From assembly GCF_014083945.1 (NCBI RefSeq), contig NZ_CP046444.1:1736001-1800000 (forward strand): a stretch of 64,000 nt of DNA. The letters are read 5' to 3'. Each line of letters begins with the position of its first letter. Within the stretch, counting starts at the first letter, position 1. Below the pieces are notes generated by a model, which saw only the letters and a list, made by a program, of their open reading frames with translations, did not search any database and was not told the origin of the DNA. Below, piece after piece: positions 1 to 64,000 of the stretch. This DNA comes from Granulicella sp. 5B5 (GTDB taxonomy: Bacteria; Acidobacteriota; Terriglobia; Terriglobales; Acidobacteriaceae). The position numbers and the translations under genes are program-made.

Positions 1-2484
<2,484 letters not shown>

Positions 2485-2564
2485 TTAACGCCGCCTGAAA
2501 GGGAAGTTCCCTGGCCATAATTTTACCACGCCGACACTGTGAATTCCGGGCGGCCAAAAGCCCT

Positions 2565-3932
2565 CTATCCCCGCGCCAATTCAGGGGAATTCGCTCTCTT
2601 TTGGGACTGCTGTGGAGTTCCACCGAGCCAGGATTGCAGCAGCCAGTAGCCCACTGCCCAGAGGAGCAGGCCCAGCGCGATCCGCTGACCCAGCCCCGGC
2701 ACCAGCAGAATCCACGGTAAGGCCAGATGCACAGCCAGCACACCCACGCTCGCAGCGGCCTGCTGCGTGGTCAGAGAGGGTTGCGTGAACTCATCCAACA
2801 GCCGAGGCACTGCGACGAGAAACAGTGGCCACGCGTACTGCATCAGGTGCCCGAAGCCTGCGCCGAGAACCGGGGCCAGCAGGAAGCTGACCCCGCCATA
2901 CAGCAGAGCGAACCGGAGCAGCACGCTGCGCCCTTGCCAGTGGCGATGGCGCCACCAGAGGACCGCCGCCATCAACGGCAACACTCCGAAGAGACGCAGA
3001 GTGTTGTCGACCGCCGCCAGTTGCTGCAGCCATGAGAAGCCGCAGATGCCGACGGCGTGCACGGGGCCAAGGTGCAGTGGAGTGCTCCAGACGGGAACGC
3101 GGCATAGCTCGGGGTTGGCGTCGCTCCAGGGGATGATGCCGAGCACGTTGCGGAGGAAGTTCCACGGCACCTTGGCGAAGACGTAGATGACCTCGGGCAG
3201 GTGCTCGACGTTGGGTTGGCTGCCCGCGTTGAGCCGCGAGACGATCAGCGTGCCGACCACAGCCGACGCGACTGCCACGGCCGCGTACAACCAGCGGCGC
3301 GGCTGCGGCCAGCGCGCCCAGCCAGCCAGTATGAAGCAGACCAGCGTGAGCGATGCGCTCTCGCGCGAGAGCATCAGTGGGAGCATTATGAGGGCTGCAG
3401 CAAGCCAGAGTTCCCGCTCAAGCAGCACAAGAAGCGCCGCCAGCAGAGCCGCGTACCAGAGGTCTGGCAGCACGAGGTACTGCACGAGCAGCGGCCAGCT
3501 TGCCACGAGCACCAGCGCGGCCAGCATCCAGCGCGGGGCGAGTGTCTGCAGTGCGAGCCAGACTGTCGCCGCCAGCGCGAAGACCAGCGACAAGGTTGCC
3601 TCCGCGAGAAACCCGGCGTGCAGGTCGCCGCCGGGTAGACGCCCCAGTAGAGCCGCCACACGCGCGCCGAGCTGTCTGGAAGCAAACGGCTGCATCACCG
3701 TATGCCCTGCGGCGAGCTTCAGATAGTGAAAGGAATCCGGTGCATGAAAGACCGCACTGAGCGGGGCGATGGACAATACTACGGCCAGAGCAACCCCAAC
3801 ACCCAAGAGCACCACAACCGTTAGCGCAAGCCAGCGGGCCGGACCGCGCCAGGCGCACAGTGGCTGCGTCAGCACATGGAGCAGCTTTGCCGCTCCACCT
3901 TCGCCCCTGCCTTCGATCGCCACTTTCGGCAT
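2565..3932 (-). CDS. Polytopic membrane protein of unknown function
   Basis: A 455-residue protein made almost entirely of hydrophobic segments, about ten to twelve predicted membrane helices by eye, starting near residue 35 and ending near 440. The loops contain few charges; a conserved-looking element is PDSFHYLKLAAGH after the first helix and SRESASLTLVC in the middle. The layout (one helix, a short periplasmic loop with an acidic residue, then many helices) recalls GT-C-type membrane glycosyltransferases, but no DxD or ExD motif is convincing, so no function is claimed. The ATG at 3932 has GGGGAC six bases upstream. It runs in the same direction as gyrB, which starts about 150 bases downstream. 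Confidence 0.75.
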   Translation of the reverse strand: MPKVAIEGRGEGGAAKLLHVLTQPLCAWRGPARWLALTVVVLLGVGVALAVVLSIAPLSAVFHAPDSFHYLKLAAGHTVMQPFASRQLGARVAALLGRLPGGDLHAGFLAEATLSLVFALAATVWLALQTLAPRWMLAALVLVASWPLLVQYLVLPDLWYAALLAALLVLLERELWLAAALIMLPLMLSRESASLTLVCFILAGWARWPQPRRWLYAAVAVASAVVGTLIVSRLNAGSQPNVEHLPEVIYVFAKVPWNFLRNVLGIIPWSDANPELCRVPVWSTPLHLGPVHAVGICGFSWLQQLAAVDNTLRLFGVLPLMAAVLWWRHRHWQGRSVLLRFALLYGGVSFLLAPVLGAGFGHLMQYAWPLFLVAVPRLLDEFTQPSLTTQQAAASVGVLAVHLALPWILLVPGLGQRIALGLLLWAVGYWLLQSWLGGTPQQSQKRANSPELARG

Positions 3933-4054
3933 GCTGTCCCCGGCCGCCTCGGCTTTGGCGGCCGCGCGCCTTCTTGTTATACCGTCTCTCCCATCATCAA
4001 CGAGATCGACAGCCCCACGCGAGAGCGCGCAGCCGGGGACAGTTCGCCAGGCTT

Positions 4055-4813
4055 TTAGTCCGGGGCGGAGTACACCAAAGGCTCCTCTGCCACCGGGGGA
4101 GGCAGCTTCTCAGCTAGTACGAGTTCATAGAAGACTCCGGCGACTGCGCCGCCGACCAGCGGAGCCAGCCAGAAGAGCCACAGTTGCGCCAGTGCCCAGC
4201 TTCCGCCAGCAGTCGCTGCCATAATCGCCGGGCCGGTGGACCGCGCCGGGTTCACCGACAGGTTCGTTACCGGGATGCCGATGAGGTGGATCAGCGTGAG
4301 GCAGAGCCCGATCGCCAGCGGTGCAAAGCCCTTGGCGGCACGCTCGTCGGTCGTGCCGAGGATCACCATGAGGAAGAAGAACGTCAGCACGAACTCCGCC
4401 ACAGCGCAGGCCAGCAAGCTATAGCCGCCGGGTGAGTGCAACCCGTAGCCGTTGGAAGCAAAGCCGCCGACCTCGAACCCAGGCTTGCCGCTCGCGATGA
4501 CATACAGCACACCTGCCGCCGCTATCCCGCCAAGCACCTGCGATACCCAGTACGGCAGGACCTCCTTGGCCGGAAACCGCTTCCCTGCCACGAGGCCGAT
4601 CGTTACCGCCGGGTTCAGGTGGCAGCCTGAGATGTGGCCGATGGCATAGGCCATCGTCAGCAATGTCAGCCCGAAGGCCAGCGCCACGCCCGCGAACCCG
4701 ATTCCAAGTTGGGGAAACGCCGCCGCCAGGATCGCCGCTCCGCAGCCGCCAAAGACCAGCCAGAACGTCCCAAAGAACTCCGCTATACACCGCCGAGACA
4801 GTGAAACTTCCAT
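4055..4813 (-). CDS. aqpZ: Aquaporin Z-like water channel
   Basis: A 252-residue MIP-family channel in the inner membrane for water and possibly small neutral solutes. Both NPA signatures are present: HLNPAVT in the first half and SVNPARS in the second, with six hydrophobic helices and two re-entrant loops. The C-terminal half matches AqpZ ([19 protein letters not shown]). The selectivity-filter His and Arg of AqpZ are retained, but the position equivalent to the filter Thr (NTSVNPAR in E. coli) is Leu here. A longer open frame reaches 5008, but AGGAGG five bases before the ATG at 4813 and the family N-terminus fix the start. It is divergent from the M20 peptidase gene. Confidence 0.93.
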
Positions 4814-5090
4814 ACTTCCTCCTTGTTCGTAAACACTCAGCATTGAGCCCGAAGAACGCAGACAGTCTACCTTCAGGCGGACGCCAGCACGAGGGGGGAT
4901 TTGACACGCCCCCCGCATCCATTTAGAGCCTCCTGTATTCATCCGCTTTTCAATGTATTGCTTGCCCATGGCCCTTCCTGCGTTTGCCCGGCAGTTCCGT
5001 AATGGCACACGTGTACCTCTCCGGCCCTCTCGTACTTCGTTGTCCAGCGTCTCCTCGCAGCACGATCTCCATTACCCCGAAGGAATCCGC

Positions 5091-6776
5091 ATGACACAGC
5101 CGAAGCAGTCTATCCTCAAGCGTCTCGTCGCCGTCCTTGCCCTCGCCGCGCTCATGCTACCCGCTGTCCCGGCACCGGCGCAGTCCACCTCGCCGACACC
5201 CGAACAGGCCGCCGCGCTCAAGCAGGAGATCCTCGCGAAGGTCGATAGCAACGCTAAGCTTATCCAGGTGATGATCGACACCCTGTACAGCTTCAGTGAG
5301 CTCGGCTTTCAGGAGTTCGAGACCTCGAAGTACCTCTCAAACCTGCTGGAGAAGAACGGCTTCAAGGTCGAGCGCGGGATCTCCGGGATTCCAACGGCTT
5401 ATATGGCCACGTGGTCGAACGGCAGCGGCGGGCCGGTGATCGCGCTGGGGTCGGACATCGACTGCATTCCGCAGGCCTCGCAAAAGCCGGGTGTCGCCTA
5501 CCATGACCCGATTGTGCCCGGTGCGCCTGGGCACGGCGAGGGGCACAACTCCGGTAACGCGGTGAACATAGTCGCAGCGCTTGCGGTGAAGGACATCATG
5601 ATCAAGGACCACATCCCGGGCACGATCAAGATCTGGGATGGCGTGGCTGAAGAGCTGCTCGGCAGCAAGGCGTACTACGTACGGGATGGCTACTTCAAGG
5701 GCATTGATGCGGTGCTGTTCTCGCACGTCGGCGACAACCTCGGGGCCTCCTACGGTGGCAACTCCACCAACGGGTTGGTCAGCGTGCAGTACCACTTCCA
5801 CGGTGAGCCCGCGCATGCCGCCGCGGCTCCGTGGCGCGGGCGCAGTGCGCTCGACGCGGTAGAGCTGATGGATGTGGGCTGGAACTTCCGCCGCGAGCAT
5901 CTGCGGCTGCAGCAGCGCTCGCACTATGTGATCTCCGACGGCGGCGACCAGCCCAATGTCGTGCCCGCATCCGCCTCCGTCTGGTACTACTTCCGCGAAG
6001 CCGACTATGAGCACATCAAAGGGCTGTGGGAGACGGGCGACCACATGGCCAACGGGGCCTCCCAGATGACCGACACCACGTGGGACTCGACGTTGATCGG
6101 CACTGCGTGGCCCGGCTTCTTCAATAAGCCGATTGCCGAGGAAACCACTGCCAACGCCAAGCTCGTTGGCCTGCCGAAGTGGTCGAATGACGATGAGACA
6201 CTCGCCAAGGCGCTGCAACACGAGCTGAAGGTGCCGGAGAAAGGTCTCGCCGATAAGCTGGACGAGCTAAAGACGCCCAAGGAGGCTGCCGATTACTACG
6301 GTGGCGGCTCGGATGACATTGGCGATATCAGCTGGAACGTGCCGACCATCGTGCTGCGCTATCCGTCGAACATCCCGAACCTGCCCGGCCATAGCTGGGC
6401 GAACGGAATCGCCATGGCTACGCCCATCGCACACAAAGGCGCTGTCGCTGGAGCCAAGGTGCAGGCGCTGACGCTCTTTGACCTGATGACAGAGCCGAAG
6501 CTCCTCGCCGACGCGAAGGCCTACTTCGTCGAGAACCAGACCACCAAGGACGCCCACTACATCCCGTTTCTGCGGGCGACGGACAAGCCATCGATCTTCC
6601 TCAATAAGGCAATCATGGACAAGTACCGGCCGGAGCTGAAGAAGTACTACTACGACGCGTCGAAGTATCCGACGTATCTCGACCAGCTGGGCATTAAGTA
6701 TCCGACCATCCGCACCGCATCAACCCCTGCGCCTGCCGCCACAGGCGAAGGCAATGGCAGCGGCGAAGCGCAATAA
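5091..6776 (+). CDS. Exported M20-family amidohydrolase, AbgB-like
   Basis: A 561-residue metallo-amidohydrolase related to AbgB (p-aminobenzoyl-glutamate hydrolase subunit B) and other M20D enzymes. It begins with a signal peptide (hydrophobic core after KRLVAV, cleavage near PAPAQS). Visible motifs are ALGSDIDCIP, HGEGHNSGNA (the M20D metal motif, with Glu where hippuricase-type enzymes carry a metal-binding Cys), the catalytic acidic pair in GVAEELLGS, and HGEPAHAAAAPWRGRSALDA from the lid domain. The C-terminus is a Pro/Ala/Gly-rich tail. The ATG at 5091 has AAGGA seven bases upstream; an upstream extension of the frame lacks these signals. The neighbouring folP is convergent. The substrate is unknown; cleavage of an aminoacyl or aminobenzoyl amide is inferred from the family. 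Confidence 0.88.
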   Translation: MTQPKQSILKRLVAVLALAALMLPAVPAPAQSTSPTPEQAAALKQEILAKVDSNAKLIQVMIDTLYSFSELGFQEFETSKYLSNLLEKNGFKVERGISGIPTAYMATWSNGSGGPVIALGSDIDCIPQASQKPGVAYHDPIVPGAPGHGEGHNSGNAVNIVAALAVKDIMIKDHIPGTIKIWDGVAEELLGSKAYYVRDGYFKGIDAVLFSHVGDNLGASYGGNSTNGLVSVQYHFHGEPAHAAAAPWRGRSALDAVELMDVGWNFRREHLRLQQRSHYVISDGGDQPNVVPASASVWYYFREADYEHIKGLWETGDHMANGASQMTDTTWDSTLIGTAWPGFFNKPIAEETTANAKLVGLPKWSNDDETLAKALQHELKVPEKGLADKLDELKTPKEAADYYGGGSDDIGDISWNVPTIVLRYPSNIPNLPGHSWANGIAMATPIAHKGAVAGAKVQALTLFDLMTEPKLLADAKAYFVENQTTKDAHYIPFLRATDKPSIFLNKAIMDKYRPELKKYYYDASKYPTYLDQLGIKYPTIRTASTPAPAATGEGNGSGEAQ

Positions 6777-6784
6777 CCACTACG

Positions 6785-6816
6785 CCTCGCTGCCGACGGA
6801 GACGTTGGCAGCGAGG
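6785..6816. terminator. Hairpin between convergent M20 gene and folP
   Basis: A perfect 10-bp inverted repeat (CCTCGCTGCC / GGCAGCGAGG, 12-base loop) fills the gap between the two convergent stop codons. There is no clear T-tract on either side, so it may act as a bidirectional but weak terminator. Confidence 0.5.
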
Positions 6817-6821
6817 GGCAT

Positions 6822-7736
6822 CTACTCCGCTGTTTTGAGCAGCAGGTCGGCGACCGCTGCGGCCTCGCGCGCCGCCTGGACCTCATGCACGCGCAGGATG
6901 TGTGCTCCGAAGAGCACTGCCGCCGTATGCGCGGCGATGGTCGCGCTGCGCCGTGCATCGGCAGTGCTAAGGCCCTCAGGCTGAACCGACCGCACCGCCT
7001 CGCCGAGGAAGCTCTTGCGGGAGAGGCCGATCAGCAGCGGCCGTCCCAGCTGGTTCAGCCGGCCCAGTTGGGCGAGCAGGGCGAAGTTTTCCACGCCGCG
7101 CTTGCCGAAGCCGAACCCCGGATCGACGACGATGCGCTCGGTGGCAATGCCGGCGGCCTCGCCCAGCGCCACACCCTCACACAGGCCACCGAAGATTGCC
7201 GGAATCACCTCGTCACGGCTCATTGGGCCCTGCGCCAGCCACTCCCGCGGGCGGCCGCGGGTGTGCATCAGGATGAGCCCGCAGTCCGACTGCGCGACTG
7301 CCACGCCCATCGCGCCGTCCCACGTGAGTCCGGAGACATCGTTGACGATCTCGGCACCCTGCTTCGCTACCGCCGTCGCTGTCGCTGCATGGTAGGTGTC
7401 GACGGAGACGATTGCATCCGGGCGGGCCTGACGCAGGCCTTCCAGCACGGGCAGCAGCCGCGCCTGCTCCTCATCCGCGGTGAGCGGCGTGGCGTTGGGG
7501 CGCGTGGACTCCGCACCGAGGTCGAGGATGTCCGCCCCGGCGTCATGCGCTGCCACGGCGGCTGCCACGGCGACTCTTGCCCCCGCGGCCTCAAGCCCGG
7601 GCGTCAGCAGGCCGTCGCCGGAAAAGCTGTCCGGCGTGACGTTCAGGATCGCCATGACGAGCGTACGTTCACCCAGCGTCAGCCTGCGCGAACGCAGCTG
7701 CCATTCGTAGCGGGGGCGGGGTCTCAGTCGATGCAT
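6822..7736 (-). CDS. folP: Dihydropteroate synthase
   Basis: Condenses p-aminobenzoate with dihydropterin pyrophosphate in folate synthesis, in the cytoplasm; the sulfonamide target. The TIM-barrel motifs are all present in order: MAILNVTPDSFSGDG, LGAESTRP, VNDVSG, DPGFGFGKR, GLSRKSFLG and a C-terminal RVHEV. The start is placed at the ATG at 7736 (304 residues, MHRLRPRPRYEW), which has GAGGA about ten bases upstream and matches the usual length. An in-frame ATG at 7805 would add 23 residues but has no ribosome site and would leave only 15 bases to the divergent dacB start. Function is certain; the start is moderately certain. Confidence 0.95.
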   Translation of the reverse strand: MHRLRPRPRYEWQLRSRRLTLGERTLVMAILNVTPDSFSGDGLLTPGLEAAGARVAVAAAVAAHDAGADILDLGAESTRPNATPLTADEEQARLLPVLEGLRQARPDAIVSVDTYHAATATAVAKQGAEIVNDVSGLTWDGAMGVAVAQSDCGLILMHTRGRPREWLAQGPMSRDEVIPAIFGGLCEGVALGEAAGIATERIVVDPGFGFGKRGVENFALLAQLGRLNQLGRPLLIGLSRKSFLGEAVRSVQPEGLSTADARRSATIAAHTAAVLFGAHILRVHEVQAAREAAAVADLLLKTAE

Positions 7737-7820
7737 CCCAGTGCGTTCCTCGGAGTGCGGCAGGACTGTCGTTGCGGTTGCGGCGTGGACTTCCATCGCC
7801 GTCATTGTAGACTTGCGCCC

Positions 7821-9461
7821 ATGCGGACAAAGTTCTCCACAGCCCTTCCCGTCCTGGCCATGGGCCTGCTTCTTGCCGGGATGAAAGTATCACCGGTCGC
7901 CGCGCAAACGCCAGCGCCGGCCAGCAATAATGCGGCTCCTGCCTACCCAACGGGTACAGAAACGTCGCTCGGCGAACGGATCGCGGCCATCCTCGCGGAC
8001 CCCGCGGTCGCCCGCGCGCACTGGGGGATCGCCGTGACCACGCTCGAAGGCGTTCCGCTCTACGGACGTGATGAGGCCCAATTTTTCCGGCCTGCTTCCA
8101 ACGCCAAACTCTTCACCACGGCCGCGGCCATGCAGCTGCTCGGCCCAGAGACCACCGTGCCGACCGAGGTCATCGGCGACACTCTGACCACCGACGGCAC
8201 CGTGCCGGGCGACATCTGGTTGCGCAGCGATGGAGACGCCAACCTCTCCGGCGTGGCCTTTCCGTATGTGCCCGTCGCCGGCGAGTCTGGGCCGCCCGCT
8301 GACCCGCTGAAGGCCATCGACGACCTCGCCAGCCAGGTCGCGGCGCATGGCGTGCGGCGTGTCTCCGGCAATGTGGTTGCCGACGATACGCAGTGGACGT
8401 GGGAGCCCTATCCTGACTCCTGGGCCATCGACGACATGCTGTGGGACTATGGCGCGCCGGTCTCGTCGCTCAGCGTGAATGACAGCACGATTGCCCTTAC
8501 CGTCCATCCCGGCATGCACGTGGGCGATGCGGTGACGGTCACGCAATCACCGGATGTTGGCTTCTATACCCTCGATGTGCAGGCTACGACCAGCGCTGCC
8601 AAGACGCAGACGCGCATCCACATCGACCGCGCAGTCGGCTCGCGCACTGTGTTGATCACCGGCGAGATCGCGATGGGTGGCAAGGACGTAGAGCAACTCG
8701 CTGTCAGTGATCCGCCGCTCTTCGCGGCACAGGCGCTGCGGTCGCGGTTGCTGGCCCACGGCGTCGAGGTGGAAGGTGTGGCGCGCGCCGCGGAGCGTGC
8801 CTCGACGGTGCTGGACAGCTTCAGCCGCCAAGCGCACGAGCCGGTGCCTGACCTGCCTGGGCCTGGCATGCCGCTGCACACTGTCTCCGAGGTGTGCAAC
8901 GACGGCTGCGGCATGGTGCTTGCGCGACGCGTCTCGCCGCCGCTGGCGCAGGATGTGCTGTACACGCTGAAGGAGTCGCAGAACCTGCACGCGGAGCAGT
9001 TGCTGCACCGGCTGGGCCGCGTTTATGGCCGCGAGGCCTCCGGTGCGCAGGGTGCGCGTGTGGTCCGCCAGTTCCTGCTCAACGCCGGGCTCGATGGCAA
9101 CGACTTCATCTTCTACGACGGTTCAGGGTTGAGCGACCATGACCTGGTGACGCCGCGCGCCACGGCAATGCTGCTGGCCTATGCCGCGCGGCAGAGCTGG
9201 TTCTCGCTGTGGAAGGAGTCGCTGCCCATTGGGGGCGTGGATGGCACACTCGCCAGCCGCTTCAAGGAGCCGCCGCTGAAGGGCCATATCTTCGCCAAGA
9301 CGGGCACACTGGGCGAGTCCCGGGGGCTTTCCGGCTACCTGGACTGCGCCAGCGGCAGGCAGGTCATCTTCTCGGTGTTCGTGGACAACCACATGCCCGG
9401 TGTCTCCGCCGATCGCAGCGCGATGGACAAGATCGTCGCGGCGATTGCGGCGAGCGAGTAG
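7821..9461 (+). CDS. dacB: D-alanyl-D-alanine carboxypeptidase/endopeptidase (PBP4, S13)
   Basis: A 546-residue periplasmic class C penicillin-binding protein that trims or opens peptidoglycan cross-links. A signal peptide (MRTKFSTALPVLAMGLLLAG, cleavage near VAAQT) precedes the transpeptidase fold. The active-site SxxK is in PASNAKLFTTAAA (about residue 95). The second motif lies in YDGSGLSDHDLVTP and the third is KTG in IFAKTGTLGES (about 494). The long inserted domains between SxxK and the second motif are typical of S13. In relatives the tail of the second motif usually carries Asn; here it reads SDHD. The ATG at 7821 is the only start that gives a clean signal peptide. It is divergent from folP. 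Confidence 0.93.
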   Translation: MRTKFSTALPVLAMGLLLAGMKVSPVAAQTPAPASNNAAPAYPTGTETSLGERIAAILADPAVARAHWGIAVTTLEGVPLYGRDEAQFFRPASNAKLFTTAAAMQLLGPETTVPTEVIGDTLTTDGTVPGDIWLRSDGDANLSGVAFPYVPVAGESGPPADPLKAIDDLASQVAAHGVRRVSGNVVADDTQWTWEPYPDSWAIDDMLWDYGAPVSSLSVNDSTIALTVHPGMHVGDAVTVTQSPDVGFYTLDVQATTSAAKTQTRIHIDRAVGSRTVLITGEIAMGGKDVEQLAVSDPPLFAAQALRSRLLAHGVEVEGVARAAERASTVLDSFSRQAHEPVPDLPGPGMPLHTVSEVCNDGCGMVLARRVSPPLAQDVLYTLKESQNLHAEQLLHRLGRVYGREASGAQGARVVRQFLLNAGLDGNDFIFYDGSGLSDHDLVTPRATAMLLAYAARQSWFSLWKESLPIGGVDGTLASRFKEPPLKGHIFAKTGTLGESRGLSGYLDCASGRQVIFSVFVDNHMPGVSADRSAMDKIVAAIAASE

Positions 9462-9468
9462 TGCGCCT

Positions 9469-9714
9469 CTACAACGCGGAGTTCTTCTTGATGAACTCCC
9501 GCAGCGCCGCGTTCTGCTCAAGTGCCTTGGTGACGCCGGTGTCGAGCATGCGCAGCCATTCCGCGGCAGGGCCTTTCAGGTCGGCCATGCCCAGCAGGTA
9601 GCTGGTCTGCACGATCACCTCGAGGGAGTTCGAGAGCTCGTGCGCGATACGCCGGATCTCCAGCGCGGTCTGTTCGGGGATGAGCTGCGACGTAGGGGGG
9701 TTGGGTTCCGTCAT
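9469..9714 (-). CDS. Mini HisKA-like dimerisation domain protein
   Basis: An 81-residue protein whose core (RRIAHELSNSLEVIVQTSYLLG) resembles the H-box helix of histidine-kinase DHp domains (HELxNPL), followed by a second amphipathic helix (MLDTGVTKALEQNAALREFIKK). There is no ATP-binding HATPase domain and no room for one: the stop lies eight bases from the convergent dacB stop and the start is followed by non-coding sequence. It could be a stand-alone phosphotransfer or dimerisation partner of a kinase elsewhere, or a decayed kinase. Ribosome site is weak. The resemblance is seen; a function is not claimed. Confidence 0.6.
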   Translation of the reverse strand: MTEPNPPTSQLIPEQTALEIRRIAHELSNSLEVIVQTSYLLGMADLKGPAAEWLRMLDTGVTKALEQNAALREFIKKNSAL

Positions 9715-9837
9715 AGTGTTCTGCTTAGGGCCTCAGGATACTGGGACGAGAGACGTACGCGGCCAGATTCGTGGAGTGTATCGCGACGGACACCAAACGC
9801 GCGCCCTGGGCAGGCAATCCGGGTTGGGCTATTCAGG

Positions 9838-9867
9838 TTGGTGGCGGCATCCATGGTCTGTTACACT
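9838..9867 (+). promoter_or_regulatory. Candidate promoter of tRNA-Leu
   Basis: TTGGTG (9838-9843) and TACACT (9862-9867), 18 bases apart, lie about 55 bases before the tRNA. This is the best sigma70-like pair in the gap; strength and start point are unproven. Confidence 0.4.
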
Positions 9868-9922
9868 AAGTTCTCACGAAGCAGGTGTCCCGGCTGGTTA
9901 CGACCGCGGTGCGCTGAAGTGA

Positions 9923-10009
9923 GCCGAAGTGGCGGAATTGGCAGACGCGCATGGTTCAGGTCCATGTACTCGCAAGGGTGTGAAGGTTCGAGTCCTTTCT
10001 TCGGCACCA
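9923..10009 (+). tRNA. tRNA-Leu (anticodon CAG)
   Basis: A complete class II tRNA with an encoded CCA end. The acceptor stem GCCGAAG pairs with CTTCGGC at 9999-10005. The D-loop region is GGCGGAATTGGCAGACGC, typical of tRNA-Leu. The anticodon stem CATGG/CCATG encloses loop TTCAGGT with anticodon CAG at 9957-9959, reading CUG. A variable arm precedes the T arm, which contains GGTTCGAGTCC. CUG is the main Leu codon of this GC-rich genome. A hairpin with a T-rich tail follows. Confidence 0.97.
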
Positions 10010-10024
10010 GATTTCAGGTATTGC

Positions 10025-10053
10025 AAGGCCCGCCTTCGAGCGGGCTTTGTTGT
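10025..10053 (+). terminator. Terminator after tRNA-Leu
   Basis: GCCCGC and GCGGGC pair around a CTTCGA loop, followed by TTTGTTGTG. It lies 15 bases after the tRNA end. Confidence 0.7.
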
Positions 10054-10156
10054 GTCTGGATCAGACGCCCTGTCCTGATTTTCTGGATGTAGCGGAAAGT
10101 TACCTATCTGCCGGGCGGCTGCCGTGTGTAGGATGGCGGGCAGGAGACCTTTCCCT

Positions 10157-12229
10157 TTGAACCAGATACGGATTGCAGCACTCGTCTTTGGAGTGGCCCT
10201 GACGGCCATGCCCGCGGCCAGTCGGCCCGCGTTCGCGCAGCAGCCTGCCGCCGCGCAGCCGCTGACCGCAATGCCCTACTCGCCTTCGCTCGACCTGACC
10301 AACATGGACAAGACGGTCGATCCCTGCGTGGACTTCTACAAGTACAGCTGCGGCGGCTGGCAGAAGAACAACCCGATCCCGCCGGACCAGGCGACCTGGG
10401 ACGTCTACGCCAAGCTGGCGAATGAGAACCAGCAGTTTCTGTGGGGCATCCTGGAGCAGGACGCCAAGCCCAGCCCGACACGCACGCCGGTGCAGCAGAA
10501 GGTCGGCGACTACTTCGCCGCCTGCATGGCGACCGATGCGATCGACAAGGTGAGCGACGATCCGGTGCGCATCTCGATTGCGCGCGTGCAGAACCTTGGC
10601 TCGCGCGAGGAGCTGGCCGCGGAGATCACGAGGCTGCATCGCAGCAGCCTCGGTACGTTCTTCTTCAATACCGGCACGGAGCAGGATGCGGCCGATGCCG
10701 CGACGATCATCGTGGGCATCGGCGGCGGCGGCCTGGGCCTGCCCGACCGCGACTACTACCTGAAGACCGACGCCAAGAGCGTGAAGCTGCGCGAGCAGTA
10801 CGTCGAGTACATGAAGCAGGTGCTGGGCCTGCTGGGGGAAAACCCGGACCAGGCGGCAGCCGATGCCCAGGCGACGATGCGCATTGAGACCAATCTGGCC
10901 GAGGCGCAGTTGACCCGCGTGCAGCGCCGCGATCCGCACAACATCTACCACAAGATGACGCTGGAGCAGCTACAGGCGCTGGCCCCGGCGATCGACTGGA
11001 AGAACTACTTCACGCTGCAGGGCGCACGCAATGTCGGGTCCCTGAATGTGTCGCAACCGGCGTTTCTGAAGGCGATGAACACGGAGCTGACGACTGAGCC
11101 GCTGCCCGCGCTGAAGGCCTACCTGATCTTCCACGAGATCACCGCCGCGGCGCCGTACCTCTCCAAGCCCTATGCCGACGCCAACTTTGGGTTCTACTCG
11201 ACCACGCTGCGTGGCATCCCGGTAGAGCCGCCGCGCTGGAAGACCTGCACGCGGCAGGTGGACCGCTTCCTCGGAGAGGCGCTGGGGCAGGAGTTCGTCG
11301 CACGCACCTTCTCGCCGCAGATGAAGGCCAAGACGCAGCTGATGACCACGCAGATTGAGCAGGCGATGCAGCAGGAGATCGAGGGCCTGACCTGGATGAG
11401 CCCAGCCACCAAGCAGGAGGCGCTGCGCAAGCTGCACGCCATCCGCAACAAGATCGGCTACCCCGAGACGTGGCGCGACTACAGCTCGCTGACCATCAAG
11501 CCGGATGACTACTACGGCAATGTGCTGCGTTCCGAGCAGTTCGAGGAGTACCGCCAATGGCATAAGCTGGGCAAACCGGTGGACAAGAACGAGTGGGGCA
11601 TGACTCCGCCGACGGTGAACGCCTACTTCGACCCGCAGATGAACGACATCAACTTCCCTGCCGGTGTGCTGCAGCCACCGCTGTATGACCCCAAGATGGA
11701 TGAGGCGCCGAACTACGGCAACACGGGGGCGACCATCGGGCATGAGCTGACGCACGCCTTTGACGACGAAGGCCGCCAGTTCGACGCGGAGGGCAACCTG
11801 CGTGACTGGTGGACTCCGGCGGATGCCAAAGGCTTTGAGGAACGCATCGACTGCCAGCGTAACCAGTACGCGGGCTACGTGGTGGTCGACGACATCCACA
11901 TCAACAGCAAGCTGACCAGTGGCGAGGACGTCGCCGACCTGGGCGGCACGCTGCTGGCGTACATCGCCTGGAAGAAGCAAACAGAAGGCCAGAAGCTGCC
12001 GAACGCGGATGGCTTCACGCCGGACCAGAGGTTCTTCGTCGGGATGGCGCAGTGGGCGTGCGAGAACGCACGACCCGAGGATCTGCGGCTGCATGCGGCG
12101 ACTGACCCGCACTCACCGGGGTTTGCGCGCATCAATGGCGTGGTGTCGAACATGCCGCAGTTCCAGAAGGCGTTCGGCTGCAAGGTTGGGCAGCCGATGG
12201 TGCATACGCCGAGTTGCAAGGTCTGGTAG
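10157..12229 (+). CDS. Exported M13 (neprilysin/PepO-like) zinc metallopeptidase
   Basis: A roughly 690-residue oligopeptidase of family M13. After a signal peptide (cleavage near RPAFAQQ) the protein reads CVDFYKYSCGGW, the standard M13 opening. The zinc site is HELTH in GATIGHELTHAFDDEGRQFD, with the third ligand Glu in SGEDVADLGG (usually ENxADLGG, here EDVADLGG). The C-terminus is CKVW, as in family members. The proposed start is TTG at 10157 with GGAGA about nine bases upstream, giving a compact signal peptide beginning NQIRIAALVFG; ATGs at 10124 and 10133 in the same frame lack a ribosome site. A strong terminator follows. Substrate unknown; such enzymes cut short periplasmic peptides. 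Confidence 0.93.
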   Translation: MNQIRIAALVFGVALTAMPAASRPAFAQQPAAAQPLTAMPYSPSLDLTNMDKTVDPCVDFYKYSCGGWQKNNPIPPDQATWDVYAKLANENQQFLWGILEQDAKPSPTRTPVQQKVGDYFAACMATDAIDKVSDDPVRISIARVQNLGSREELAAEITRLHRSSLGTFFFNTGTEQDAADAATIIVGIGGGGLGLPDRDYYLKTDAKSVKLREQYVEYMKQVLGLLGENPDQAAADAQATMRIETNLAEAQLTRVQRRDPHNIYHKMTLEQLQALAPAIDWKNYFTLQGARNVGSLNVSQPAFLKAMNTELTTEPLPALKAYLIFHEITAAAPYLSKPYADANFGFYSTTLRGIPVEPPRWKTCTRQVDRFLGEALGQEFVARTFSPQMKAKTQLMTTQIEQAMQQEIEGLTWMSPATKQEALRKLHAIRNKIGYPETWRDYSSLTIKPDDYYGNVLRSEQFEEYRQWHKLGKPVDKNEWGMTPPTVNAYFDPQMNDINFPAGVLQPPLYDPKMDEAPNYGNTGATIGHELTHAFDDEGRQFDAEGNLRDWWTPADAKGFEERIDCQRNQYAGYVVVDDIHINSKLTSGEDVADLGGTLLAYIAWKKQTEGQKLPNADGFTPDQRFFVGMAQWACENARPEDLRLHAATDPHSPGFARINGVVSNMPQFQKAFGCKVGQPMVHTPSCKVW

Positions 12230-12249
12230 GCGCAAACCGCTGTATCGGT

Positions 12250-12284
12250 CGAGGAGAGGCTTCGGCTTCTCCTCGATTTGTTTT
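12250..12284 (+). terminator. Strong terminator after M13 peptidase
   Basis: An 11-bp stem (one G-U pair) closed by a TTCG tetraloop (12250-12275) followed by ATTTGTTTT. Confidence 0.88.
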
Positions 12285-12340
12285 GGGGCCGATTTGGATA
12301 CCCCTCCCCCCCCTCCCTATGTAGCGGAGGCATCCAGCAG

Positions 12341-12383
12341 AATCAGTGACTTACGGGGTTATCCCGGAGGTAAGTGGCTGATT
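12341..12383. repeat. Long imperfect palindrome, REP-like
   Basis: Arms AATCAGTGACTTAC (12341-12354) and GTAAGTGGCTGATT (12370-12383) match in 12 of 14 positions and flank a small GGG/CCC inner stem. It stands in a 620-base gene-free gap (12230-12849) between the M13 peptidase and the siderophore receptor. It may be a REP-type element or part of a leader; no T-tract follows. Confidence 0.6.
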
Positions 12384-12418
12384 CTTTATATGGTTGCGGG
12401 TATGATATGGGAAACAAA

Positions 12419-12446
12419 GGGGATAGTGGGTAGAGGATAGCGGATA
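12419..12446. repeat. Tandem degenerate heptamers
   Basis: Four consecutive 7-base units: GGGGATA, GTGGGTA, GAGGATA, GCGGATA. One of several heptamer tracts in intergenic positions of this window. Confidence 0.6.
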
Positions 12447-12473
12447 GAGCGGCCGGGGCGGGTTTGCTGCTTT

Positions 12474-12512
12474 CAGTTGCCAGTTTGCCAGTTACCCAGT
12501 GAGCCAGTTTTC
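12474..12512. repeat. Tandem degenerate octamers (CAGTTxxC)
   Basis: A 7-base unit CAGTTGC followed by four 8-base units CAGTTTGC, CAGTTACC, CAGTGAGC, CAGTTTTC. The surrounding sequence is visibly less GC-rich than the genes and has no convincing coding frame. Confidence 0.55.
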
Positions 12513-12707
12513 TTCCCTGCTTCCAGTATAGAGGGTGGAGGCGGGAAATGAATTTTTGTTTGGCGACTTTAAGTCTTTTGGAGTGTTGGAGTTGCGGTGC
12601 TGAAAGAAGGTTTAGGGCTTGACAGCATTGGTGTGGGCGCGATGATCGCACTGAAAATGACAAAAAGTTCATACATAGGCGACTGATTCGGTCTTAGATC
12701 ATGTAAA

Positions 12708-12722
12708 GTCTCAATTGGAGAC
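12708..12722. promoter_or_regulatory. Palindrome upstream of siderophore receptor
   Basis: GTCTC (12708-12712) and GAGAC (12718-12722) around AATTG. Located 128 bases before the receptor start; a possible operator, regulator unknown. Confidence 0.35.
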
Positions 12723-12754
12723 CAAACCTGTCGCATATCTGCACTGCTATATAG

Positions 12755-12767
12755 GACTATTTTAGTC
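12755..12767. promoter_or_regulatory. Palindrome overlapping the likely promoter of the siderophore receptor
   Basis: GACTA-TTT-TAGTC, a perfect 13-base inverted repeat, begins two bases after TATATA (12748-12753), a possible -10 element. This is where a repressor would sit. It does not match the Fur consensus I know, so the regulator is open. Confidence 0.4.
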
Positions 12768-12849
12768 GCTATTTGTGGAGTGCGCGACACCTTCGGTCAT
12801 CCGGAAGATTCAGGACCAGAAGACTTAGGACCAAGGAGAGGGCAAGGAC

Positions 12850-15498
12850 ATGACGGTACGAAAGACTCAGCGGACAAAGCGCGGCGTGCGGCTGGTGGCG
12901 TTGGCAACGGTAGCAGCCTACGGAGCATTGGGCAGGATGGATGCGCTGGCGCAGCAGTCGGCGGGCGATGCAAAGAGCAGCCCCGCCACGGCACAGCTGC
13001 CGGTGTACCGATTCCGGATCGATGCCGGCCCCCTGGATGAGGCGCTGGATGCCTTCCATGCGCAGAGCGGAGTGAAGCTCGACCTGGAGGTCCCGCTGGA
13101 GAGGCTGGCGACGTTGAAGAGCGCGGGCGTGGCGGGGCTGTACAGCAATGAGGTGGCGCTGAAGCAGCTGCTGAAGGGGACGGGGTTCAGCTACACGTTC
13201 GAGGGGCCCGGAGTGGTGTCGATCGGGCTGCGGTCGTCGGAGTCGGTGGATGTGACGACATCGGTGGCTACATTGTCGATGCAGCAGTTCACCGAGCCCC
13301 TTCTGGATACGGCGCAGACGGTGACTTCCGTGCCGACATTTGTGCTGCAGGACGAAGCGGCGACCACGCTGCGCGATGGGCTTCGCAACGTTCCGGGCAT
13401 CAGCATGGCGGCGGGCGAAGGCGGATCGCAGGGCGATACGCTGACGATCCGCGGCTTCAATGCGCGCAATGACATCTTCCTGGACGGCATTCGAGACTTC
13501 GGCAGCTACTATCGCGACGCGTTCGACTACCAGAGCATCGACGTGCTGGAAGGCCCGGCGGGCGTGGAGTTCGGCCGCGGCTCCACGGGCGGCGTGGTGA
13601 ACCAGGAGTCGAAGCAGCCTGAGCTGACGGAGTTCGTTCATGGCACGGCGCAGTTCGGCACCAACCTGATGCGTCGCGTGACGGCGGACGTGAACGAGCC
13701 GCTGCAAAACCTTGGCGAAGGCGCTGCCTTCCGGGTGAACGTGGTGGGCACACAGAGCAAGGTTGCCGAACGCGATATCACCGAGGTGCGCCGGTTCGGC
13801 ATAGCACCTGCTTTAGAGTTCGGCCTGAATACGCCGACGCGCTACATGATCCAGTACCTGCACGAGTCAGAGAATACGACGCCGGATTACGGCTTCCCTT
13901 ACTTTGGCGCGGCGATTATTCCTGGCGTGAACCGCAGGACCTATTACGGCTTTGCCGCGGACAACTACCTGCGCACCAATCCGGATGTGGTTACAGGCAA
14001 GGTGGAGCACGATCTGAACAGCCACATCGTAGTGCGCAATATTCTGCGCTGGGCGAACTACCCCCGCGATGTGCGCATCACCGAGCCGCAGATCAACACA
14101 ACGGCTGTGCTGAAGAACCCGACCGCCGTTGGAGGGGTTGGGACGGCAACGTGCGACCCGACGATTCCGAACAGCCCGACGGCAACCGGAGCGACGATTG
14201 CCTGCTATCCGACGACGACGCCTGTTACTTCGCTACAGGTGAAGCGCAACCAGCTTACGTCGCAGAGCACGGAAGACATGCTGTGGGACCAGGTGAGCCT
14301 GCAGGGCACGTTGAAGGTGCTCGGCATCACGAACGATGGGCTCATCATCATCGAGGGCGGCCGCGAGCGGTCCGATCCTCTTCGTAACTCGTACACGATG
14401 CCGTATGTTTCGGCGGTGAACCCGAACCCTTACGATCCGTTCCAGCCTGTGTTTTCGTATCCCGGTGTACGCACGTATGTTTCGTCGCAGTCGTACGGCA
14501 TCGGGTTCAACGACACGCTGCATCTGCGCGACTGGCTGTTGGTTTCGGGCGGCGTGCGGTTCGATTACTTCAATACGAACTCGCACAATGCCGCGAACCC
14601 GGCGGCGTTGCCCACACCCACAGCCGCAGCCGTGGCGAACCGTCTGGACAAGCAACCGGATTATCGCGCCTCCGTGGTCGTGAAACCGAAGCCGGAAGGC
14701 AGCGTGTACTTCGACTGGGGCACGTCGTTCGATCCCTCGGCTGAGTCGCTTTCACTGAGCGGCAACAATGCGACTGCGGCTCCGGAAGAGAACGAGACCT
14801 ATGAGGTAGGCGCGAAGTGGGACTTCTTCCGCGACCGGCTGAACCTGAACGGGAGCGTCTTCCGGACGGAGAAGGACAACGCGCATGAGACAGACCCGAA
14901 CAACTCCAACAACACGATTACCGTGGGCACATACCTGATCCGCGGCGCGCAGATTGGAGCGCTGGGACACCTGCCCCAACACTTCGACCTGGTGGTGGGG
15001 TATGCCTTCCTGAACAGCGAGCTGGAGAACTCGGTCCTAAATGCTTCGCCGTTCAACGCGATCAATATGGCGCTGATTGCGCTGAACGATCCGCGCGCGA
15101 ACACGGCACCGTACTTCATCAAGCCGAACGGCTATCCGATTGCGAACGTGCCGAAGAACAGCGGCAACCTGTTCCTGACACACGCTCTCTGGAAAGGCTT
15201 CGTCGGCGGTTTCGGGACGAACTATACGGCGGCGCGGCGTGCGAGCTCGGGTGCGCTGATCGGCGTGTACAACCAGGTTGGGCCGGTTGATGTGGCGACG
15301 GTGCCGCTGGTGGCGAAGGCGATTCCCGGCTACTGGATTTACAGTGCGATGATCCGGCGTCCTGTTACGGAAAAGATCGACTTCCAGGTGAACATCAATA
15401 ACCTCGCGAACAAGTTCTACATCGATGAGCCGCATCCGAACCACCTGGTTCCGGGCGAAGGCTTGAACGCGCAGTTCGGTTTCAACTACAAGTGGTAA
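12850..15498 (+). CDS. TonB-dependent siderophore receptor with STN domain
   Basis: An 882-residue outer-membrane receptor for a ferric siderophore. After the signal peptide (cleavage near DALAQQ), residues about 50-125 form a secretin/TonB short N-terminal (STN) domain (YRFRIDAGPLDEALDAF, ending FEGPGVVSIGL), as in FecA/FpvA-type receptors that can signal to an anti-sigma factor. The plug follows with TLRDGLRNVPGISM, TIRGFNARNDIFLDGIRD and VLEGPAGVEFGRGSTGGVVN. The barrel ends LNAQFGFNYKW, with the terminal aromatic residue expected for BAM recognition. No sigma/anti-sigma pair is adjacent. AGGAGAGGG precedes the ATG. The PKHD dioxygenase gene follows 97 bases downstream, as with E. coli fiu-ybiX. 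Confidence 0.93.
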   Translation: MTVRKTQRTKRGVRLVALATVAAYGALGRMDALAQQSAGDAKSSPATAQLPVYRFRIDAGPLDEALDAFHAQSGVKLDLEVPLERLATLKSAGVAGLYSNEVALKQLLKGTGFSYTFEGPGVVSIGLRSSESVDVTTSVATLSMQQFTEPLLDTAQTVTSVPTFVLQDEAATTLRDGLRNVPGISMAAGEGGSQGDTLTIRGFNARNDIFLDGIRDFGSYYRDAFDYQSIDVLEGPAGVEFGRGSTGGVVNQESKQPELTEFVHGTAQFGTNLMRRVTADVNEPLQNLGEGAAFRVNVVGTQSKVAERDITEVRRFGIAPALEFGLNTPTRYMIQYLHESENTTPDYGFPYFGAAIIPGVNRRTYYGFAADNYLRTNPDVVTGKVEHDLNSHIVVRNILRWANYPRDVRITEPQINTTAVLKNPTAVGGVGTATCDPTIPNSPTATGATIACYPTTTPVTSLQVKRNQLTSQSTEDMLWDQVSLQGTLKVLGITNDGLIIIEGGRERSDPLRNSYTMPYVSAVNPNPYDPFQPVFSYPGVRTYVSSQSYGIGFNDTLHLRDWLLVSGGVRFDYFNTNSHNAANPAALPTPTAAAVANRLDKQPDYRASVVVKPKPEGSVYFDWGTSFDPSAESLSLSGNNATAAPEENETYEVGAKWDFFRDRLNLNGSVFRTEKDNAHETDPNNSNNTITVGTYLIRGAQIGALGHLPQHFDLVVGYAFLNSELENSVLNASPFNAINMALIALNDPRANTAPYFIKPNGYPIANVPKNSGNLFLTHALWKGFVGGFGTNYTAARRASSGALIGVYNQVGPVDVATVPLVAKAIPGYWIYSAMIRRPVTEKIDFQVNINNLANKFYIDEPHPNHLVPGEGLNAQFGFNYKW

Positions 15499-15510
15499 GT
15501 GCAGGTGAAG

Positions 15511-15538
15511 ACAGTAGACAGTAGGAAGTAGACAGAAG
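15511..15538. repeat. Tandem heptamers after the siderophore receptor
   Basis: Units ACAGTAG, ACAGTAG, GAAGTAG, ACAGAAG, starting 13 bases after the stop codon. Confidence 0.7.
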
Positions 15539-15595
15539 GCGGGTCCTGTTAGCGATGTTGCCAATGGGGCCCGCCGCAGTTCCAGGAGTGTAGCG

Positions 15596-16291
15596 ATGCT
15601 GATCGTTGTGCCAGAGGTTTTTTCGAAGGAACGTGTGCGTGAGATTCGCGCGGCGCTGGATGCCGCGGAGTGGGTTGATGGCAAGGTGACTGCGGGCCAT
15701 CAATCGGCGCAGACGAAGTTCAACTCGCAGATTCCCGAAAACAGCCCCGTTGCCAAACAGATTGGCGAGTTGATCCTGCAGGCGCTGGGGACGAACCCGC
15801 TGTTCCGTTCCGCAGCCTTGCCGCTGCGGGTGTTTCCTCCGCTGTTCAATCGCTACGCGGGCGGGCAGACGTTCGGAACGCATGTGGACAATGCGATCCG
15901 AACGCACGGACCTACGGGCGGGCGTATCCGCACGGACCTTAGCTGCACGCTGTTCTTTTCGGAGCCGGAGGAGTATGACGGCGGCGAACTGGTGGTGGAA
16001 GACACGTACGGCTCGAAGAGCGTAAAGCTTCCGGCAGGCGATATGGTGCTGTATCCGTCAACGAGCCTGCACCATGTGACGCCTGTCACCCGCGGAGCGC
16101 GCGTGTCGAGCTTCTTCTGGCTGCAGAGCATGATCCGGCAGGACGCACAGCGGACGCTGCTGTTCGATTTGGATGAGTCGATCCAGCGGCTGGCGGGAGG
16201 TGCACAAGCCGAGGATGCCGAAGTGAAGAAGACGACAGTGCAGCTGACCGGGGTGTACCACAACCTGTTGCGGCAGTGGGCGGAGATGTAG
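15596..16291 (+). CDS. PKHD-type Fe(II)/2-oxoglutarate dioxygenase (PiuC/YbiX family)
   Basis: A 231-residue cytoplasmic double-stranded beta-helix dioxygenase. The iron ligands are HVD in [10 protein letters not shown] (about residue 97) and the distal His in [13 protein letters not shown]; the 2-oxoglutarate Arg is probably in [11 protein letters not shown]. The N-terminus ([21 protein letters not shown]) and length match YbiX/PiuC, whose genes are usually next to iron-siderophore receptors, as here. The family role is unproven; modification of a siderophore or receptor-linked product is an inference. It is probably co-transcribed with the receptor, although a heptamer tract lies in the 97-base gap. 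Confidence 0.92.
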
Positions 16292-16312
16292 AGAGGCAGG
16301 GAGTTGGGAATG

Positions 16313-16326
16313 GGGAGTAGGGAGTA
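16313..16326. repeat. Two GGGAGTA heptamers
   Basis: Two exact tandem copies of GGGAGTA, 22 bases after the dioxygenase stop. This is the reverse complement of the TACTCCC tract at 63924-63951. Confidence 0.7.
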
Positions 16327-16406
16327 GCGGGCGGCGATTTGAGGCAAGGGTGGGGTGTCGGTTAGTCTGGTAGAGACAGTTCTGACACCCCAAGGAGGAA
16401 GCAGCG

Positions 16407-16523
16407 ATGAGCGTACACCATCATGAAAAGCCGAAGTGGATCGATACGTGGTGGCCGCTGTTGTTGATCCTGTTTGCGTGCACGGGGATTACGACGTTCA
16501 TCTTGTTTCATCCCGTCTGGTAA
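16407..16523 (+). CDS. Small single-span membrane protein, 38 residues
   Basis: Too short for most gene callers. It has an excellent ribosome site (AGGAGG, eight bases before ATG), a His-rich and charged N-terminus (MSVHHHEKPKWIDTWW), one hydrophobic span (PLLLILFACTGITTFILF) and the end HPVW. The stop is followed 23 bases later by a strong hairpin terminator, so it looks like a complete short transcription unit. The three consecutive histidines could bind metal or be fortuitous. I do not recognise the family; a small subunit of a membrane complex is one possibility. Confidence 0.75.
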   Translation: MSVHHHEKPKWIDTWWPLLLILFACTGITTFILFHPVW

Positions 16524-16546
16524 GAGGCTCGAACGACAAGGCGAAT

Positions 16547-16583
16547 AGCCCGCGGAGATGACTCCGTGGGCTGTTGCTGTTTA
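16547..16583 (+). terminator. Terminator after small membrane protein
   Basis: AGCCCGCGGAG (16547-16557) pairs with CTCCGTGGGCT (16562-16572), one G-U pair, four-base loop, followed by GTTGCTGTTT. It also sits at the 3' end of the convergent obgE. Confidence 0.8.
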
Positions 16584-16585
16584 AA

Positions 16586-17731
16586 TCAGCGCCTGTGTAC
16601 CTTGGCGCTGGGCGCGGGTGGCGGGTAGTTGGGTCTGCGGCGGGGGGCCTTTTCGATGGCCGGCTCGGATTTGACCAGAGTGGGGTCGATGATGCGATGG
16701 GTTTCCACGGCGTCGGCGAGGGCGTATTTGAGCGTTTCGATTCCCTCGCCCGTGACGGCGCTGATCTGGTAGAGCGGCAGCTTTTTGCGCTTGGCGAAGG
16801 TGGTGAGCTTCTTGAGTTTGTTGGGGTTGGCGGAGTCAATCTTGGACGCGACGAGGATCGTTGGCTTGGCCGCGAGGGTTGGGTCGAAGCTCTTGAGCTC
16901 GGCGGTGATGACGTTGTAGTTGGCGACTGGGTCGGCGGTCTCGCCCGGCGCGAGGTCGGCTTCGGCGGCGATGGCGGTGTCCGAGACATCGACGAGGTGG
17001 CAGAGGACACTGGTGCGTTCGATGTGCTTGAGGAACTGGATGCCGAGGCCTGCGCCGAGGTGCGCGCCTTCGATGAGGCCAGGCATGTCGGCGACGGTGA
17101 AGCTGCGCTCGAAGGGAGCGTCGCCGATCTGGACGACACCGAGGTTCGGCTCGAGCGTAGTGAAGGCGTAGTTGGCGATCTTGGGCTTAGCAGCGGAGAG
17201 GCGTGAGATGAGCGTGGACTTGCCGACGTTGGGGAAGCCGACGAGGCCTACGTCTGCGAGCAGACGGAGCTCTAGGCGGTAGTTGCGGGCCTCACCGGGG
17301 CGGCCGAGTTCGTGCTCGCGCGGGGCCTGATGGGTGCTGGTGGCGAAGTGCTGGTTGCCGCGGCCGCCACGGCCGCCGCGGGCGATGACGAGCTCGTCGT
17401 CGGGGCGGGCGAAGTCGTGGATCAGCTCGCCGGTGTCGTCGTCGTAGAGCAAGGTGCCGACGGGGACGTTGAGGATGGTGTGCTCGCCGGCGGCGCCGGA
17501 CATGTTGGAGCCGAGGCCATGGCCGCCGCGCTCGGACTTCCACTCCGGATTGAAGCGGAAGTGGACGAGGGTGTTGTGGGAGAGCGAGCTGCGCATGAGG
17601 ATGTCGCCGCCATGGCCGCCGTCGCCGCCGGAGGGACCACCCCGGGGGACGAACTTTTCGCGACGGAAGGCCATACAGCCATTGCCGCCGTCGCCGGCCT
17701 TGATGCGGATTCGTGCTTCATCGATAAACAT
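16586..17731 (-). CDS. obgE: Obg-family GTPase (CgtA)
   Basis: A 381-residue essential GTPase linked to 50S ribosome assembly and stress responses. The Gly-rich Obg domain opens [19 protein letters not shown] and includes [17 protein letters not shown]. The G domain has G1 [10 protein letters not shown]3 [10 protein letters not shown] and G5 SAVTGEG. G4 reads ASKID, where the usual motif is NKxD. The protein ends soon after the G domain in a basic, Pro-rich tail ([13 protein letters not shown]), so the C-terminal OCT domain of some Obg proteins is absent. The ATG at 17731 is the family start. It is convergent with the small membrane protein gene. Confidence 0.95.
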
Positions 17732-18045
17732 GTACGGGTTTCGTCCTCACTGCGCGGAACTGCACTATTAAGTGTACAGACCTCGGATGCCGACTTGAAA
17801 TTCGCGGAGATTTCATCGGCTAGACGGCCTGCATGCAAGAACTACGCAGCTTTTGCGTGTGTCCGCTGCTAAGATGACCGTATAGACAGACTTCCCAGAA
17901 CCTCTGCTTACGAGCTGGTCGCCGACGCTGTTACAGAGAACCAGCCAGGCGAGAGGGTTCCTGACCATGGCACCGAGAGTTTACCGGGCCTGAGGTCAAA
18001 CCGCTCTGGGGTGACGATGAAGAACGGACAACTCAGGAGACGTAT
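17732..18045 (+). other. Intergenic region with a possibly structured leader
   Basis: A 314-base gene-free gap between divergent obgE and the Oar-like receptor. Nested inverted repeats occur at GAACCTCT (17898-17905) with AGAGGGTTC (17952-17960, one extra base) and at CTGGT (17915-17919) with ACCAG (17940-17944). They could form a leader structure for the receptor mRNA. No small gene or clear promoter was seen. Confidence 0.4.
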
Positions 18046-21000
18046 ATGACGCGAACAAACATCTTCCGGAAGGCAGCCCTATTTTTTGCAGTGGCGCTGC
18101 TCACCGGCTCCGCTTTTGCCCAGTCAACGACGCAGGGTGCCATCACAGGAACCGTGGAAGATTCTACGGGGGCGGCGATTCCCAGCGCCACGATCACGAT
18201 TCACAATAACGGCACGAACGCGGAGCTGCACCTGACGGCGGACGCGAGCGGCGTATTTAACGCGCCACTGTTGGAGCCCGGAACCTATACGGTGAGCGTG
18301 ACAGCGTCCGGCTTCAGCAACTACAAGGCGACCACGGTGGTGGTGCAGGTTGGCCAATCCACGACCATGGAGCCGCACCTGGCAGCAGGCGGCAGCAGTG
18401 AAGTGGTCGAAGTGACGTCAGAGACCCCGGTGCTCAACTTCGAGTCGCCTGACTTCTCGACGAACTTGAACCAGCAGGCGTTGGCGAACATTCCCATCAA
18501 CAACCGTCGCTGGTCGGCGCTGGCCCTGACAACCCCGGGTGTTGTGTCGGACTCGAACGGCTTCGGTCTGATCAGCGTTCGCGGCGTCAGCCCCATCTTG
18601 AACAACGTCCTGATCGACGGTGCGGACGACAACCAGGCGTACTACGCGGAAGAGCGCGGAAGAACCCGCGAAGCTTATTCGACCTCCGGCAGCTCGGTGC
18701 GCGAGTTCGCGGTGAATACGGGCGTCTATGGTGCGGAGTATGGCCGCGCAGCAGGTGCGGTGATCAACTCTGTGACCAAGAGCGGCACCAACGATCTGCA
18801 CGGCGAGGCATACTTCTACGATCGCGAGAGCAAGTGGAACGCTTATAACGACTTCACCAAGTTGAGTGTGTTAACGACAGGCCAGTATGTATCGACGCCA
18901 CTGAAGCCGGAAGACCTGCGCAAGATCTATGGCTTCACCGTTGGCGGCCCGATCATCAAGGACAAGCTGTTCTGGATGTATACGTTCGACGAGCACCACC
19001 GGGCATTCCCAGGTATCGCAATCCCGAACTCGCCTTCGACTTTCTATACTCTGCCGAACGCAACGCTGCCGACCGGCGTTACCTGCGCGAACACGGGCAA
19101 TGGTTTGCTGACGGGAACCGATTCGAATGCAATCGACCCCCAGGTCTGCCTGCTTGCAGCGCGCCAGGGCGAGTCGTATGCAGCGGCAGCCGCGCAGTGG
19201 ACCGCGGGCATCGCTTCGCTCAACAGCGACCTGGGCACCGTGCCGCGCTTTGGCAACCAGGAGATCAACACGCCGAAACTGGATTGGCAGATCAATGATA
19301 AAGAGCGCGTGAGCTTCCTGTATCACCGCCTGCGGTGGGACTCGCCGGGTGGCGTTCAGACCGGCGCAGCCCTGGACTATGGTGTGGACTCGTGGGGCAA
19401 CGACTTCGTAAAGCTGGACTACGGCTTGACGAAGCTGACCAGCATCATCCGTTCCAACATGAGCAACGAGTTGCTGTATCAGTACTCGCGCGAGTTGAAC
19501 GATGAGAGCCAGCAGCCTTACAGCCAATACACTCTCAACAACCTCATCGGCTCGGGGGCTTCGGCCGGCAACGCGGTGCAGGTTGGGTTGGACACGAGCG
19601 TGTTCGCCAACATCGGCTCGGAGTATTATGGCTATCGCAAGGCACTCCCAGATGAGCGTAAGTGGCAGGTAGGCGATGTGCTCCATATCCAGAAGGGCAA
19701 TCACAACATCGCTGTCGGCGGTGACGGGTTACGGAACGCTGACCTCATCAACAATACCTACGAGAGCAACGGAAGCTATAGCTACAGCTATCTCGGCAAC
19801 TACTTCAACGATCTTCTGAACGCGAAGGCTGGAAAGGGCGGCAGCTGCGGTTCGCAGTCGGGTCAGAATCCCACCGCTACAGGCACGCAGACCGGTTGGA
19901 CCGGCACGCTCCAGTGCTATGGCACCTTCTATCAGGGTTTCGGCAATCCTGTGTTCGGGATCGCAACGACGGACTACAGCATGTTCGGCCAGGATAACTG
20001 GAAGGCGATGCCGCGTCTGACGCTGGAACTCGGCCTTCGCTACGACTATGAGTTTCTTCCTTCACCGCAGTCGAACCTCACCACGGCGGCGACGGGCTTT
20101 ACGCCTTACGCGCAGCTAAACAACCATCCGAGCGACAAGAACAACCTTGGTGCTCGCCTTGGTTTCTCCTTCGATGTGTTTGGAACAGGCAAGACGGTGT
20201 TGCGCGGCGGTTACGGCATGTTCTACGGCCGCATAACGAACGGCGTTCTGCTGAACGTTTTGCTGAACACTGGTAGTCCGAACGGCCAGTACACCACAAG
20301 CGTGAAGCCGACCTACACATCGCCGGCTCCCCCCACTCTGCCGAACATCCTTACGGGCGCCTCGGCTCCGACGCCAAGCTCATACTTCCTGGCCAAGAAC
20401 CTGCAGAACCCGATGGTGCATGAGTTCGACCTGATGGTGCAGCAGGACCTCGGCAAGGGCACGGTACTGCAGATCAGCTATCTCGGCGCACTCGGCCGCG
20501 AGCTGCCGAACTTCCTCGACCTGAACCTGGACCCCACGACGGTCGAAAATGTAACGATCTCGCTGGTAGCTACCGGTGGCAACCTCGGACCGGCCGCAAA
20601 GCTGGGTTCGAGATTCGTTGTGCCTACCTACACAAAGTACGGCAACACCGCTTTGTTTGGACCGCAGGCAACCTCGTACCAGGCGATCACGCAGGTGACG
20701 AGCAACGTGAACTCAAGCTACAACGCGTTCGTCGGCGAGATCCAGAACCGTTCGATCAAGAACCTGGAGTTCGACGCCAACTACACCTGGTCGCACGCGC
20801 TGGACTTCAACCAGCAGGCCACAACTACCGTGACCGGAAACAGCTGGTACGATCCCTTCAACAACCCACGCATCAACTATGGCAACTCGTCGTACAACGT
20901 GCCTAACCGTTTCGTCAGCTATGTGATTTACTCACTACCCAAGCTTGAGGGCAATGCGTGGTACACGTATCTGAGCAATGGCTGGAAGGTAGATACATCC

Positions 21001-21399
21001 TTCCAGATGCAGAGCGGCCTGCCCTACTCGGCATCGGTCTCCGGCTTCACCGGACCGGGTGTCGTGTCGGACTGGAATGGTTCGGGCGGAACGACCATTA
21101 TCCCAGGCCTCGGCCTGAACACCTACAAGCAGCCCCGCAAGATCGTGGATGACCTCCGCGTAGAGAAAGACTTCCGGGTCTACAAGGACTACAACCTCGA
21201 GTTCCTTGCGCAAATGTTCAACATTGCGAACCATCAGAACATCGACGGTATCAACACAACAGCCTACAAGCTGGGCGGTACTGGTGCGGCCGGTACGGCC
21301 ACCTACCAGTCAACCTTCCAGCAGGTTACGAGCAGCAACAACAGCGGCTTCCTCTACACTCCGCGGCAGATTGAAATTGCTGCGAAGTTCACGTTCTAA
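18046..21399 (+). CDS. Oar-like TonB-dependent receptor with CarboxypepD_reg domain
   Basis: An 1117-residue outer-membrane receptor of the type greatly expanded in Acidobacteriota. The signal peptide (cleavage near SAFAQS) is followed by a carboxypeptidase-regulatory-like beta-sandwich at about 30-115 (GAITGTVEDSTGAAIPSATI, FNAPLLEPGTYTVSVTASGF). Next comes a plug with ISVRGVSPILNNVLIDGADD, then a long barrel (NNPRINYGNSSYNVPNRFV near the end) closing in AAKFTF. AGGAGA sits six bases before the ATG. The ligand is unknown; such receptors are often suggested to import oligosaccharides or peptides. A TTCG-loop terminator follows, so the related gene downstream is probably a separate unit. Confidence 0.92.
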   Translation: MTRTNIFRKAALFFAVALLTGSAFAQSTTQGAITGTVEDSTGAAIPSATITIHNNGTNAELHLTADASGVFNAPLLEPGTYTVSVTASGFSNYKATTVVVQVGQSTTMEPHLAAGGSSEVVEVTSETPVLNFESPDFSTNLNQQALANIPINNRRWSALALTTPGVVSDSNGFGLISVRGVSPILNNVLIDGADDNQAYYAEERGRTREAYSTSGSSVREFAVNTGVYGAEYGRAAGAVINSVTKSGTNDLHGEAYFYDRESKWNAYNDFTKLSVLTTGQYVSTPLKPEDLRKIYGFTVGGPIIKDKLFWMYTFDEHHRAFPGIAIPNSPSTFYTLPNATLPTGVTCANTGNGLLTGTDSNAIDPQVCLLAARQGESYAAAAAQWTAGIASLNSDLGTVPRFGNQEINTPKLDWQINDKERVSFLYHRLRWDSPGGVQTGAALDYGVDSWGNDFVKLDYGLTKLTSIIRSNMSNELLYQYSRELNDESQQPYSQYTLNNLIGSGASAGNAVQVGLDTSVFANIGSEYYGYRKALPDERKWQVGDVLHIQKGNHNIAVGGDGLRNADLINNTYESNGSYSYSYLGNYFNDLLNAKAGKGGSCGSQSGQNPTATGTQTGWTGTLQCYGTFYQGFGNPVFGIATTDYSMFGQDNWKAMPRLTLELGLRYDYEFLPSPQSNLTTAATGFTPYAQLNNHPSDKNNLGARLGFSFDVFGTGKTVLRGGYGMFYGRITNGVLLNVLLNTGSPNGQYTTSVKPTYTSPAPPTLPNILTGASAPTPSSYFLAKNLQNPMVHEFDLMVQQDLGKGTVLQISYLGALGRELPNFLDLNLDPTTVENVTISLVATGGNLGPAAKLGSRFVVPTYTKYGNTALFGPQATSYQAITQVTSNVNSSYNAFVGEIQNRSIKNLEFDANYTWSHALDFNQQATTTVTGNSWYDPFNNPRINYGNSSYNVPNRFVSYVIYSLPKLEGNAWYTYLSNGWKVDTSFQMQSGLPYSASVSGFTGPGVVSDWNGSGGTTIIPGLGLNTYKQPRKIVDDLRVEKDFRVYKDYNLEFLAQMFNIANHQNIDGINTTAYKLGGTGAAGTATYQSTFQQVTSSNNSGFLYTPRQIEIAAKFTF

Positions 21400-21419
21400 C
21401 AGAGGCAGCAGCAAAGAGA

Positions 21420-21455
21420 AAAGAGCGGTGGCTTCGGCTGCCGCTCTTTCTCTTT
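21420..21455 (+). terminator. Terminator after Oar-like receptor
   Basis: A 13-bp stem with two G-U pairs closed by TTCG (21420-21449), followed by CTCTTT. Confidence 0.85.
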
Positions 21456-21586
21456 GCGGGTGTGGGGCTTTCCAAGAGCGCTCGACTCAGTTAGGCTGCG
21501 AGAACACATATACGTTCGTGGATGTGCAACTCCTGCTGGATTGAGGAGCCCCGGCCTGTCGGCTCTCCGGGGCGGAGTGGTGCCGA

Positions 21587-24500
21587 GTGTCGCTGCAAGA
21601 ACGCGAGGAAAGAAAGACTGCCGTTGCGCGCCGAGCTGTGCCGGTCGCACTGGCACTCGCTATGTGCATGGCTCTGGCAGGCACAGCCAGCGCGCAGCAG
21701 TCACCCAGTTCAATTCAGCCGGCTCTCACGCAGAGCCTCACGCCGCTATCCGCTCCAGATGACACCGACGCATGGATAGCACAAAACACGGATCTTCCTC
21801 TGCGCTTCGATATGCCGGAGGCCCTGCAGGCGCTGCGTTCCTCCGCGAACGATGCAGCTTCGACCGCGCGAGATATCGGCAATGCTGGCGAGGAGGACGA
21901 GAACTCGTCGTCGCGCGGCGCGGCGGACGATGGCGCAGCCGCGAGCGGGCTCAGCTACGGTGGGCTCTCCACCATTGAGAATGAGACGACACTCGACGGC
22001 TTGAGTGCCCAGCAGAGCTTTCGCGCTGGGCCGCGTGGAGCAGCGGCCGGCGGAGCTCGCGGTGGTTCGATTTATGCCATCGGCGCTCTGCAAAGCCTGC
22101 GGGCGACTACCTTCGGCGGGGTGCTGACGATGTTCTCCGCTCAGTACGGTGGCGCAGGCGGCGCGATGCGGGCAGAGACACGGGCCGGGTCGCGCAAGCT
22201 GCATGGCAGCGCGGAGTGGATCAGCGAAGAGAGTGGGCTGGCGGCAACCAACCCGTACTCGCTCGCGACCTCCTACAACAACGGCACTGTTACCTCGGCG
22301 TTGGTGAAGCCTGCGGGTGCAATGAACCAGTTCAGCCTTGCTGCCGGGTTGCCGGTCACGTGGCACGCACTGCCCTCGCGCCTGCGGAAGAGCGTGGCTC
22401 TGTTTGGGGCACTGGATGCGCAGTTGCGCGACGACAAGATTGTATCTTCGCCAGCTGATCCCGAATTCTTCTCACTCACCGCGATGCAGGTAGCGCTGCT
22501 TGGCAATCGCCGTGTGGGCGTAGCAGCAACCAACAGCGCACTAAACTACCTCAGCAGTCTCACTGGGACGACTTCACGCAGCGCCTACCGGCTGACCGGC
22601 CTGCTGCGCGCCGATGCCGATGTCAGTGCCAGCGATCATATCACCCTCGCCTTCAACGCGCATCGTGTGGACGCCGTTGCCGGAGCAGCGCTGGGTCAGG
22701 CGTCGGACGCGGTGGTTGCGCGTGGAACTGGCAGTCTCGGCGATAGCTTTGTCGCTGTTGAAGCCGGTAGCGCGCATTGGGAGCATCGCTTTACACCGAG
22801 GCTGCTGAATGAGCTGCGCGGGCAAGTGTCGCATGACCTGGAGTATGAGCAGCCGCGTGCGCCTGATCCGCAGGAACCCGCGATCGGCCCCGGTGGTCTC
22901 GCACCAGAGGTCTCCATCGCGCCGCTTGGGTTTGCCTATGGCACGCCGTCGGCACTGGGCCGCAGAGCCTATCCGGATGAGTTGAGGACGCAACTCGCCG
23001 ACACACTGCATTGGCGCATTGCCCGCAACCTGCTCACGCTCGGTGCCGGCTGGAGCCGCGTTCATGACCGCATCGCAAACGTAGCGGCGGCCGAGGGTTC
23101 GTTCGTCTACGACAGCGGCAACACCAACGGGCACGATGGCGGCCTCGTAGATTGGATCACCGACTACACCTTCAACGTGAACGCCTATCCGAACGGCGGC
23201 TGTCCCAGCATCGTTGCGACGGTGCACTACTTCTGCTTCCGCAGCTACACGCAAGGCTTCGGCGCTAATGCCACGGAATTTTTCACGCATGAGGTCGCTG
23301 GTTTCGCTGAAGATGCGCTGACGCTTCGCGATGACTTGCGTGTCACGCTGGGCGCACGTTACGACTATCTACTGCTGCCGTTGCCACAGAACCCGAATTC
23401 CGTTTTGGACTCCGACCTTGCAGCCGCGAGCATCACGGCACAGACTTCGCGATTTCCCGAAGACCGCAACAACTTCGGTCCGCGGATCGCACTCGTATGG
23501 TCGCCACTCGCAACTCGCAGCAAGCTACCGGTGTGGCTGAAAGCGGCGACGATGCAGGCAGGCTACGGCATCTTCTTTGGCCGCGTGCCCGGAGCAACCA
23601 TCCGTGCTGCGCTGGCCGATACAGCGATGCCTGCGACCTATGAACACATCCGCATCACGCCGACGACGATCACGCAGTGTCCGCAGGTGACCAGCGTGAA
23701 CCAGGGCTTCGGCTACCCGTGCGCCTTTACATCCGCGCCGCCCGCAGCCGTTGCTCAGACTACCTCAGCCACTTTGTTCGCGCGCAACTTTCGGATGCCG
23801 ATGGTGCAGCGAGGTGCCTTCACACTGGAGACCGATATCCGCAACCATCTGCATCTGCGCGCAAGCTACGCGCTGGCCTACGCGAAGCAGTTGCCCGCAA
23901 CCACGGATGTGAACATCGCGCCGTCGCCGGGTGCTGTGCAGTATGTGCTTCAGGGCGGCGATGCCCCCGGCGAACGCTGGCCCGGCCTGCATACAGGCGA
24001 GACCTTTGTCGTGCCGCTGTATACGCAGCGAATGGTGCTGGAGTACGGCGCGGTGACGGAAGTCGAGTCCAATGCGAACGCCTACTACAACGCCGCAACG
24101 CTGGAAGCCGCGTGGCGCAGCCATGGCTTCTACGTGCGCGGCAGCTACACCTTTTCACGATCCATCGACGACGGGCCGCTGCAGTCGGCGACGCCGAACC
24201 TCGATAGCCAGTTCGACCCGTTTGCCAACGGCTATGACAAGGGCCTCTCCAGCTTGCAGTTTCCGCAACGCTTTGCGGGGGAATTGCAGTACGAGACACG
24301 CTGGCAGCGCGGCACAGCCCGCGAGCGGCGCATCCTGAGCGGCTGGCGCGCGGCCGCGATTGCGACAGCGGGCAGCGGCGCGCCGTATAGCTATCAGGTC
24401 TTTGGCGGCCAGCGCCTCTCCGGTGGGTATGAGTCGATCAACGGCTCGGGCGGCGCAACCTATCTGCCGACCGTGGGCCGCAATACGCTGCGGCTGGCGC

Positions 24501-24817
24501 CACGCGGTAATGTGGACCTGCGGCTCGGGCGCATCGTCCATGCAGGCCAGCGGGTGCGGCTGAACCTATTTGCCGAAGCCTTCAATGCGCTCAACGAACG
24601 CAACCTGACTAGCCTGCAGCGACGCGCATTCATCCTGGGGACAAACAACACTATCGGCAGCTTGCCCACCGGGCTGCCTACTCCGCTCGTCTTTCAGGAC
24701 GCCGCCGCAATCGCTACCGAAGGGCTGACGACGCTGCCCTTTGGCACACCCAGCTCCTCCACCACCGGCATGAGCCGTGAGCGCCGCATTCAGTTCGGTA
24801 TCCGTGCGCAGTTTTAG
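21587..24817 (+). CDS. Divergent Oar-type TonB receptor lacking the N-terminal regulatory domain
   Basis: A 1076-residue outer-membrane protein. The barrel aligns by eye with the upstream Oar-like receptor (for example EVESNANAYYNAATLEA against QVTSNVNSSYNAFVGEI, and SFSRSIDDGPLQSATP against WSHALDFNQQATTT). After the signal peptide (cleavage near ASAQQ) there is no CarboxypepD_reg sandwich, but an acidic, Ser/Ala-rich stretch (GEEDENSSSRGAADDGAAAS) and a degenerate plug (GSIYAIGALQSLRATTFGGV). A recognisable TonB box is not seen. The start is GTG at 21587 with GGAG about eight bases upstream. The end FGIRAQF has the expected C-terminal Phe. It may be a transporter that works with the upstream receptor, or a diverged paralogue with another role. 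Confidence 0.82.
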   Translation: MSLQEREERKTAVARRAVPVALALAMCMALAGTASAQQSPSSIQPALTQSLTPLSAPDDTDAWIAQNTDLPLRFDMPEALQALRSSANDAASTARDIGNAGEEDENSSSRGAADDGAAASGLSYGGLSTIENETTLDGLSAQQSFRAGPRGAAAGGARGGSIYAIGALQSLRATTFGGVLTMFSAQYGGAGGAMRAETRAGSRKLHGSAEWISEESGLAATNPYSLATSYNNGTVTSALVKPAGAMNQFSLAAGLPVTWHALPSRLRKSVALFGALDAQLRDDKIVSSPADPEFFSLTAMQVALLGNRRVGVAATNSALNYLSSLTGTTSRSAYRLTGLLRADADVSASDHITLAFNAHRVDAVAGAALGQASDAVVARGTGSLGDSFVAVEAGSAHWEHRFTPRLLNELRGQVSHDLEYEQPRAPDPQEPAIGPGGLAPEVSIAPLGFAYGTPSALGRRAYPDELRTQLADTLHWRIARNLLTLGAGWSRVHDRIANVAAAEGSFVYDSGNTNGHDGGLVDWITDYTFNVNAYPNGGCPSIVATVHYFCFRSYTQGFGANATEFFTHEVAGFAEDALTLRDDLRVTLGARYDYLLLPLPQNPNSVLDSDLAAASITAQTSRFPEDRNNFGPRIALVWSPLATRSKLPVWLKAATMQAGYGIFFGRVPGATIRAALADTAMPATYEHIRITPTTITQCPQVTSVNQGFGYPCAFTSAPPAAVAQTTSATLFARNFRMPMVQRGAFTLETDIRNHLHLRASYALAYAKQLPATTDVNIAPSPGAVQYVLQGGDAPGERWPGLHTGETFVVPLYTQRMVLEYGAVTEVESNANAYYNAATLEAAWRSHGFYVRGSYTFSRSIDDGPLQSATPNLDSQFDPFANGYDKGLSSLQFPQRFAGELQYETRWQRGTARERRILSGWRAAAIATAGSGAPYSYQVFGGQRLSGGYESINGSGGATYLPTVGRNTLRLAPRGNVDLRLGRIVHAGQRVRLNLFAEAFNALNERNLTSLQRRAFILGTNNTIGSLPTGLPTPLVFQDAAAIATEGLTTLPFGTPSSSTTGMSRERRIQFGIRAQF

Positions 24818-24947
24818 CCTGCCAAGCGACCGGCTTTGCTGGCCGCGCATCCAAGCAGAGTAGAAATAGAAGCGACATGGAATCGAGCTGCGAACGACCT
24901 CCGCAAGGCGGTGCCGCGTCGGGGCGCGATAGGAGCAAGGTAGGGCG

Positions 24948-25940
24948 ATGGATCTGCTGCAGGTTATTGAGCATCACGGATACGCCGTCACGGCGATCGC
25001 TTTCTTTGCCGGATCGTGCGGGCTGCCGGTACCTCTATCGGTGGTGCTGCTGACGGCAGGCGCGGCAGCGCATGGCGGCAGCCTCAACTTCTGGCTGGTG
25101 CTCGCAAGCGCCTTTGCCGCTGCGCTGTTCGGCGATACGCTCATGTTCTTCGGCGGGCGCTACACCGGCTGGTGGCTGCTGGCTGGCCTCTGCCAGATCA
25201 GCATGAACCCGGACGTCTGCATCTTCAGCTCGGCGCACACGTTCCACAAGCGCGGCCCCGAGACGTTGCTGATCGCGAAGTTCATCCCCGGCCTTGGCAC
25301 GGTGGCCGCGCCGCTCGCCGGCAGCCTGAATATGCGCCTGCCGCGATTCCTTCGGCTCGACAGTCTCGGTGTGCTGTTCTACGTCACTGTCTGGAGCAGC
25401 ACCGGTTTCCTCTTTGCCTCGCTGCTGCGGAACGTTGTTCGCGGGGTGGAGCAGCTGGGACACGTCGCCGCCACCATCTTCATCCTCGCGCTCGCGGCCT
25501 ATGTCTGCTGGCTCACCGTACGCTCCATGCGCGACTCGCGCTATGCCAGCGTGAACAAGGTGGCTGCGCAGGAGCTGCTGGAGCGGATGGAGATGCTGCA
25601 CCAAGCTGCACACGACAGCCTCGTCGTAATCGCCGACGTGCGCTCGCACGGCTACTACGACCCCGGCATGCAGCGCATCAAGAATTCCATCCGCGTAGAG
25701 CCGAACCGTCTGCATGAAGAGCTGGTCGCACTGCGCGAGTTCATGGCGCCGGAGTGCGAGATCTATCTTTACTGCAGCTGCGCGCGCGAGGCCACCAGCG
25801 TTCGGGTCGCCAAGATGCTCGAGCAGGAGAGCTGCTCGACCAAGGTGATCCGCGGTGGCCTGAAGGCGTGGATCAAGGCGGGCGGCCCTACTGAACCCAT
25901 CCCTCTCAGCGAGATCGAGCACCTGCCGCGCTTTGAGTAG
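24948..25940 (+). CDS. DedA/VTT membrane protein fused to rhodanese domain
   Basis: A 330-residue fusion. Residues 1 to about 200 are a DedA-family (VTT) membrane domain with the signature GxCGLPVPLS near the first helix, FxGxxxGxxx-like FFGGRYTGWWLL, and KFIPGLGTVAAPLAGSLNM. Residues about 215-325 are a rhodanese-like domain (LVVIADVRSHGYYDPG, RIKNSIRVEPNRL, EIYLYCSCAREATSVR, VIRGGLKAWIKAG) with a candidate active-site Cys in YCSC. DedA proteins work in membrane lipid flipping and proton-dependent homeostasis; the fused domain suggests redox or sulfur-transfer coupling, which is inference. AAGG lies upstream of the ATG. It is convergent with the FAD reductase gene. Confidence 0.92.
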   Translation: MDLLQVIEHHGYAVTAIAFFAGSCGLPVPLSVVLLTAGAAAHGGSLNFWLVLASAFAAALFGDTLMFFGGRYTGWWLLAGLCQISMNPDVCIFSSAHTFHKRGPETLLIAKFIPGLGTVAAPLAGSLNMRLPRFLRLDSLGVLFYVTVWSSTGFLFASLLRNVVRGVEQLGHVAATIFILALAAYVCWLTVRSMRDSRYASVNKVAAQELLERMEMLHQAAHDSLVVIADVRSHGYYDPGMQRIKNSIRVEPNRLHEELVALREFMAPECEIYLYCSCAREATSVRVAKMLEQESCSTKVIRGGLKAWIKAGGPTEPIPLSEIEHLPRFE

Positions 25941-25945
25941 CGAGG

Positions 25946-27136
25946 TCAGACGAACTGTTCGATGAGGGCCGCAACGAGCTTCGTCGGCGGCAAGCCGTCG
26001 GCGTAGGTCTTCAGAATGATCCGCCGCAGCAACGGATGCCGCATCGCGCGGAATCCCCGCTCCGGGTCACGGTAGAAACTACGCGCCGCGCGGGCGGAAA
26101 AAGCAAGCGTCCGCTGCAACGGGCGCAACTGTCTTGCATACGCGCTAGCGATATCTTTCGCGTTCGAGAGCACCGCAGCCGCGGCTGCCTGCCCACTTAC
26201 GATCGCGGAGTGGATGCCTTCGCCCGTCAGTGGATCGACAAGCCCTGCCGCGTCCCCCACAAGCAATACGCGTCCGCGTGGAACATATGAGTCGCCGCCC
26301 ATGCCGAGATACTGCCCGGTCACATGCGCGCCGATGGCTCCCAAATCGACGCCGAGCTTTCGCAACGTGTAGTCAGCAAGCAGCAAGCGGGTGACGCTCT
26401 TCAGAGAAATATCCACACTCTCCGCTGAAGGAGCAAATACACCGACACCGATGTTGATGTGATCGCCTTTTGGAAAAAGCCAGCCATAGCCGCCGGGCAG
26501 CGGCGCAAAGTCGAAGACGAGATCGGTGGGCGCGTCTCCGTCAGGCAACGGCTCAGTCAACACCGAATACGGGACACAGGCCTCCAGCGCGAAGCCACGC
26601 GCGTACCATGCGGGCTCATGTTGCTGGTACAGCAGACGGCGCGTTTGCCCGTTGGATCCATCGGCGCCGATGAGCACGGGCGTGGTGAAGGTCTGCGGGC
26701 CAGCGGCTGTCTCAACATCGAGCTCGACGCCGTCTCCGCCTTCGCGAATTGCGGCGATGCCTTCGATCTTCAACAACACGACGCTGCCGCCGTTACGGCC
26801 AGCGGCCAGTGTCTGTTGCAGACAAAATGCATCGAAGCGCTCACGTACCGCCATCGCGCAGATAAGATTTGGCGTGCGCACACGCACCTCGCGCCGGCTG
26901 GCATCGTCGGTTGCCTGCTGCAACACGATCTCATGGCACACGCGCTCCGTCACCGGTTCCACGGAGTAGCGTAGCGCGGTCAGCGTCTTGCGTGTGAGCC
27001 CGCAGGCGCAGGCCTTGTGCCGTGGAAAGATCCGACGATCAAGCAGCAACACACGCCGCCCGCCTTGTGCGAGATCGTAGGCAGCAGCGCAACCGGCTGG
27101 ACCAGCGCCAGCGATGAGGACGTCGTAGGAGAGCAT
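25946..27136 (-). CDS. Geranylgeranyl reductase-family FAD oxidoreductase
   Basis: A 396-residue flavoprotein. It opens with the dinucleotide-binding motif LIAGAGPAGCAAAYDLA and ends its FAD fold with VLLVGDAAGLVDPLTGEGI (about residue 290). The Cys-rich KACACGLT and PLPGGYGWLFPKGD are typical of the geranylgeranyl reductase/digeranylgeranylglycerophospholipid reductase group, which saturates isoprenoid double bonds. In a heterotrophic bacterium the likely substrate is a menaquinone side chain or another polyprenoid, but this is inference. The ATG at 27136 directly precedes LSYDVLIAG. It is downstream of the LLM oxidoreductase on the same strand. Confidence 0.9.
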   Translation of the reverse strand: MLSYDVLIAGAGPAGCAAAYDLAQGGRRVLLLDRRIFPRHKACACGLTRKTLTALRYSVEPVTERVCHEIVLQQATDDASRREVRVRTPNLICAMAVRERFDAFCLQQTLAAGRNGGSVVLLKIEGIAAIREGGDGVELDVETAAGPQTFTTPVLIGADGSNGQTRRLLYQQHEPAWYARGFALEACVPYSVLTEPLPDGDAPTDLVFDFAPLPGGYGWLFPKGDHINIGVGVFAPSAESVDISLKSVTRLLLADYTLRKLGVDLGAIGAHVTGQYLGMGGDSYVPRGRVLLVGDAAGLVDPLTGEGIHSAIVSGQAAAAAVLSNAKDIASAYARQLRPLQRTLAFSARAARSFYRDPERGFRAMRHPLLRRIILKTYADGLPPTKLVAALIEQFV

Positions 27137-27171
27137 GAGCTGCTTCCAGTTTAGCGCTCAGCATTCGCTCG

Positions 27172-28257
27172 TTACAGCCCCATTGCCTCTGCCAGAAGGC
27201 TGTAGCTGCGCAGCCGTGCCTTATGCGAGTGCGTGATCGTGTTCACGATCATCTCATTCAGCTCCAGCTCGCGCGCAATGCGCAGCAGCTCATCGCGCAC
27301 CCGTTCCGGTGTGCCAACAACGTAGCGCGGAAACTCCGTCTCCGGTTGATCGAGCGAGCCAGCCGTGAACGGGAACATGGGATTAGGCGCGGAAGGTATC
27401 GCCGCGAGCTCGCGCAGGGCATCCTCGGGTGTCGCCACGGGGCGGCGGTCATCCATCCGAATGCGGCGCTGCAGCAGCCGCACCGAGGCGTGCAGGTGAT
27501 CAGCCTCTTCCTGCGTAGGCGCGACGATCGCACCGATAGCGATGGCGCTGTACGGCTCCTGAAGAGCGTCCGGCGCAGTGCTCGGCGCGAAGTTCCGCTG
27601 ATAGTGGCTGATCGCGTCGCGAGTGCCATGGCCGGCGAAGAAGTGCGCGAACGCGTAGGGCAGTCCCTCGCCGGCGGCCGTCACCGACGACCACATCGAC
27701 GAGCCCAGCAGCCACAACTGCGGAGCACCGGGTGAGTCCGGCGCAACGCGGATCTTCGCAAACGGATGCGGGCCGCGCGAATCGGCGTGTTGCGACCACA
27801 TCTCAGGATGCAGAAATGCGCGCAGCTCGGCGAGCTGTTGCGGGAAGTCGTCGGGCACCGGACCCTGGCGGTTGCGGCGCAGCGCATAGGCCTCCAACTG
27901 CCCACCGCCGGGCGCGCGGCCGATGCCCAGATCAATGCGGCCAGGGAACATCGCCTCCAGCGTGCGGAAGACCTCCGCTACTTTGAGCGGCGCGTAGTGT
28001 GGCAGCATGATGCCGCCCGACCCCACGCGGATGCGCTTGGTCTCCGCGGCGGCGCGCGTAATCAGAATCTCTGGCGCCGTGCAGGCCAGCAGGTCCATCG
28101 CGTGGTGCTCGGAGTACCACAGCCGCGTGTAGCCCAACCGGTCGACGTGGCGTGCCAGGTCCAACGAATTCGCCAGCGCCTGCGCGGGCGTGGAACCATC
28201 CGGCACCGGCGACTGGTCCAGCACCGAAAGGCGAAGATTGTGAGAAGCCGCACTCAT
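27172..28257 (-). CDS. LLM-class flavin-dependent oxidoreductase
   Basis: A 361-residue luciferase-like monooxygenase (TIM barrel, FMN or F420 dependent). The N-terminus LSVLDQSPV and motifs GYTRLWYSEHH, VGSGGIMLPHYAPLKVAE and RIDLGIGRAPGG place it in the MsnO8-like subgroup of LLM oxidoreductases. An upstream extension of the frame to 28467 is rejected because the ATG at 28257 gives the family N-terminus. It lies 35 bases upstream of the FAD reductase on the same strand, so the two may be co-transcribed. The substrate is unknown. It is divergent from the repeat-containing exported protein. Confidence 0.92.
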   Translation of the reverse strand: MSAASHNLRLSVLDQSPVPDGSTPAQALANSLDLARHVDRLGYTRLWYSEHHAMDLLACTAPEILITRAAAETKRIRVGSGGIMLPHYAPLKVAEVFRTLEAMFPGRIDLGIGRAPGGGQLEAYALRRNRQGPVPDDFPQQLAELRAFLHPEMWSQHADSRGPHPFAKIRVAPDSPGAPQLWLLGSSMWSSVTAAGEGLPYAFAHFFAGHGTRDAISHYQRNFAPSTAPDALQEPYSAIAIGAIVAPTQEEADHLHASVRLLQRRIRMDDRRPVATPEDALRELAAIPSAPNPMFPFTAGSLDQPETEFPRYVVGTPERVRDELLRIARELELNEMIVNTITHSHKARLRSYSLLAEAMGL

Positions 28258-28373
28258 GACAATTGGATGTGCGTCAACGCCTTCAGGACTCCATGCAACG
28301 TTCCTGCGCAAAAGCCGTCCAATGTGGGTGTTCGCGTAGACTAAGCGCGAAGGCACGCTGCGGAGGCGTCCCG

Positions 28374-29432
28374 ATGGTGCAAACGATGCGTGCTGGAAGG
28401 TGGTTGACGGCGGTTGCGATCTTCGCGACGGCTGCCTGCGCGTTTGCCCAGACCCCAGACAGCACAACCGACACCCAGAGCGCCTCTACTGATAGCCAGA
28501 GCACCCCTGCGAGCGCGCAGGACGGCGCTCCAAACGCGCAGGGCAAACCTACCACCAAGCCGCAGCCCAAGGACGCTGACAAGTCCAAGGTGAAAGAGGC
28601 CTACAAGCCACTGCTGCACGGCCAGCTCGTCGTCTGGCTGGTAGAGCCCTCCGGCCCGGGCCCAGCGATTGTGAACGCGGCAACACCGCAGCGCGCGCCC
28701 ATCACTTACCGCGAAGCTACGCCCAGCACGCTCGGCCAGAACGCCAGTACCTACGGCACGGACGCGAGCAAGTACGGCGTCGATGCCGACAGCCGCACCA
28801 TCGCGCGCGTTCCCAACAACTCCGGCCCGGACGCCGATACAAACGCTGCTACCAAGGCCGGCTATCGCGAGCAGACCTCCGGCAGCTTCGGCCAGGTAGC
28901 CAGCAATATGGGCACAGCGGCCAGCGACCATGGTCAGACCTCCGGCAGTCTCGGCATAACTGCCAGTAACTATGGTGTGGATTCCAGCAACTACGGCATC
29001 GACGCCAGCAACTTTGGGCATTCGCTGGGCGACCTCGCCGGTGCGGGCGAGCTGAAGCCCACGCCCGTAAGCCTGCCCTTCTCCGATCAGCTGCAAGCGT
29101 CGCTCGCGAACCGGTTTCCGAACCTGAAGGTGCAGTATCTCGATGTGGGCTCCAATGACGTGAAGACGCGACTGCGTGCCGCGATCTCAAAGGACTATCC
29201 CGACGTCATCATCCTCGATGGCTTCGCCACCACGTGGCCCGGGCTGCCGCAGGACGTCCGCGATGCGCTGCTCCACTACGAAGGCCCCACGCCGAGCGCG
29301 AAGGACCGTCGCGAGGGCCGGCTGCCGCCAATCTGGTACGTCACGCGCCACGCGCCGCACGCATCGGAGGCCCACGCTCTCGCCGTCTATCTGGACGACG
29401 AGGTGCATCCCATCGTCACCGACCAGCAGTAA
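28374..29432 (+). CDS. Exported protein with heptapeptide repeats, function unknown
   Basis: A 352-residue protein. The ATG at 28374 has GGAGG seven bases upstream and gives a signal peptide (VQTMRAGRWLTAVAIFATA, cleavage near CAFAQT). A Thr/Ser/Gln/Lys-rich linker leads to LLHGQLVVWLVEPSG. From about residue 123 to 216 there are seven-residue units of the form xASxYGx: NASTYGT, DASKYGV, then TSGSFGQ, VASNMGT, AASDHGQ, TSGSLGI, TASNYGV, DSSNYGI, DASNFGH. The C-terminal 130 residues (LPFSDQLQASLANRFPNLKV, YPDVIILDGFATTW, WYVTRHAPH) look globular and slightly like a solute-binding domain. The repeats resemble the period of YadA-type head beta-rolls only loosely. I do not recognise the family. 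Confidence 0.7.
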   Translation: MVQTMRAGRWLTAVAIFATAACAFAQTPDSTTDTQSASTDSQSTPASAQDGAPNAQGKPTTKPQPKDADKSKVKEAYKPLLHGQLVVWLVEPSGPGPAIVNAATPQRAPITYREATPSTLGQNASTYGTDASKYGVDADSRTIARVPNNSGPDADTNAATKAGYREQTSGSFGQVASNMGTAASDHGQTSGSLGITASNYGVDSSNYGIDASNFGHSLGDLAGAGELKPTPVSLPFSDQLQASLANRFPNLKVQYLDVGSNDVKTRLRAAISKDYPDVIILDGFATTWPGLPQDVRDALLHYEGPTPSAKDRREGRLPPIWYVTRHAPHASEAHALAVYLDDEVHPIVTDQQ

Positions 29433-29458
29433 CGCGCCACATTCGCTATCCTCATTCT

Positions 29459-30286
29459 GTGGATGTCGTACAGGAACAGCGAACTCCGTTCGTCACAGTG
29501 GAAGGTCTGCGCGTGTCGTTTGGCGCGCACCAGGCAGTGCGCGATATCTCCTTCGCCATTGCGCCGGGTGAGACGCTTGGCCTCGTCGGCGAGTCAGGCT
29601 CAGGCAAGTCCGCAACAAGCCTTGCACTGATGCGGCTGCTGCCGCCTACCGCACGCCTCGAAGGCCGCATCCTGCTGGATGGACAAGATCTGCTGGCGCT
29701 GCGCGAGGAGCCGATGCGGCGGCTGCGCGGCTCCTGCATTGCGATGATCTTTCAGGAGCCGATGACCGCGCTGAACCCGGTGATGACCGTCGGCCGCCAG
29801 ATCGCCGAAGCCCTGCTGGCCCACGCGCCGCGCACCCCTCGTCGCGAAGTCCGCGAACGCGTGCTCGCCGCTATGCACGAAGTCGCGCTGCCTGATCCCG
29901 CGCGCCGCATCGACGACTACCCACACCAGTTCTCCGGCGGCCAGCGCCAGCGCATCGTCATCGCCATGGCCATCCTGAACAAACCCCGGCTGCTCATCGC
30001 CGACGAGCCGACCACGGCGCTCGACGTCACCGTGCAGGCGCAGATTCTTGCGCTGCTCAAGCGCCTGCGCGAAGAACACAACCTGGCGATGCTCTTCATC
30101 TCGCATGATCTCGCCGTCGTCTCGCAGGTGGCCGACCGCGTCGCCGTCATGCGGCAGGGCGAGATCGTAGAACAGGGCGCCATGCACGACGTGCTCACAC
30201 GCCCACAGCACCCCTACACGCGCAGCCTGCTGGCCAGCGTACCCACCATGTCCACCGACCGCGAGCGACCTCTGGCCACAGTTTGA
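29459..30286 (+). CDS. OppD/DppD-like ABC transporter ATPase, orphan
   Basis: A 275-residue nucleotide-binding protein of the oligopeptide/dipeptide/nickel class. Motifs: Walker [10 protein letters not shown]-loop [15 protein letters not shown] (diagnostic of OppD/DppD), signature FSGGQRQR, Walker [13 protein letters not shown], switch His in [10 protein letters not shown], and the oligo_HPY tail [13 protein letters not shown]. The start is probably GTG at 29459, with no good ribosome site; GTG at 29498 is an alternative. No permease, second ATPase or binding protein is adjacent, so it must serve a transporter encoded elsewhere. The protein is shorter than usual OppD (about 330), ending right after the HPY motif. 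It lies 26 bases after the repeat protein gene. Confidence 0.9.
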
Positions 30287-30306
30287 GATAGACTAGCGTC
30301 CGTTGC

Positions 30307-31056
30307 ATGCGAGCCTTGGTCATCTCCGATATTCATGGCAACTTCCACGCGCTGGAGGCTGTGCTCGCCGCAGCACCCGCACACGATGCTGTCTGGAACC
30401 TCGGCGATGTGGTTGGCTACGGCGCTCGCCCGAATGAGGTCGTAGAGCTGCTGCGAGGCATCTCCACGCTGGACGTGCGGGGCAATCACGACCGCGTCTG
30501 CACAGGCCTGACGAGCTCGCAGGGCTTCAACCCGGTCGCTGCAGAGGCTGCGGCATGGACGCATGGCACGCTGACGGACTCCAACCTGGAGTGGTTGAAG
30601 GCAATGCCCAAGGGCCCTGTGGCCGTCGGCGAAACCATCGTATGCGCGCACGGCTCGCCGCTGCATGAGGACCACTACATCCTCTCCATGCGCGATGCGT
30701 GGGCGCCCCTGCAGCGCATGGAGTCCAGCATCGCGTTCTTCGGCCACACACATGTGCAGGGCAACTTCTCGCTGCTGGAGAACGACTGGGAAGAAGAGCG
30801 CCCGCAGTATGCGGAGCGCGAAGCCGCAGCGCAACAACGGTTGGAACTTCGCGCTGGCACAAAGCACCTCATCAATCCCGGCTCGGTCGGCCAGCCGCGC
30901 GATATGGACTGGCGCGCCGCGTTCGCCATCTATGACGACATGGACTCCAGCGTAACCTTTCATCGCGTACCGTATGACGTAGAAGCAGCGCAGGCTGCCA
31001 TCCGGGCGGCCAAGCTGCCGGAGCGGCTCGCCGCTCGCCTCCAGACAGGGCGATAA
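30307..31056 (+). CDS. Calcineurin-like metallophosphoesterase
   Basis: A 249-residue cytoplasmic phosphoesterase with the full set of dinuclear metal motifs in order: SDIHGN, GDVVGYG, GNHD, AHGS and GHTH, ending in INPGSVGQPRD. This matches the YfcE/MJ0936-type single-domain phosphodiesterases. The ATG at 30307 begins MRALVISDIHGN with no alternative. It lies 20 bases after the ATPase gene and ten before the cupin gene, so these three may be one transcript. The substrate is not predictable. Confidence 0.92.
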   Translation: MRALVISDIHGNFHALEAVLAAAPAHDAVWNLGDVVGYGARPNEVVELLRGISTLDVRGNHDRVCTGLTSSQGFNPVAAEAAAWTHGTLTDSNLEWLKAMPKGPVAVGETIVCAHGSPLHEDHYILSMRDAWAPLQRMESSIAFFGHTHVQGNFSLLENDWEEERPQYAEREAAAQQRLELRAGTKHLINPGSVGQPRDMDWRAAFAIYDDMDSSVTFHRVPYDVEAAQAAIRAAKLPERLAARLQTGR

Positions 31057-31065
31057 CCTAACAAG

Positions 31066-31419
31066 ATGACAGACACGGTCAACCTCGCCGAGAAGCTCGG
31101 AACCTTCAGCGACCACTGGTCGCCACGCACCGTTGCGCAGTTCAATGGTCATGATGTGATGGTGGTCAAGGTGCAGGGCGAGTTCGTCTGGCACAAGCAC
31201 GATGAGACTGACGATCTGTTTCTCGTGCTCAAGGGCCTGCTCGAAATCCAGTTGCGCGACCGCATCGTCACACTGAGGCCCGGTGAGATGTTCATCGTTC
31301 CTCGCGGCGTCGAACATTGCCCGCGCGCACTGGAAGAGACGCACCTGCTGTTGATGGAGCCCACCGGCACACCGAACACCGGCGACGCAAAGACTGCCGC
31401 TCCGCGCAAGCTTGCATAA
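31066..31419 (+). CDS. Small cupin-domain protein
   Basis: A 117-residue single cupin. The first motif is VWHKHDETDDLFLVLKG, giving two His and an acidic metal ligand; the second is PRGVEHCPRALEETHLLLMEP, giving the third His. The length and the sequence around FIVPRGVEHCP match small bacterial cupins of unknown function near hydrolases. It follows the phosphoesterase gene by nine bases and is convergent with the patatin-barrel gene. Role unknown. Confidence 0.9.
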   Translation: MTDTVNLAEKLGTFSDHWSPRTVAQFNGHDVMVVKVQGEFVWHKHDETDDLFLVLKGLLEIQLRDRIVTLRPGEMFIVPRGVEHCPRALEETHLLLMEPTGTPNTGDAKTAAPRKLA

Positions 31420-31430
31420 CGCAGCCTCGT

Positions 31431-33926
31431 CTAGAAAAGCCTGCCCAGCGTGAAGATCAGCTTGCGCTCGCCACCGTTGCCGATGGCCGGCGCAACGGAG
31501 ATCACGCCCAGCGGAGTCTCCGCAACGACGCCGAAGTACACATCCTGCCGCAGCAGATTCTCTGTAAACGGAGCGCGCATCTGCCCGATCTCATAGGCCC
31601 CGCCTACATACAGCCCGCCGTTGATCGGCGCCGGCAACGCGCGAATGCGGCGCAGATAGCCCGGCGTGGCCAGGAAGTAATCCGTGCCACGGTACTGGTC
31701 GATCGCGCTGGCCGACAGCCGCAGCGGGCCACCCAGCGTAAACCGGAACGGCTGCGCCACATTGCGATTGAAGTACGTGCCACCTTCGAGGTCCGCAAGA
31801 AAGATGTTCTTCTTCCCCAGCGTCTGCGCGAAGCTGATCTGCGTGGTGAACTCCGGAGCGTTCGGACTGCCCGGCGTGTCATACAAATAGCCGAATGTCG
31901 TCGTCGAGCGTATGCCATATTGCGGCACCAGCGCGCGGTCCTGCGAGTCAAACGTATATTGCGCGCGCACGTACTGGGAGTTGTTGGCATAGTCCGGCAG
32001 CCCATCGCTGCCCGTCGTCGTCTCCCAGCTGATGTAGTGGTCCTGCCAGCCGACGCGGACCTCCTGCTCGCGGCCATTGCCCCAGCCTGCATCCACCCCG
32101 CCGCCGCCAAACTCCAGCTGCCGCTCGGAGAGTCGCGTGTTACCCGAGAATGTTGAGCCTGAGTAGATGTAGTACGGCTGCCGGGAGAGGTCCATGCGCG
32201 GCGCAACAAAGTATCCTGTGTCGCCGAGCTTGCGATAGTACTCACTCTTCAACCGCGTCAAAAAACCCGCATCGATGTTCGTGCGCAACTCGCTGCCATA
32301 CCCGCCGAGATCCTGATAGAGCAGGATCGTGTCCAGCGTGGCGCGCGTTACCCCACCGCTCTGCGCCGCGAAGTTGATGCCCACATCCAGAAATGGCGGC
32401 CCAGTCTTCTTGTCCGACACCGTTACCAGCAGGATCGGCCGCTGCGAATCGCTCGGGACAGCACTGTCATAACCAACGGTATAGTCGGCCTCGTAGCGGC
32501 CATCGCTGCGCACCTCGGCCAGCAGCTTCTCCACCTCATCGGTGTTGACCGGCTTGTCCACCAGCGGCGCAAACATCTTCTCCACAACGTGCTTCACCGC
32601 TGGGTCCGGCGCATTCACTGCGATACGCAACACATCCTTCACCGGCCCGCGCTCGCGCGCCGCACGCTGGTCGATATAACGCTTCCACTCGGCCTCATTC
32701 ACCGCATACTTCAATAGCTCGGCCTTGTGCACCTCCGCGGCCTCGTAGCCGCGCTGCGCCAATTGCGTTGTCTTCAGATAATCGTTCGCGCCAAAGCCAT
32801 CCACATTCGGCACGATCACGATATTCGCCAGCTTGCGCTCCTGGCGCTCGTTGTCTTCAATCGCCACCGCGAACGCCCGCTGCAACACGCCCAGGATCGA
32901 GTCGAGATCGCCCTTGCCGACCGGCTGCAGCGGCAGGCTCACCGCGATGACAACTTGCGCGCCCATATCCTTCACATCCTGCGTGGGCAGGTTCTTCAGG
33001 ATGCCGCCATCGACATACTCATGCCCATCCAGGCTGAACGGCCGAAACACTCCCGGCAACGACGCCGACGCGCGCACCGCATCCGGCAGGCTGCCCCGCG
33101 AAAACGTCACCGAATCCGCATCGTTCAGGTCCGTCGCCGTGCAGCGAAACGGGATGGGCAGATCGTTGAAGTCCATCTGGTCGTTGTAGCGCAGAAACTC
33201 TTTATCCAGCAGCTCGTTCAAACCGGTGTCGGTCAGGATCGCATTGCGAAAGCTGATGCCATGCTTCAGCCCAATCGTGACAGCGTTGGGCAGCTCGCGA
33301 GAGTCCTCGCGCCGGCGGAAGCTCTCCGCCTTGTACGCCTGCTGGATGCGGAAGACACTCGTGACCGATTGCTCATTGAGCACATGCTCCATCTCTTCCG
33401 GAGTATGCCCGGTGGAGTATAGCGCCCCGACGATCGAACCCATGCTCGTGCCTGCGAGCACATCCACCGGAATGTGGTGCTCCTCAAACCAGCGAAGCAC
33501 GCCTACCTCCGTCAACGCCAGCGCAGCGCCGCCGCCCAACGCCACACCAATCGCCGGCCTGTCCGTTGGCAGACCTTGCGGCGGAACCGAAGGGTCAAGA
33601 GGACCCAGCTTCAGCTTCTGTGTGCTGGCAGCCTCTTCCCCTGCGTTAGCCGGCTGGCTGTTGGTGTTATTTTTCTGATCGACCTTCGCCTGGCCCTTCT
33701 TCGGTTTGGAGGGCGCATCCTTGGTGCCGCTCGCAGCAGCGGACGCCGGGACCGCGGGCGTAGCGTCCGGCACCTGGGCTGCGGCAGTCGCAGCGAACAG
33801 CGCAAAGGCCAATCCACAGCACACGGCTCGCATCGGCCACACACGCCGCCGCGTGTCGATGGCAACCAAGGGGTCCAAGGAGTCTTCGTTCTGCACCATA
33901 TCGACGTTCCGTTGCCGGCTCTCCAA
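31431..33926 (-). CDS. Patatin-like phospholipase with outer-membrane barrel (PlpD/type Vd-like)
   Basis: An 831-residue surface lipase-type protein. A signal peptide near residues 30-50 (RAVCCGLAFALFAAT, cleavage near AAAQV) and a Lys/Pro/Gln-rich linker lead to the patatin domain. This has nucleophile motif AGTSMGSIVGALY (about residue 160) and dyad Asp in EYVDGGILKNLP (about 304). The oxyanion segment reads GGGAALALTEVGVL, where GGGGARGxxHIGVL is usual. A POTRA-like region (about 430-500) and a 16-strand-type barrel close with FTLGRLF. The start is TTG at 33926; an ATG at 33899 is an alternative. It is convergent with the cupin gene and follows msrA on the same strand. Confidence 0.9.
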   Translation of the reverse strand: MESRQRNVDMVQNEDSLDPLVAIDTRRRVWPMRAVCCGLAFALFAATAAAQVPDATPAVPASAAASGTKDAPSKPKKGQAKVDQKNNTNSQPANAGEEAASTQKLKLGPLDPSVPPQGLPTDRPAIGVALGGGAALALTEVGVLRWFEEHHIPVDVLAGTSMGSIVGALYSTGHTPEEMEHVLNEQSVTSVFRIQQAYKAESFRRREDSRELPNAVTIGLKHGISFRNAILTDTGLNELLDKEFLRYNDQMDFNDLPIPFRCTATDLNDADSVTFSRGSLPDAVRASASLPGVFRPFSLDGHEYVDGGILKNLPTQDVKDMGAQVVIAVSLPLQPVGKGDLDSILGVLQRAFAVAIEDNERQERKLANIVIVPNVDGFGANDYLKTTQLAQRGYEAAEVHKAELLKYAVNEAEWKRYIDQRAARERGPVKDVLRIAVNAPDPAVKHVVEKMFAPLVDKPVNTDEVEKLLAEVRSDGRYEADYTVGYDSAVPSDSQRPILLVTVSDKKTGPPFLDVGINFAAQSGGVTRATLDTILLYQDLGGYGSELRTNIDAGFLTRLKSEYYRKLGDTGYFVAPRMDLSRQPYYIYSGSTFSGNTRLSERQLEFGGGGVDAGWGNGREQEVRVGWQDHYISWETTTGSDGLPDYANNSQYVRAQYTFDSQDRALVPQYGIRSTTTFGYLYDTPGSPNAPEFTTQISFAQTLGKKNIFLADLEGGTYFNRNVAQPFRFTLGGPLRLSASAIDQYRGTDYFLATPGYLRRIRALPAPINGGLYVGGAYEIGQMRAPFTENLLRQDVYFGVVAETPLGVISVAPAIGNGGERKLIFTLGRLF

Positions 33927-34023
33927 AGTTCAGGCCCTCTACACGCTAACGCTACAGCACAACAGGAGACTCTCTGCTGTGATGCGCCAGCGCGGCGCCG
34001 AGTGGTATGGCGCACACCCGGTC

Positions 34024-34650
34024 TTAGCGCCCATACTCCTGAAACAGATCGGGAAACTGCTGTCCCAGCGCCGCGATCTTCGGCACATCGCACACCTGGA
34101 TGTACGGATTGTGCGGGTTCTTCATCGCGTAGTCCTGGTGGTAGTCCTCGCCCTTGTAGAAGCGCTCCAGCGGCACAATCTGCGTCACGATCGGCGCATG
34201 GAACACCTGCGCGGCGTCGAGCTGCTTCACGTAGGCTTCAGCCACCTTGCGCTGCTGGTCATCGGTAAAAAAGATCGCCGACCGGTAGCTGGTGCCCACG
34301 TCCGCGCCCTGGCGGTTCAGCTGCGTGGGGTCGTGCACCACGGAGAAGAAGATGCGCAGCAGCGTGCCGTAGCTCACCTTGCTCGGGTCGAACAGTACCT
34401 CAATCGCCTCGGCGTGACCCGTATCCTCGCCACAAACCGCACGATAGTTCGCCGTCTCCTCGCTTCCGCCGGAGTAGCCCACCGTCGTCTGCACCACGCC
34501 CTTCACTCGCTGAAACACCGACTGCACGCCCCAGAAGCAGCCACCGGCAAATACAGCGGTATCCAGCTCGCCGGTCTCCCAGCCACTCTCCGGCATGTTG
34601 ATGTCTTCGATCGGTGCGGGAATTGGTTCACGACGTGTTGCGACAGCCAT
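34024..34650 (-). CDS. msrA: Peptide methionine-S-sulfoxide reductase A
   Basis: A 208-residue enzyme that reduces methionine-S-sulfoxide in oxidised proteins. The catalytic motif is GGCFWGVQ; further conserved segments are VGYSGG, GHAEAIEVLFDP, FFSVVHDPTQLNRQG and RSAIFF. A resolving Cys may be the one in YIQVCDVPK. The ATG at 34650 has GGAG eight bases upstream, which decides the start. The same frame stays open upstream to 34908 and encodes a plausible membrane helix (EFGAVLVIAIVLW); that longer form has no ribosome site but is noted under findings. There is no msrB nearby. Confidence 0.94.
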   Translation of the reverse strand: MAVATRREPIPAPIEDINMPESGWETGELDTAVFAGGCFWGVQSVFQRVKGVVQTTVGYSGGSEETANYRAVCGEDTGHAEAIEVLFDPSKVSYGTLLRIFFSVVHDPTQLNRQGADVGTSYRSAIFFTDDQQRKVAEAYVKQLDAAQVFHAPIVTQIVPLERFYKGEDYHQDYAMKNPHNPYIQVCDVPKIAALGQQFPDLFQEYGR

Positions 34651-34914
34651 ACTGTTTCTCCTCTGCGTAAACGACCTCCAGAGCACGATGGCGATGACCA
34701 GCACCGCCCCGAACTCCAACATCTGCATCGCAATAGTCAGCGGCGAAGAGAGGTTCACTCCCATTGGACGCACATTGGCCACCAACGATGCCTGAGTCTC
34801 GCATCGGCTCATTGCAGGGGCATTATCGGTCGCAGAAAGGGAGGAATCAAGCGAGTTAACACCACCCTCAACCGCTACTTGAAGTGTTGAGCTAACTCTC
34901 TCAAACATAGAGCC

Positions 34915-35253
34915 TTACCCCGGAGGCCAGCCCATATGCCGCTTCCCGAGCAGATGTAAATGGAGGTGCCCGACTGTCTGGCCGCCGTCGTCGCCGGTAT
35001 TGATCACCACGCGATAGCCGCCATCCAGTTTCTGCTCGCGCGCGACCTCAATCGCAGCAGCCAGCAGGCGCCCCAGCAGCGGCGCCTCCGCAGGCGAGGT
35101 GTGCGCCAGCGAAGCATGGTGCGCCTTGGGGATGAGCAGCACATGCACCGGCGCCTGCGGATTGATGTCAGGAAACGCCAGCAGTTCGTCGGTCTCATAC
35201 AACCGAGTGACGGGAATCGTGCCGGCAGCGATCTTGCAGAAGAGGCAATCCAT
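34915..35253 (-). CDS. HIT-family nucleotide-binding protein
   Basis: A 112-residue histidine-triad hydrolase (Hint-like purine nucleoside phosphoramidase). The start MDCLFCKIAAGTIP gives the usual paired Cys metal site, and the C-terminal active site is VGHLHLHLLGKRHMGWPPG with the His triad. FPDINPQAPVHVLLIPKAHH is also diagnostic. The ATG at 35253 is the family start. It lies about 260 bases upstream of msrA on the same strand and is preceded by a heptamer-rich spacer. Confidence 0.95.
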   Translation of the reverse strand: MDCLFCKIAAGTIPVTRLYETDELLAFPDINPQAPVHVLLIPKAHHASLAHTSPAEAPLLGRLLAAAIEVAREQKLDGGYRVVINTGDDGGQTVGHLHLHLLGKRHMGWPPG

Positions 35254-35347
35254 AAAGCAGAGAGTAGAGAGTAGAGGAGCAGAGGGTCAAGCATGGCACC
35301 GCTCTACCTGCTTCTCCACTCCTTTACTCATCTACTCCTCTACTTCT
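35254..35347. repeat. AGTAGAG-rich inverted repeat tract
   Basis: The whole gap between the HIT gene and the M48 protease gene is low-complexity: AGAGAGTAGAGAGTAGAGGA near 35260-35280 is answered by CTACTCCTCTACTTCTCTAC near 35332-35351, so the two sides can pair into a long hairpin. Confidence 0.65.
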
Positions 35348-36682
35348 CTACTTCTTGAAGTACTTCGGCTCCATCCCGGATGCCCAGGGATCATAGGCCT
35401 TTGCGAACGCCGCGCGACGGCCTACTGCAGGATGGTTGTACGTCCAGAACTCGATGAACTGGTTCGGATTCGGGTCCACCAGCGAGGTCTCGCCCAGCAC
35501 ATCGAACGCGTCCTTCGCTGTCGTCTGCGGGTCCGCGACGAGGCCGTGAATCGCCTCCTGTCCGTAGACATCGGCGGCGTGCTCGTCCATGCGGCTCAAC
35601 CCATTCGTGATGGGCTCGGAGATCAACCCAAACACCGAAAACGCCAGCAGCAGCACCGCAAACGCCGCCCAGTCATTCTGCGAAGCCACGCCCCAGCGCC
35701 TGCCGAACCGCGTAATCATGATCTGCACAAAGTAGTAGCCGAGGAAGAGCACAACAAACAGCCCGGCAATCGCCTCGACCACACCGATCACGATGTGGTT
35801 CAGCACATAATGCCCACTCTCATGCCCGAAGATGAACAGCACCTCGTCGGGCGTGCCCTTCTGCAATGACGTGTCCCAAACGACCACGCGCTTGGAGCTG
35901 CCGAAGCCGGTCACATAGGCGTTCAGCGTCGTCACCTTCGCGCTGGCCTTCATCAGGAACATCCGCTCCGGCGGAATATTCATGTGCCCCTTCTCGACGA
36001 TCTTCTCCAGCTGCGCAACCAGCTCGGGGTTGGTCTTCTGCAGCGGCTCGAACTTGTCATAGAGCAGATTGATGTACGGCGACACAAAGATCGCGAGCAG
36101 CACCAGCGGAATCGTGCAAAGCCAGAACGCAAACCACCATCTGCGCGGGAACTTGCGGATCACCCAGAACAGCAGCATCATCACTAGGTCCAGCACCATC
36201 AACCCCAGCACGAAGCTCTTGCCCTGGTCGCTGAACCAACTGCCCCAGCTCTGCACGGAGAGACCGTACTTCAGCGACAGGTGCTGGCTATAGAGGTCCA
36301 CCGGCAACTCCAGCAGAGTACTGGCGATATTGAATAGCAGGATGAAGACAAACCCCTGCAGCCAGCGGTTTGTCCCGCGGCCCACGGCGACGTTCCGCAT
36401 CCACGCCACCGCACCAAATCCCAGCAACAGCAGCAGGCTCACGATCCCCCACAGCTCATCGGCAAAGTGCATGGTGTCGCGCACCGTGTTCAGGTGAACC
36501 GCCTTCGCCAGTTTGTCCGGCGGCAGCGAGTAGTCCGGGATGTTGCCGTCGCGGGGCGCGGCATCCAGCTCCTGCTGCGCGTAGACGTTGGCCGCATGCT
36601 CCGCGGCGGTCTCGCTGGCGCGTGCAGGCAGCGCCACAGGCAGCAGCAGGCAGAGTACGAGAATCATTCGCAACAGGCGCAT
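35348..36682 (-). CDS. M48-family membrane metalloprotease (Ste24/HtpX-like)
   Basis: A 444-residue integral-membrane zinc protease related to CAAX prenyl protease 1. An N-terminal signal-like helix (MRLLRMILVLCLLLPVALPA) and several further spans surround the catalytic motif HESGH in FGHESGHYVLNH (about residue 285), with the third ligand Glu in MDEHAADVYGQEA. The motif LNAYVTGFGSSKRVVVWDT before the zinc site is typical of Ste24 proteins. The ATG at 36682 is chosen over an upstream extension to 36742 because it gives the signal-like N-terminus; a GAGGA lies about 12 bases upstream. Likely role is quality control of membrane proteins. Confidence 0.9.
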   Translation of the reverse strand: MRLLRMILVLCLLLPVALPARASETAAEHAANVYAQQELDAAPRDGNIPDYSLPPDKLAKAVHLNTVRDTMHFADELWGIVSLLLLLGFGAVAWMRNVAVGRGTNRWLQGFVFILLFNIASTLLELPVDLYSQHLSLKYGLSVQSWGSWFSDQGKSFVLGLMVLDLVMMLLFWVIRKFPRRWWFAFWLCTIPLVLLAIFVSPYINLLYDKFEPLQKTNPELVAQLEKIVEKGHMNIPPERMFLMKASAKVTTLNAYVTGFGSSKRVVVWDTSLQKGTPDEVLFIFGHESGHYVLNHIVIGVVEAIAGLFVVLFLGYYFVQIMITRFGRRWGVASQNDWAAFAVLLLAFSVFGLISEPITNGLSRMDEHAADVYGQEAIHGLVADPQTTAKDAFDVLGETSLVDPNPNQFIEFWTYNHPAVGRRAAFAKAYDPWASGMEPKYFKK

Positions 36683-36870
36683 AGCTTGGGTTTTCCTCGT
36701 TGATCGTTTCTTCTTTATGACTTTTGAGTCTGCACCACCCAACCCGCACCGGCAAGCGCTTTCTTGCCGTCCCTACGATTTCCGCCGCCTGGCGGCCCTG
36801 ATTACCCGCAGGCAGCGGCTTTCGGTACACTCAGTGTCACAGACATCCCGCGCATGGAAGTGGGCACAAC

Positions 36871-38682
36871 TTGGTTTTTCCCCGATCTTTCGATATTCTC
36901 CCTCGTCTTAGCCGCACGTCGTCTTTCAGCAAGCTCACTCCTCTCGCTCTTCTGCTGACGCTCGCCGGCCCAGCCTTCGCAGCGCAGCAACAGCCTGCCG
37001 CCAACACGGCTTCCTCAAGCGATCCCGTCCTCGTGCAGGCGATGGAAGCTGAGCTGCACCGCGCATTGACCGAGCTCGGCAACACGCCCGCGCGTCCCGG
37101 CAAGGACGCACCGCAGAAGCCCTACTTCCTCAGCTACTCCGTCGCCGACGCCGAGAGCGTCGTTATCACCGCGCAGTACGGCGCCATCACTTCCTCGGCC
37201 GCGCGACACTCGCGTACCGCGGACGTGCAGGTACGCATCGGCACACCGTCGCTCGACAACACGCACGACACGCACCGCAACAGCGCGCTCACCACCTATC
37301 CGCTGCCGCTCGCCGACGACCGCATGGCCATTGAACGCACGCTCTGGTACGCGACCAACCAGGGCTACGGCCGCGCGCTCGACGCCCTCGAAAAAGTGAA
37401 GACCGAGCAGCAGGTCCGCGCCAAGGAAGAGGACGCCTCGCCCGACTTCTCCGCCGAGAAACCCAGCAACGACCTCCTGCCGCCGGCCACGCCGCTCAAC
37501 GTCGACCGCACTGCATGGGAGTCGCGCCTGCGCGAGATCAGTGGCATCTTCCGCAGGTACCCGAAGATCTACTACGACATGGTCTCGCTGCAGGCCACGC
37601 ACCAGACCAACACGTACATCTCCAGCGAAGGCTCCAAGGTGCAGTCGCCCAACCAGGTCGCGCGCCTTGTCATCGTGGCGCGCACCCGCGCCGCCGACGG
37701 CATGGACCTCTTCCGCGACGAGACCTTCGAGGCCGACGCCACCGGCAATCTGCCGCCGCAAAGCGAGGTGCTCGCGAAGACTGAGGCCCTTGCGAAGAAC
37801 CTCGACGCCCTCCGCACTGCCCCCATTACCGAGCCCTACAACGGCCCCGCCATCCTCTCCGGCCGTGCGGCCGCGGTCTTCTTCCATGAGGTCCTCGGAC
37901 ATCGCCTCGAAGGCCAGCGCCAGCGCGGCGACGACGAAGGCCAGACCTTCACCAAGCTGATGGGCAAGTCCATTCTGCCCAGCTTCCTCTCCGTTGCGGA
38001 CGACCCCACCCTCGCCACCTTCGACGGCCATCCGCTCAGCGGCCACTATCTCTTCGACGACGAAGGCGAGCCCGCGCGCAAGGTAAACCTCGTCGACGAC
38101 GGCGTGCTGAAGACCTTCCTCATGTCGCGGCTGCCCGTCGCCGGCTTCTCCAGCTCCAACGGCCACGGCCGCGCCGAGACAGGCAAGATGCCCACCGGCC
38201 GCCAGGGCAACCTCATCGTCACCTCCGACAAGACCGTCAGCGACGCCGCGCTGCGCGAGATGCTGAAGTCCGAAGCGAAGAAGCAGGGCAAGACCTACGG
38301 CCTGTTCTTCGAGGACATCAGCTCGGGCTTCGCCGTCACCACGCGCCGCTCGCCGCAGGCCTTCCAGGTCATCCCTCTGGTCGTCTACCGTGTCTTCGTC
38401 GATGGCCGCCCCGACGAGCTTGTACGCGGCGTCAGCATCGTCGGCACACCCCAGGCCGCGCTCAACCGCATCCTGGCGACGGACGATCACCCCGACATCT
38501 TCAACGGCATCTGCGGCGCAGAGAGCGGCTCCGTCCCCGTCAGCGCCATCGCTCCTGCCATGCTCGTCAGCGAGATCGAAACGCAGCGCCAGGCGCAGGG
38601 CACATCGCGTCCACCCATCGTCGAGCCACCACCGCTGGATGACACACCCGCCGCAACAGCAACACCGAAGGGAGGCCGCTAA
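36871..38682 (+). CDS. Exported TldD-like metalloprotease subunit
   Basis: A 603-residue TldD/PmbA-family protein with a signal peptide (LTPLALLLTLAGPAFAAQQQ), unlike cytoplasmic E. coli TldD. The metal motif HExxxH is intact as HEVLGH at about 339-344, and GHPLSGHYLFDDEG, SRLPVAGFSSSNGHGRAE and VFVDGRPDELVRGVSIVGTP follow as in TldD. The start is TTG at 36871, the only start codon before the signal peptide, with a weak ribosome site. Its stop overlaps the start of the next gene by one base (TAATG). TldD/TldE pairs cleave or mature peptides; an exported pair would act in the periplasm. Confidence 0.92.
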   Translation: MVFPRSFDILPRLSRTSSFSKLTPLALLLTLAGPAFAAQQQPAANTASSSDPVLVQAMEAELHRALTELGNTPARPGKDAPQKPYFLSYSVADAESVVITAQYGAITSSAARHSRTADVQVRIGTPSLDNTHDTHRNSALTTYPLPLADDRMAIERTLWYATNQGYGRALDALEKVKTEQQVRAKEEDASPDFSAEKPSNDLLPPATPLNVDRTAWESRLREISGIFRRYPKIYYDMVSLQATHQTNTYISSEGSKVQSPNQVARLVIVARTRAADGMDLFRDETFEADATGNLPPQSEVLAKTEALAKNLDALRTAPITEPYNGPAILSGRAAAVFFHEVLGHRLEGQRQRGDDEGQTFTKLMGKSILPSFLSVADDPTLATFDGHPLSGHYLFDDEGEPARKVNLVDDGVLKTFLMSRLPVAGFSSSNGHGRAETGKMPTGRQGNLIVTSDKTVSDAALREMLKSEAKKQGKTYGLFFEDISSGFAVTTRRSPQAFQVIPLVVYRVFVDGRPDELVRGVSIVGTPQAALNRILATDDHPDIFNGICGAESGSVPVSAIAPAMLVSEIETQRQAQGTSRPPIVEPPPLDDTPAATATPKGGR

Positions 38683-40361
38683 TGAAAATCCTCTCTACAC
38701 TGCTCATCCTCGGCTTCACCGCAGCTCCCGCACTCGCGCAGGTCGCCGATGCTAAACCCGACACTGCTGCCATCGCCGCCACCACTAAAGTCACCGACCC
38801 GCTGCTGCTCGCGATGCAGCAGGAGCTCACCCGCGAGCAGGCGAAGCTCGTGCTGCCCGGCCTGCAGCGGCCGTACTACATGCAGTACCGGCTCGAAGAC
38901 ATCGCATCATGGGAGGCTGTCGCCAACTACGGCGCGCTCACCAGCGATAACGCCAACCACCAGCGTGTCGTCCGAGTCGAGGTCCGCGTCGGCGACTATA
39001 CCTCTGACTCCAGCTCCGCGCGTGGCGAAGGCACCCTGCAGCTCGCGCCGGAAGACAACGATCCCGCCGCGCTCAAGTACGCACTCTGGACCGCAACCGA
39101 CGAGGCCTACAAGAACGCCCTGCGCGCCTACGCCGCCAAGCAGGCCACGCTCAAGCAGTTCCAAACGCCGCCCACCGCCAGCGACTTTACGCCCGCCAAA
39201 CCCGTCACCGAGATTGAGCCCGTCCTCACACTCGACATCGACCGCGATGAGTGGAAGCGCCGCATCGTGGATGCCAGCGGACTCTTCGCCTCCTCGCCCG
39301 AGACGCGCTCCTTCGCCAACACGGTTCAGGGCTCCACCGCCAACGTCACCGCGGTCGTCATCAACCGCTACACCGTCTCCACCGACGGCACGGTCATGCG
39401 CCACGGCTACGCCGAGTACTCCGACTCCATCTCCATCGCAGGCCAGGCCTCCGATGGCATGGAGCTCGCGCGAGCCAACGGCTCCACGGCCACCACCGCC
39501 GCAGGCCTTGAGGACGCAGCCGCACTCCACAAGCGCACCCTCACCAACCTGCTCAGCTTCCACGCGCTCTGCGACGCGCCCATCGTCGGCGCGGAGGATT
39601 ATCACGGTCCGGTTCTATTCTCCGGCGACGCCGCTGCCGATGTCTTCAACCACCTCTTCGTCCCCAACGTCGAGGCCGACCGCCCCGACATCGGTACCGC
39701 CGCGCGCACGCAGGGAGCGTATCAATCCAGCTACCGCACACCCGTGCTGCCCGCGTTCCTCACCGTCATCGACGACCCCACGATGAAGTCCTTCGAAGGC
39801 CACGCGCTCTTTGGTTCCTACAAGGTGGATGACGAAGGCGTCCCGGTCGCTCCCGTCACCATCGTGGACCACGGCAAGCTCGTCAACTACCTCATCGGCC
39901 GCGAGCCCGTGAAGGACTTCCCCGCCTCCAACGGCCACGGTCGCGCTGCGCTTGGGCAAGGGGCGCGCTCCAAGGCTGGCGTCATCCTCATCAAGCCGCT
40001 CGCACCGCTTACGGATGCCGCTCTGCATGCCAAGCTTCTCGCCATCGCAAAGCAGCAGGGCCGAGACGTGTACGAAGTAGAAACCCTCGGCGGTGAGCTG
40101 ACACCGCGCCTGCTCTATCGCGTCTCACCCGACGGCAAGCGCACGCTGGTTCGTGGCGCACTCTTCGACGAGCTCGATCAGCGCGCCATCCGCAGCGGCA
40201 TCCTCGCCGCCGGCGGCAGGGACTATGTCGCCCAGACCGCCGCGCCAGTCCCAGAGTCCACCATCGCCCCTGAAGTCCTCTTCGAAGACATCGGTGTGAA
40301 ACGTGCCAACGAAGAGCAGCAGAAGCTGCCGTACTACCCGCCGCCGGAAACAAAGCAGTAG
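38682..40361 (+). CDS. Exported TldE/PmbA-like partner without the metal motif
   Basis: A 559-residue paralogue of the preceding gene, also exported (MKILSTLLILGFTAAPALAQ). The alignment is clear along the whole length (GHALFGSYKVDDEGVPVAP against GHPLSGHYLFDDEGEPARK; REPVKDFPASNGHGRAALG against SRLPVAGFSSSNGHGRAE). At the zinc-site position it reads VFNHLFVPN (about 321-329), so the HExxxH motif is lost. This is the relation of TldE to TldD: an inactive partner in a heterodimer. The TAATG overlap indicates translational coupling. Confidence 0.9.
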   Translation: MKILSTLLILGFTAAPALAQVADAKPDTAAIAATTKVTDPLLLAMQQELTREQAKLVLPGLQRPYYMQYRLEDIASWEAVANYGALTSDNANHQRVVRVEVRVGDYTSDSSSARGEGTLQLAPEDNDPAALKYALWTATDEAYKNALRAYAAKQATLKQFQTPPTASDFTPAKPVTEIEPVLTLDIDRDEWKRRIVDASGLFASSPETRSFANTVQGSTANVTAVVINRYTVSTDGTVMRHGYAEYSDSISIAGQASDGMELARANGSTATTAAGLEDAAALHKRTLTNLLSFHALCDAPIVGAEDYHGPVLFSGDAAADVFNHLFVPNVEADRPDIGTAARTQGAYQSSYRTPVLPAFLTVIDDPTMKSFEGHALFGSYKVDDEGVPVAPVTIVDHGKLVNYLIGREPVKDFPASNGHGRAALGQGARSKAGVILIKPLAPLTDAALHAKLLAIAKQQGRDVYEVETLGGELTPRLLYRVSPDGKRTLVRGALFDELDQRAIRSGILAAGGRDYVAQTAAPVPESTIAPEVLFEDIGVKRANEEQQKLPYYPPPETKQ

Positions 40362-40398
40362 AGGAGTAGAGAGTGAGAATTTACCTTTCTACTCCTCT
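40360..40398. terminator. AGAGGAGTAGA hairpin between convergent genes
   Basis: AGAGGAGTAGA (40360-40370, overlapping the stop codon) and TCTACTCCTCT (40388-40398) are perfect 11-base inverted copies with a 17-base loop. The sequence belongs to the AGTAG-type repeat family of this window and probably doubles as a terminator. Confidence 0.6.
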
Positions 40399-40402
40399 GG
40401 CC

Positions 40403-41182
40403 TCAATCAATCCTCACCAAATACGGCAGCGCATACGGAAACGGTTTTCCGATCCAATCCACCACGGCCTCAGCCTGCATCCTCGCATGGTCAGCCGGAT
40501 CGATCCGCACCCAATATCCCGTTGGCCCCGCGAACTCTGTCACCCGCGCGCCGCGATAGCGCTGCAGCAGTGCGCTCTTCAGGTCCATCGCATCCTGCTC
40601 TGTCTTGAAGGCCCCGGTCTGCACCGCCCAGCGGCCTGCTGGGTCGAGGCTCTCATGTGGAAACGCCTCAATCTTCACCTTGATGATCCCCGCGCGCACG
40701 CCACCGATCGCCTCCGCGGCGCCCTTCGACAGATCGAGAATTCTGTCCGGCGCAAACGGCCCGCGGTCCGTGATCCGCACCAACACTTGCTCGCCGTTGG
40801 CCAGGTTCGTCACCCGCACGGTCGTGCCCAGCGGAAGCGTCCGGTGCGCCGCTGTCAGCCCATTCTGGTTATAGGTCGTTCCGTCCGCCGCGGCATGGTG
40901 GTGATAGTTCGGCCCATACCAGCTCGCCAGCCCAGTCTCGGTATAGACAGGCCGCACACTCGTGCTGTCATAAAACCCAGGCGCTGCCTTGGGGTGCGAG
41001 TAGTCCGTGCGCCCCGGCTCATACACCGGCGGGGGTGGCGGCTGATACGTCGCCCGCGTGTTCGTGTTGTGGTGGCACCCGGTGGTCGCGAGCATCGCTC
41101 CAGCCGCCAATGCCAGCGCCGTCACACGTACAGCGGCACATCCTCTGCTCTCGGTTTTCTCCAGGCCCGTCACAGTCTCCAT
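40403..41182 (-). CDS. rlpA: RlpA-family lytic transglycosylase lipoprotein with SPOR domain
   Basis: A 259-residue cell-wall protein. The N-terminus ends in a lipobox (ALAAGAMLATTGC), so it should be an outer- or inner-membrane lipoprotein. A Pro-rich linker leads to the double-psi beta-barrel (GLASWYGPNYHHH, TAAHRTLPLGTTVRVTN, VRITDRGPFAPDRILDLS), with the catalytic Asp expected in ITDRGP. A SPOR domain follows (GRWAVQTGAFKTEQDAMDLK), which binds denuded septal glycan. The start is taken at ATG 41182; a TTG at 41209 is possible. It is convergent with the TldE-like gene. Confidence 0.93.
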   Translation of the reverse strand: METVTGLEKTESRGCAAVRVTALALAAGAMLATTGCHHNTNTRATYQPPPPPVYEPGRTDYSHPKAAPGFYDSTSVRPVYTETGLASWYGPNYHHHAAADGTTYNQNGLTAAHRTLPLGTTVRVTNLANGEQVLVRITDRGPFAPDRILDLSKGAAEAIGGVRAGIIKVKIEAFPHESLDPAGRWAVQTGAFKTEQDAMDLKSALLQRYRGARVTEFAGPTGYWVRIDPADHARMQAEAVVDWIGKPFPYALPYLVRID

Positions 41183-41397
41183 GATTCGTTCCCGTCCTGC
41201 CCGAGTCAACGCGCACGTATCGAACTCGATACACCCCCCTTTCCTGCGCGCAGCCTTTGTCGTTCATACTCCTGTTATCTTGTACAACCTCCGGCGTCCC
41301 GGCAGCGTCCCTCTTTACTACTGATGAGTTCCCGGAAGATGAGCAGCGTAGCGAGCTTATACGTGCCGGCAAGAAGATTCCCTGCACTGAGAAAGGC

Positions 41398-42222
41398 ATG
41401 ATGAGTTCTTTACCCGTACTGCACCGGAGAACAGATACCTGTGCTGCGCCGAAACACTTAGCAGCCGCCATAGGTACCTTGTTGTCCGTCCTTCTGCTCC
41501 TCGCGTTCGCCGCGCCCGCACTCGCGCAAACGGCCGAAGACGCTTCCGTGGCCGTGCTGCCTGACGCTCCCCGCCCTTCGCTGGCCGAAGCCCAGAGCAC
41601 CGGCCCCGCGCCCTCCGCCGCCGTCAGGCAGTCCGGAACCATTGTTGCGCCGATCACCGAAAAGTACATCCCCGATGGAGTTCAGGCACCTCCACTCACC
41701 GCGGCCGACAAGATCGACCAGACCGCTCACGATCTCTACACACCCGCCAGTTTCATCGGCTTCGTGGTCGCCGCGGGATACTCCCACATCGTCCGCGGTC
41801 AGCCCAACTATGGCGCGGACCGCGCCGCGTTCGGCCAGCGCATCGGTGCCGCCGCCATCCGCGACACCTCGCAAGATGTATTTCAGGGCATGGTCTTTGC
41901 ACCCCTGCTGCACCAGGACCCCCGTTACTATCGCGAAGGCGACAGCTACAGCGTCCCTCATCGCCTTCTCTACGCCATCACCCGTCCGCTCATCACCCGC
42001 GATGACGACGGCCACCAGCGCCTCAACAGCTCGCTCCTGCTGGGCTATGCGTCCGCCGCCGGACTCACCGCCGCGTATTATCCAGAGAGCAATCACAACT
42101 TACACGATGTCAGCAGCACCTTCGGCGCCTCCATCGGCGGAGCAGCCCTGGGCTTCGCCTTTCGCGAATTCACCGGAGACGCTACAAGGCTCATACACCG
42201 GCATCATACTGAGGGGCAGTAG
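41398..42222 (+). CDS. Exported LPDAP-motif protein A, function unknown
   Basis: A 274-residue protein with a signal peptide (LAAAIGTLLSVLLLLAFAAP, cleavage near ALAQT). Shortly after it comes VLPDAPRPS. The body contains ADKIDQTAHDLYTPASFIGF, RDTSQDVFQGMVFAPLLHQDPRYYREG and HDVSSTFGASIGGAALGF. The DPRYY segment and the overall plan recur in the next gene. The start is one of two adjacent ATGs (41398, 41401) after GAAAGG. Glycine- and alanine-rich amphipathic segments suggest membrane or outer-membrane association. I do not know a named family. Confidence 0.75.
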   Translation: MMSSLPVLHRRTDTCAAPKHLAAAIGTLLSVLLLLAFAAPALAQTAEDASVAVLPDAPRPSLAEAQSTGPAPSAAVRQSGTIVAPITEKYIPDGVQAPPLTAADKIDQTAHDLYTPASFIGFVVAAGYSHIVRGQPNYGADRAAFGQRIGAAAIRDTSQDVFQGMVFAPLLHQDPRYYREGDSYSVPHRLLYAITRPLITRDDDGHQRLNSSLLLGYASAAGLTAAYYPESNHNLHDVSSTFGASIGGAALGFAFREFTGDATRLIHRHHTEGQ

Positions 42223-42249
42223 GGGACTGCGCAGGAACGGAAGCAGAGC

Positions 42250-43188
42250 ATGCCGGTACACCAAACCACACTTTTCAAACGAACACAGACTCCCAGCCCC
42301 GCGGCGCTCTTATTCACCTTGCCTTGGCGGCCTCTTGCCGCAGCCGCATGCCTCGCCCTTGCTACGCACATGGCGGCTCAGGACCTGCCCGACGCCCCCA
42401 GCACGGTTCTCTTTGCCGGCGCACAGCAACCGCAAACGCCCTCCAACAATCGGCAATCAAATCCGGCCCAGGCCGCGGCCGACCAGGCAGCCTCGGCGTC
42501 AACCAGGCTGCCGCCCTGCAACAGAATCAACTGGGGCTGGCGCATCCATAACGGGCCCAAAGTGAGCGGCCCCTGCCAGGAAGACCCGTTGCAGCTCATC
42601 GTCAACCCCGGCGACGTCACCCCGCTCACGCCCACGGACAAGCTGGTCCTCGCCGGGCGCGTCACGGTTGACCCCTTCAACCTCATTACGGTCACCGGGT
42701 ACTCCGCCATCTTTGTCGCCGCCAACGCGCACTCCGCCTACGGCCCGGGACTCAAGGGCTTCGGCAAGCTCACCGGCTACAGCCTCCTCGGCGACGCGCA
42801 GGGAAACTTCCTCGGCATCTACGCCATCCCCGTCCTCGCGCATGAGGACCCCCGCTACCACCGCATGCCCGGCAGCCCTGTCCACCGCCGCATCCTGCAT
42901 GCTCTCGTGCACACCGTCGTCAGCCAACACGACGACGGCTCGCTCATGCCCAACTACGCCACCCTGCTCACCTACCCCATCAGCGCCGAGCTCTCCAACC
43001 TCTACGTTCCCGGCATCGGTTCGAATGGCCCCTCCACCGCCAAGCGCATCCTGCTGGGCTACGCCACAGACCCCTCAGGCGCCCTCATCGCCGAGTTCCT
43101 CCCCGACGTCGCCAAACGCATCCACATTCACGTAGTCTTCGTCCAGCAGATTCTGCTTCAGGTTGAAAACAACAGCAGAGCGCAGTGA
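42250..43188 (+). CDS. Exported LPDAP-motif protein B, paralogue of the preceding gene
   Basis: A 312-residue protein, 27 bases downstream of its paralogue. The signal peptide (cleavage near HMAAQ) is directly followed by DLPDAPSTVL. A Cys pair (LPPCNRINWGW, VSGPCQEDP) and the order TPTDKLVLAGRVTVDPFNL, GYSLLGDAQGNFLGIYAIPVLAHEDPRYHR, HTVVSQHDDGSLMPNYATLL parallel the first protein (HQDPRYYREG, TRDDDGHQRLNSSLLLGYA). The shared H-x-DPRY and D-D-G segments may be functional. A bidirectional terminator lies beyond the stop. Confidence 0.75.
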   Translation: MPVHQTTLFKRTQTPSPAALLFTLPWRPLAAAACLALATHMAAQDLPDAPSTVLFAGAQQPQTPSNNRQSNPAQAAADQAASASTRLPPCNRINWGWRIHNGPKVSGPCQEDPLQLIVNPGDVTPLTPTDKLVLAGRVTVDPFNLITVTGYSAIFVAANAHSAYGPGLKGFGKLTGYSLLGDAQGNFLGIYAIPVLAHEDPRYHRMPGSPVHRRILHALVHTVVSQHDDGSLMPNYATLLTYPISAELSNLYVPGIGSNGPSTAKRILLGYATDPSGALIAEFLPDVAKRIHIHVVFVQQILLQVENNSRAQ

Positions 43189-43221
43189 GACGGATGGTAG
43201 TGAGTAGATGGTAGAAAAACA

Positions 43222-43248
43222 AAGGCCGCCGATATCCTCGGCGGCCTT
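43222..43248. terminator. Bidirectional terminator between LPDAP gene B and bamA
   Basis: AAGGCCGCCGA (43222-43232) pairs perfectly with TCGGCGGCCTT (43238-43248) around TATCC. AAAAAC lies on the left, so it can serve bamA as well as the plus-strand gene. Confidence 0.85.
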
Positions 43249-43254
43249 CATCAC

Positions 43255-43282
43255 TATTCACTACTGTCTATTCACTACTGTC
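43255..43282. repeat. Tandem 14-mer TATTCACTACTGTC
   Basis: Two exact adjacent copies of the 14-mer, just outside the bamA stop codon. Confidence 0.75.
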
Positions 43283-43286
43283 TGCC

Positions 43287-46200
43287 CTAGAACGTCGTGC
43301 TCACCGTCAGGCGGAACGTCTTCCTCGGCTCACGCAGGAGGTAGTCCGCACCATAGAACTGCACTGCCTGCTGGAAGCTGTACAAACCAGCCTCGCTGTT
43401 GGGGAACAGGTTCCTGAAGCATGCCGTCGAGCCGGCCGAGCAGTAGATCGGCAGAGCCAGCTGCTGCGGCAGGCTCTTGTACAGACGCAGCGGGTTGTAC
43501 GCGTAGTACAGCCGCAGCGGCGCATTCACAATGGGCAGAACCACCTGCAGCTCACCGCCGTTCGACATACGCGGCACGTAGTTCGAGCCCGGCACCGTGT
43601 TCAGGTACAGCGGAAACTTCACCGACTGGCCACCGAAGCACGCGCCATTGATGATCGTCGGGCAGCCATACAGCGGGCTGTTCAGTGTCGAAACGCCCTG
43701 CACGCTCTGCCGCAGCTGCGCGCTCTGCAGGTCGAAGTCCATGCCGAAGTCCGTGAACAGTGCGAACGTCACCTGGTTCACAATCGGGATACGGTACTCC
43801 AGGTTGGCCGTGAAGTTCGTGTCGCCACCCACCGCAGAGAGGCGGTAGATCGGCAGCGGGATCGTCACATTGCCCAACGCCGGGTTGGTCGGATCGCGCG
43901 GCACCGGCGAGCCGTCCGGGTTCGTCAGGTTGAAGTTCACCTTCGTCGGAATGAACGTGTACGGCGAGCTCGAACGGATGTCGAAGCCGCGCACCTCGTT
44001 CTCGCCGCCCGAGTAGATACGCGCGAACGGAGGCGCTACTTCGCCGCCGTATCCGCCGATCGTGGAGAACAGCAGGCGATAGCCCAGCACATTGTGTCCC
44101 TCGCGGCTCACCTTCAGCCCCTTCATCGGGAAGAACTGCCGGAAGCTGACCGACGGCGCGTAGTACTTCGTGTTGCCGCCCGCGCCCGCAATCTGCACCG
44201 CGACGTTGAAGTCCTTGCCGTTGTGCGGGCCTACCGCGCGGTCCAGCGTCGAGAAGCTGAACGACGGCGTTATCATGCTGGTCACAATGCCGTTCAACTG
44301 GTCCTGGCCGGCCACGCCCGAGCGGAACGCCAGCGTCTGGAAGACATTCAGCGTGTTCTGGTTGAACGTCGTAATGCCCGACCGCGACAGCGAGTACGAG
44401 ATACCCACGCGCGCCACGCCCGAACGCCGGAACAGCTTCCGCAGCGCCGTGCTGGTCGAAAGCGTCACGCCCTTCGTCGACTGGTTGTAGTTATTCAGCA
44501 GCGAGTTCTGCGCGTTCGTCAGGTTCGCGCTCTGCCCGTTCGCGATCGCGTAGCTCTTCGCCGGGTTGTAGTCGAACTTCGAATCGAACACCTGCACGCC
44601 CAGCGACACCGGCTTGTTCCGCAGGTACGGCTCCGTAAACCCAAGGCTCAGGTTGCGCGACAGGTCGCCGATGTTCGCGTTCACACTCAGCGTCTCGCCC
44701 AGGCCGAGGAAGTTGTTCGTCTCGTAGTTCGTCCCGAGGAACGAGCCCGAAAGCCCGCTGATGCCGCCGTTCAGGCCGATGGAGTTCTTGCCCTTTTCGT
44801 GCAGCTTGATCAGCAGGTCCACCGTGTTGTTGTCCGCGTTCTGCCGCGTCTCCACATCGGTGTCGCTCTTCAGCGTGTCGAAGTAGTTCAACTGGTTCAA
44901 ACGCAGCAGCGACAGGTCGACGAGCCGGCTGTTATACACCTGGCCCTCTTCCACTAACAGCTCGCGGCGGATCACCTTGTCGCGGGTGATCGTGTTGCCC
45001 GTAAACTCGATGCGCGAGATGTAGAACGGCTTGCCTTCGTCGATATCGACGTTCAGGTACACCAGCTTCTTCGCTTCGTCCACGCGCGGCGTCGGCGTAC
45101 CGACCATGTTGATGTAGCCGCCCTCGCCATACGCTTTGCGCAAAGCTTCCAGCCCTTTGCCGAACAGCGTCGCGTTGAAGTACTCACCGTCCTTCACCGC
45201 GAACTGCGCGCGCAGCGCCTTGCTGTTGCTATAGGCCTTGTTGCCGCTGAACGTAATGCCGCCCAGCCGGTAGCGCTCACCCTCTTCCACCGGGATCAGG
45301 ATATCCACCCGCTTGCCCGTCGAGGGATGCAGTGTGAGCGGGTTGATGCCGCCCGCGTTGCGCACGTTGGTCTGCGGCTCGCCGGTAATGGCCTTGAAGT
45401 AACCCTTGTCGCGATACGCCTGGCGCACACGCTCGGCGTCCTCGTCCAGCTTGCTGGCGTCGAACGTCCGCGGAAAGATGTTCTCCAGAATGATCGAGTG
45501 CGGAATGCCAATCGGCTTCAGGTTCTTCATCGCCTCAACCAACTCGCGATGGTTCAGCGCCTTGTTGCCGTCGAACGCTATCTTGCCCACCTTCACGGTC
45601 GGGCCTTCCTTCACGTTGAAGGTCAGCGATACGGCGGCCGGCGGGATCGTCTTGATCTCCGTTTTGATCGTCGCAAACTGGTGACCGTGCTCGCCGAGCA
45701 TCTCCTGCAGCACAACTTCGGCGCGCTTCACCTTGGTCGGGTCGTACTGGCTCTCAACCGTCAGCCCGACCTTCTCCTTCTTGAACCGGTCCAGCACGTC
45801 CGAAACTGAGACCGCGTTCAGGCCCTTGTAGTTGATCTCGCGGATCGTCGGCTTCTCGCGGACATAGATCTCCAGCTGCACGCACGCCGGCGTGTCAATC
45901 CGCTCGATCCGTACATCGTCGAAGTACCCGGTGTTCCACAGCGAGTTGAAGTCCCGCTCTACCACCGCCGGGTCATACGGGTCGCCCGGCCGCGAGAACA
46001 ATCGCGCCAGGATCGACTCCTTCGGAATACGACGGTTGCCGATCACCTGCGGCTGGCACAGCGGCTGCGGCGCCTGATCGGCTGAAAACCGCTGCGGGGC
46101 CTTGATCGGAGCACTACTCTGGGCCTCTACGCTGGTCGAAAATCCCGGGACGGCCGCGAACAACAGCGCCGCGCCCAAAGTCGCACCCACCCCGATACGG

Positions 46201-46316
46201 CGCAGCCCGGCCCGCTGGCCAGGGCGCTGCCTGTCGGAGTCGCTCGCACACGCAGGCACAGACTGTGTCTTGCAGGGCTGAATCTTGCTATTCAAAGAGC
46301 TCGCGCTCACTCGCAT
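43287..46316 (-). CDS. bamA: Outer-membrane protein assembly factor BamA
   Basis: A protein of about 1009 residues that folds beta-barrel proteins into the outer membrane. After the signal peptide (GATLGAALLFAAVPG, cleavage near VEAQS) come POTRA domains (for example IGNRRIPKESILARLFSRPG, IREINYKGLNAVSVSDVLD, GGITFSGNKAYSNSKALRAQ, ISRIEFTGNTITRDKVIRRE). The barrel begins near NSIGLNGGISGLSGSFLG and contains the lid-lock motif in GGENEVRGFDIRSSSPY. It ends LTVSTTF. The start is placed at ATG 46316, which gives a long n-region; an open frame continues to 46487, so this start is uncertain. Length exceeds E. coli BamA (810) through barrel-loop insertions. It is divergent from frr. Confidence 0.95.
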   Translation of the reverse strand: MRVSASSLNSKIQPCKTQSVPACASDSDRQRPGQRAGLRRIGVGATLGAALLFAAVPGFSTSVEAQSSAPIKAPQRFSADQAPQPLCQPQVIGNRRIPKESILARLFSRPGDPYDPAVVERDFNSLWNTGYFDDVRIERIDTPACVQLEIYVREKPTIREINYKGLNAVSVSDVLDRFKKEKVGLTVESQYDPTKVKRAEVVLQEMLGEHGHQFATIKTEIKTIPPAAVSLTFNVKEGPTVKVGKIAFDGNKALNHRELVEAMKNLKPIGIPHSIILENIFPRTFDASKLDEDAERVRQAYRDKGYFKAITGEPQTNVRNAGGINPLTLHPSTGKRVDILIPVEEGERYRLGGITFSGNKAYSNSKALRAQFAVKDGEYFNATLFGKGLEALRKAYGEGGYINMVGTPTPRVDEAKKLVYLNVDIDEGKPFYISRIEFTGNTITRDKVIRRELLVEEGQVYNSRLVDLSLLRLNQLNYFDTLKSDTDVETRQNADNNTVDLLIKLHEKGKNSIGLNGGISGLSGSFLGTNYETNNFLGLGETLSVNANIGDLSRNLSLGFTEPYLRNKPVSLGVQVFDSKFDYNPAKSYAIANGQSANLTNAQNSLLNNYNQSTKGVTLSTSTALRKLFRRSGVARVGISYSLSRSGITTFNQNTLNVFQTLAFRSGVAGQDQLNGIVTSMITPSFSFSTLDRAVGPHNGKDFNVAVQIAGAGGNTKYYAPSVSFRQFFPMKGLKVSREGHNVLGYRLLFSTIGGYGGEVAPPFARIYSGGENEVRGFDIRSSSPYTFIPTKVNFNLTNPDGSPVPRDPTNPALGNVTIPLPIYRLSAVGGDTNFTANLEYRIPIVNQVTFALFTDFGMDFDLQSAQLRQSVQGVSTLNSPLYGCPTIINGACFGGQSVKFPLYLNTVPGSNYVPRMSNGGELQVVLPIVNAPLRLYYAYNPLRLYKSLPQQLALPIYCSAGSTACFRNLFPNSEAGLYSFQQAVQFYGADYLLREPRKTFRLTVSTTF

Positions 46317-46943
46317 TCCGGAAAAGATAACCACACCCTCACTGCTCTTTGATTCTGTTGAAACTCGTGCCCTGCGTCTGACGAAGGGAGAGTCTTGATT
46401 ATAGGCGACCTGCTGCAACCTGAGCGACCCCTCGGCCGCCTTCGCAACCCTTTCTGCGTCTATCTTCTTCACACCCGGCCCGGACAAACCGCCTCCGGAT
46501 CGTTTGGACGCCGCGCAGAATCGCCTGAGGAGGCGTTTTCGCGCAGCCGCAACTAACAGGAAAGCCTCACAGGCTTCCCCGACTTCAGGAAAACACTTTG
46601 GCTATTTAACGCTGTCTGCAGGGCTTGGTGAGCATCGCCAGGTCGGTCTGTTTCAGAAACAGCTCCATTTCGGCCTGCATCTGCTTTCCCGCGCGCAGGG
46701 CCGGCATGTCGGAATTCGGGTTCTTCACCTTCAAAAATCACCGGGGCCGGCCGCGTCCCGTCTATACATCAGCGGCACACTGCGCTCTGGCGCGGCGTAA
46801 ACCACCGTCACATGCCGCCCTGTCTCCCTCTCTCTCTGCCCTGCAATCTCCGCCGCTGGCTCCCGGCGCTGTAAAATCTCCTCTGGCAGGTCAGCGGCCA
46901 GGTTTGGCCGGCACTACAGTCTCTCCCAGTGAAAGGAAACACA
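46317..46943. other. Intergenic region between bamA and frr
   Basis: A 627-base gap. Apart from the small open frame at 46606-46728 it holds no convincing gene. A short CGCCT/AGGCG hairpin followed by TTTT lies near 46524-46543. No clear sigma70 promoter for either gene could be picked by eye. Confidence 0.4.
46606..46728 (-). CDS. Possible small protein, 40 residues
   Basis: A frame starting GTG at 46728 (or TTG at 46734) and ending TAA at 46606. It reads MKNPNSDMPALRAGKQMQAE and then a charged, helical stretch ending in CRQR. Third codon positions are strongly G/C, like the real genes here and unlike a random frame. No clear ribosome site was found. It lies upstream of bamA on the same strand. 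Not recognised; may be a short regulatory or orphan peptide, or chance. Confidence 0.35.
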   Translation of the reverse strand: MKNPNSDMPALRAGKQMQAEMELFLKQTDLAMLTKPCRQR

Positions 46944-47528
46944 ATGGCATCGGTGATGGCAGCAATGGAGGGTCTTTCGGGCGTCTACGAAGACCTCAAG
47001 ACGCGCATGAACAAGACCGTGGACGACTTCCGCGCCAACCTCGTCAGCGTCCGCACCGGCCGCGCCTCCGTCCACATGCTCGACGGCATCCGCGTTGACT
47101 ACTACGGTACCGAGACGCCTCTTTCTCAGGTCGCCCAGCTCACCGCCCCTGAGGCCACCCTCATCCTCGTCCAGCCTTGGGAACAGACTATGGTCACCCC
47201 CATCGAGAAGGCCATCCGAACCAGTGGCCACGGCTTCAACCCCATGCACGACGGCAAAATCATCCGCGTCCCCATCCCGCCCATGACCGAGGAACGCCGC
47301 AAAGACACCGTCAAGCAGCTCGCCGGCACCGTCGAGGACCACAAGACCTCCATCCGCAACATCCGCCGCGACGGCAACGAACAGGTCAAGAAGGCCGCCA
47401 AGGACAAACTCATCTCGGCTGACGACGAAAAGCGCGCCAACGAAGAGATCCAGCAACTCACCGACTCCGAGATCAAACGCATCGAGGAGCTCTTCAAGGC
47501 CAAGGAAAAAGAAGTCCTCACCATCTGA
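46944..47528 (+). CDS. frr: Ribosome recycling factor
   Basis: A 194-residue factor that, with EF-G, splits the post-termination ribosome. Conserved segments: KTVDDFRANLVSVRTGRASVH, YGTETPLSQVAQLTAPE, GHGFNPMHDGKIIRVPIPPM and TEERRKDTVKQLAGTVEDHK, ending KEKEVLTI. The ATG at 46944 has AAGGA seven bases upstream; a GTG at 46929 would add five residues without a better site. A 14-bp terminator follows directly. Confidence 0.97.
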   Translation: MASVMAAMEGLSGVYEDLKTRMNKTVDDFRANLVSVRTGRASVHMLDGIRVDYYGTETPLSQVAQLTAPEATLILVQPWEQTMVTPIEKAIRTSGHGFNPMHDGKIIRVPIPPMTEERRKDTVKQLAGTVEDHKTSIRNIRRDGNEQVKKAAKDKLISADDEKRANEEIQQLTDSEIKRIEELFKAKEKEVLTI

Positions 47529-47549
47529 GCCTGACCGCAAGCCATTCCC

Positions 47550-47590
47550 AAAAGGGGAGAGCCAGCAACGGCTCTCCCCTTTTCGCTTCT
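47550..47590 (+). terminator. Terminator after frr
   Basis: A perfect 14-bp stem, AAAAGGGGAGAGCC (47550-47563) with GGCTCTCCCCTTTT (47570-47583), loop AGCAAC, T-rich end. Confidence 0.92.
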
Positions 47591-47591
47591 G

Positions 47592-47704
47592 GGTAGCCCA
47601 AGCCTTTAGGCAGTCCCGATCCTTGAGTTAGCCCATTCACGGTAGCCCGAGCCTTTAGGCTCGGGTCTCACAGGCTCGTAACAAGATGAGGGGGCTTTAG
47701 CCCC
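47592..47704. repeat. Cluster of TTTA-loop hairpin elements
   Basis: GGTAGCCCAAGCCTTTAGGC (47592-47611) and GGTAGCCCGAGCCTTTAGGC (47641-47660) differ at one base and start 49 bases apart. The second extends to a perfect hairpin CCCGAGCC-TTTA-GGCTCGGG (47646-47665). A third hairpin GGGGC-TTTA-GCCCC (47691-47704) follows before the tyrA stop. They may terminate the tyrA operon but look like a dispersed repeat type. Confidence 0.65.
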
Positions 47705-47715
47705 AGAGGGCTTAC

Positions 47716-48582
47716 TTACCGCTTCGCCCGAAACTTGTTCGCCGTCGCGAACTCGTCGCGCAGCTCCGGCGTCCGCAGGTTCTCGCGGATATGCGCCAGC
47801 CGCTGCTCCAGCGCCAGCAGCGTCTCCGCAATCGGCTTCGTGTTGGTCATCGCGACATCGCGCCACATGCTGTACGGGCTCGACCCCAGCCGTGTCGTCT
47901 CGCGCAGCCCGCGTCCCCCAATCGCCTGCACCGCGGCCATCCCCTCCGCATCATGCGAGAACGTGTCCTGCAGCAGCGCCGCCAGCGCGGTCGAGAGCAT
48001 CTGCGGCAGATGGCTCACCCACGCGCACACCTCATCATGCTCCACTTCGTCGATGTCGCGGATGACAGCCCCCATCGCCGCCACCAGCTCCCGCCACCGT
48101 TCAGCCAGCGGCGTGTCCCCTGCGGCCACCGGCGTAAACAGCCAGGTCGCCCCTTGAAACAACGTCGCATCTGCCAGCGCCGCCCCGCCGGACTCTTTGC
48201 CTGCCATCGGATGCCCCGGCAGAAACGCCGCCTGCCCCGACCCATTGAACAGCGTCTCCGCCAGCCCGCAGATCTCCACCTTCGTGCTGCCGACATCTGT
48301 AATCAGCTGCCCGGCATGCGTGGCCGGCGCCAGCTTCTCCATCCAGTCCAGAATCACCAGCACCGGCACCGCAAGCACATAAATCTCCGCCGCATCGCGC
48401 GCTAGCACCTCTTCACGGCCCGCCAGCACGCGATCAATCGCGCCAATCTCCAGCGCCTTCGCGGACTCCGCCGGGTTCACATCAAACCCAACAATCTCGC
48501 CCCGAAACCCCGACGCCCTCAGCGTCAGCCCTATCGACGCACCAATCAGCCCCGTGCCGACAATCGCGATACGTTCGGTCAC
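47716..48582 (-). CDS. tyrA: Prephenate dehydrogenase
   Basis: A 288-residue NAD(P)-dependent enzyme that makes 4-hydroxyphenylpyruvate (or tyrosine from arogenate). The Rossmann motif is VGTGLIGASIGLTLR; the substrate region has ITDVGSTKVEI, LPGHPMAGKESGGAALADATLF and SHLPQMLSTALAALL. There is no chorismate mutase or ACT domain fused to it. The start is GTG at 48582, overlapping the proA stop by four bases (GTGA). It is the last gene of the trpB-to-tyrA unit. Confidence 0.95.
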   Translation of the reverse strand: MTERIAIVGTGLIGASIGLTLRASGFRGEIVGFDVNPAESAKALEIGAIDRVLAGREEVLARDAAEIYVLAVPVLVILDWMEKLAPATHAGQLITDVGSTKVEICGLAETLFNGSGQAAFLPGHPMAGKESGGAALADATLFQGATWLFTPVAAGDTPLAERWRELVAAMGAVIRDIDEVEHDEVCAWVSHLPQMLSTALAALLQDTFSHDAEGMAAVQAIGGRGLRETTRLGSSPYSMWRDVAMTNTKPIAETLLALEQRLAHIRENLRTPELRDEFATANKFRAKR

Positions 48583-49973
48583 CGCGCCTCGCTCTTGCGC
48601 CGGTGCGTAAACGCCCGCCCCTGCGCCCCGCGGTAGTCGCCAGCGACATGCCCCGCGCCGCGCACCACATATTTGTACGTCGTCAGCCCATCGAGCCCCA
48701 CCGGCCCGCGCGCATGAAATTTGCTCGTCGAAATCCCAACCTCGGCCCCAAACCCATACCGGAAACCATCTGCAAATCGTGTGGACGCATTGTGCATCAC
48801 GCTCGCCGCATCCACCTCCCGCAGAAACCGCTCCGCGACCTCGGCGTCCTCCGTGATGATGCTCTCCGTGTGCACCGAGCCATGCTCGTGAATATGCTCC
48901 ATCGCTGCATCGAGCGACGGCACCACACCCACCGCCATCTCTAGCTCGCCGTACTCGGTATGCCAGTCGTCCACCGGCAGCGCACTCATCATTGCGCGCG
49001 CAACGTCATCGCCATGTAGCACCACGCCACGCTCTCGCATCCGCTCCGCCAGCTTTGGCAAAAAGTCGCCGGCGATAGCCGCATGCACCAGCACCGTCTC
49101 CACCGCATTGCACGACGCCGGATAGTCCGTCTTCGCATCGTCGATCACGCGCAGCGCCAGCTCTTCATCCGCCGCGCGGTCCACATAGATGTGGCACACG
49201 CCCTCGGCATGACCCAGCACCGGGATGCGTGTGTTCGCCTGCACATACTCCACCAGCTTCTTCGTCCCGCGCGGAATCACCATGTCCACCAGCGAGTGCA
49301 TCGCCAACAGCTCATTCACACGCTCGCGCCCCAGCACCAGCGACACCGCAGCCGCAGGAAGTCCCTCCGCAGCGAGCGCCTCGCGCAGCACCCGCACCAG
49401 CGCCATCGCCGTACGCTCCACCTCGCGCCCCGGCTTCAGGATCACCGCATTGCCACTCTTGATCGCCAACGCCGCAATCTGCGTCACCGCATCCGGCCGC
49501 GCTTCAAAGATCACCGCCACCACACTGAGCGGCACGCTGATCTTCTCCATGTGCAGCCCGGAAGTTTTTTTGTTGTCATTCCCGTAGGGAATCTGCGTTT
49601 TGGATATCTCCGGATCGCGATCATCCAGCTCCACCGCATCCAGCACACGCCCCAGCGGATCAGGCAGCGCCATCACCGACCGCACCTGCTCCACCATCTC
49701 GCGCAGCTTGCTATCAGTCAGTTTCAGACGCGCCATCGTCGCCGCCGACAACGCATCCTCGCCCGTCAGCGACACCGCAACCTTCAGGTCTTCAGCGTTG
49801 GCGGCAAATAGCTCTGCGCTCGCGCCTTCCAGCGCCTTCGCCATCGCCTCCAGCGCAGCATTGCGTCGAGCCTCATTCAGCGGGGCCAACACCCGCGCCG
49901 CGGCCTTCGCCGCCTGCGCAATCTCCTGCGTGCTTAACACATCGTCACGCACAGGAGCAGCGGCCGTACTCAT
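48579..49973 (-). CDS. proA: Glutamate-5-semialdehyde dehydrogenase
   Basis: A 464-residue NADPH-dependent enzyme, second step of proline synthesis. It is an aldehyde-dehydrogenase-fold protein with VIFEARPDAVTQIAALAIKS, ILKPGREVERT, VIPRGTKKLVEYVQ and the catalytic Cys in DYPASCNAVETVLVH; the C-terminal half has HTEYGELEMAVGVV and FGAEVGISTSKFHARGP. It begins four bases inside the proB stop (ATGA) and ends four bases inside the tyrA start, so all three are translationally coupled. Slightly longer than usual (about 420) through N- and C-terminal tails. Confidence 0.96.
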   Translation of the reverse strand: MSTAAAPVRDDVLSTQEIAQAAKAAARVLAPLNEARRNAALEAMAKALEGASAELFAANAEDLKVAVSLTGEDALSAATMARLKLTDSKLREMVEQVRSVMALPDPLGRVLDAVELDDRDPEISKTQIPYGNDNKKTSGLHMEKISVPLSVVAVIFEARPDAVTQIAALAIKSGNAVILKPGREVERTAMALVRVLREALAAEGLPAAAVSLVLGRERVNELLAMHSLVDMVIPRGTKKLVEYVQANTRIPVLGHAEGVCHIYVDRAADEELALRVIDDAKTDYPASCNAVETVLVHAAIAGDFLPKLAERMRERGVVLHGDDVARAMMSALPVDDWHTEYGELEMAVGVVPSLDAAMEHIHEHGSVHTESIITEDAEVAERFLREVDAASVMHNASTRFADGFRYGFGAEVGISTSKFHARGPVGLDGLTTYKYVVRGAGHVAGDYRGAQGRAFTHRRKSEAR

Positions 49974-50833
49974 CGCAGCACTTCCTGCAGCATCGGAGCA
50001 GGCGCAAACCGCGTGCCTACAGTCTCGCCTGCAACAATTCGCTCCAGCACCTGCGGCGTGCGTCCATTCGCGATGATCACCGGCTTGTTCGCACGCACGA
50101 CGATCCGCGCGCTCTCCAGCTTCGAGATCATCCCGCCGCGCCCGCGCCCGTTGCCGCCCTGGGCCAGCGCAAGAATCCGTTCGTCGATCTCCTCCACGCC
50201 ATGCAGCATCTTCGCGTTCGGCTCGCTCGGATTGCGGTCGAACAGCCCGTCCACATCCGACAGCATCACCAGCAGGTCCGCGCCAATATGCTTCGCCAGC
50301 AGCGCCGACAGCTTATCGTTGTCGCCAAAGATCCGCTCGCGCTGCGGCAGCTCCGCCGGCCTGTCCAGCTCCGCTGTCGACACCGTATCGTTCTCGTTCA
50401 CAATCGGAATCACGCTCAACGTCAGCAGCGCATCCAGCGTCGCCCGAAGGTTCGCATGACGGTCGGAATCGCGGAAGTCGTCCTCGGTCAGCAGCACCTG
50501 CGCAATCGGGCATCCCAGGCGGTCGAACGCATCGTCATACAGCGCCATCAGCCGCGACTGCCCGATAGCCGCGCACGCCTGCACCTGCGCCACCACGGTC
50601 GGCCTGCGCGTCAGCCCCAGCCGCTCCATGCCCAGACCCACCGCACCCGACGACACCATCAGCACCTCGATGCCCTGTGTCCGCAGCGAGGCAATCTGTT
50701 CCACAAGCCCGCACAGCAGCCCCAGTGCGACCTTGCCATCCGGCCGCATGATGACGTTCGTTCCGAGTTTGACGACGATCCTGCGCAACTTCGTACTCCC
50801 TTGCACAACACTCACCCGCGAAATCTCTGCCAT
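49970..50833 (-). CDS. proB: Glutamate 5-kinase without PUA domain
   Basis: A 287-residue amino-acid kinase, first and normally feedback-inhibited step of proline synthesis. Motifs: RRIVVKLGTNVIM, VSSGAVGLGMERLGL, VNENDTVST, FGDNDKLSALLAKHIGADLLV, LSDVDGLFDRNP and GRGRGGMISKLESARI. The C-terminal RNA-binding-like PUA domain of E. coli ProB is missing, as in several lineages. It starts six bases after the aroF stop and overlaps proA by four bases. Confidence 0.96.
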   Translation of the reverse strand: MAEISRVSVVQGSTKLRRIVVKLGTNVIMRPDGKVALGLLCGLVEQIASLRTQGIEVLMVSSGAVGLGMERLGLTRRPTVVAQVQACAAIGQSRLMALYDDAFDRLGCPIAQVLLTEDDFRDSDRHANLRATLDALLTLSVIPIVNENDTVSTAELDRPAELPQRERIFGDNDKLSALLAKHIGADLLVMLSDVDGLFDRNPSEPNAKMLHGVEEIDERILALAQGGNGRGRGGMISKLESARIVVRANKPVIIANGRTPQVLERIVAGETVGTRFAPAPMLQEVLR

Positions 50834-50839
50834 GAACTC

Positions 50840-51883
50840 TTACGCATGTACCTTCTCGACTGCCGGTGCAATCGTGCGGTCGACCACAGGTGCGAGCTTC
50901 CGCAACTGCTCCACCAGTTTGGTCAACTGCTCCGGCGTCAACGACTGCGCGCCATCGCTCATCGCCTTGTCCGGGTTCGGATGCATCTCCATCAACAGAC
51001 CGTCCGCACCCGCGGCCACCGCAGCGCGCGCCATCGGCGGAACAAACTCGCGGATGCCCACACCGTGCGAAGGATCGCCGAACACCGGCAGGTGCGTCAG
51101 CTTCTTCAGCACCGGTATCGCCGAGATGTCCATCGTGTTGCGCGTGGCTGTCTCGTAGGTCCTGATACCGCGCTCGCACAGCATCAGGTCGTAGTTGCCA
51201 CCGCTCAAAATGTACTCCGAGCTCAGTAGCACCTCCTCAATCGTCGCCGCGATGCCGCGCTTCAGCAGCACCGGCTTGCGCACATGGCCCAGCTCGCGCA
51301 GCAAGTTGAAGTTCTGCATGTTGCGCGCGCCCACCTGGAAGCAGTCGATGTACTCCAGCATCGTCTCGATCTGCGAGATCTCCATCACCTCGGTAATCAC
51401 CAGCAGGCCATGCTCATCCGCGGCCTCGCGCATGATCTTCAGGCCTTCAACGCCCATGCCCTGGAAGCTATACGGCGAGCTGCGCGGCTTGTAGGCTCCT
51501 CCGCGCAAAAACTGAGCTCCCGCAGCAGCCACCTGCTGCGCGCTCAGGCGAATCTGATCCTTGCTCTCCACCGAGCACGGCCCGGACATGATGACGATCT
51601 CCTCGCCACCCACCACCACGCCATTTGGAAACGTGATCCGCGTGCCCTCCGGCCGGAACCCGCGCCCAGCCAGCTTGTACGGCGACGAAATCCGATACGC
51701 CTGGTGCACGCCACTCAGCACCTGAAACTCCGTCACCTCAAAGTGCGCCGGCGTACCGACGCCCGCGAGAATGGTCTGCGTCTCACCTGTAGTCCGGTGG
51801 ACGTTGAAACCGAGCTCCACCATGCGCTCGATCACATGTTGTATCTGTTCATCGGTGGCTTTGTCCTGCATTGCGACGATCAT
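50840..51883 (-). CDS. aroF: 3-deoxy-7-phosphoheptulonate synthase with N-terminal ACT-like domain
   Basis: A 347-residue DAHP synthase, first step of the shikimate pathway. Residues 1-70 (MIVAMQDKATDEQIQHVIER, TQTILAGVGTP) form the ferredoxin-like regulatory domain of the AroA-beta type described in Thermotoga, which mediates feedback inhibition. The catalytic TIM barrel has IVIMSGPCSVES, LRGGAYKPRSSPYSFQG, FQVGARNMQNF, KPVLLKRGIAATIEE and VFGDPSHGVGIREFV, with Cys, Lys and metal-ligand His in place. ATG at 51883 is preceded by GTG at 51886; AGAGGA fits either. Confidence 0.95.
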   Translation of the reverse strand: MIVAMQDKATDEQIQHVIERMVELGFNVHRTTGETQTILAGVGTPAHFEVTEFQVLSGVHQAYRISSPYKLAGRGFRPEGTRITFPNGVVVGGEEIVIMSGPCSVESKDQIRLSAQQVAAAGAQFLRGGAYKPRSSPYSFQGMGVEGLKIMREAADEHGLLVITEVMEISQIETMLEYIDCFQVGARNMQNFNLLRELGHVRKPVLLKRGIAATIEEVLLSSEYILSGGNYDLMLCERGIRTYETATRNTMDISAIPVLKKLTHLPVFGDPSHGVGIREFVPPMARAAVAAGADGLLMEMHPNPDKAMSDGAQSLTPEQLTKLVEQLRKLAPVVDRTIAPAVEKVHA

Positions 51884-51962
51884 CACGTTGTTCCTCTTCT
51901 ATCTCAGGTCTTTCGAATCTTTCCCGCTTGTCTTTGCGGTTGCACTTGCTTTTCTTTCTTTC

Positions 51963-51985
51963 CATTCCGAGCGGAGCGAGGAACC
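51963..51985. repeat. Possible copy of a widespread dispersed repeat
   Basis: CATTCCGAGCGGAGCGAGG, in the 130-base gap between aroQ and aroF, resembles a short element (CATTCTGAGCGAAGCGAAG) that I remember as common in intergenic DNA of several bacterial phyla. Only one copy was seen in this window. Confidence 0.35.
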
Positions 51986-52013
51986 TGCTTCTCGCGTCCG
52001 CGCCACAAATCCC

Positions 52014-52271
52014 TTACTGCTTCTGCAGCGAACGCATCACATCCATAATCCGTTCGTACACGTCCTGCACCTGCGCTCCCGAAAGCGGCCCTGGGTTCAC
52101 CGACCGCACATGCTCAAACACGCTCTGCTCCCGCTGCGGTTCATAGATGGGTGCGCTGGCCTTGGCCTTCAACTGCCCAATCGCCACGGCCGCGGCCGCT
52201 CGCTCGCTCAACAAACGGACGATCTGTTCGTCCAACTCATCAATCTTCTTGCGCCAGTCGGCGATCTCCAT
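52014..52271 (-). CDS. aroQ: AroQ-type chorismate mutase
   Basis: An 85-residue, free-standing, all-helical mutase converting chorismate to prephenate. The first helix reads MEIADWRKKIDELDEQIVRL with the active-site Arg, followed by LLSERAAAAVAIGQLKAKAS (second Arg and Lys) and YEPQREQSVFEHV. The start ATG at 52271 follows AAGGACAAGGA; a TTG at 52289 would add six residues. It lies between trpA and aroF, and such mutases often form complexes with DAHP synthase, which fits their adjacency. Confidence 0.93.
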   Translation of the reverse strand: MEIADWRKKIDELDEQIVRLLSERAAAAVAIGQLKAKASAPIYEPQREQSVFEHVRSVNPGPLSGAQVQDVYERIMDVMRSLQKQ

Positions 52272-52337
52272 GCGTCCTTGTCCTTCCAACAGAATCTTTA
52301 CTGAACTCGTTAAGATGATACGTCTTTCACTACGTCC

Positions 52338-53114
52338 TCATGCGCCAATCTCCGCGCCTTTCAAGCTCTTTACAAACTCACCGACAGCCTTCGGAGCATC
52401 CGCCGCCGCCGTCTTTTCGACCAATCCAACAATCGCGCTGCCAACCACCGCCGCATCCGCAAACGCGCCCACGGCCTGCACATGCTCCGGCGTGGACACG
52501 CCAAAACCCAGCGCGATCGGCAGCGTCGTAAACTGCTTCAGCCGCCGCACCAGCCCTTCGGCATCGGCAGCCAGCTCCGTCTGCGTGCCCGTAATCCCAA
52601 CCCGCGAGATGGCATACACAAACCCCTGCGAACTCTCCGCAATCGCCTTCAGCCGCGCATCCGGCGAGGTCGGAGCCGCCAGAAACACCGGCGCCAACCC
52701 ATACTTCTGCATCAGCGGCAGATACTCACCCGCCTCCTCGACGATCATGTCGGTCAGCAGCACACCATCCGCACCGGCATCCTTCGCAGCCTTCGCAAAC
52801 GCCTCCATGCCGTAGCGCACGACAGGATTGAGGTAGCTAAAAAGAATAATCCCCGCCTGCGGCCGCGCCGCGCGAATCTCCTTGCAGATGCCAAGCACAT
52901 CACTCAGCCGCGTGCCCTTCGCAACCGCGCGTTCGGATGCCCGCTGAATCACCGGCCCATCCGCCAGCGGGTCGCTAAACGGCACTCCCAGCTCAATCAC
53001 ATCCGCGCCATTATCGATGGCAGCAATCGCCATCTCCCGCGTCGTCGCAAGATCGGGATCGCCAGCAGTGAAGTAAATAACGAGACCGGGTTTGTTAGAG
53101 AACGTAATCGGCAT
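52338..53114 (-). CDS. trpA: Tryptophan synthase alpha chain
   Basis: A 258-residue TIM-barrel subunit that splits indole-3-glycerol phosphate and channels indole to TrpB. Motifs: YFTAGDPDL, VIELGVPFSDPLADGPVIQRA (catalytic Glu), SYLNPVVRYG, GVLLTDMIVEEAGEY (catalytic Asp) and LGFGVSTPEHV. It overlaps the trpB stop by one base (TGATG). The catalytic loop Asp region reads LTDMIVEEA, where LPDLPxEE is usual. The gap to aroQ is 66 bases. Confidence 0.96.
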   Translation of the reverse strand: MPITFSNKPGLVIYFTAGDPDLATTREMAIAAIDNGADVIELGVPFSDPLADGPVIQRASERAVAKGTRLSDVLGICKEIRAARPQAGIILFSYLNPVVRYGMEAFAKAAKDAGADGVLLTDMIVEEAGEYLPLMQKYGLAPVFLAAPTSPDARLKAIAESSQGFVYAISRVGITGTQTELAADAEGLVRRLKQFTTLPIALGFGVSTPEHVQAVGAFADAAVVGSAIVGLVEKTAAADAPKAVGEFVKSLKGAEIGA

Positions 53115-54364
53115 CAGCCCTTCGCCTCCACACCACTCAAATTCATCTCGCGCGTCATAATCCCAATGTCCTTGTCTCCGCGCCCGCTCACGTTCACCAT
53201 CAGAATCTTGTCCTTGCCCATCTTCGGAGCCAGCTTGATCGCCTCCGCCACAGCATGAGCCGACTCAAGCGCAGGAATAATCCCCTCCGTCCGCGACAGC
53301 ACCCGCACCGCATCCAGAGCCTCCGCATCCGTCGCACTCGTATACGTCGCGCGCCCCGAGTCATGCAGCATCGCATGCTCCGGCCCCACGCTCGCATAAT
53401 CCAGCCCCGCGCTCACCGAGTGCGTCGTCGCCACCTGCCCCGCATCGTCCTGCAGCACGTAGCTGTACGTCCCCTGCAACACACCCGGAACACCGCCGCC
53501 GATCTTCTGGAACCGCGCCGCATGCTCACCCAGCGCTGTGCCGCGGCCGCCAGCCTCCACACCGATCAGCGCAACGTTCTTCTCCGGAATGTACTCGTAG
53601 AACGCGCCAATCGCATTCGACCCGCCGCCGACGCAAGCCACAATCGCATCCGGCAGCCGTCCCTCGTGCTCCAGAATCTGCCGCTTCGACTCCTTCGAGA
53701 TCACGCGATGAAAGTCCCGCACCATCGTCGGATACGGATGCGACCCCAGCGCGCTCCCGAGAATGTAGAACGTCGTCCGAACATTCGTGACCCAGTCGCG
53801 CATCGCCTCATTGATCGCATCCTTCAGCGTCGCCGACCCGCTCGCCACGCCGCGCACCTCAGCCCCCAGCAGCCGCATCCGGAACACATTCAGCTCCTGC
53901 CGCCGCATGTCCTCCTCGCCCATGTAGACCACGCACTCCATGCCGAACAGCGCGCACACCGTCGCCGTCGCCACACCATGCTGCCCCGCGCCGGTCTCGG
54001 CGATAATCCGCTGCTTCCCCATCCGCCGCGCCAGCAGTGCCTGCCCCAGCGCGTTATTGATCTTGTGCGCGCCCGTATGCAGCAGGTCCTCGCGCTTCAA
54101 ATAAATCTTCGCCCCGCCAAGCGTCTCGGTCAGCCGCTTCGCAAAGTACAGCGGAGTCGGCCGCCCCACATAGTCCTTCAGCAGCCCATCCAGCTCTGCA
54201 TGGAACGCCGCGTCTTCCTGTGCCTGCGCGTAAGCAGCATCCAGCTCCAGCAACGCCGCCATCAGCGTCTCCGGCACATACCGACCACCGTACTTGCCAA
54301 AACGTCCCGGCACACTGCTCGCCGGCAGCGGAGCGGGAGAAACAATCGAAGCCGTTGTACTCAT
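53114..54364 (-). CDS. trpB: Tryptophan synthase beta chain
   Basis: A 416-residue PLP enzyme joining indole and serine. Motifs: [49 protein letters not shown] (PLP Lys about residue 102), [12 protein letters not shown] and [16 protein letters not shown] precedes the ATG at 54364 by about eight bases. It is the first structural gene of the trpB-trpA-aroQ-aroF-proB-proA-tyrA unit and lies directly downstream of the attenuator-like leader. Confidence 0.97.
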
Positions 54365-54403
54365 AGTCGCTATCCTCTGAGCTACTTCCTATTTCCTGTC
54401 TCG

Positions 54404-54440
54404 ACAAACACAAAAGCCGCAACCTTATCGGGTCGCGGCT
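54404..54440 (-). terminator. Attenuator terminator in the trpB leader
   Basis: On the minus strand AGCCGCGACC (54440-54431) pairs with GGTTGCGGCT (54424-54415), ten pairs with one G-U, loop CGATAA, followed by TTTGTGTTT. It stands between the leader peptide and trpB, about 40 bases before the trpB start, which is the position of an attenuator and not of an end-of-gene terminator. Confidence 0.75.
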
Positions 54441-54492
54441 CGGGGGGATTCTTGAGGCTCTTACGGTAAACCTGCTGCTTTTCCGTTCGAGA

Positions 54493-54570
54493 CTACTCCG
54501 CCGACGCCGCTACGGTAGGCCAGTAGCGGAACGGGAAAAACGGAGTAAATCGCGGGAACGAACGGTTCAT
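54493..54570 (-). CDS. Leader peptide of the trp-aro-pro operon (25 residues)
   Basis: A short frame with a good ribosome site (GAGG, five bases before ATG at 54570) and stop TAG at 54495-54493. The peptide has five Phe, four Pro, three Arg, one Tyr and one Trp; residues 11-18 are FFPFRYWP. On the minus strand CCGCTAC (54529-54523, codons Arg15-Tyr16) pairs with GTAGCGG (54513-54507), and GTCGGCGG (54505-54498) can instead pair with CCGCGAC of the terminator stem with one bulge. A ribosome stalled at Tyr16-Trp17-Pro18 would free the second strand and block the terminator; a ribosome at the stop would cover it. Function as an attenuation leader is inferred from this arrangement. Confidence 0.75.
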   Translation of the reverse strand: MNRSFPRFTPFFPFRYWPTVAASAE

Positions 54571-54658
54571 CGTACCTCTACGGTACACCGGCCGCGCTCA
54601 ACCCGCAACCCCGGCCACACGGCGCCCCATCACGACACATGCGTACACAAACAGTTAA

Positions 54659-54676
54659 CCCTTACAGAACTGTCAC
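54659..54676 (+). promoter_or_regulatory. Possible Pho-box-like site
   Basis: CCTTACAGAACTGTCAC contains one perfect Pho half-site (AACTGTCAC) and a poor second one. It lies in the gap between the leader peptide and the small His-rich protein. Weak evidence. Confidence 0.2.
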
Positions 54677-54813
54677 GAAAACGCCGCCACAATCACCATC
54701 CATCACGCGTACGCTCTAGCTGTCCGCGCATAAAGCGTTGCCTGGCCGCTCGCAACTTTTGAATCCACTCCCCACCCTGCGGCGTCCTATGGGTGTAGCA
54801 CAGGAGGATCACA

Positions 54814-55011
54814 ATGAAGAGCCTGAAACCGCTCAACATGTTGATTGCCCTGGCTGTTCTCGCTGCTCCCGCGGTAGCGTACGCGCACCCAACATCGGTG
54901 CCCGCACGCGGATACAGAACGACCGCACACAGGCTTACCGCCCACGTTGACCACACCGAGCAGGTACACACCAGGACGATCTCCGCACACCACACGCATA
55001 ACGCGTCCTAA
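54814..55011 (+). CDS. Small exported histidine-rich protein (65 residues)
   Basis: AGGAGG six bases before the ATG gives confidence that this is translated. A signal peptide (NMLIALAVLAAPAVAYA) would leave about 41 mature residues, eight of them His (AHRLTAHVDHTEQVH, AHHTH), with no Cys and few hydrophobics. Such a composition suggests metal binding in the periplasm or a low-complexity stress protein; neither is shown. It stands alone between the trp operon leader (divergent) and the histidine phosphatase gene (convergent). Confidence 0.7.
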   Translation: MKSLKPLNMLIALAVLAAPAVAYAHPTSVPARGYRTTAHRLTAHVDHTEQVHTRTISAHHTHNAS

Positions 55012-55084
55012 CGTACAACTTTGAGGGTCCTCGCGATGCAGCGCTCATCGCGATCTCACCTCGATCCATTCTCCCCCGCACAGC

Positions 55085-55693
55085 TCAATCCATCTTCCAC
55101 CGGGTTCCATCGAACTCCGCGGGCACAAGCTCGGTGTTCTGCACCCAGCGCTTGTCATCCAGCGCCCGAAACCCTCGCATCTTCTCGTGCGCGCTCCACT
55201 CCGGATGCAGCGCCGTCAGCCGCAGCGACTGGATAAAGTGCCCGTGCGTGAACACCAGCACCGGCGTCTCCGCATGCACGGCCTCCAGCCGCCTGAATGT
55301 GTCCTCCGCGCGCGCCAGCATCATCCCAAAGCTCTCCGCCCCGCCGCCGAAGCGTTCCTCCGGGTCCGCTTCATTCCAGTAGCGGTCCACCTCGTGCATC
55401 ATGTCCTTCGGCTCGCTGCCGCTCCAGTGCGCGGGGTCCCAGAACGTAAACTCATACACCGGCCACGTCTCCACCGGCACATCGGGAAACCTCGCAACCG
55501 TCGGCTGCGCCGTCTGCTGTGTTCGCAAAAACGGGGAGGCCGCAATCAGCCCCGGCGTAAACTCCCACCGCGCCGCCAGCGTCCTGGCCTGCTCCCATCC
55601 CAGCTCTGTCAGTGGAACCTCTGCAAAGTTCTTCGTAGGCAGCCCAATATTCGCGGTGCTCTGCCCGTGGCGGATAAAGATCGCTCGTATCAT
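55085..55693 (-). CDS. Histidine phosphatase family protein
   Basis: A 202-residue phosphoglycerate-mutase-like phosphatase. The catalytic motif is FIRHGQSTAN at the N-terminus, with LTELGWEQARTLA, ASPFLRTQQTAQ and the second catalytic His in VFTHGHFIQSLRL. The ATG at 55693 gives the family N-terminus; the frame remains open to 55777 but would overlap the trpF region without reason. It lies 52 bases after trpF on the same strand and may be co-transcribed. Substrate unknown. Confidence 0.92.
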   Translation of the reverse strand: MIRAIFIRHGQSTANIGLPTKNFAEVPLTELGWEQARTLAARWEFTPGLIAASPFLRTQQTAQPTVARFPDVPVETWPVYEFTFWDPAHWSGSEPKDMMHEVDRYWNEADPEERFGGGAESFGMMLARAEDTFRRLEAVHAETPVLVFTHGHFIQSLRLTALHPEWSAHEKMRGFRALDDKRWVQNTELVPAEFDGTRWKMD

Positions 55694-55745
55694 CGCTATC
55701 CAGTGTAGCGGGCATCCCTCGCACGCCGCGTTACAAACGCGCCCT

Positions 55746-56444
55746 TTACGCCGCGCCGTTCCCCTTGGACGTCTCAAGAAACGCCTTCAGCCTCGCCGGA
55801 TCTTTCTTCCCCGGCTCGGCCTCCACGCCGCTCGCGACATCCACCCCCCACGGCTCGACCGCCGCAATCGCCTCGGCCACGTTCTCCGCCCGCAGCCCAC
55901 CGGCCAGGATCACCTTCGGCGCATCATCGCCAAACGCCATCCGGGTCCGCCGCACAATCTTCCCTACCCGCTCCCAGTCGAAACTCAAGCCCAGCCCGCC
56001 GCTCGCGCCTGCCTTTTTCGCATCCAGCAGCACCGCCCATACCCGCTTGTCTCCAAACACCAGCCGCAGCGCGCCCTCGAACCGCGCGTCATGGTCCTGC
56101 CTGTCCACCGGGTCCAGCTCATACGCCATCGTCTGGATGATCTTCAGCCCGTCGCCGCACTCCTCCACCAAGTGCTGCACCATCTCCGCGCGATACGCCC
56201 CATGCAGCTGCACCGCCGTCAGCCCGGCCACATCCACGCCGTGCTGCACCTTGTACGGGTCATCGGTCGCAAACACCCCGACCTTCTCCACGCCCGCCGG
56301 CAGCCGCGCCACCATCTCCGCAGCCTCATCCGGAGTCACCTGCCGCTTGCTCGGCGCAAACACGAACCCTACCGCGTCCGCGCCCAGCTTCGCCGCCAGC
56401 CGCGCATCGTCAACGTTCGTATTGGCGCAGATCTTCGTCCACAT
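55746..56444 (-). CDS. trpF: Phosphoribosylanthranilate isomerase
   Basis: A 232-residue TIM-barrel isomerase, third step from chorismate to Trp. Motifs: KICANTNVDDARLAAKLGAD (the usual KICG-T reads KICANT), GFVFAPSKRQV, VGVFATDDP, VQLHGAY, LLDAKKAGASGGLGLSFDW and ILAGGLRAENV with GVDVASGVE at the end. The catalytic Cys is the one in KICANT. It starts two bases after the trpC stop, so the two are coupled; they are separate from trpBA about 1.4 kb away. Confidence 0.95.
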   Translation of the reverse strand: MWTKICANTNVDDARLAAKLGADAVGFVFAPSKRQVTPDEAAEMVARLPAGVEKVGVFATDDPYKVQHGVDVAGLTAVQLHGAYRAEMVQHLVEECGDGLKIIQTMAYELDPVDRQDHDARFEGALRLVFGDKRVWAVLLDAKKAGASGGLGLSFDWERVGKIVRRTRMAFGDDAPKVILAGGLRAENVAEAIAAVEPWGVDVASGVEAEPGKKDPARLKAFLETSKGNGAA

Positions 56445-56446
56445 GG

Positions 56447-57265
<819 letters not shown>

Positions 57266-57667
57266 CGTCTTCCATGCTACGTCACAACCCAGCACCGTTG
57301 GGTCGCCACCAGAACTGCCAACCCTCACAAGAACTTTTACAAGTTGCCACAAAAAACTTTGCTCACTTCGCGCTCTTGGCGGGATCGCTTCTTGTCCGAA
57401 CGACGCATACCCCCTTGACACGCCACGTACAATAGAAGCAGCAGGAAATAGCGCGGGCAACCGGGCTCTCCTACCCTTCTGGCCCAGGCCAGTCTCCACC
57501 GAAATTACTGACAACCACACCGCTCAAGGCAAGGATCAGACCTTCACAAGTCCACCCCTAACCCTTTTCCGCTCCGGATTTTAGATCAAAAAGTACCCAG
57601 GGGGAGGGGTGGGGTCCCTAACGAGCCGCACCTGTTCGTTAGGGTGCCAGGGGTGGGGTATCACGCC
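57266..57667. other. Intergenic region with G-rich element and inverted repeats
   Basis: A gene-free gap between trpC and the acnA terminator. It holds GGGGGAGGGGTGGGG at 57600-57614 and CCAGGGGTGGGGTA at 57647-57660, similar to each other, either side of an inverted repeat CCCTAACGA (57616-57624) / TCGTTAGGG (57636-57644). A short palindrome AACTTTTACAAGTT lies near 57335. No coding frame is convincing. Confidence 0.55.
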
Positions 57668-57706
57668 CCCAAAGCAAAGGCGCGAAGAGAACTCTCTCCG
57701 CGCCTT
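57668..57706 (-). terminator. Terminator after acnA
   Basis: AAGGCGCG (57677-57684) and CGCGCCTT (57699-57706) pair, with an inner AGAGA/TCTCT stem. On the minus strand the hairpin is followed by TTTGCTTT. Confidence 0.8.
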
Positions 57707-57726
57707 GCACTCACAGATCAGCCGCG

Positions 57727-60546
57727 CTACGCCTTGCCCGCCAGCTGCCGCAGCACATACTGCAGAATCCCGCCATGCTGGTAGTACAGGATCTCCTGCG
57801 GCGTATCGATCCGCACCACAGCAGCGAACTGCTTGGTCTTACCAGCAGCATCCGTAGCAATCACAGCCAGCTCCTTGCCACCGGCAAACTTGCCATCGAG
57901 CATCGCCTTCAGATCGCCCGGCTTGGAACCCAGCGTGAACGTCTCCTCGCCGGTCAACCCCAGCGACTCGACACTCTCGCCCGCCTTGAACTGCAGCGGC
58001 AGAATCCCCATCCCGACAAGGTTCGAGCGATGGATGCGCTCATAGCTCTCGGCGATCACGAACCGGATGCCCAGCAGCCGAGGCCCCTTCGCCGCCCAGT
58101 CGCGCGACGAGCCCGAACCGTACTCCTTGCCCGCCAGGATCGCCAGCGGCACGCCGCGCTCGGCATACTTTACCGAAGCGTCATAGATCGACATGCCCTC
58201 ACCCTCAGGCAGCAGCCGCGTCACACCGCCCTCCGTGCCCGGAGCCAGCTTGTTCCGCAGCCGCACATTGGCAAACGTGCCACGCACCATCACCTCATGG
58301 TTGCCGCGGCGGCTTCCATATGAGTTGAAGTCGCTCGGCTTCACGCCATGGTCCGTCAGGTACTTGCCAGCAGGCCCATTCAGCTTGATCGACCCAGCCG
58401 GCGAGATGTGGTCCGTCGTCACCGAGTCACCCAGCACCGCCAGCACGCGAGCGCCGCTAATGTCGTTCACTTCCGCTGGAGTTGCAGGCATACCGTCGAA
58501 GTAAGGCGCCTTCCGGATGTACGTCGAGTCCGGCTCCCAGCCATACACCTCGCCGCTCGGGAACTTCAGGTGCTGCCAGTTCGTATCGCCGTCGCTCACA
58601 GTCGCATACTGCGTCCGGAACATCGTCGAGTCGATGCAGCTCGCGACGGTATCCGCAACCTCCTGCTGTGTCGGCCAGATGTCCTTCAGGTACACCGGCT
58701 GCCCGTCCTTGCCCTTGCCAATCGCATCCTTGGCGAAGTCATGCTCAATATGCCCGGCCAGCGCATAGGCCACCACCAGCGGCGGCGACATCAGGTAGTT
58801 CGCACGGACCTCCGGCGAAATGCGCCCCTCGAAGTTCCTGTTGCCGGAGAGCACCGACACCGCAACCAGCCCATGCGCCTCAATCGACTTCGACACATCC
58901 GTCGGCAGCGGCCCGCTGTTGCCAATGCACGTCGTGCAGCCATAACCAACCGTCTGGAACCGCAACGCATCCAGGTACTTCGTCAGCCCCGCGCGGTTGT
59001 AGTAGTCAGTCACCACGCGCGATCCCGGTGCAAGCGAGGTCTTCACCCAAGGAGGCGTCGTCAGGCCCTTCTCCACCGCCTTCTTCGCCAGCAGACCCGC
59101 CGCAACCATCACGTAAGGATTGCTCGTGTTCGTACAGCTCGTAATCGCCGCGATGACGATCGAGCCGTCGGTCAGATACTTGTCCGGGTTCACATGGAAC
59201 CGCTCCTCCACCGAGTGAGGTTCAGCAACCGCAACAGCAGCACCTTCGCTGCTCGCCAGGTTTCCATTCGCGGAGGCGTGACCACCTTCACCCTCCCAGC
59301 GCACCATCTGCCGCACCACGCTCTTGTTGGCGTTCGGCCCTTGCAGCTCAGGCAGCTTCCTGGCAAAGCTCGCCGGCGTCTCCGACAGCAGCACACGGTC
59401 CTGCGGACGCTTCGGCCCCGCTACGCTCGGCTCCACCGTGCTCAGGTCCAGGCTCAGTGCCGCCGAGTACTCAGCCTCAACCGCCTCCGCCGTATGAAAC
59501 AGCCCCTGCGCCTTGTAGTACGCCTCCACCAGCGCAATCTGCTCCTCGCTGCGACCCGTCAGCCGCAGGTACTTCAGCGTCTCCGCATCCACCGGGAAGA
59601 TGCCGCACGTTGCCCCATACTCCGGAGCCATATTGGCGATCGTCGCACGGTCCGCCAGCGGCAGCTCGCTGATGCCCTCACCGTAGAACTCCACGAACTT
59701 GCCGACGACACCGAGCTTGCGCAGCATCTCAGTTACGGTAAGAACCAGATCTGTGGCTGTAGTCCCTTCCTTCAGCTTGCCCGTCAGCTTGAAGCCAACC
59801 ACCTGCGGCACCAGCATGCTCACCGGTTGCCCCAGCATCGCGGCCTCGGCCTCAATCCCGCCGACGCCCCAACCCAGTACGCCCAGCCCATTCACCATCG
59901 TCGTGTGGCTGTCCGTTCCAACCAGCGTGTCCGGATACGCTGTCACCGAACCGTCCGCCTCCGTCTTGGTAAAGCACACCCGCGCCAGGTACTCCAGGTT
60001 CACCTGGTGACAGATACCCATCCCCGGCGGCACGGCTGAAAAGTTATTGAACGCCGTCTGTCCCCACTTCAGGAACGCATAGCGCTCGCGATTGCGCGTA
60101 AACTCCAACGCCGCATTAAGGTCATACGCATTCGCAGAACCGTACTCATCCACCTGCACCGAATGGTCGATCACCAGCTCCGCAGGCTGCAGCGGATTGA
60201 TCTTCTCCGGATCTCCGCCGAGCACTTTCATCGCATCGCGCATCGCGGCTAGGTCGACGATCGCCGGAACGCCGGTGAAGTCCTGCATCAGCACGCGCGC
60301 CGGCATATACGCGATCTCGCGGCTTGGCTCGGCCTTCGCGTCCCAGTTCGCCAGGAACGTGATATCCTCCGCCGTCACCGTCTTGCCGTCCTCGTGCCGC
60401 AGCAGGTTCTCCAGCAAAATCCGCAATGAATACGGCAGCCGCGCCAAGTTCCCCTTCAGCGCATTCAGGTTGTAGTAGTTCACCGTCTGGTCGCCGCTCT
60501 TCAGCGTGGCGGCGGCGTGGAAGCTGTTCGGGTGCGTGTTCGACAT
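57727..60546 (-). CDS. acnA: Aconitate hydratase A
   Basis: A 939-residue [4Fe-4S] enzyme of the TCA cycle interconverting citrate and isocitrate. Cluster ligands are the Cys in [14 protein letters not shown] and the pair in [14 protein letters not shown]. Other conserved parts: [56 protein letters not shown], and the swivel-domain [16 protein letters not shown]. The ATG at 60546 gives the family N-terminus. A linker of about 40 residues between the main domains ([20 protein letters not shown]) is longer than usual. A two-tier hairpin lies in its leader. Confidence 0.97.
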
Positions 60547-60938
60547 ATCGTCATCTCCAGAGAATCGCTCGTATCGAGCTGGGTCATCTTCAACGAGGCC
60601 CGGCCTTCAGGCTGCGTCTGTAAGCGCAGCCCTGCGGGCCTCAACGGATATCAGGTTGTCACAAGGGAAGAATACGGACTAGGCGCGCCCGCGGTCATGA
60701 CGTCCACGCCGAAACCGCTTCATCCGCGGCGCCCGCACCGGCCGCGCAGCCAAACCACCTGTCGTCAGCGGTTCCAGACTCGTCATGTCAGCTATTTTAC
60801 TCCGCCATCAACAACCTTTCCCATCGCAGCTCCGTCTTGTTCGATACTGGATTCGCGCCACCTCGGCCAGTATCCAAAGAAAGCCACCTCTGCAGCAGAC
60901 GAAACTTTCTCTCCGGCAGGGGTTCTCAAGATAGAGTG
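60547..60938. other. Divergent intergenic region acnA / WXXGXW gene
   Basis: A 392-base gap. It contains the leader hairpin at 60595-60642; beyond that, to 60938, nothing recognisable was seen. Confidence 0.4.
60595..60642 (-). promoter_or_regulatory. Two-tier hairpin in the acnA leader
   Basis: Outer arms GAGGCCC (60595-60601) and GGGCCTC (60636-60642), inner arms GGCTGCG (60610-60616) and CGCAGCC (60625-60631), all perfect. It lies 49 bases before the acnA start. No T-tract follows in the acnA direction, so a regulatory leader or binding site is more likely than a terminator. It does not have the CAGUGN loop of an iron-responsive element. Confidence 0.5.
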
Positions 60939-62120
60939 ATGACGATGACGACCCAGTCCGCAAATCGCAACCTTCTCCGCCTCGCTGCCCTGGCCATAGC
61001 ACTCGGCCTCGGCGCCGCTTTGGCCTGCGCCCAAACCCAGCAACCGCCAGCCGACGACGGCCCTGACCCCGCGCTCGCCAACATGGCCCCAGCCGACGCC
61101 GCAGCCGCCCAGCAGACCGTCGCACCAGGCCAGCCCGACATACAGCAACAGCAAGCACCCGGCCCTGTTCCTCAACAGGCGCCAGCACCCATCGTCCGCA
61201 GCGCCCCGGCGCCCGACCAGAGCGGCCAGCCCGCCAACGCGGCTCCGGGTGACGACTCCTACAACGCACCTCCCGACACCGCCCAGGCGGACGACCAGAT
61301 CGCCGACGGCCAGCAGGCGCTCGACGACGCCGATGTCTCCACCGACCAGGCGCCGCCCCCTCTGCCCGACTACGACCAACCCGAAGCCCCCGGCGACAAC
61401 TACATGTGGACCCCCGGCTACTGGGGTTACAGCCCGGGCGGCTACTACTGGGTTCCCGGCGTCTGGGTCGTTCCTCCCTACTACGGCGGTCTCTGGACCC
61501 CCGGATACTGGGGCTGGTATGGAGGCCGCTATCGCTGGCATCCCGGCTACTGGGGCCTCCACGTCGGCTTCTATGGCGGCGTGAACTACGGCTTCGGATA
61601 CATCGGCACCGGTTACTTCGGTGGCTACTGGCACGGCAACGCTTTTGTCTATAACCGCGCAGTCACCCACGTGGGCGGTAACGTCGGCTTCGACCACGTC
61701 TACAACCGCACGGTGGTCTACAACGGCCGCACCTTCGGCCCGCGACCTGCCAGCCGCATCAGCTACAACGGCGGGCGCGGCGGCATCCAGGTCGCACCAC
61801 GGCCAGGTGAATACACCGCCATGCACGAGACCCACACCGCAGCCCTGCCCGGTCAGGTTCGGCTTCACCAGAACGCGGCAGCCAATCCGCAGGCGGCCTT
61901 CAACGCCAACCGCGGCCACGTCGCAGGAAACCTCGCGGCGCGGCAGGCTCCTCTAGACGCCAACCGGCCCATCGCCAACACGCAGCGCGAGTTCCAACCC
62001 CGTGCGCAAAACCAGCCGCGGTCACAGCAGCAGTACCGGCCCAACCCGCAACCCCGACAGCAATCTCGCCCGGCGCCGCGGCCTGAGTCGCACTCGGCGT
62101 CACACGACGACAAGCACTAA
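60939..62120 (+). CDS. Exported WXXGXW-repeat protein
   Basis: A 393-residue exported protein. The start is one of GTG 60936, ATG 60939 or ATG 60945; all precede the signal peptide (RLAALAIALGLGAALACAQ). An Ala/Pro/Gln/Asp-rich linker ends in PPPLPDYDQPEAPG. Residues about 150-210 are aromatic/Gly repeats of the WXXGXW type (MWTPGYWGYSPGGYYWVPG, LWTPGYWGWYGGRYRWHPG, GYWGLHVGFYGGVNYGFGY). A Asn/Arg/Gln/Pro-rich tail ends in HDDKH. This repeat family is common in Acidobacteriota and Proteobacteria envelopes but its role is not known to me. A paralogue lies downstream. Confidence 0.88.
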   Translation: MTMTTQSANRNLLRLAALAIALGLGAALACAQTQQPPADDGPDPALANMAPADAAAAQQTVAPGQPDIQQQQAPGPVPQQAPAPIVRSAPAPDQSGQPANAAPGDDSYNAPPDTAQADDQIADGQQALDDADVSTDQAPPPLPDYDQPEAPGDNYMWTPGYWGYSPGGYYWVPGVWVVPPYYGGLWTPGYWGWYGGRYRWHPGYWGLHVGFYGGVNYGFGYIGTGYFGGYWHGNAFVYNRAVTHVGGNVGFDHVYNRTVVYNGRTFGPRPASRISYNGGRGGIQVAPRPGEYTAMHETHTAALPGQVRLHQNAAANPQAAFNANRGHVAGNLAARQAPLDANRPIANTQREFQPRAQNQPRSQQQYRPNPQPRQQSRPAPRPESHSASHDDKH

Positions 62121-62136
62121 CCTCGTGCTCATGTTC

Positions 62137-62172
62137 AAAGACCCGGCGGAACATCGCCGGGTCTTTCTGTCT
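62137..62172 (+). terminator. Terminator after first WXXGXW gene
   Basis: AAAGACCCGGCG (62137-62148) pairs perfectly with CGCCGGGTCTTT (62155-62166), followed by CTGTCTT. Confidence 0.88.
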
Positions 62173-62306
62173 TCGCCAAGTCATAGATATCGCGCGAAAT
62201 CTCTCTACGCTGACCACCCGCAACTCCACTCTCCGCATCTCATCAAGTTGCGTATCAGAAGATCAGCTGAGTCTCGCTGTGCACTGCAAGGAGCCTCCAC
62301 CAAGCC

Positions 62307-63869
62307 ATGACGATCCCCTCATTTCCTCTCCACAAACGTCATCTCTCGACACCTTTTTCGTTCGCAGTCCGCCTCCTCGGCGGCCTCGCACTCTCCACCG
62401 TCGTCTTCGTTGCCGGCTGCAATGGCTGTAATAGCAGCCAGAGCCAGGCGCCCATCGTTGACAACTCCGGCTCCGGCCCCGACCCCGCTGCGGCCAACCT
62501 TGCACCAGCCAGCACGGGACAGCCTGCCGCCGTCCTCGGCACCAACGCCTCCTACACGCCGCAGCAGCAGAGCGAAAGCTACGACAACGGCCAGCAGCAG
62601 CCTGCCCCCATCCAACAGGACTATAACGACCAGTCTTACGCTTACAACGCGCCCCCGCCCTCCGAGGCCGGCTACGACGAAAACGCCCAGTACGACTACT
62701 CCGACCAGGCCCCGCCCCCGCTGCCCGACTACGATCAGCCGCCCGCTCCCGACCCCAACTACCTCTGGACGCCCGGCTACTGGGCTTGGGGTCCTGACGG
62801 CTACTACTGGGTTCCCGGCGCATGGGTGCCGCCGCCCTACTACGGCGCTCTCTGGACCCCGCCCTACTGGGGTTGGTATGGCGGCCGTTACTGCTTCCAC
62901 CACGGCTACTGGGGTCCGCACGTCGGCTTTTACGGTGGCATCAACTACGGCTTCGGCTACATCGGCATCGGCTACTTCGGCGGCTACTGGCGCGGGCATG
63001 ACTTCTACTACAACCGCTCGGTCAACAACGTCGGCCATCTGAACGGCAGCTATGTCTACAACCGCGCTGTCGTTTACAACGGCCGCACCTACGGTGCGCG
63101 CCCGAACAATCGCGTCAGCTATAACGGCGGCCGCGGCGGCCTGAACGTCCGTCCGCAGGCAGCCGAGCTCGCCGCAAGGCGCGAGCCCCACACCGCACCG
63201 CGACAGGAACAGATCCAGCTCCGCCAGACCGCGATGCAGAACCCACGGCAGCGCTTCTCGGCCAATAACGGACGTCCTGCTGAGGCCTTCGCCCGTCCCG
63301 GCACCATCCCCGCACGCTCCATCGGCGAGGCCCCGCGCCAGGTGCAACAGATCCAGCAACGCAGCGCCGAACAGCGGCAGCGTAACCAACAGCTTCAACA
63401 ACACAACGTGCAGCAACAACAACGAAACACACAAGAGCAACAAAGAAACGTGCAGGGGCAACAGCGTAACCAGCAACTCCAGCAACGAAACGTCCAGCAG
63501 CAACAGCACACCCAACAGGTGCAGCAACGAAACGCGCAGGAACAGCAGCGTAACGTTCAGCAGCGGCAGCGTGTGCAGCAGGGACAACAGCGCAACCAAC
63601 AGATACAACAACAGCGCGTACAACAGGAACAACAGCAACGAAACCAGCAGGTGCAGCAGCAGCGCACTCAGCAGCAACAGCAACAGCGCGTGCAGCAACA
63701 GCAACGCATGCAGCAGGAACGCCGCCCCGCGCCTCAGACACGTCCTGCACCCGAAGCGCGCCCTGCTCCTCAGGTACGCCCAGCCCCTCAGTCTCGTCCG
63801 GCACCTCAGGCAGCCCGGCCAGCGCCACAACCGCATGAGGCTCCGCACGAAGAGGGCCACCCGCACTGA
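62307..63869 (+). CDS. WXXGXW-repeat lipoprotein with Gln-rich heptad tail
   Basis: A 520-residue paralogue of the preceding gene. The N-terminus has a lipobox (STVVFVAGC), so it should be a lipoprotein, unlike its neighbour. A Gln/Tyr/Asn-rich linker contains PPPLPDYDQPPAP, then the WXXGXW block (LWTPGYWAWGPDGYYWVPG, LWTPPYWGWYGGRYCFHHG, GYWGPHVGFYGGINYGFGY). From about residue 350 to 470 the protein is Gln/Arg/Asn repeats with seven-residue period (QQRNVQG, QQRNQQL and similar), followed by PAPQ/RPAP repeats and a His/Glu tail. AAGGAG lies about 11 bases before the ATG at 62307. Function unknown. Confidence 0.88.
   Translation: MTIPSFPLHKRHLSTPFSFAVRLLGGLALSTVVFVAGCNGCNSSQSQAPIVDNSGSGPDPAAANLAPASTGQPAAVLGTNASYTPQQQSESYDNGQQQPAPIQQDYNDQSYAYNAPPPSEAGYDENAQYDYSDQAPPPLPDYDQPPAPDPNYLWTPGYWAWGPDGYYWVPGAWVPPPYYGALWTPPYWGWYGGRYCFHHGYWGPHVGFYGGINYGFGYIGIGYFGGYWRGHDFYYNRSVNNVGHLNGSYVYNRAVVYNGRTYGARPNNRVSYNGGRGGLNVRPQAAELAARREPHTAPRQEQIQLRQTAMQNPRQRFSANNGRPAEAFARPGTIPARSIGEAPRQVQQIQQRSAEQRQRNQQLQQHNVQQQQRNTQEQQRNVQGQQRNQQLQQRNVQQQQHTQQVQQRNAQEQQRNVQQRQRVQQGQQRNQQIQQQRVQQEQQQRNQQVQQQRTQQQQQQRVQQQQRMQQERRPAPQTRPAPEARPAPQVRPAPQSRPAPQAARPAPQPHEAPHEEGHPH
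63365..63720 (+). repeat. 21-base minisatellite coding for QQRNxQx heptads
   Basis: Inside the second WXXGXW gene. About eleven in-register 21-base units encode heptads such as QQRNTQE, QQRNVQG, QQRNQQL, QQRNVQQ, QQHTQQV, QQRNAQE. DNA-level similarity is high enough for slipped-strand length change. Confidence 0.75.
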
Positions 63870-63891
63870 TCCGCAGCACAAGCCGCCAACC

Positions 63892-63922
63892 AAAAGGCTC
63901 GCCCTCATCGGCGAGCCTTTTT
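63892..63922 (+). terminator. Terminator after second WXXGXW gene
   Basis: AAAAGGCTCGCC (63892-63903) pairs with GGCGAGCCTTTT (63910-63921), six-base loop, T-tract. Confidence 0.92.
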
Positions 63923-63923
63923 C

Positions 63924-63951
63924 TACTCCCTACTCCCTACTCCCTACTCCC
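63924..63951. repeat. Four exact TACTCCC heptamers
   Basis: Four perfect tandem copies directly after the terminator T-tract; the clearest member of the heptamer family in this window. Confidence 0.9.
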
Positions 63952-64000
63952 TAAATCTACATAGCCAGTTGCACCAGCAGCACCGCATTCAACGCGAGAA

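Follow-up and report, generated by a model that had tools for sequence, protein, structure and literature searches.

A predicted multi-codon aromatic attenuator preceding the trpBA-aroF-proBA-tyrA operon of Granulicella sp. 5B5

Operon, leader frame, and hairpins

The stretch of DNA analysed here, 64,000 nucleotides of the Granulicella sp. 5B5 genome (referred to below as the window), contains on its minus strand a short leader frame followed by trpB, trpA, aroF, proB, proA, and tyrA in this order, the genes being assigned with Pfam and NCBIfam models. The features, all on the minus strand, are as follows.

54603..54608, minus: −35-like hexamer TTGCGG; the arrangement TTGNNN-16..18-TANNNT is common upstream of leaders
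54580..54585, minus: −10-like hexamer TACCGT with GTG before it; ends 9 nt before the leader ATG and holds the conserved position of the family promoter
54493..54570, minus: leader peptide frame, 25 codons and TAG, MNRSFPRFTPFFPFRYWPTVAASAE; from the sequence, with homologous frames in relatives
54520..54537, minus: switch window, codons F12 P13 F14 R15 Y16 W17; from the stall map, a ribosome stalled here being predicted to free strand 2
54520..54529, minus: strand 1 (CCGCTACTGG); from pairing with strand 2
54507..54516, minus: strand 2 of hairpin 1:2 (ACCGTAGCGG); from pairing across leaders
54501..54510, minus: 5′ side of the putative antiterminator, GCGGCgUCGG; fold predicted with the ribosome at Tyr16, core GCGGC invariant in 33 of 33 leaders
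54435..54443, minus: 3′ side of the putative antiterminator, which is strand 3, CCGAGCCGC; core GCCGC unchanged in 33 of 33 leaders
54414..54441, minus: terminator hairpin 3:4, 11 pairs with a T-rich tail; from sequence and conservation
53114..54364, minus: trpB (TIGR00263, 627 bits against a cut-off of 392)
52338..53114, minus: trpA (PF00290)
50840..51886, minus: aroF-type DAHP synthase with a ferredoxin-like domain (PF00793, PF18152; NF006421 over cut-off)
49970..50833, minus: proB (TIGR01027 over cut-off)
48579..49973, minus: proA (NF001221 over cut-off)
47716..48582, minus: tyrA, prephenate dehydrogenase (PF02153 and PF20463 over cut-off; NCBIfam models below their cut-offs)

Upstream of trpB lie trpC and trpF (55085-57520, minus strand, a span that also takes in the second of the two intervening frames), with a small plus-strand frame (54814-55011) and a frame resembling, by eye, a histidine phosphatase (55085-55777) in between. 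The ~450 nt preceding the open frames of trpE and pheA of the same genome contained no convincing aromatic leader, although one GTG frame before pheA passed the loose leader filter.

The leader frame contains five Phe and four Pro residues and the consecutive Tyr16-Trp17-Pro18, exactly as an earlier sequence-only reading had described it. The 7-bp hairpin placed by that reading at the Arg15-Tyr16 codons is likewise present, CCGCTAC (54529-54523) pairing with GTAGCGG (54513-54507) on the minus strand. Its terminator, reported as a 10-bp stem (54440-54415) about 50 bases before trpB, extends to 11 pairs (54441-54414), is directly followed by TTGTGTTTGT, and leaves 50 bases to the trpB ATG (54364). 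A strand that can pair with the first arm of the terminator is also predicted, at 54510-54501 with 54443-54435; the strand originally named, 54505-54498, merely overlaps it. On the single sequence, the terminator stands only weakly above chance, since the region 44000-60000 holds 12 terminator-like sites against 10.0 (sd 2.8) in shuffled sequences, although that of the leader came first in the list.

The AGAGG at 54579-54575, which the same reading took for a good ribosome site, probably belongs to the promoter. It directly follows the −10-like TACCGT of the element TTGCGG-17-TACCGT (54571-54608, minus strand), at the position of the family promoter, which puts the probable start of the transcript at the ATG or immediately before it. 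The arrangement TTGNNN-16..18-TANNNT preceded 70 of 105 leaders, as compared with 2.9 expected from mononucleotide shuffles, and the −10 box ended 9–10 nt before the ATG in 53 of these 70 in a scan that is blind to boxes nearer than 8 nt. When the distance limit was removed, the start of TANNNT fell at −16 for 33 of the 42 trpB leaders from other genera, and between −13 and −15 in 14 cases among the 18 trpB leaders of Granulicella. Shine–Dalgarno-like words occurred in just 8/105 and 5/37 leaders. The fixed distance of the −10 box and the rarity of such words suggest that the leader mRNAs are probably leaderless or nearly so.

Conservation among relatives and the genes headed by the element

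Selected with a loose aromatic filter, an aromatic leader frame was present before trpB in 10 of the first 30 loci (L001–L008, L012, and L017); L010 and L015 of the same set held variants with the core FRYG, and L021 an unrelated frame. Of 298 genomes of the order, 64 contained a match to the pattern R-Y-W-x-[TP]-[VI]-A-A, compared with 1 for the reversed control pattern. Among its 73 matches, at least 9 were false to judge by their surroundings, lying inside long frames or lacking a leader, and 2 were not among the loci read, whereas the genuine ones conformed to F-x-[F/Y]-R-Y-W-x-[T/P]-[V/I]-A-A and preceded trpB, aroK, or DAHP synthase, mostly trpB. A covariance model, R1, was built from 33 of 61 leaders. 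It matched in all 28 genomes of the genus (E up to 0.001; matches confirmed by reading in part), in 58 of 150 sampled genomes of the family, that is, 31 of 79 genera (E up to 1e-7), and, on scanning the phylum, in 58 of 396 genomes. The matches outside the family came from 19 genomes, and loci from 16 of these were examined; six were read as leaders (L143–L145, L150, L151, and L167), and the other 10 were rejected as terminator-like or devoid of an aromatic leader. Nine matches from other phyla, left unread, were treated as chance, and the weak matches L253 and L272–L274 were dropped for want of a trpB, aroK, or aroF neighbour. L244, L248, and L249 lie upstream of trpB, yet have no leader passing the filter.

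The pairing was compared in 33 leaders; the automatic stem finder applied to the 61 failed or misplaced the terminator stem in some of them. Standard pairs were found in 97.4% of the alignment cells of hairpin 1:2 and the terminator together and in 98.7% of those of the 1:2 helix, with CG to UA double changes in six leaders. Changes on both sides were seen at five pairs (as many in 10 of 500 shuffles), and the covariation score of the two helices exceeded that of all 500 shuffles; in the count of further pair types, the helices were at shuffle level (276 of 500). One of the joint changes converts the Tyr TAC/Val GTA pair to TAT/Ile ATA. The 5-bp antiterminator core GCGGC/GCCGC was paired in 165 of 165 cells with zero variation, and covariation is therefore neutral on the antiterminator, whose pairs never vary. 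Strand 3 is constant although the terminator base opposite it is unpaired (3/33) or forms a G-U pair (4/33), which suggests that this strand has a second duty. In the N-terminal codons, changes at positions 1, 2, and 3 numbered 95, 89, and 142, respectively (83 overlapping pairs), a modest third-position excess. The sequence-only reading had named a lack of conservation of the leader frame or of the pairing in relatives as grounds for refuting it, and both proved to be conserved. As judged from this comparison, the leader frame, hairpin, and terminator are real and conserved, and their arrangement is clearly above chance.

In the alignment A1, the Phe codon three positions before the Arg codon is TTT in nearly all aligned leaders and the aromatic codon immediately before Arg ends in C; the Edaphobacter-type leaders of this alignment also carry a conserved TCATCTGA...TTCAG between the leader stop and the terminator, which could make an extra small hairpin.

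The element is not confined to trpB. A second copy in the same genome, outside the window (L131, C1:3118857-3118985, minus strand), reads MTTYLTYARFTYAYWWQPAALRSGARLP and precedes a shikimate kinase gene (aroK; Pfam SKI, 134.9 bits). A further 39 loci from other genera comprise 27 before DAHP synthase, 7 before chorismate mutase, 4 before shikimate kinase (aroK), and 1 at a contig end, DAHP synthase and most chorismate mutases being named by sequence motif and examples by Pfam. The six loci given above, from other families of the phylum, have leaders such as MFVDDRSRFYFYFYFPPSRGRGSMRAD, followed by a gene for prephenate dehydratase or DAHP synthase. These leaders are rich in Phe and Tyr (FYFYFYF, FYFYF, and YFYFYYFY), and L167 has two tandem terminators. 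Taken together, these targets suggest that an aromatic multi-codon attenuator, probably leaderless, heads a family-wide aromatic regulon, the regulation itself being predicted.

Predicted stall positions and mechanism

To map the consequences of ribosome stalling, the RNA was treated as blocked to 12 nt past the first base of the A-site codon, and the hold of the upstream RNA on the strand-3 GCCGC was scored before strand 4. On average over 61 leaders, this hold was −9.9 to −12.3 kcal/mol with the ribosome at codons −3 to +2 (Arg = 0) and −5.2 kcal/mol or weaker elsewhere, with −1.8 kcal/mol for the ribosome at the stop codon and −2.9 kcal/mol without a ribosome. The leader in the window gave −10.2 (F12), −9.9 (P13), −10.9 (F14), −10.9 (R15), −12.0 (Y16), and −11.2 (W17) kcal/mol, followed by −3.9 at P18 and −1.6 at the stop, and −4.5 or weaker at the other listed codons (−12 to +11). 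Escherichia coli trpL, run as a control, gave −8.3 (Trp10), −9.3 (Trp11), −9.3 (Arg12), −3.9 (Lys8), 0.0 (stop), and −0.2 kcal/mol (no ribosome). According to the model, capture of strand 3 requires a stall at one of the codons −3 to +2 around Arg15.

The aromatic codons are concentrated in this switch window. Because leaders were recognised partly by aromatic codons (through the filters and model R1), their total number is biased, and the test concerned only where they lie within the peptide. Of the 651 codons in the computed switch windows of 105 unique leaders, 380 (58%) were aromatic versus 269 of 1972 (14%) outside, and 0 of 5000 circular shifts gave as high a placement. The contrast persisted when the RYW codons, which the search pattern dictates, were removed (246/451 versus 269/1971), in the 61 representatives (223/393 versus 160/1209), and in a separate covariance-model set of 38 leaders (138/250 versus 139/918). 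Both the −8 kcal/mol threshold that delimits the switch window and the ribosome footprint were our choice; on moving the 3′ edge of the footprint from +10 to +15 in 48 leaders, the aromatic fraction went from 0.58 to 0.43 inside and from 0.13 to 0.18 outside, so that the contrast was kept. In these counts the ‘aroF’ group includes L135 (chorismate mutase) and L150 (prephenate dehydratase-DAHP synthase), and L051, L277, and L298 were left out of the energy maps, strand 3 not having been located. No codon at −8 kcal/mol or below was found in 3 of the 143 mapped leaders (1/105 and 2/38). The FRYG variants L010, L015, and L162 have lost Trp, and L162 is without any codon at or below this threshold.

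At this locus, a leader frame with regulatory codons precedes its cognate operon, an intrinsic terminator lies between the leader and the first gene, and, by computation, mutually exclusive helices are accompanied by regulatory codons placed to decide between them. With a probability of roughly 0.87, we interpret the element as a ribosome-operated transcription attenuator answering to any one of several aminoacyl-tRNAs; the frame, helices, conservation, targets, and aromatic placement come from the sequence and the stall map from energy models, while the regulation is a proposal. The trpL-type attenuator with mixed Phe, Tyr, and Trp codons before an aromatic and proline operon, as first proposed from the letters, is thus supported by the comparison with relatives and by the gene assignments.

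In the proposed mechanism, RNA polymerase would start at or just before the leader ATG, and a ribosome would load on the near-leaderless transcript. With ample charged tRNA, the ribosome would reach the TAG and cover strand 2, so that terminator 3:4 forms and transcription stops before trpB. When charged tRNA-Phe, -Tyr, or -Trp (here perhaps also -Pro) is short, it would stall in F12–W17 and cover strand 1; strand 2 would then pair with strand 3, the terminator would be pre-empted, and trpBA-aroF-proBA-tyrA would be transcribed. Without translation, hairpin 1:2 would form, making termination the default. When 11 leaders were folded at full length to minimum energy, the terminator was always present, even with the ribosome at RYW, and the antiterminator must accordingly win by the order of synthesis (a kinetic switch), as is assumed for known attenuators.

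We consider it unlikely that the element senses a single amino acid, with only the Trp (or Tyr) stalls counting and Phe and the other aromatics being bystanders of a hydrophobic or T-rich leader. Tyr and Trp do give the deepest values in the switch window (mean −12.1 and −11.7 kcal/mol), the first gene, trpB, is Trp-specific, and aroR of Corynebacterium glutamicum is reportedly indifferent to Tyr despite its Tyr codon (PMC11802643). However, whereas Tyr at +1 and Trp at +2 were imposed by the search pattern, Phe at −3 in 59 of 61 pattern leaders and an aromatic residue at −1 in 47 of 61 were not. Moreover, the same element stands before genes that contribute to all three aromatics (DAHP synthase, aroK, and chorismate mutase), and Trp is missing from the switch window of several DAHP synthase leaders.

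It is very improbable that the peptide RYWxTVAASAE itself stalls the ribosome when a free aromatic amino acid is bound, in the manner of tnaC. The strong conservation of RYW and VAA in the trpB leaders would fit such nascent-peptide arrest, but that of VAA is accounted for by the RNA pairing GTAGCGGC, in which the change of TAC to TAT is matched by that of GTA to ATA (Val to Ile); furthermore, many aroK leaders of the genus have Cys, Ala, Gly, or Tyr in place of the Arg, and their C-termini differ. That there is no switch at all, the frame being spurious and the hairpin a plain terminator or promoter-proximal roadblock, would agree with the near-chance number of terminators on the single sequence and the modest third-position excess, but is hardly credible given that the whole arrangement recurs before five kinds of aromatic-pathway target with the aromatic codons in a constant position with respect to strand 1.

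Proline codons and comparison with known attenuators

The sequence-only reading had added that Pro-tRNA is perhaps sensed as well. Within a fixed span of six codons (Tyr−4 to Trp), Pro was present in 15 of 18 Granulicella trpB leaders versus 1 of 40 trpB leaders elsewhere, and in none of the 19 Granulicella and 15 other aroK leaders; with the energy-defined switch window, the respective counts were 13/18, 2/42, 6/20, and 1/15. Pro occupies two positions in it, F-P-F/Y and P-S-Y/F, and is absent from it in three proBA-operon leaders of Granulicella (L077, L079, and L080). In 22 of 25 Granulicella genomes with a proB match, proB lies within ~6 kb on the contig of the leader, the other three having it on another contig (by eye). 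Across the family, proB (E up to 1e-30) was detected in 45 of 150 genomes and within 10 kb of trpB solely in this genus (by eye), so that there is no independent proBA event to test. The Edaphobacter-type operons that were read have the order trpB-trpA-aroF-tyrA without proBA, and no proB match at the same E value was obtained in the listed Edaphobacter- and Terriglobus-type genomes of the family set. One genome, G052, carries a proB 92% identical to that of the window beside a TrpB of 79% identity, perhaps a contamination of the draft genome. Proline as a family-wide signal was rejected: some Pro occurs in 27 of 42 trpB leaders of other genera, but within the switch window it is almost exclusive to the Granulicella lineage.

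A Pro codon in the switch window thus appears to mark the lineage whose operon includes proBA, and the link to proline sensing is only suggestive, since all cases belong to one lineage. Beyond this, we tentatively propose, at somewhat less than even odds, that the six-codon switch window works as an OR gate, responding to any of four amino acids from two unrelated pathways. A Pro codon (F-P-F-R-Y-W or T-P-S-Y-R-Y-W) would have been added when proBA entered a trpBA-aroF-tyrA operon in Granulicella, with proline shortage also switching the operon on, and a family-wide aromatic regulon (DAHP synthase, shikimate kinase, chorismate mutase, prephenate dehydratase, and trpBA-tyrA) would be under leaderless tri-aromatic attenuators. 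The coincidence of proBA and the Pro codon lends itself to a sharp and inexpensive test of whether sensor codons and operon content evolve together.

Among known systems, E. coli trpL resembles the Granulicella leader in that its codons overlap strand 1, its 1:2, 2:3, and 3:4 helices are exclusive, and its computed stall map has an equal shape; it differs in having just two tandem Trp codons and an operon that starts with trpE, and it has a ribosome-binding site. The enterobacterial ilvL (Ile/Val/Leu) and thrL (Thr/Ile) are multivalent attenuators, in which one leader holds codons for several amino acids of linked pathways, but they serve the branched-chain or threonine families rather than the aromatic one and do not involve proline. 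At the gathering score, no Rfam family, the Trp leader included, matched the leader in the window or those of 12 loci, the only hit being a tRNA in L286, and a T-box covariance model likewise gave no match at these leaders. The transcript of Sinorhizobium meliloti trpL reportedly begins with the ATG of the leader frame (PMC7298713), as is probable for the Granulicella leader, but that leader has Trp codons only and stands before trpE(G); a leaderless attenuator frame is also described for LeuL1 of Streptomyces (PMC8079986). No attenuator of this kind in Acidobacteriota was found in the literature searched, with the survey of Lopatovskaya and others (2010), which could list Acidobacteria, lying outside it.

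The nearest described case is aroR of C. glutamicum, a Phe-Tyr-Phe leader before aroF (DAHP synthase) reported to act by ribosome-mediated transcription attenuation (PMC4046766, PMC11802643), and the earlier statement that no mixed aromatic attenuator had been described fails on its account. The two are alike in their mixed aromatic codons, a DAHP synthase target, and the attenuation mechanism, reported for aroR and predicted here. They differ in that aroR belongs to another phylum, is reported to answer to Phe and not Tyr, and has neither Trp nor Pro reported, whereas the Granulicella switch window holds Phe, Tyr, and Trp (and Pro) and the family targets include trpB, aroK, and chorismate mutase.
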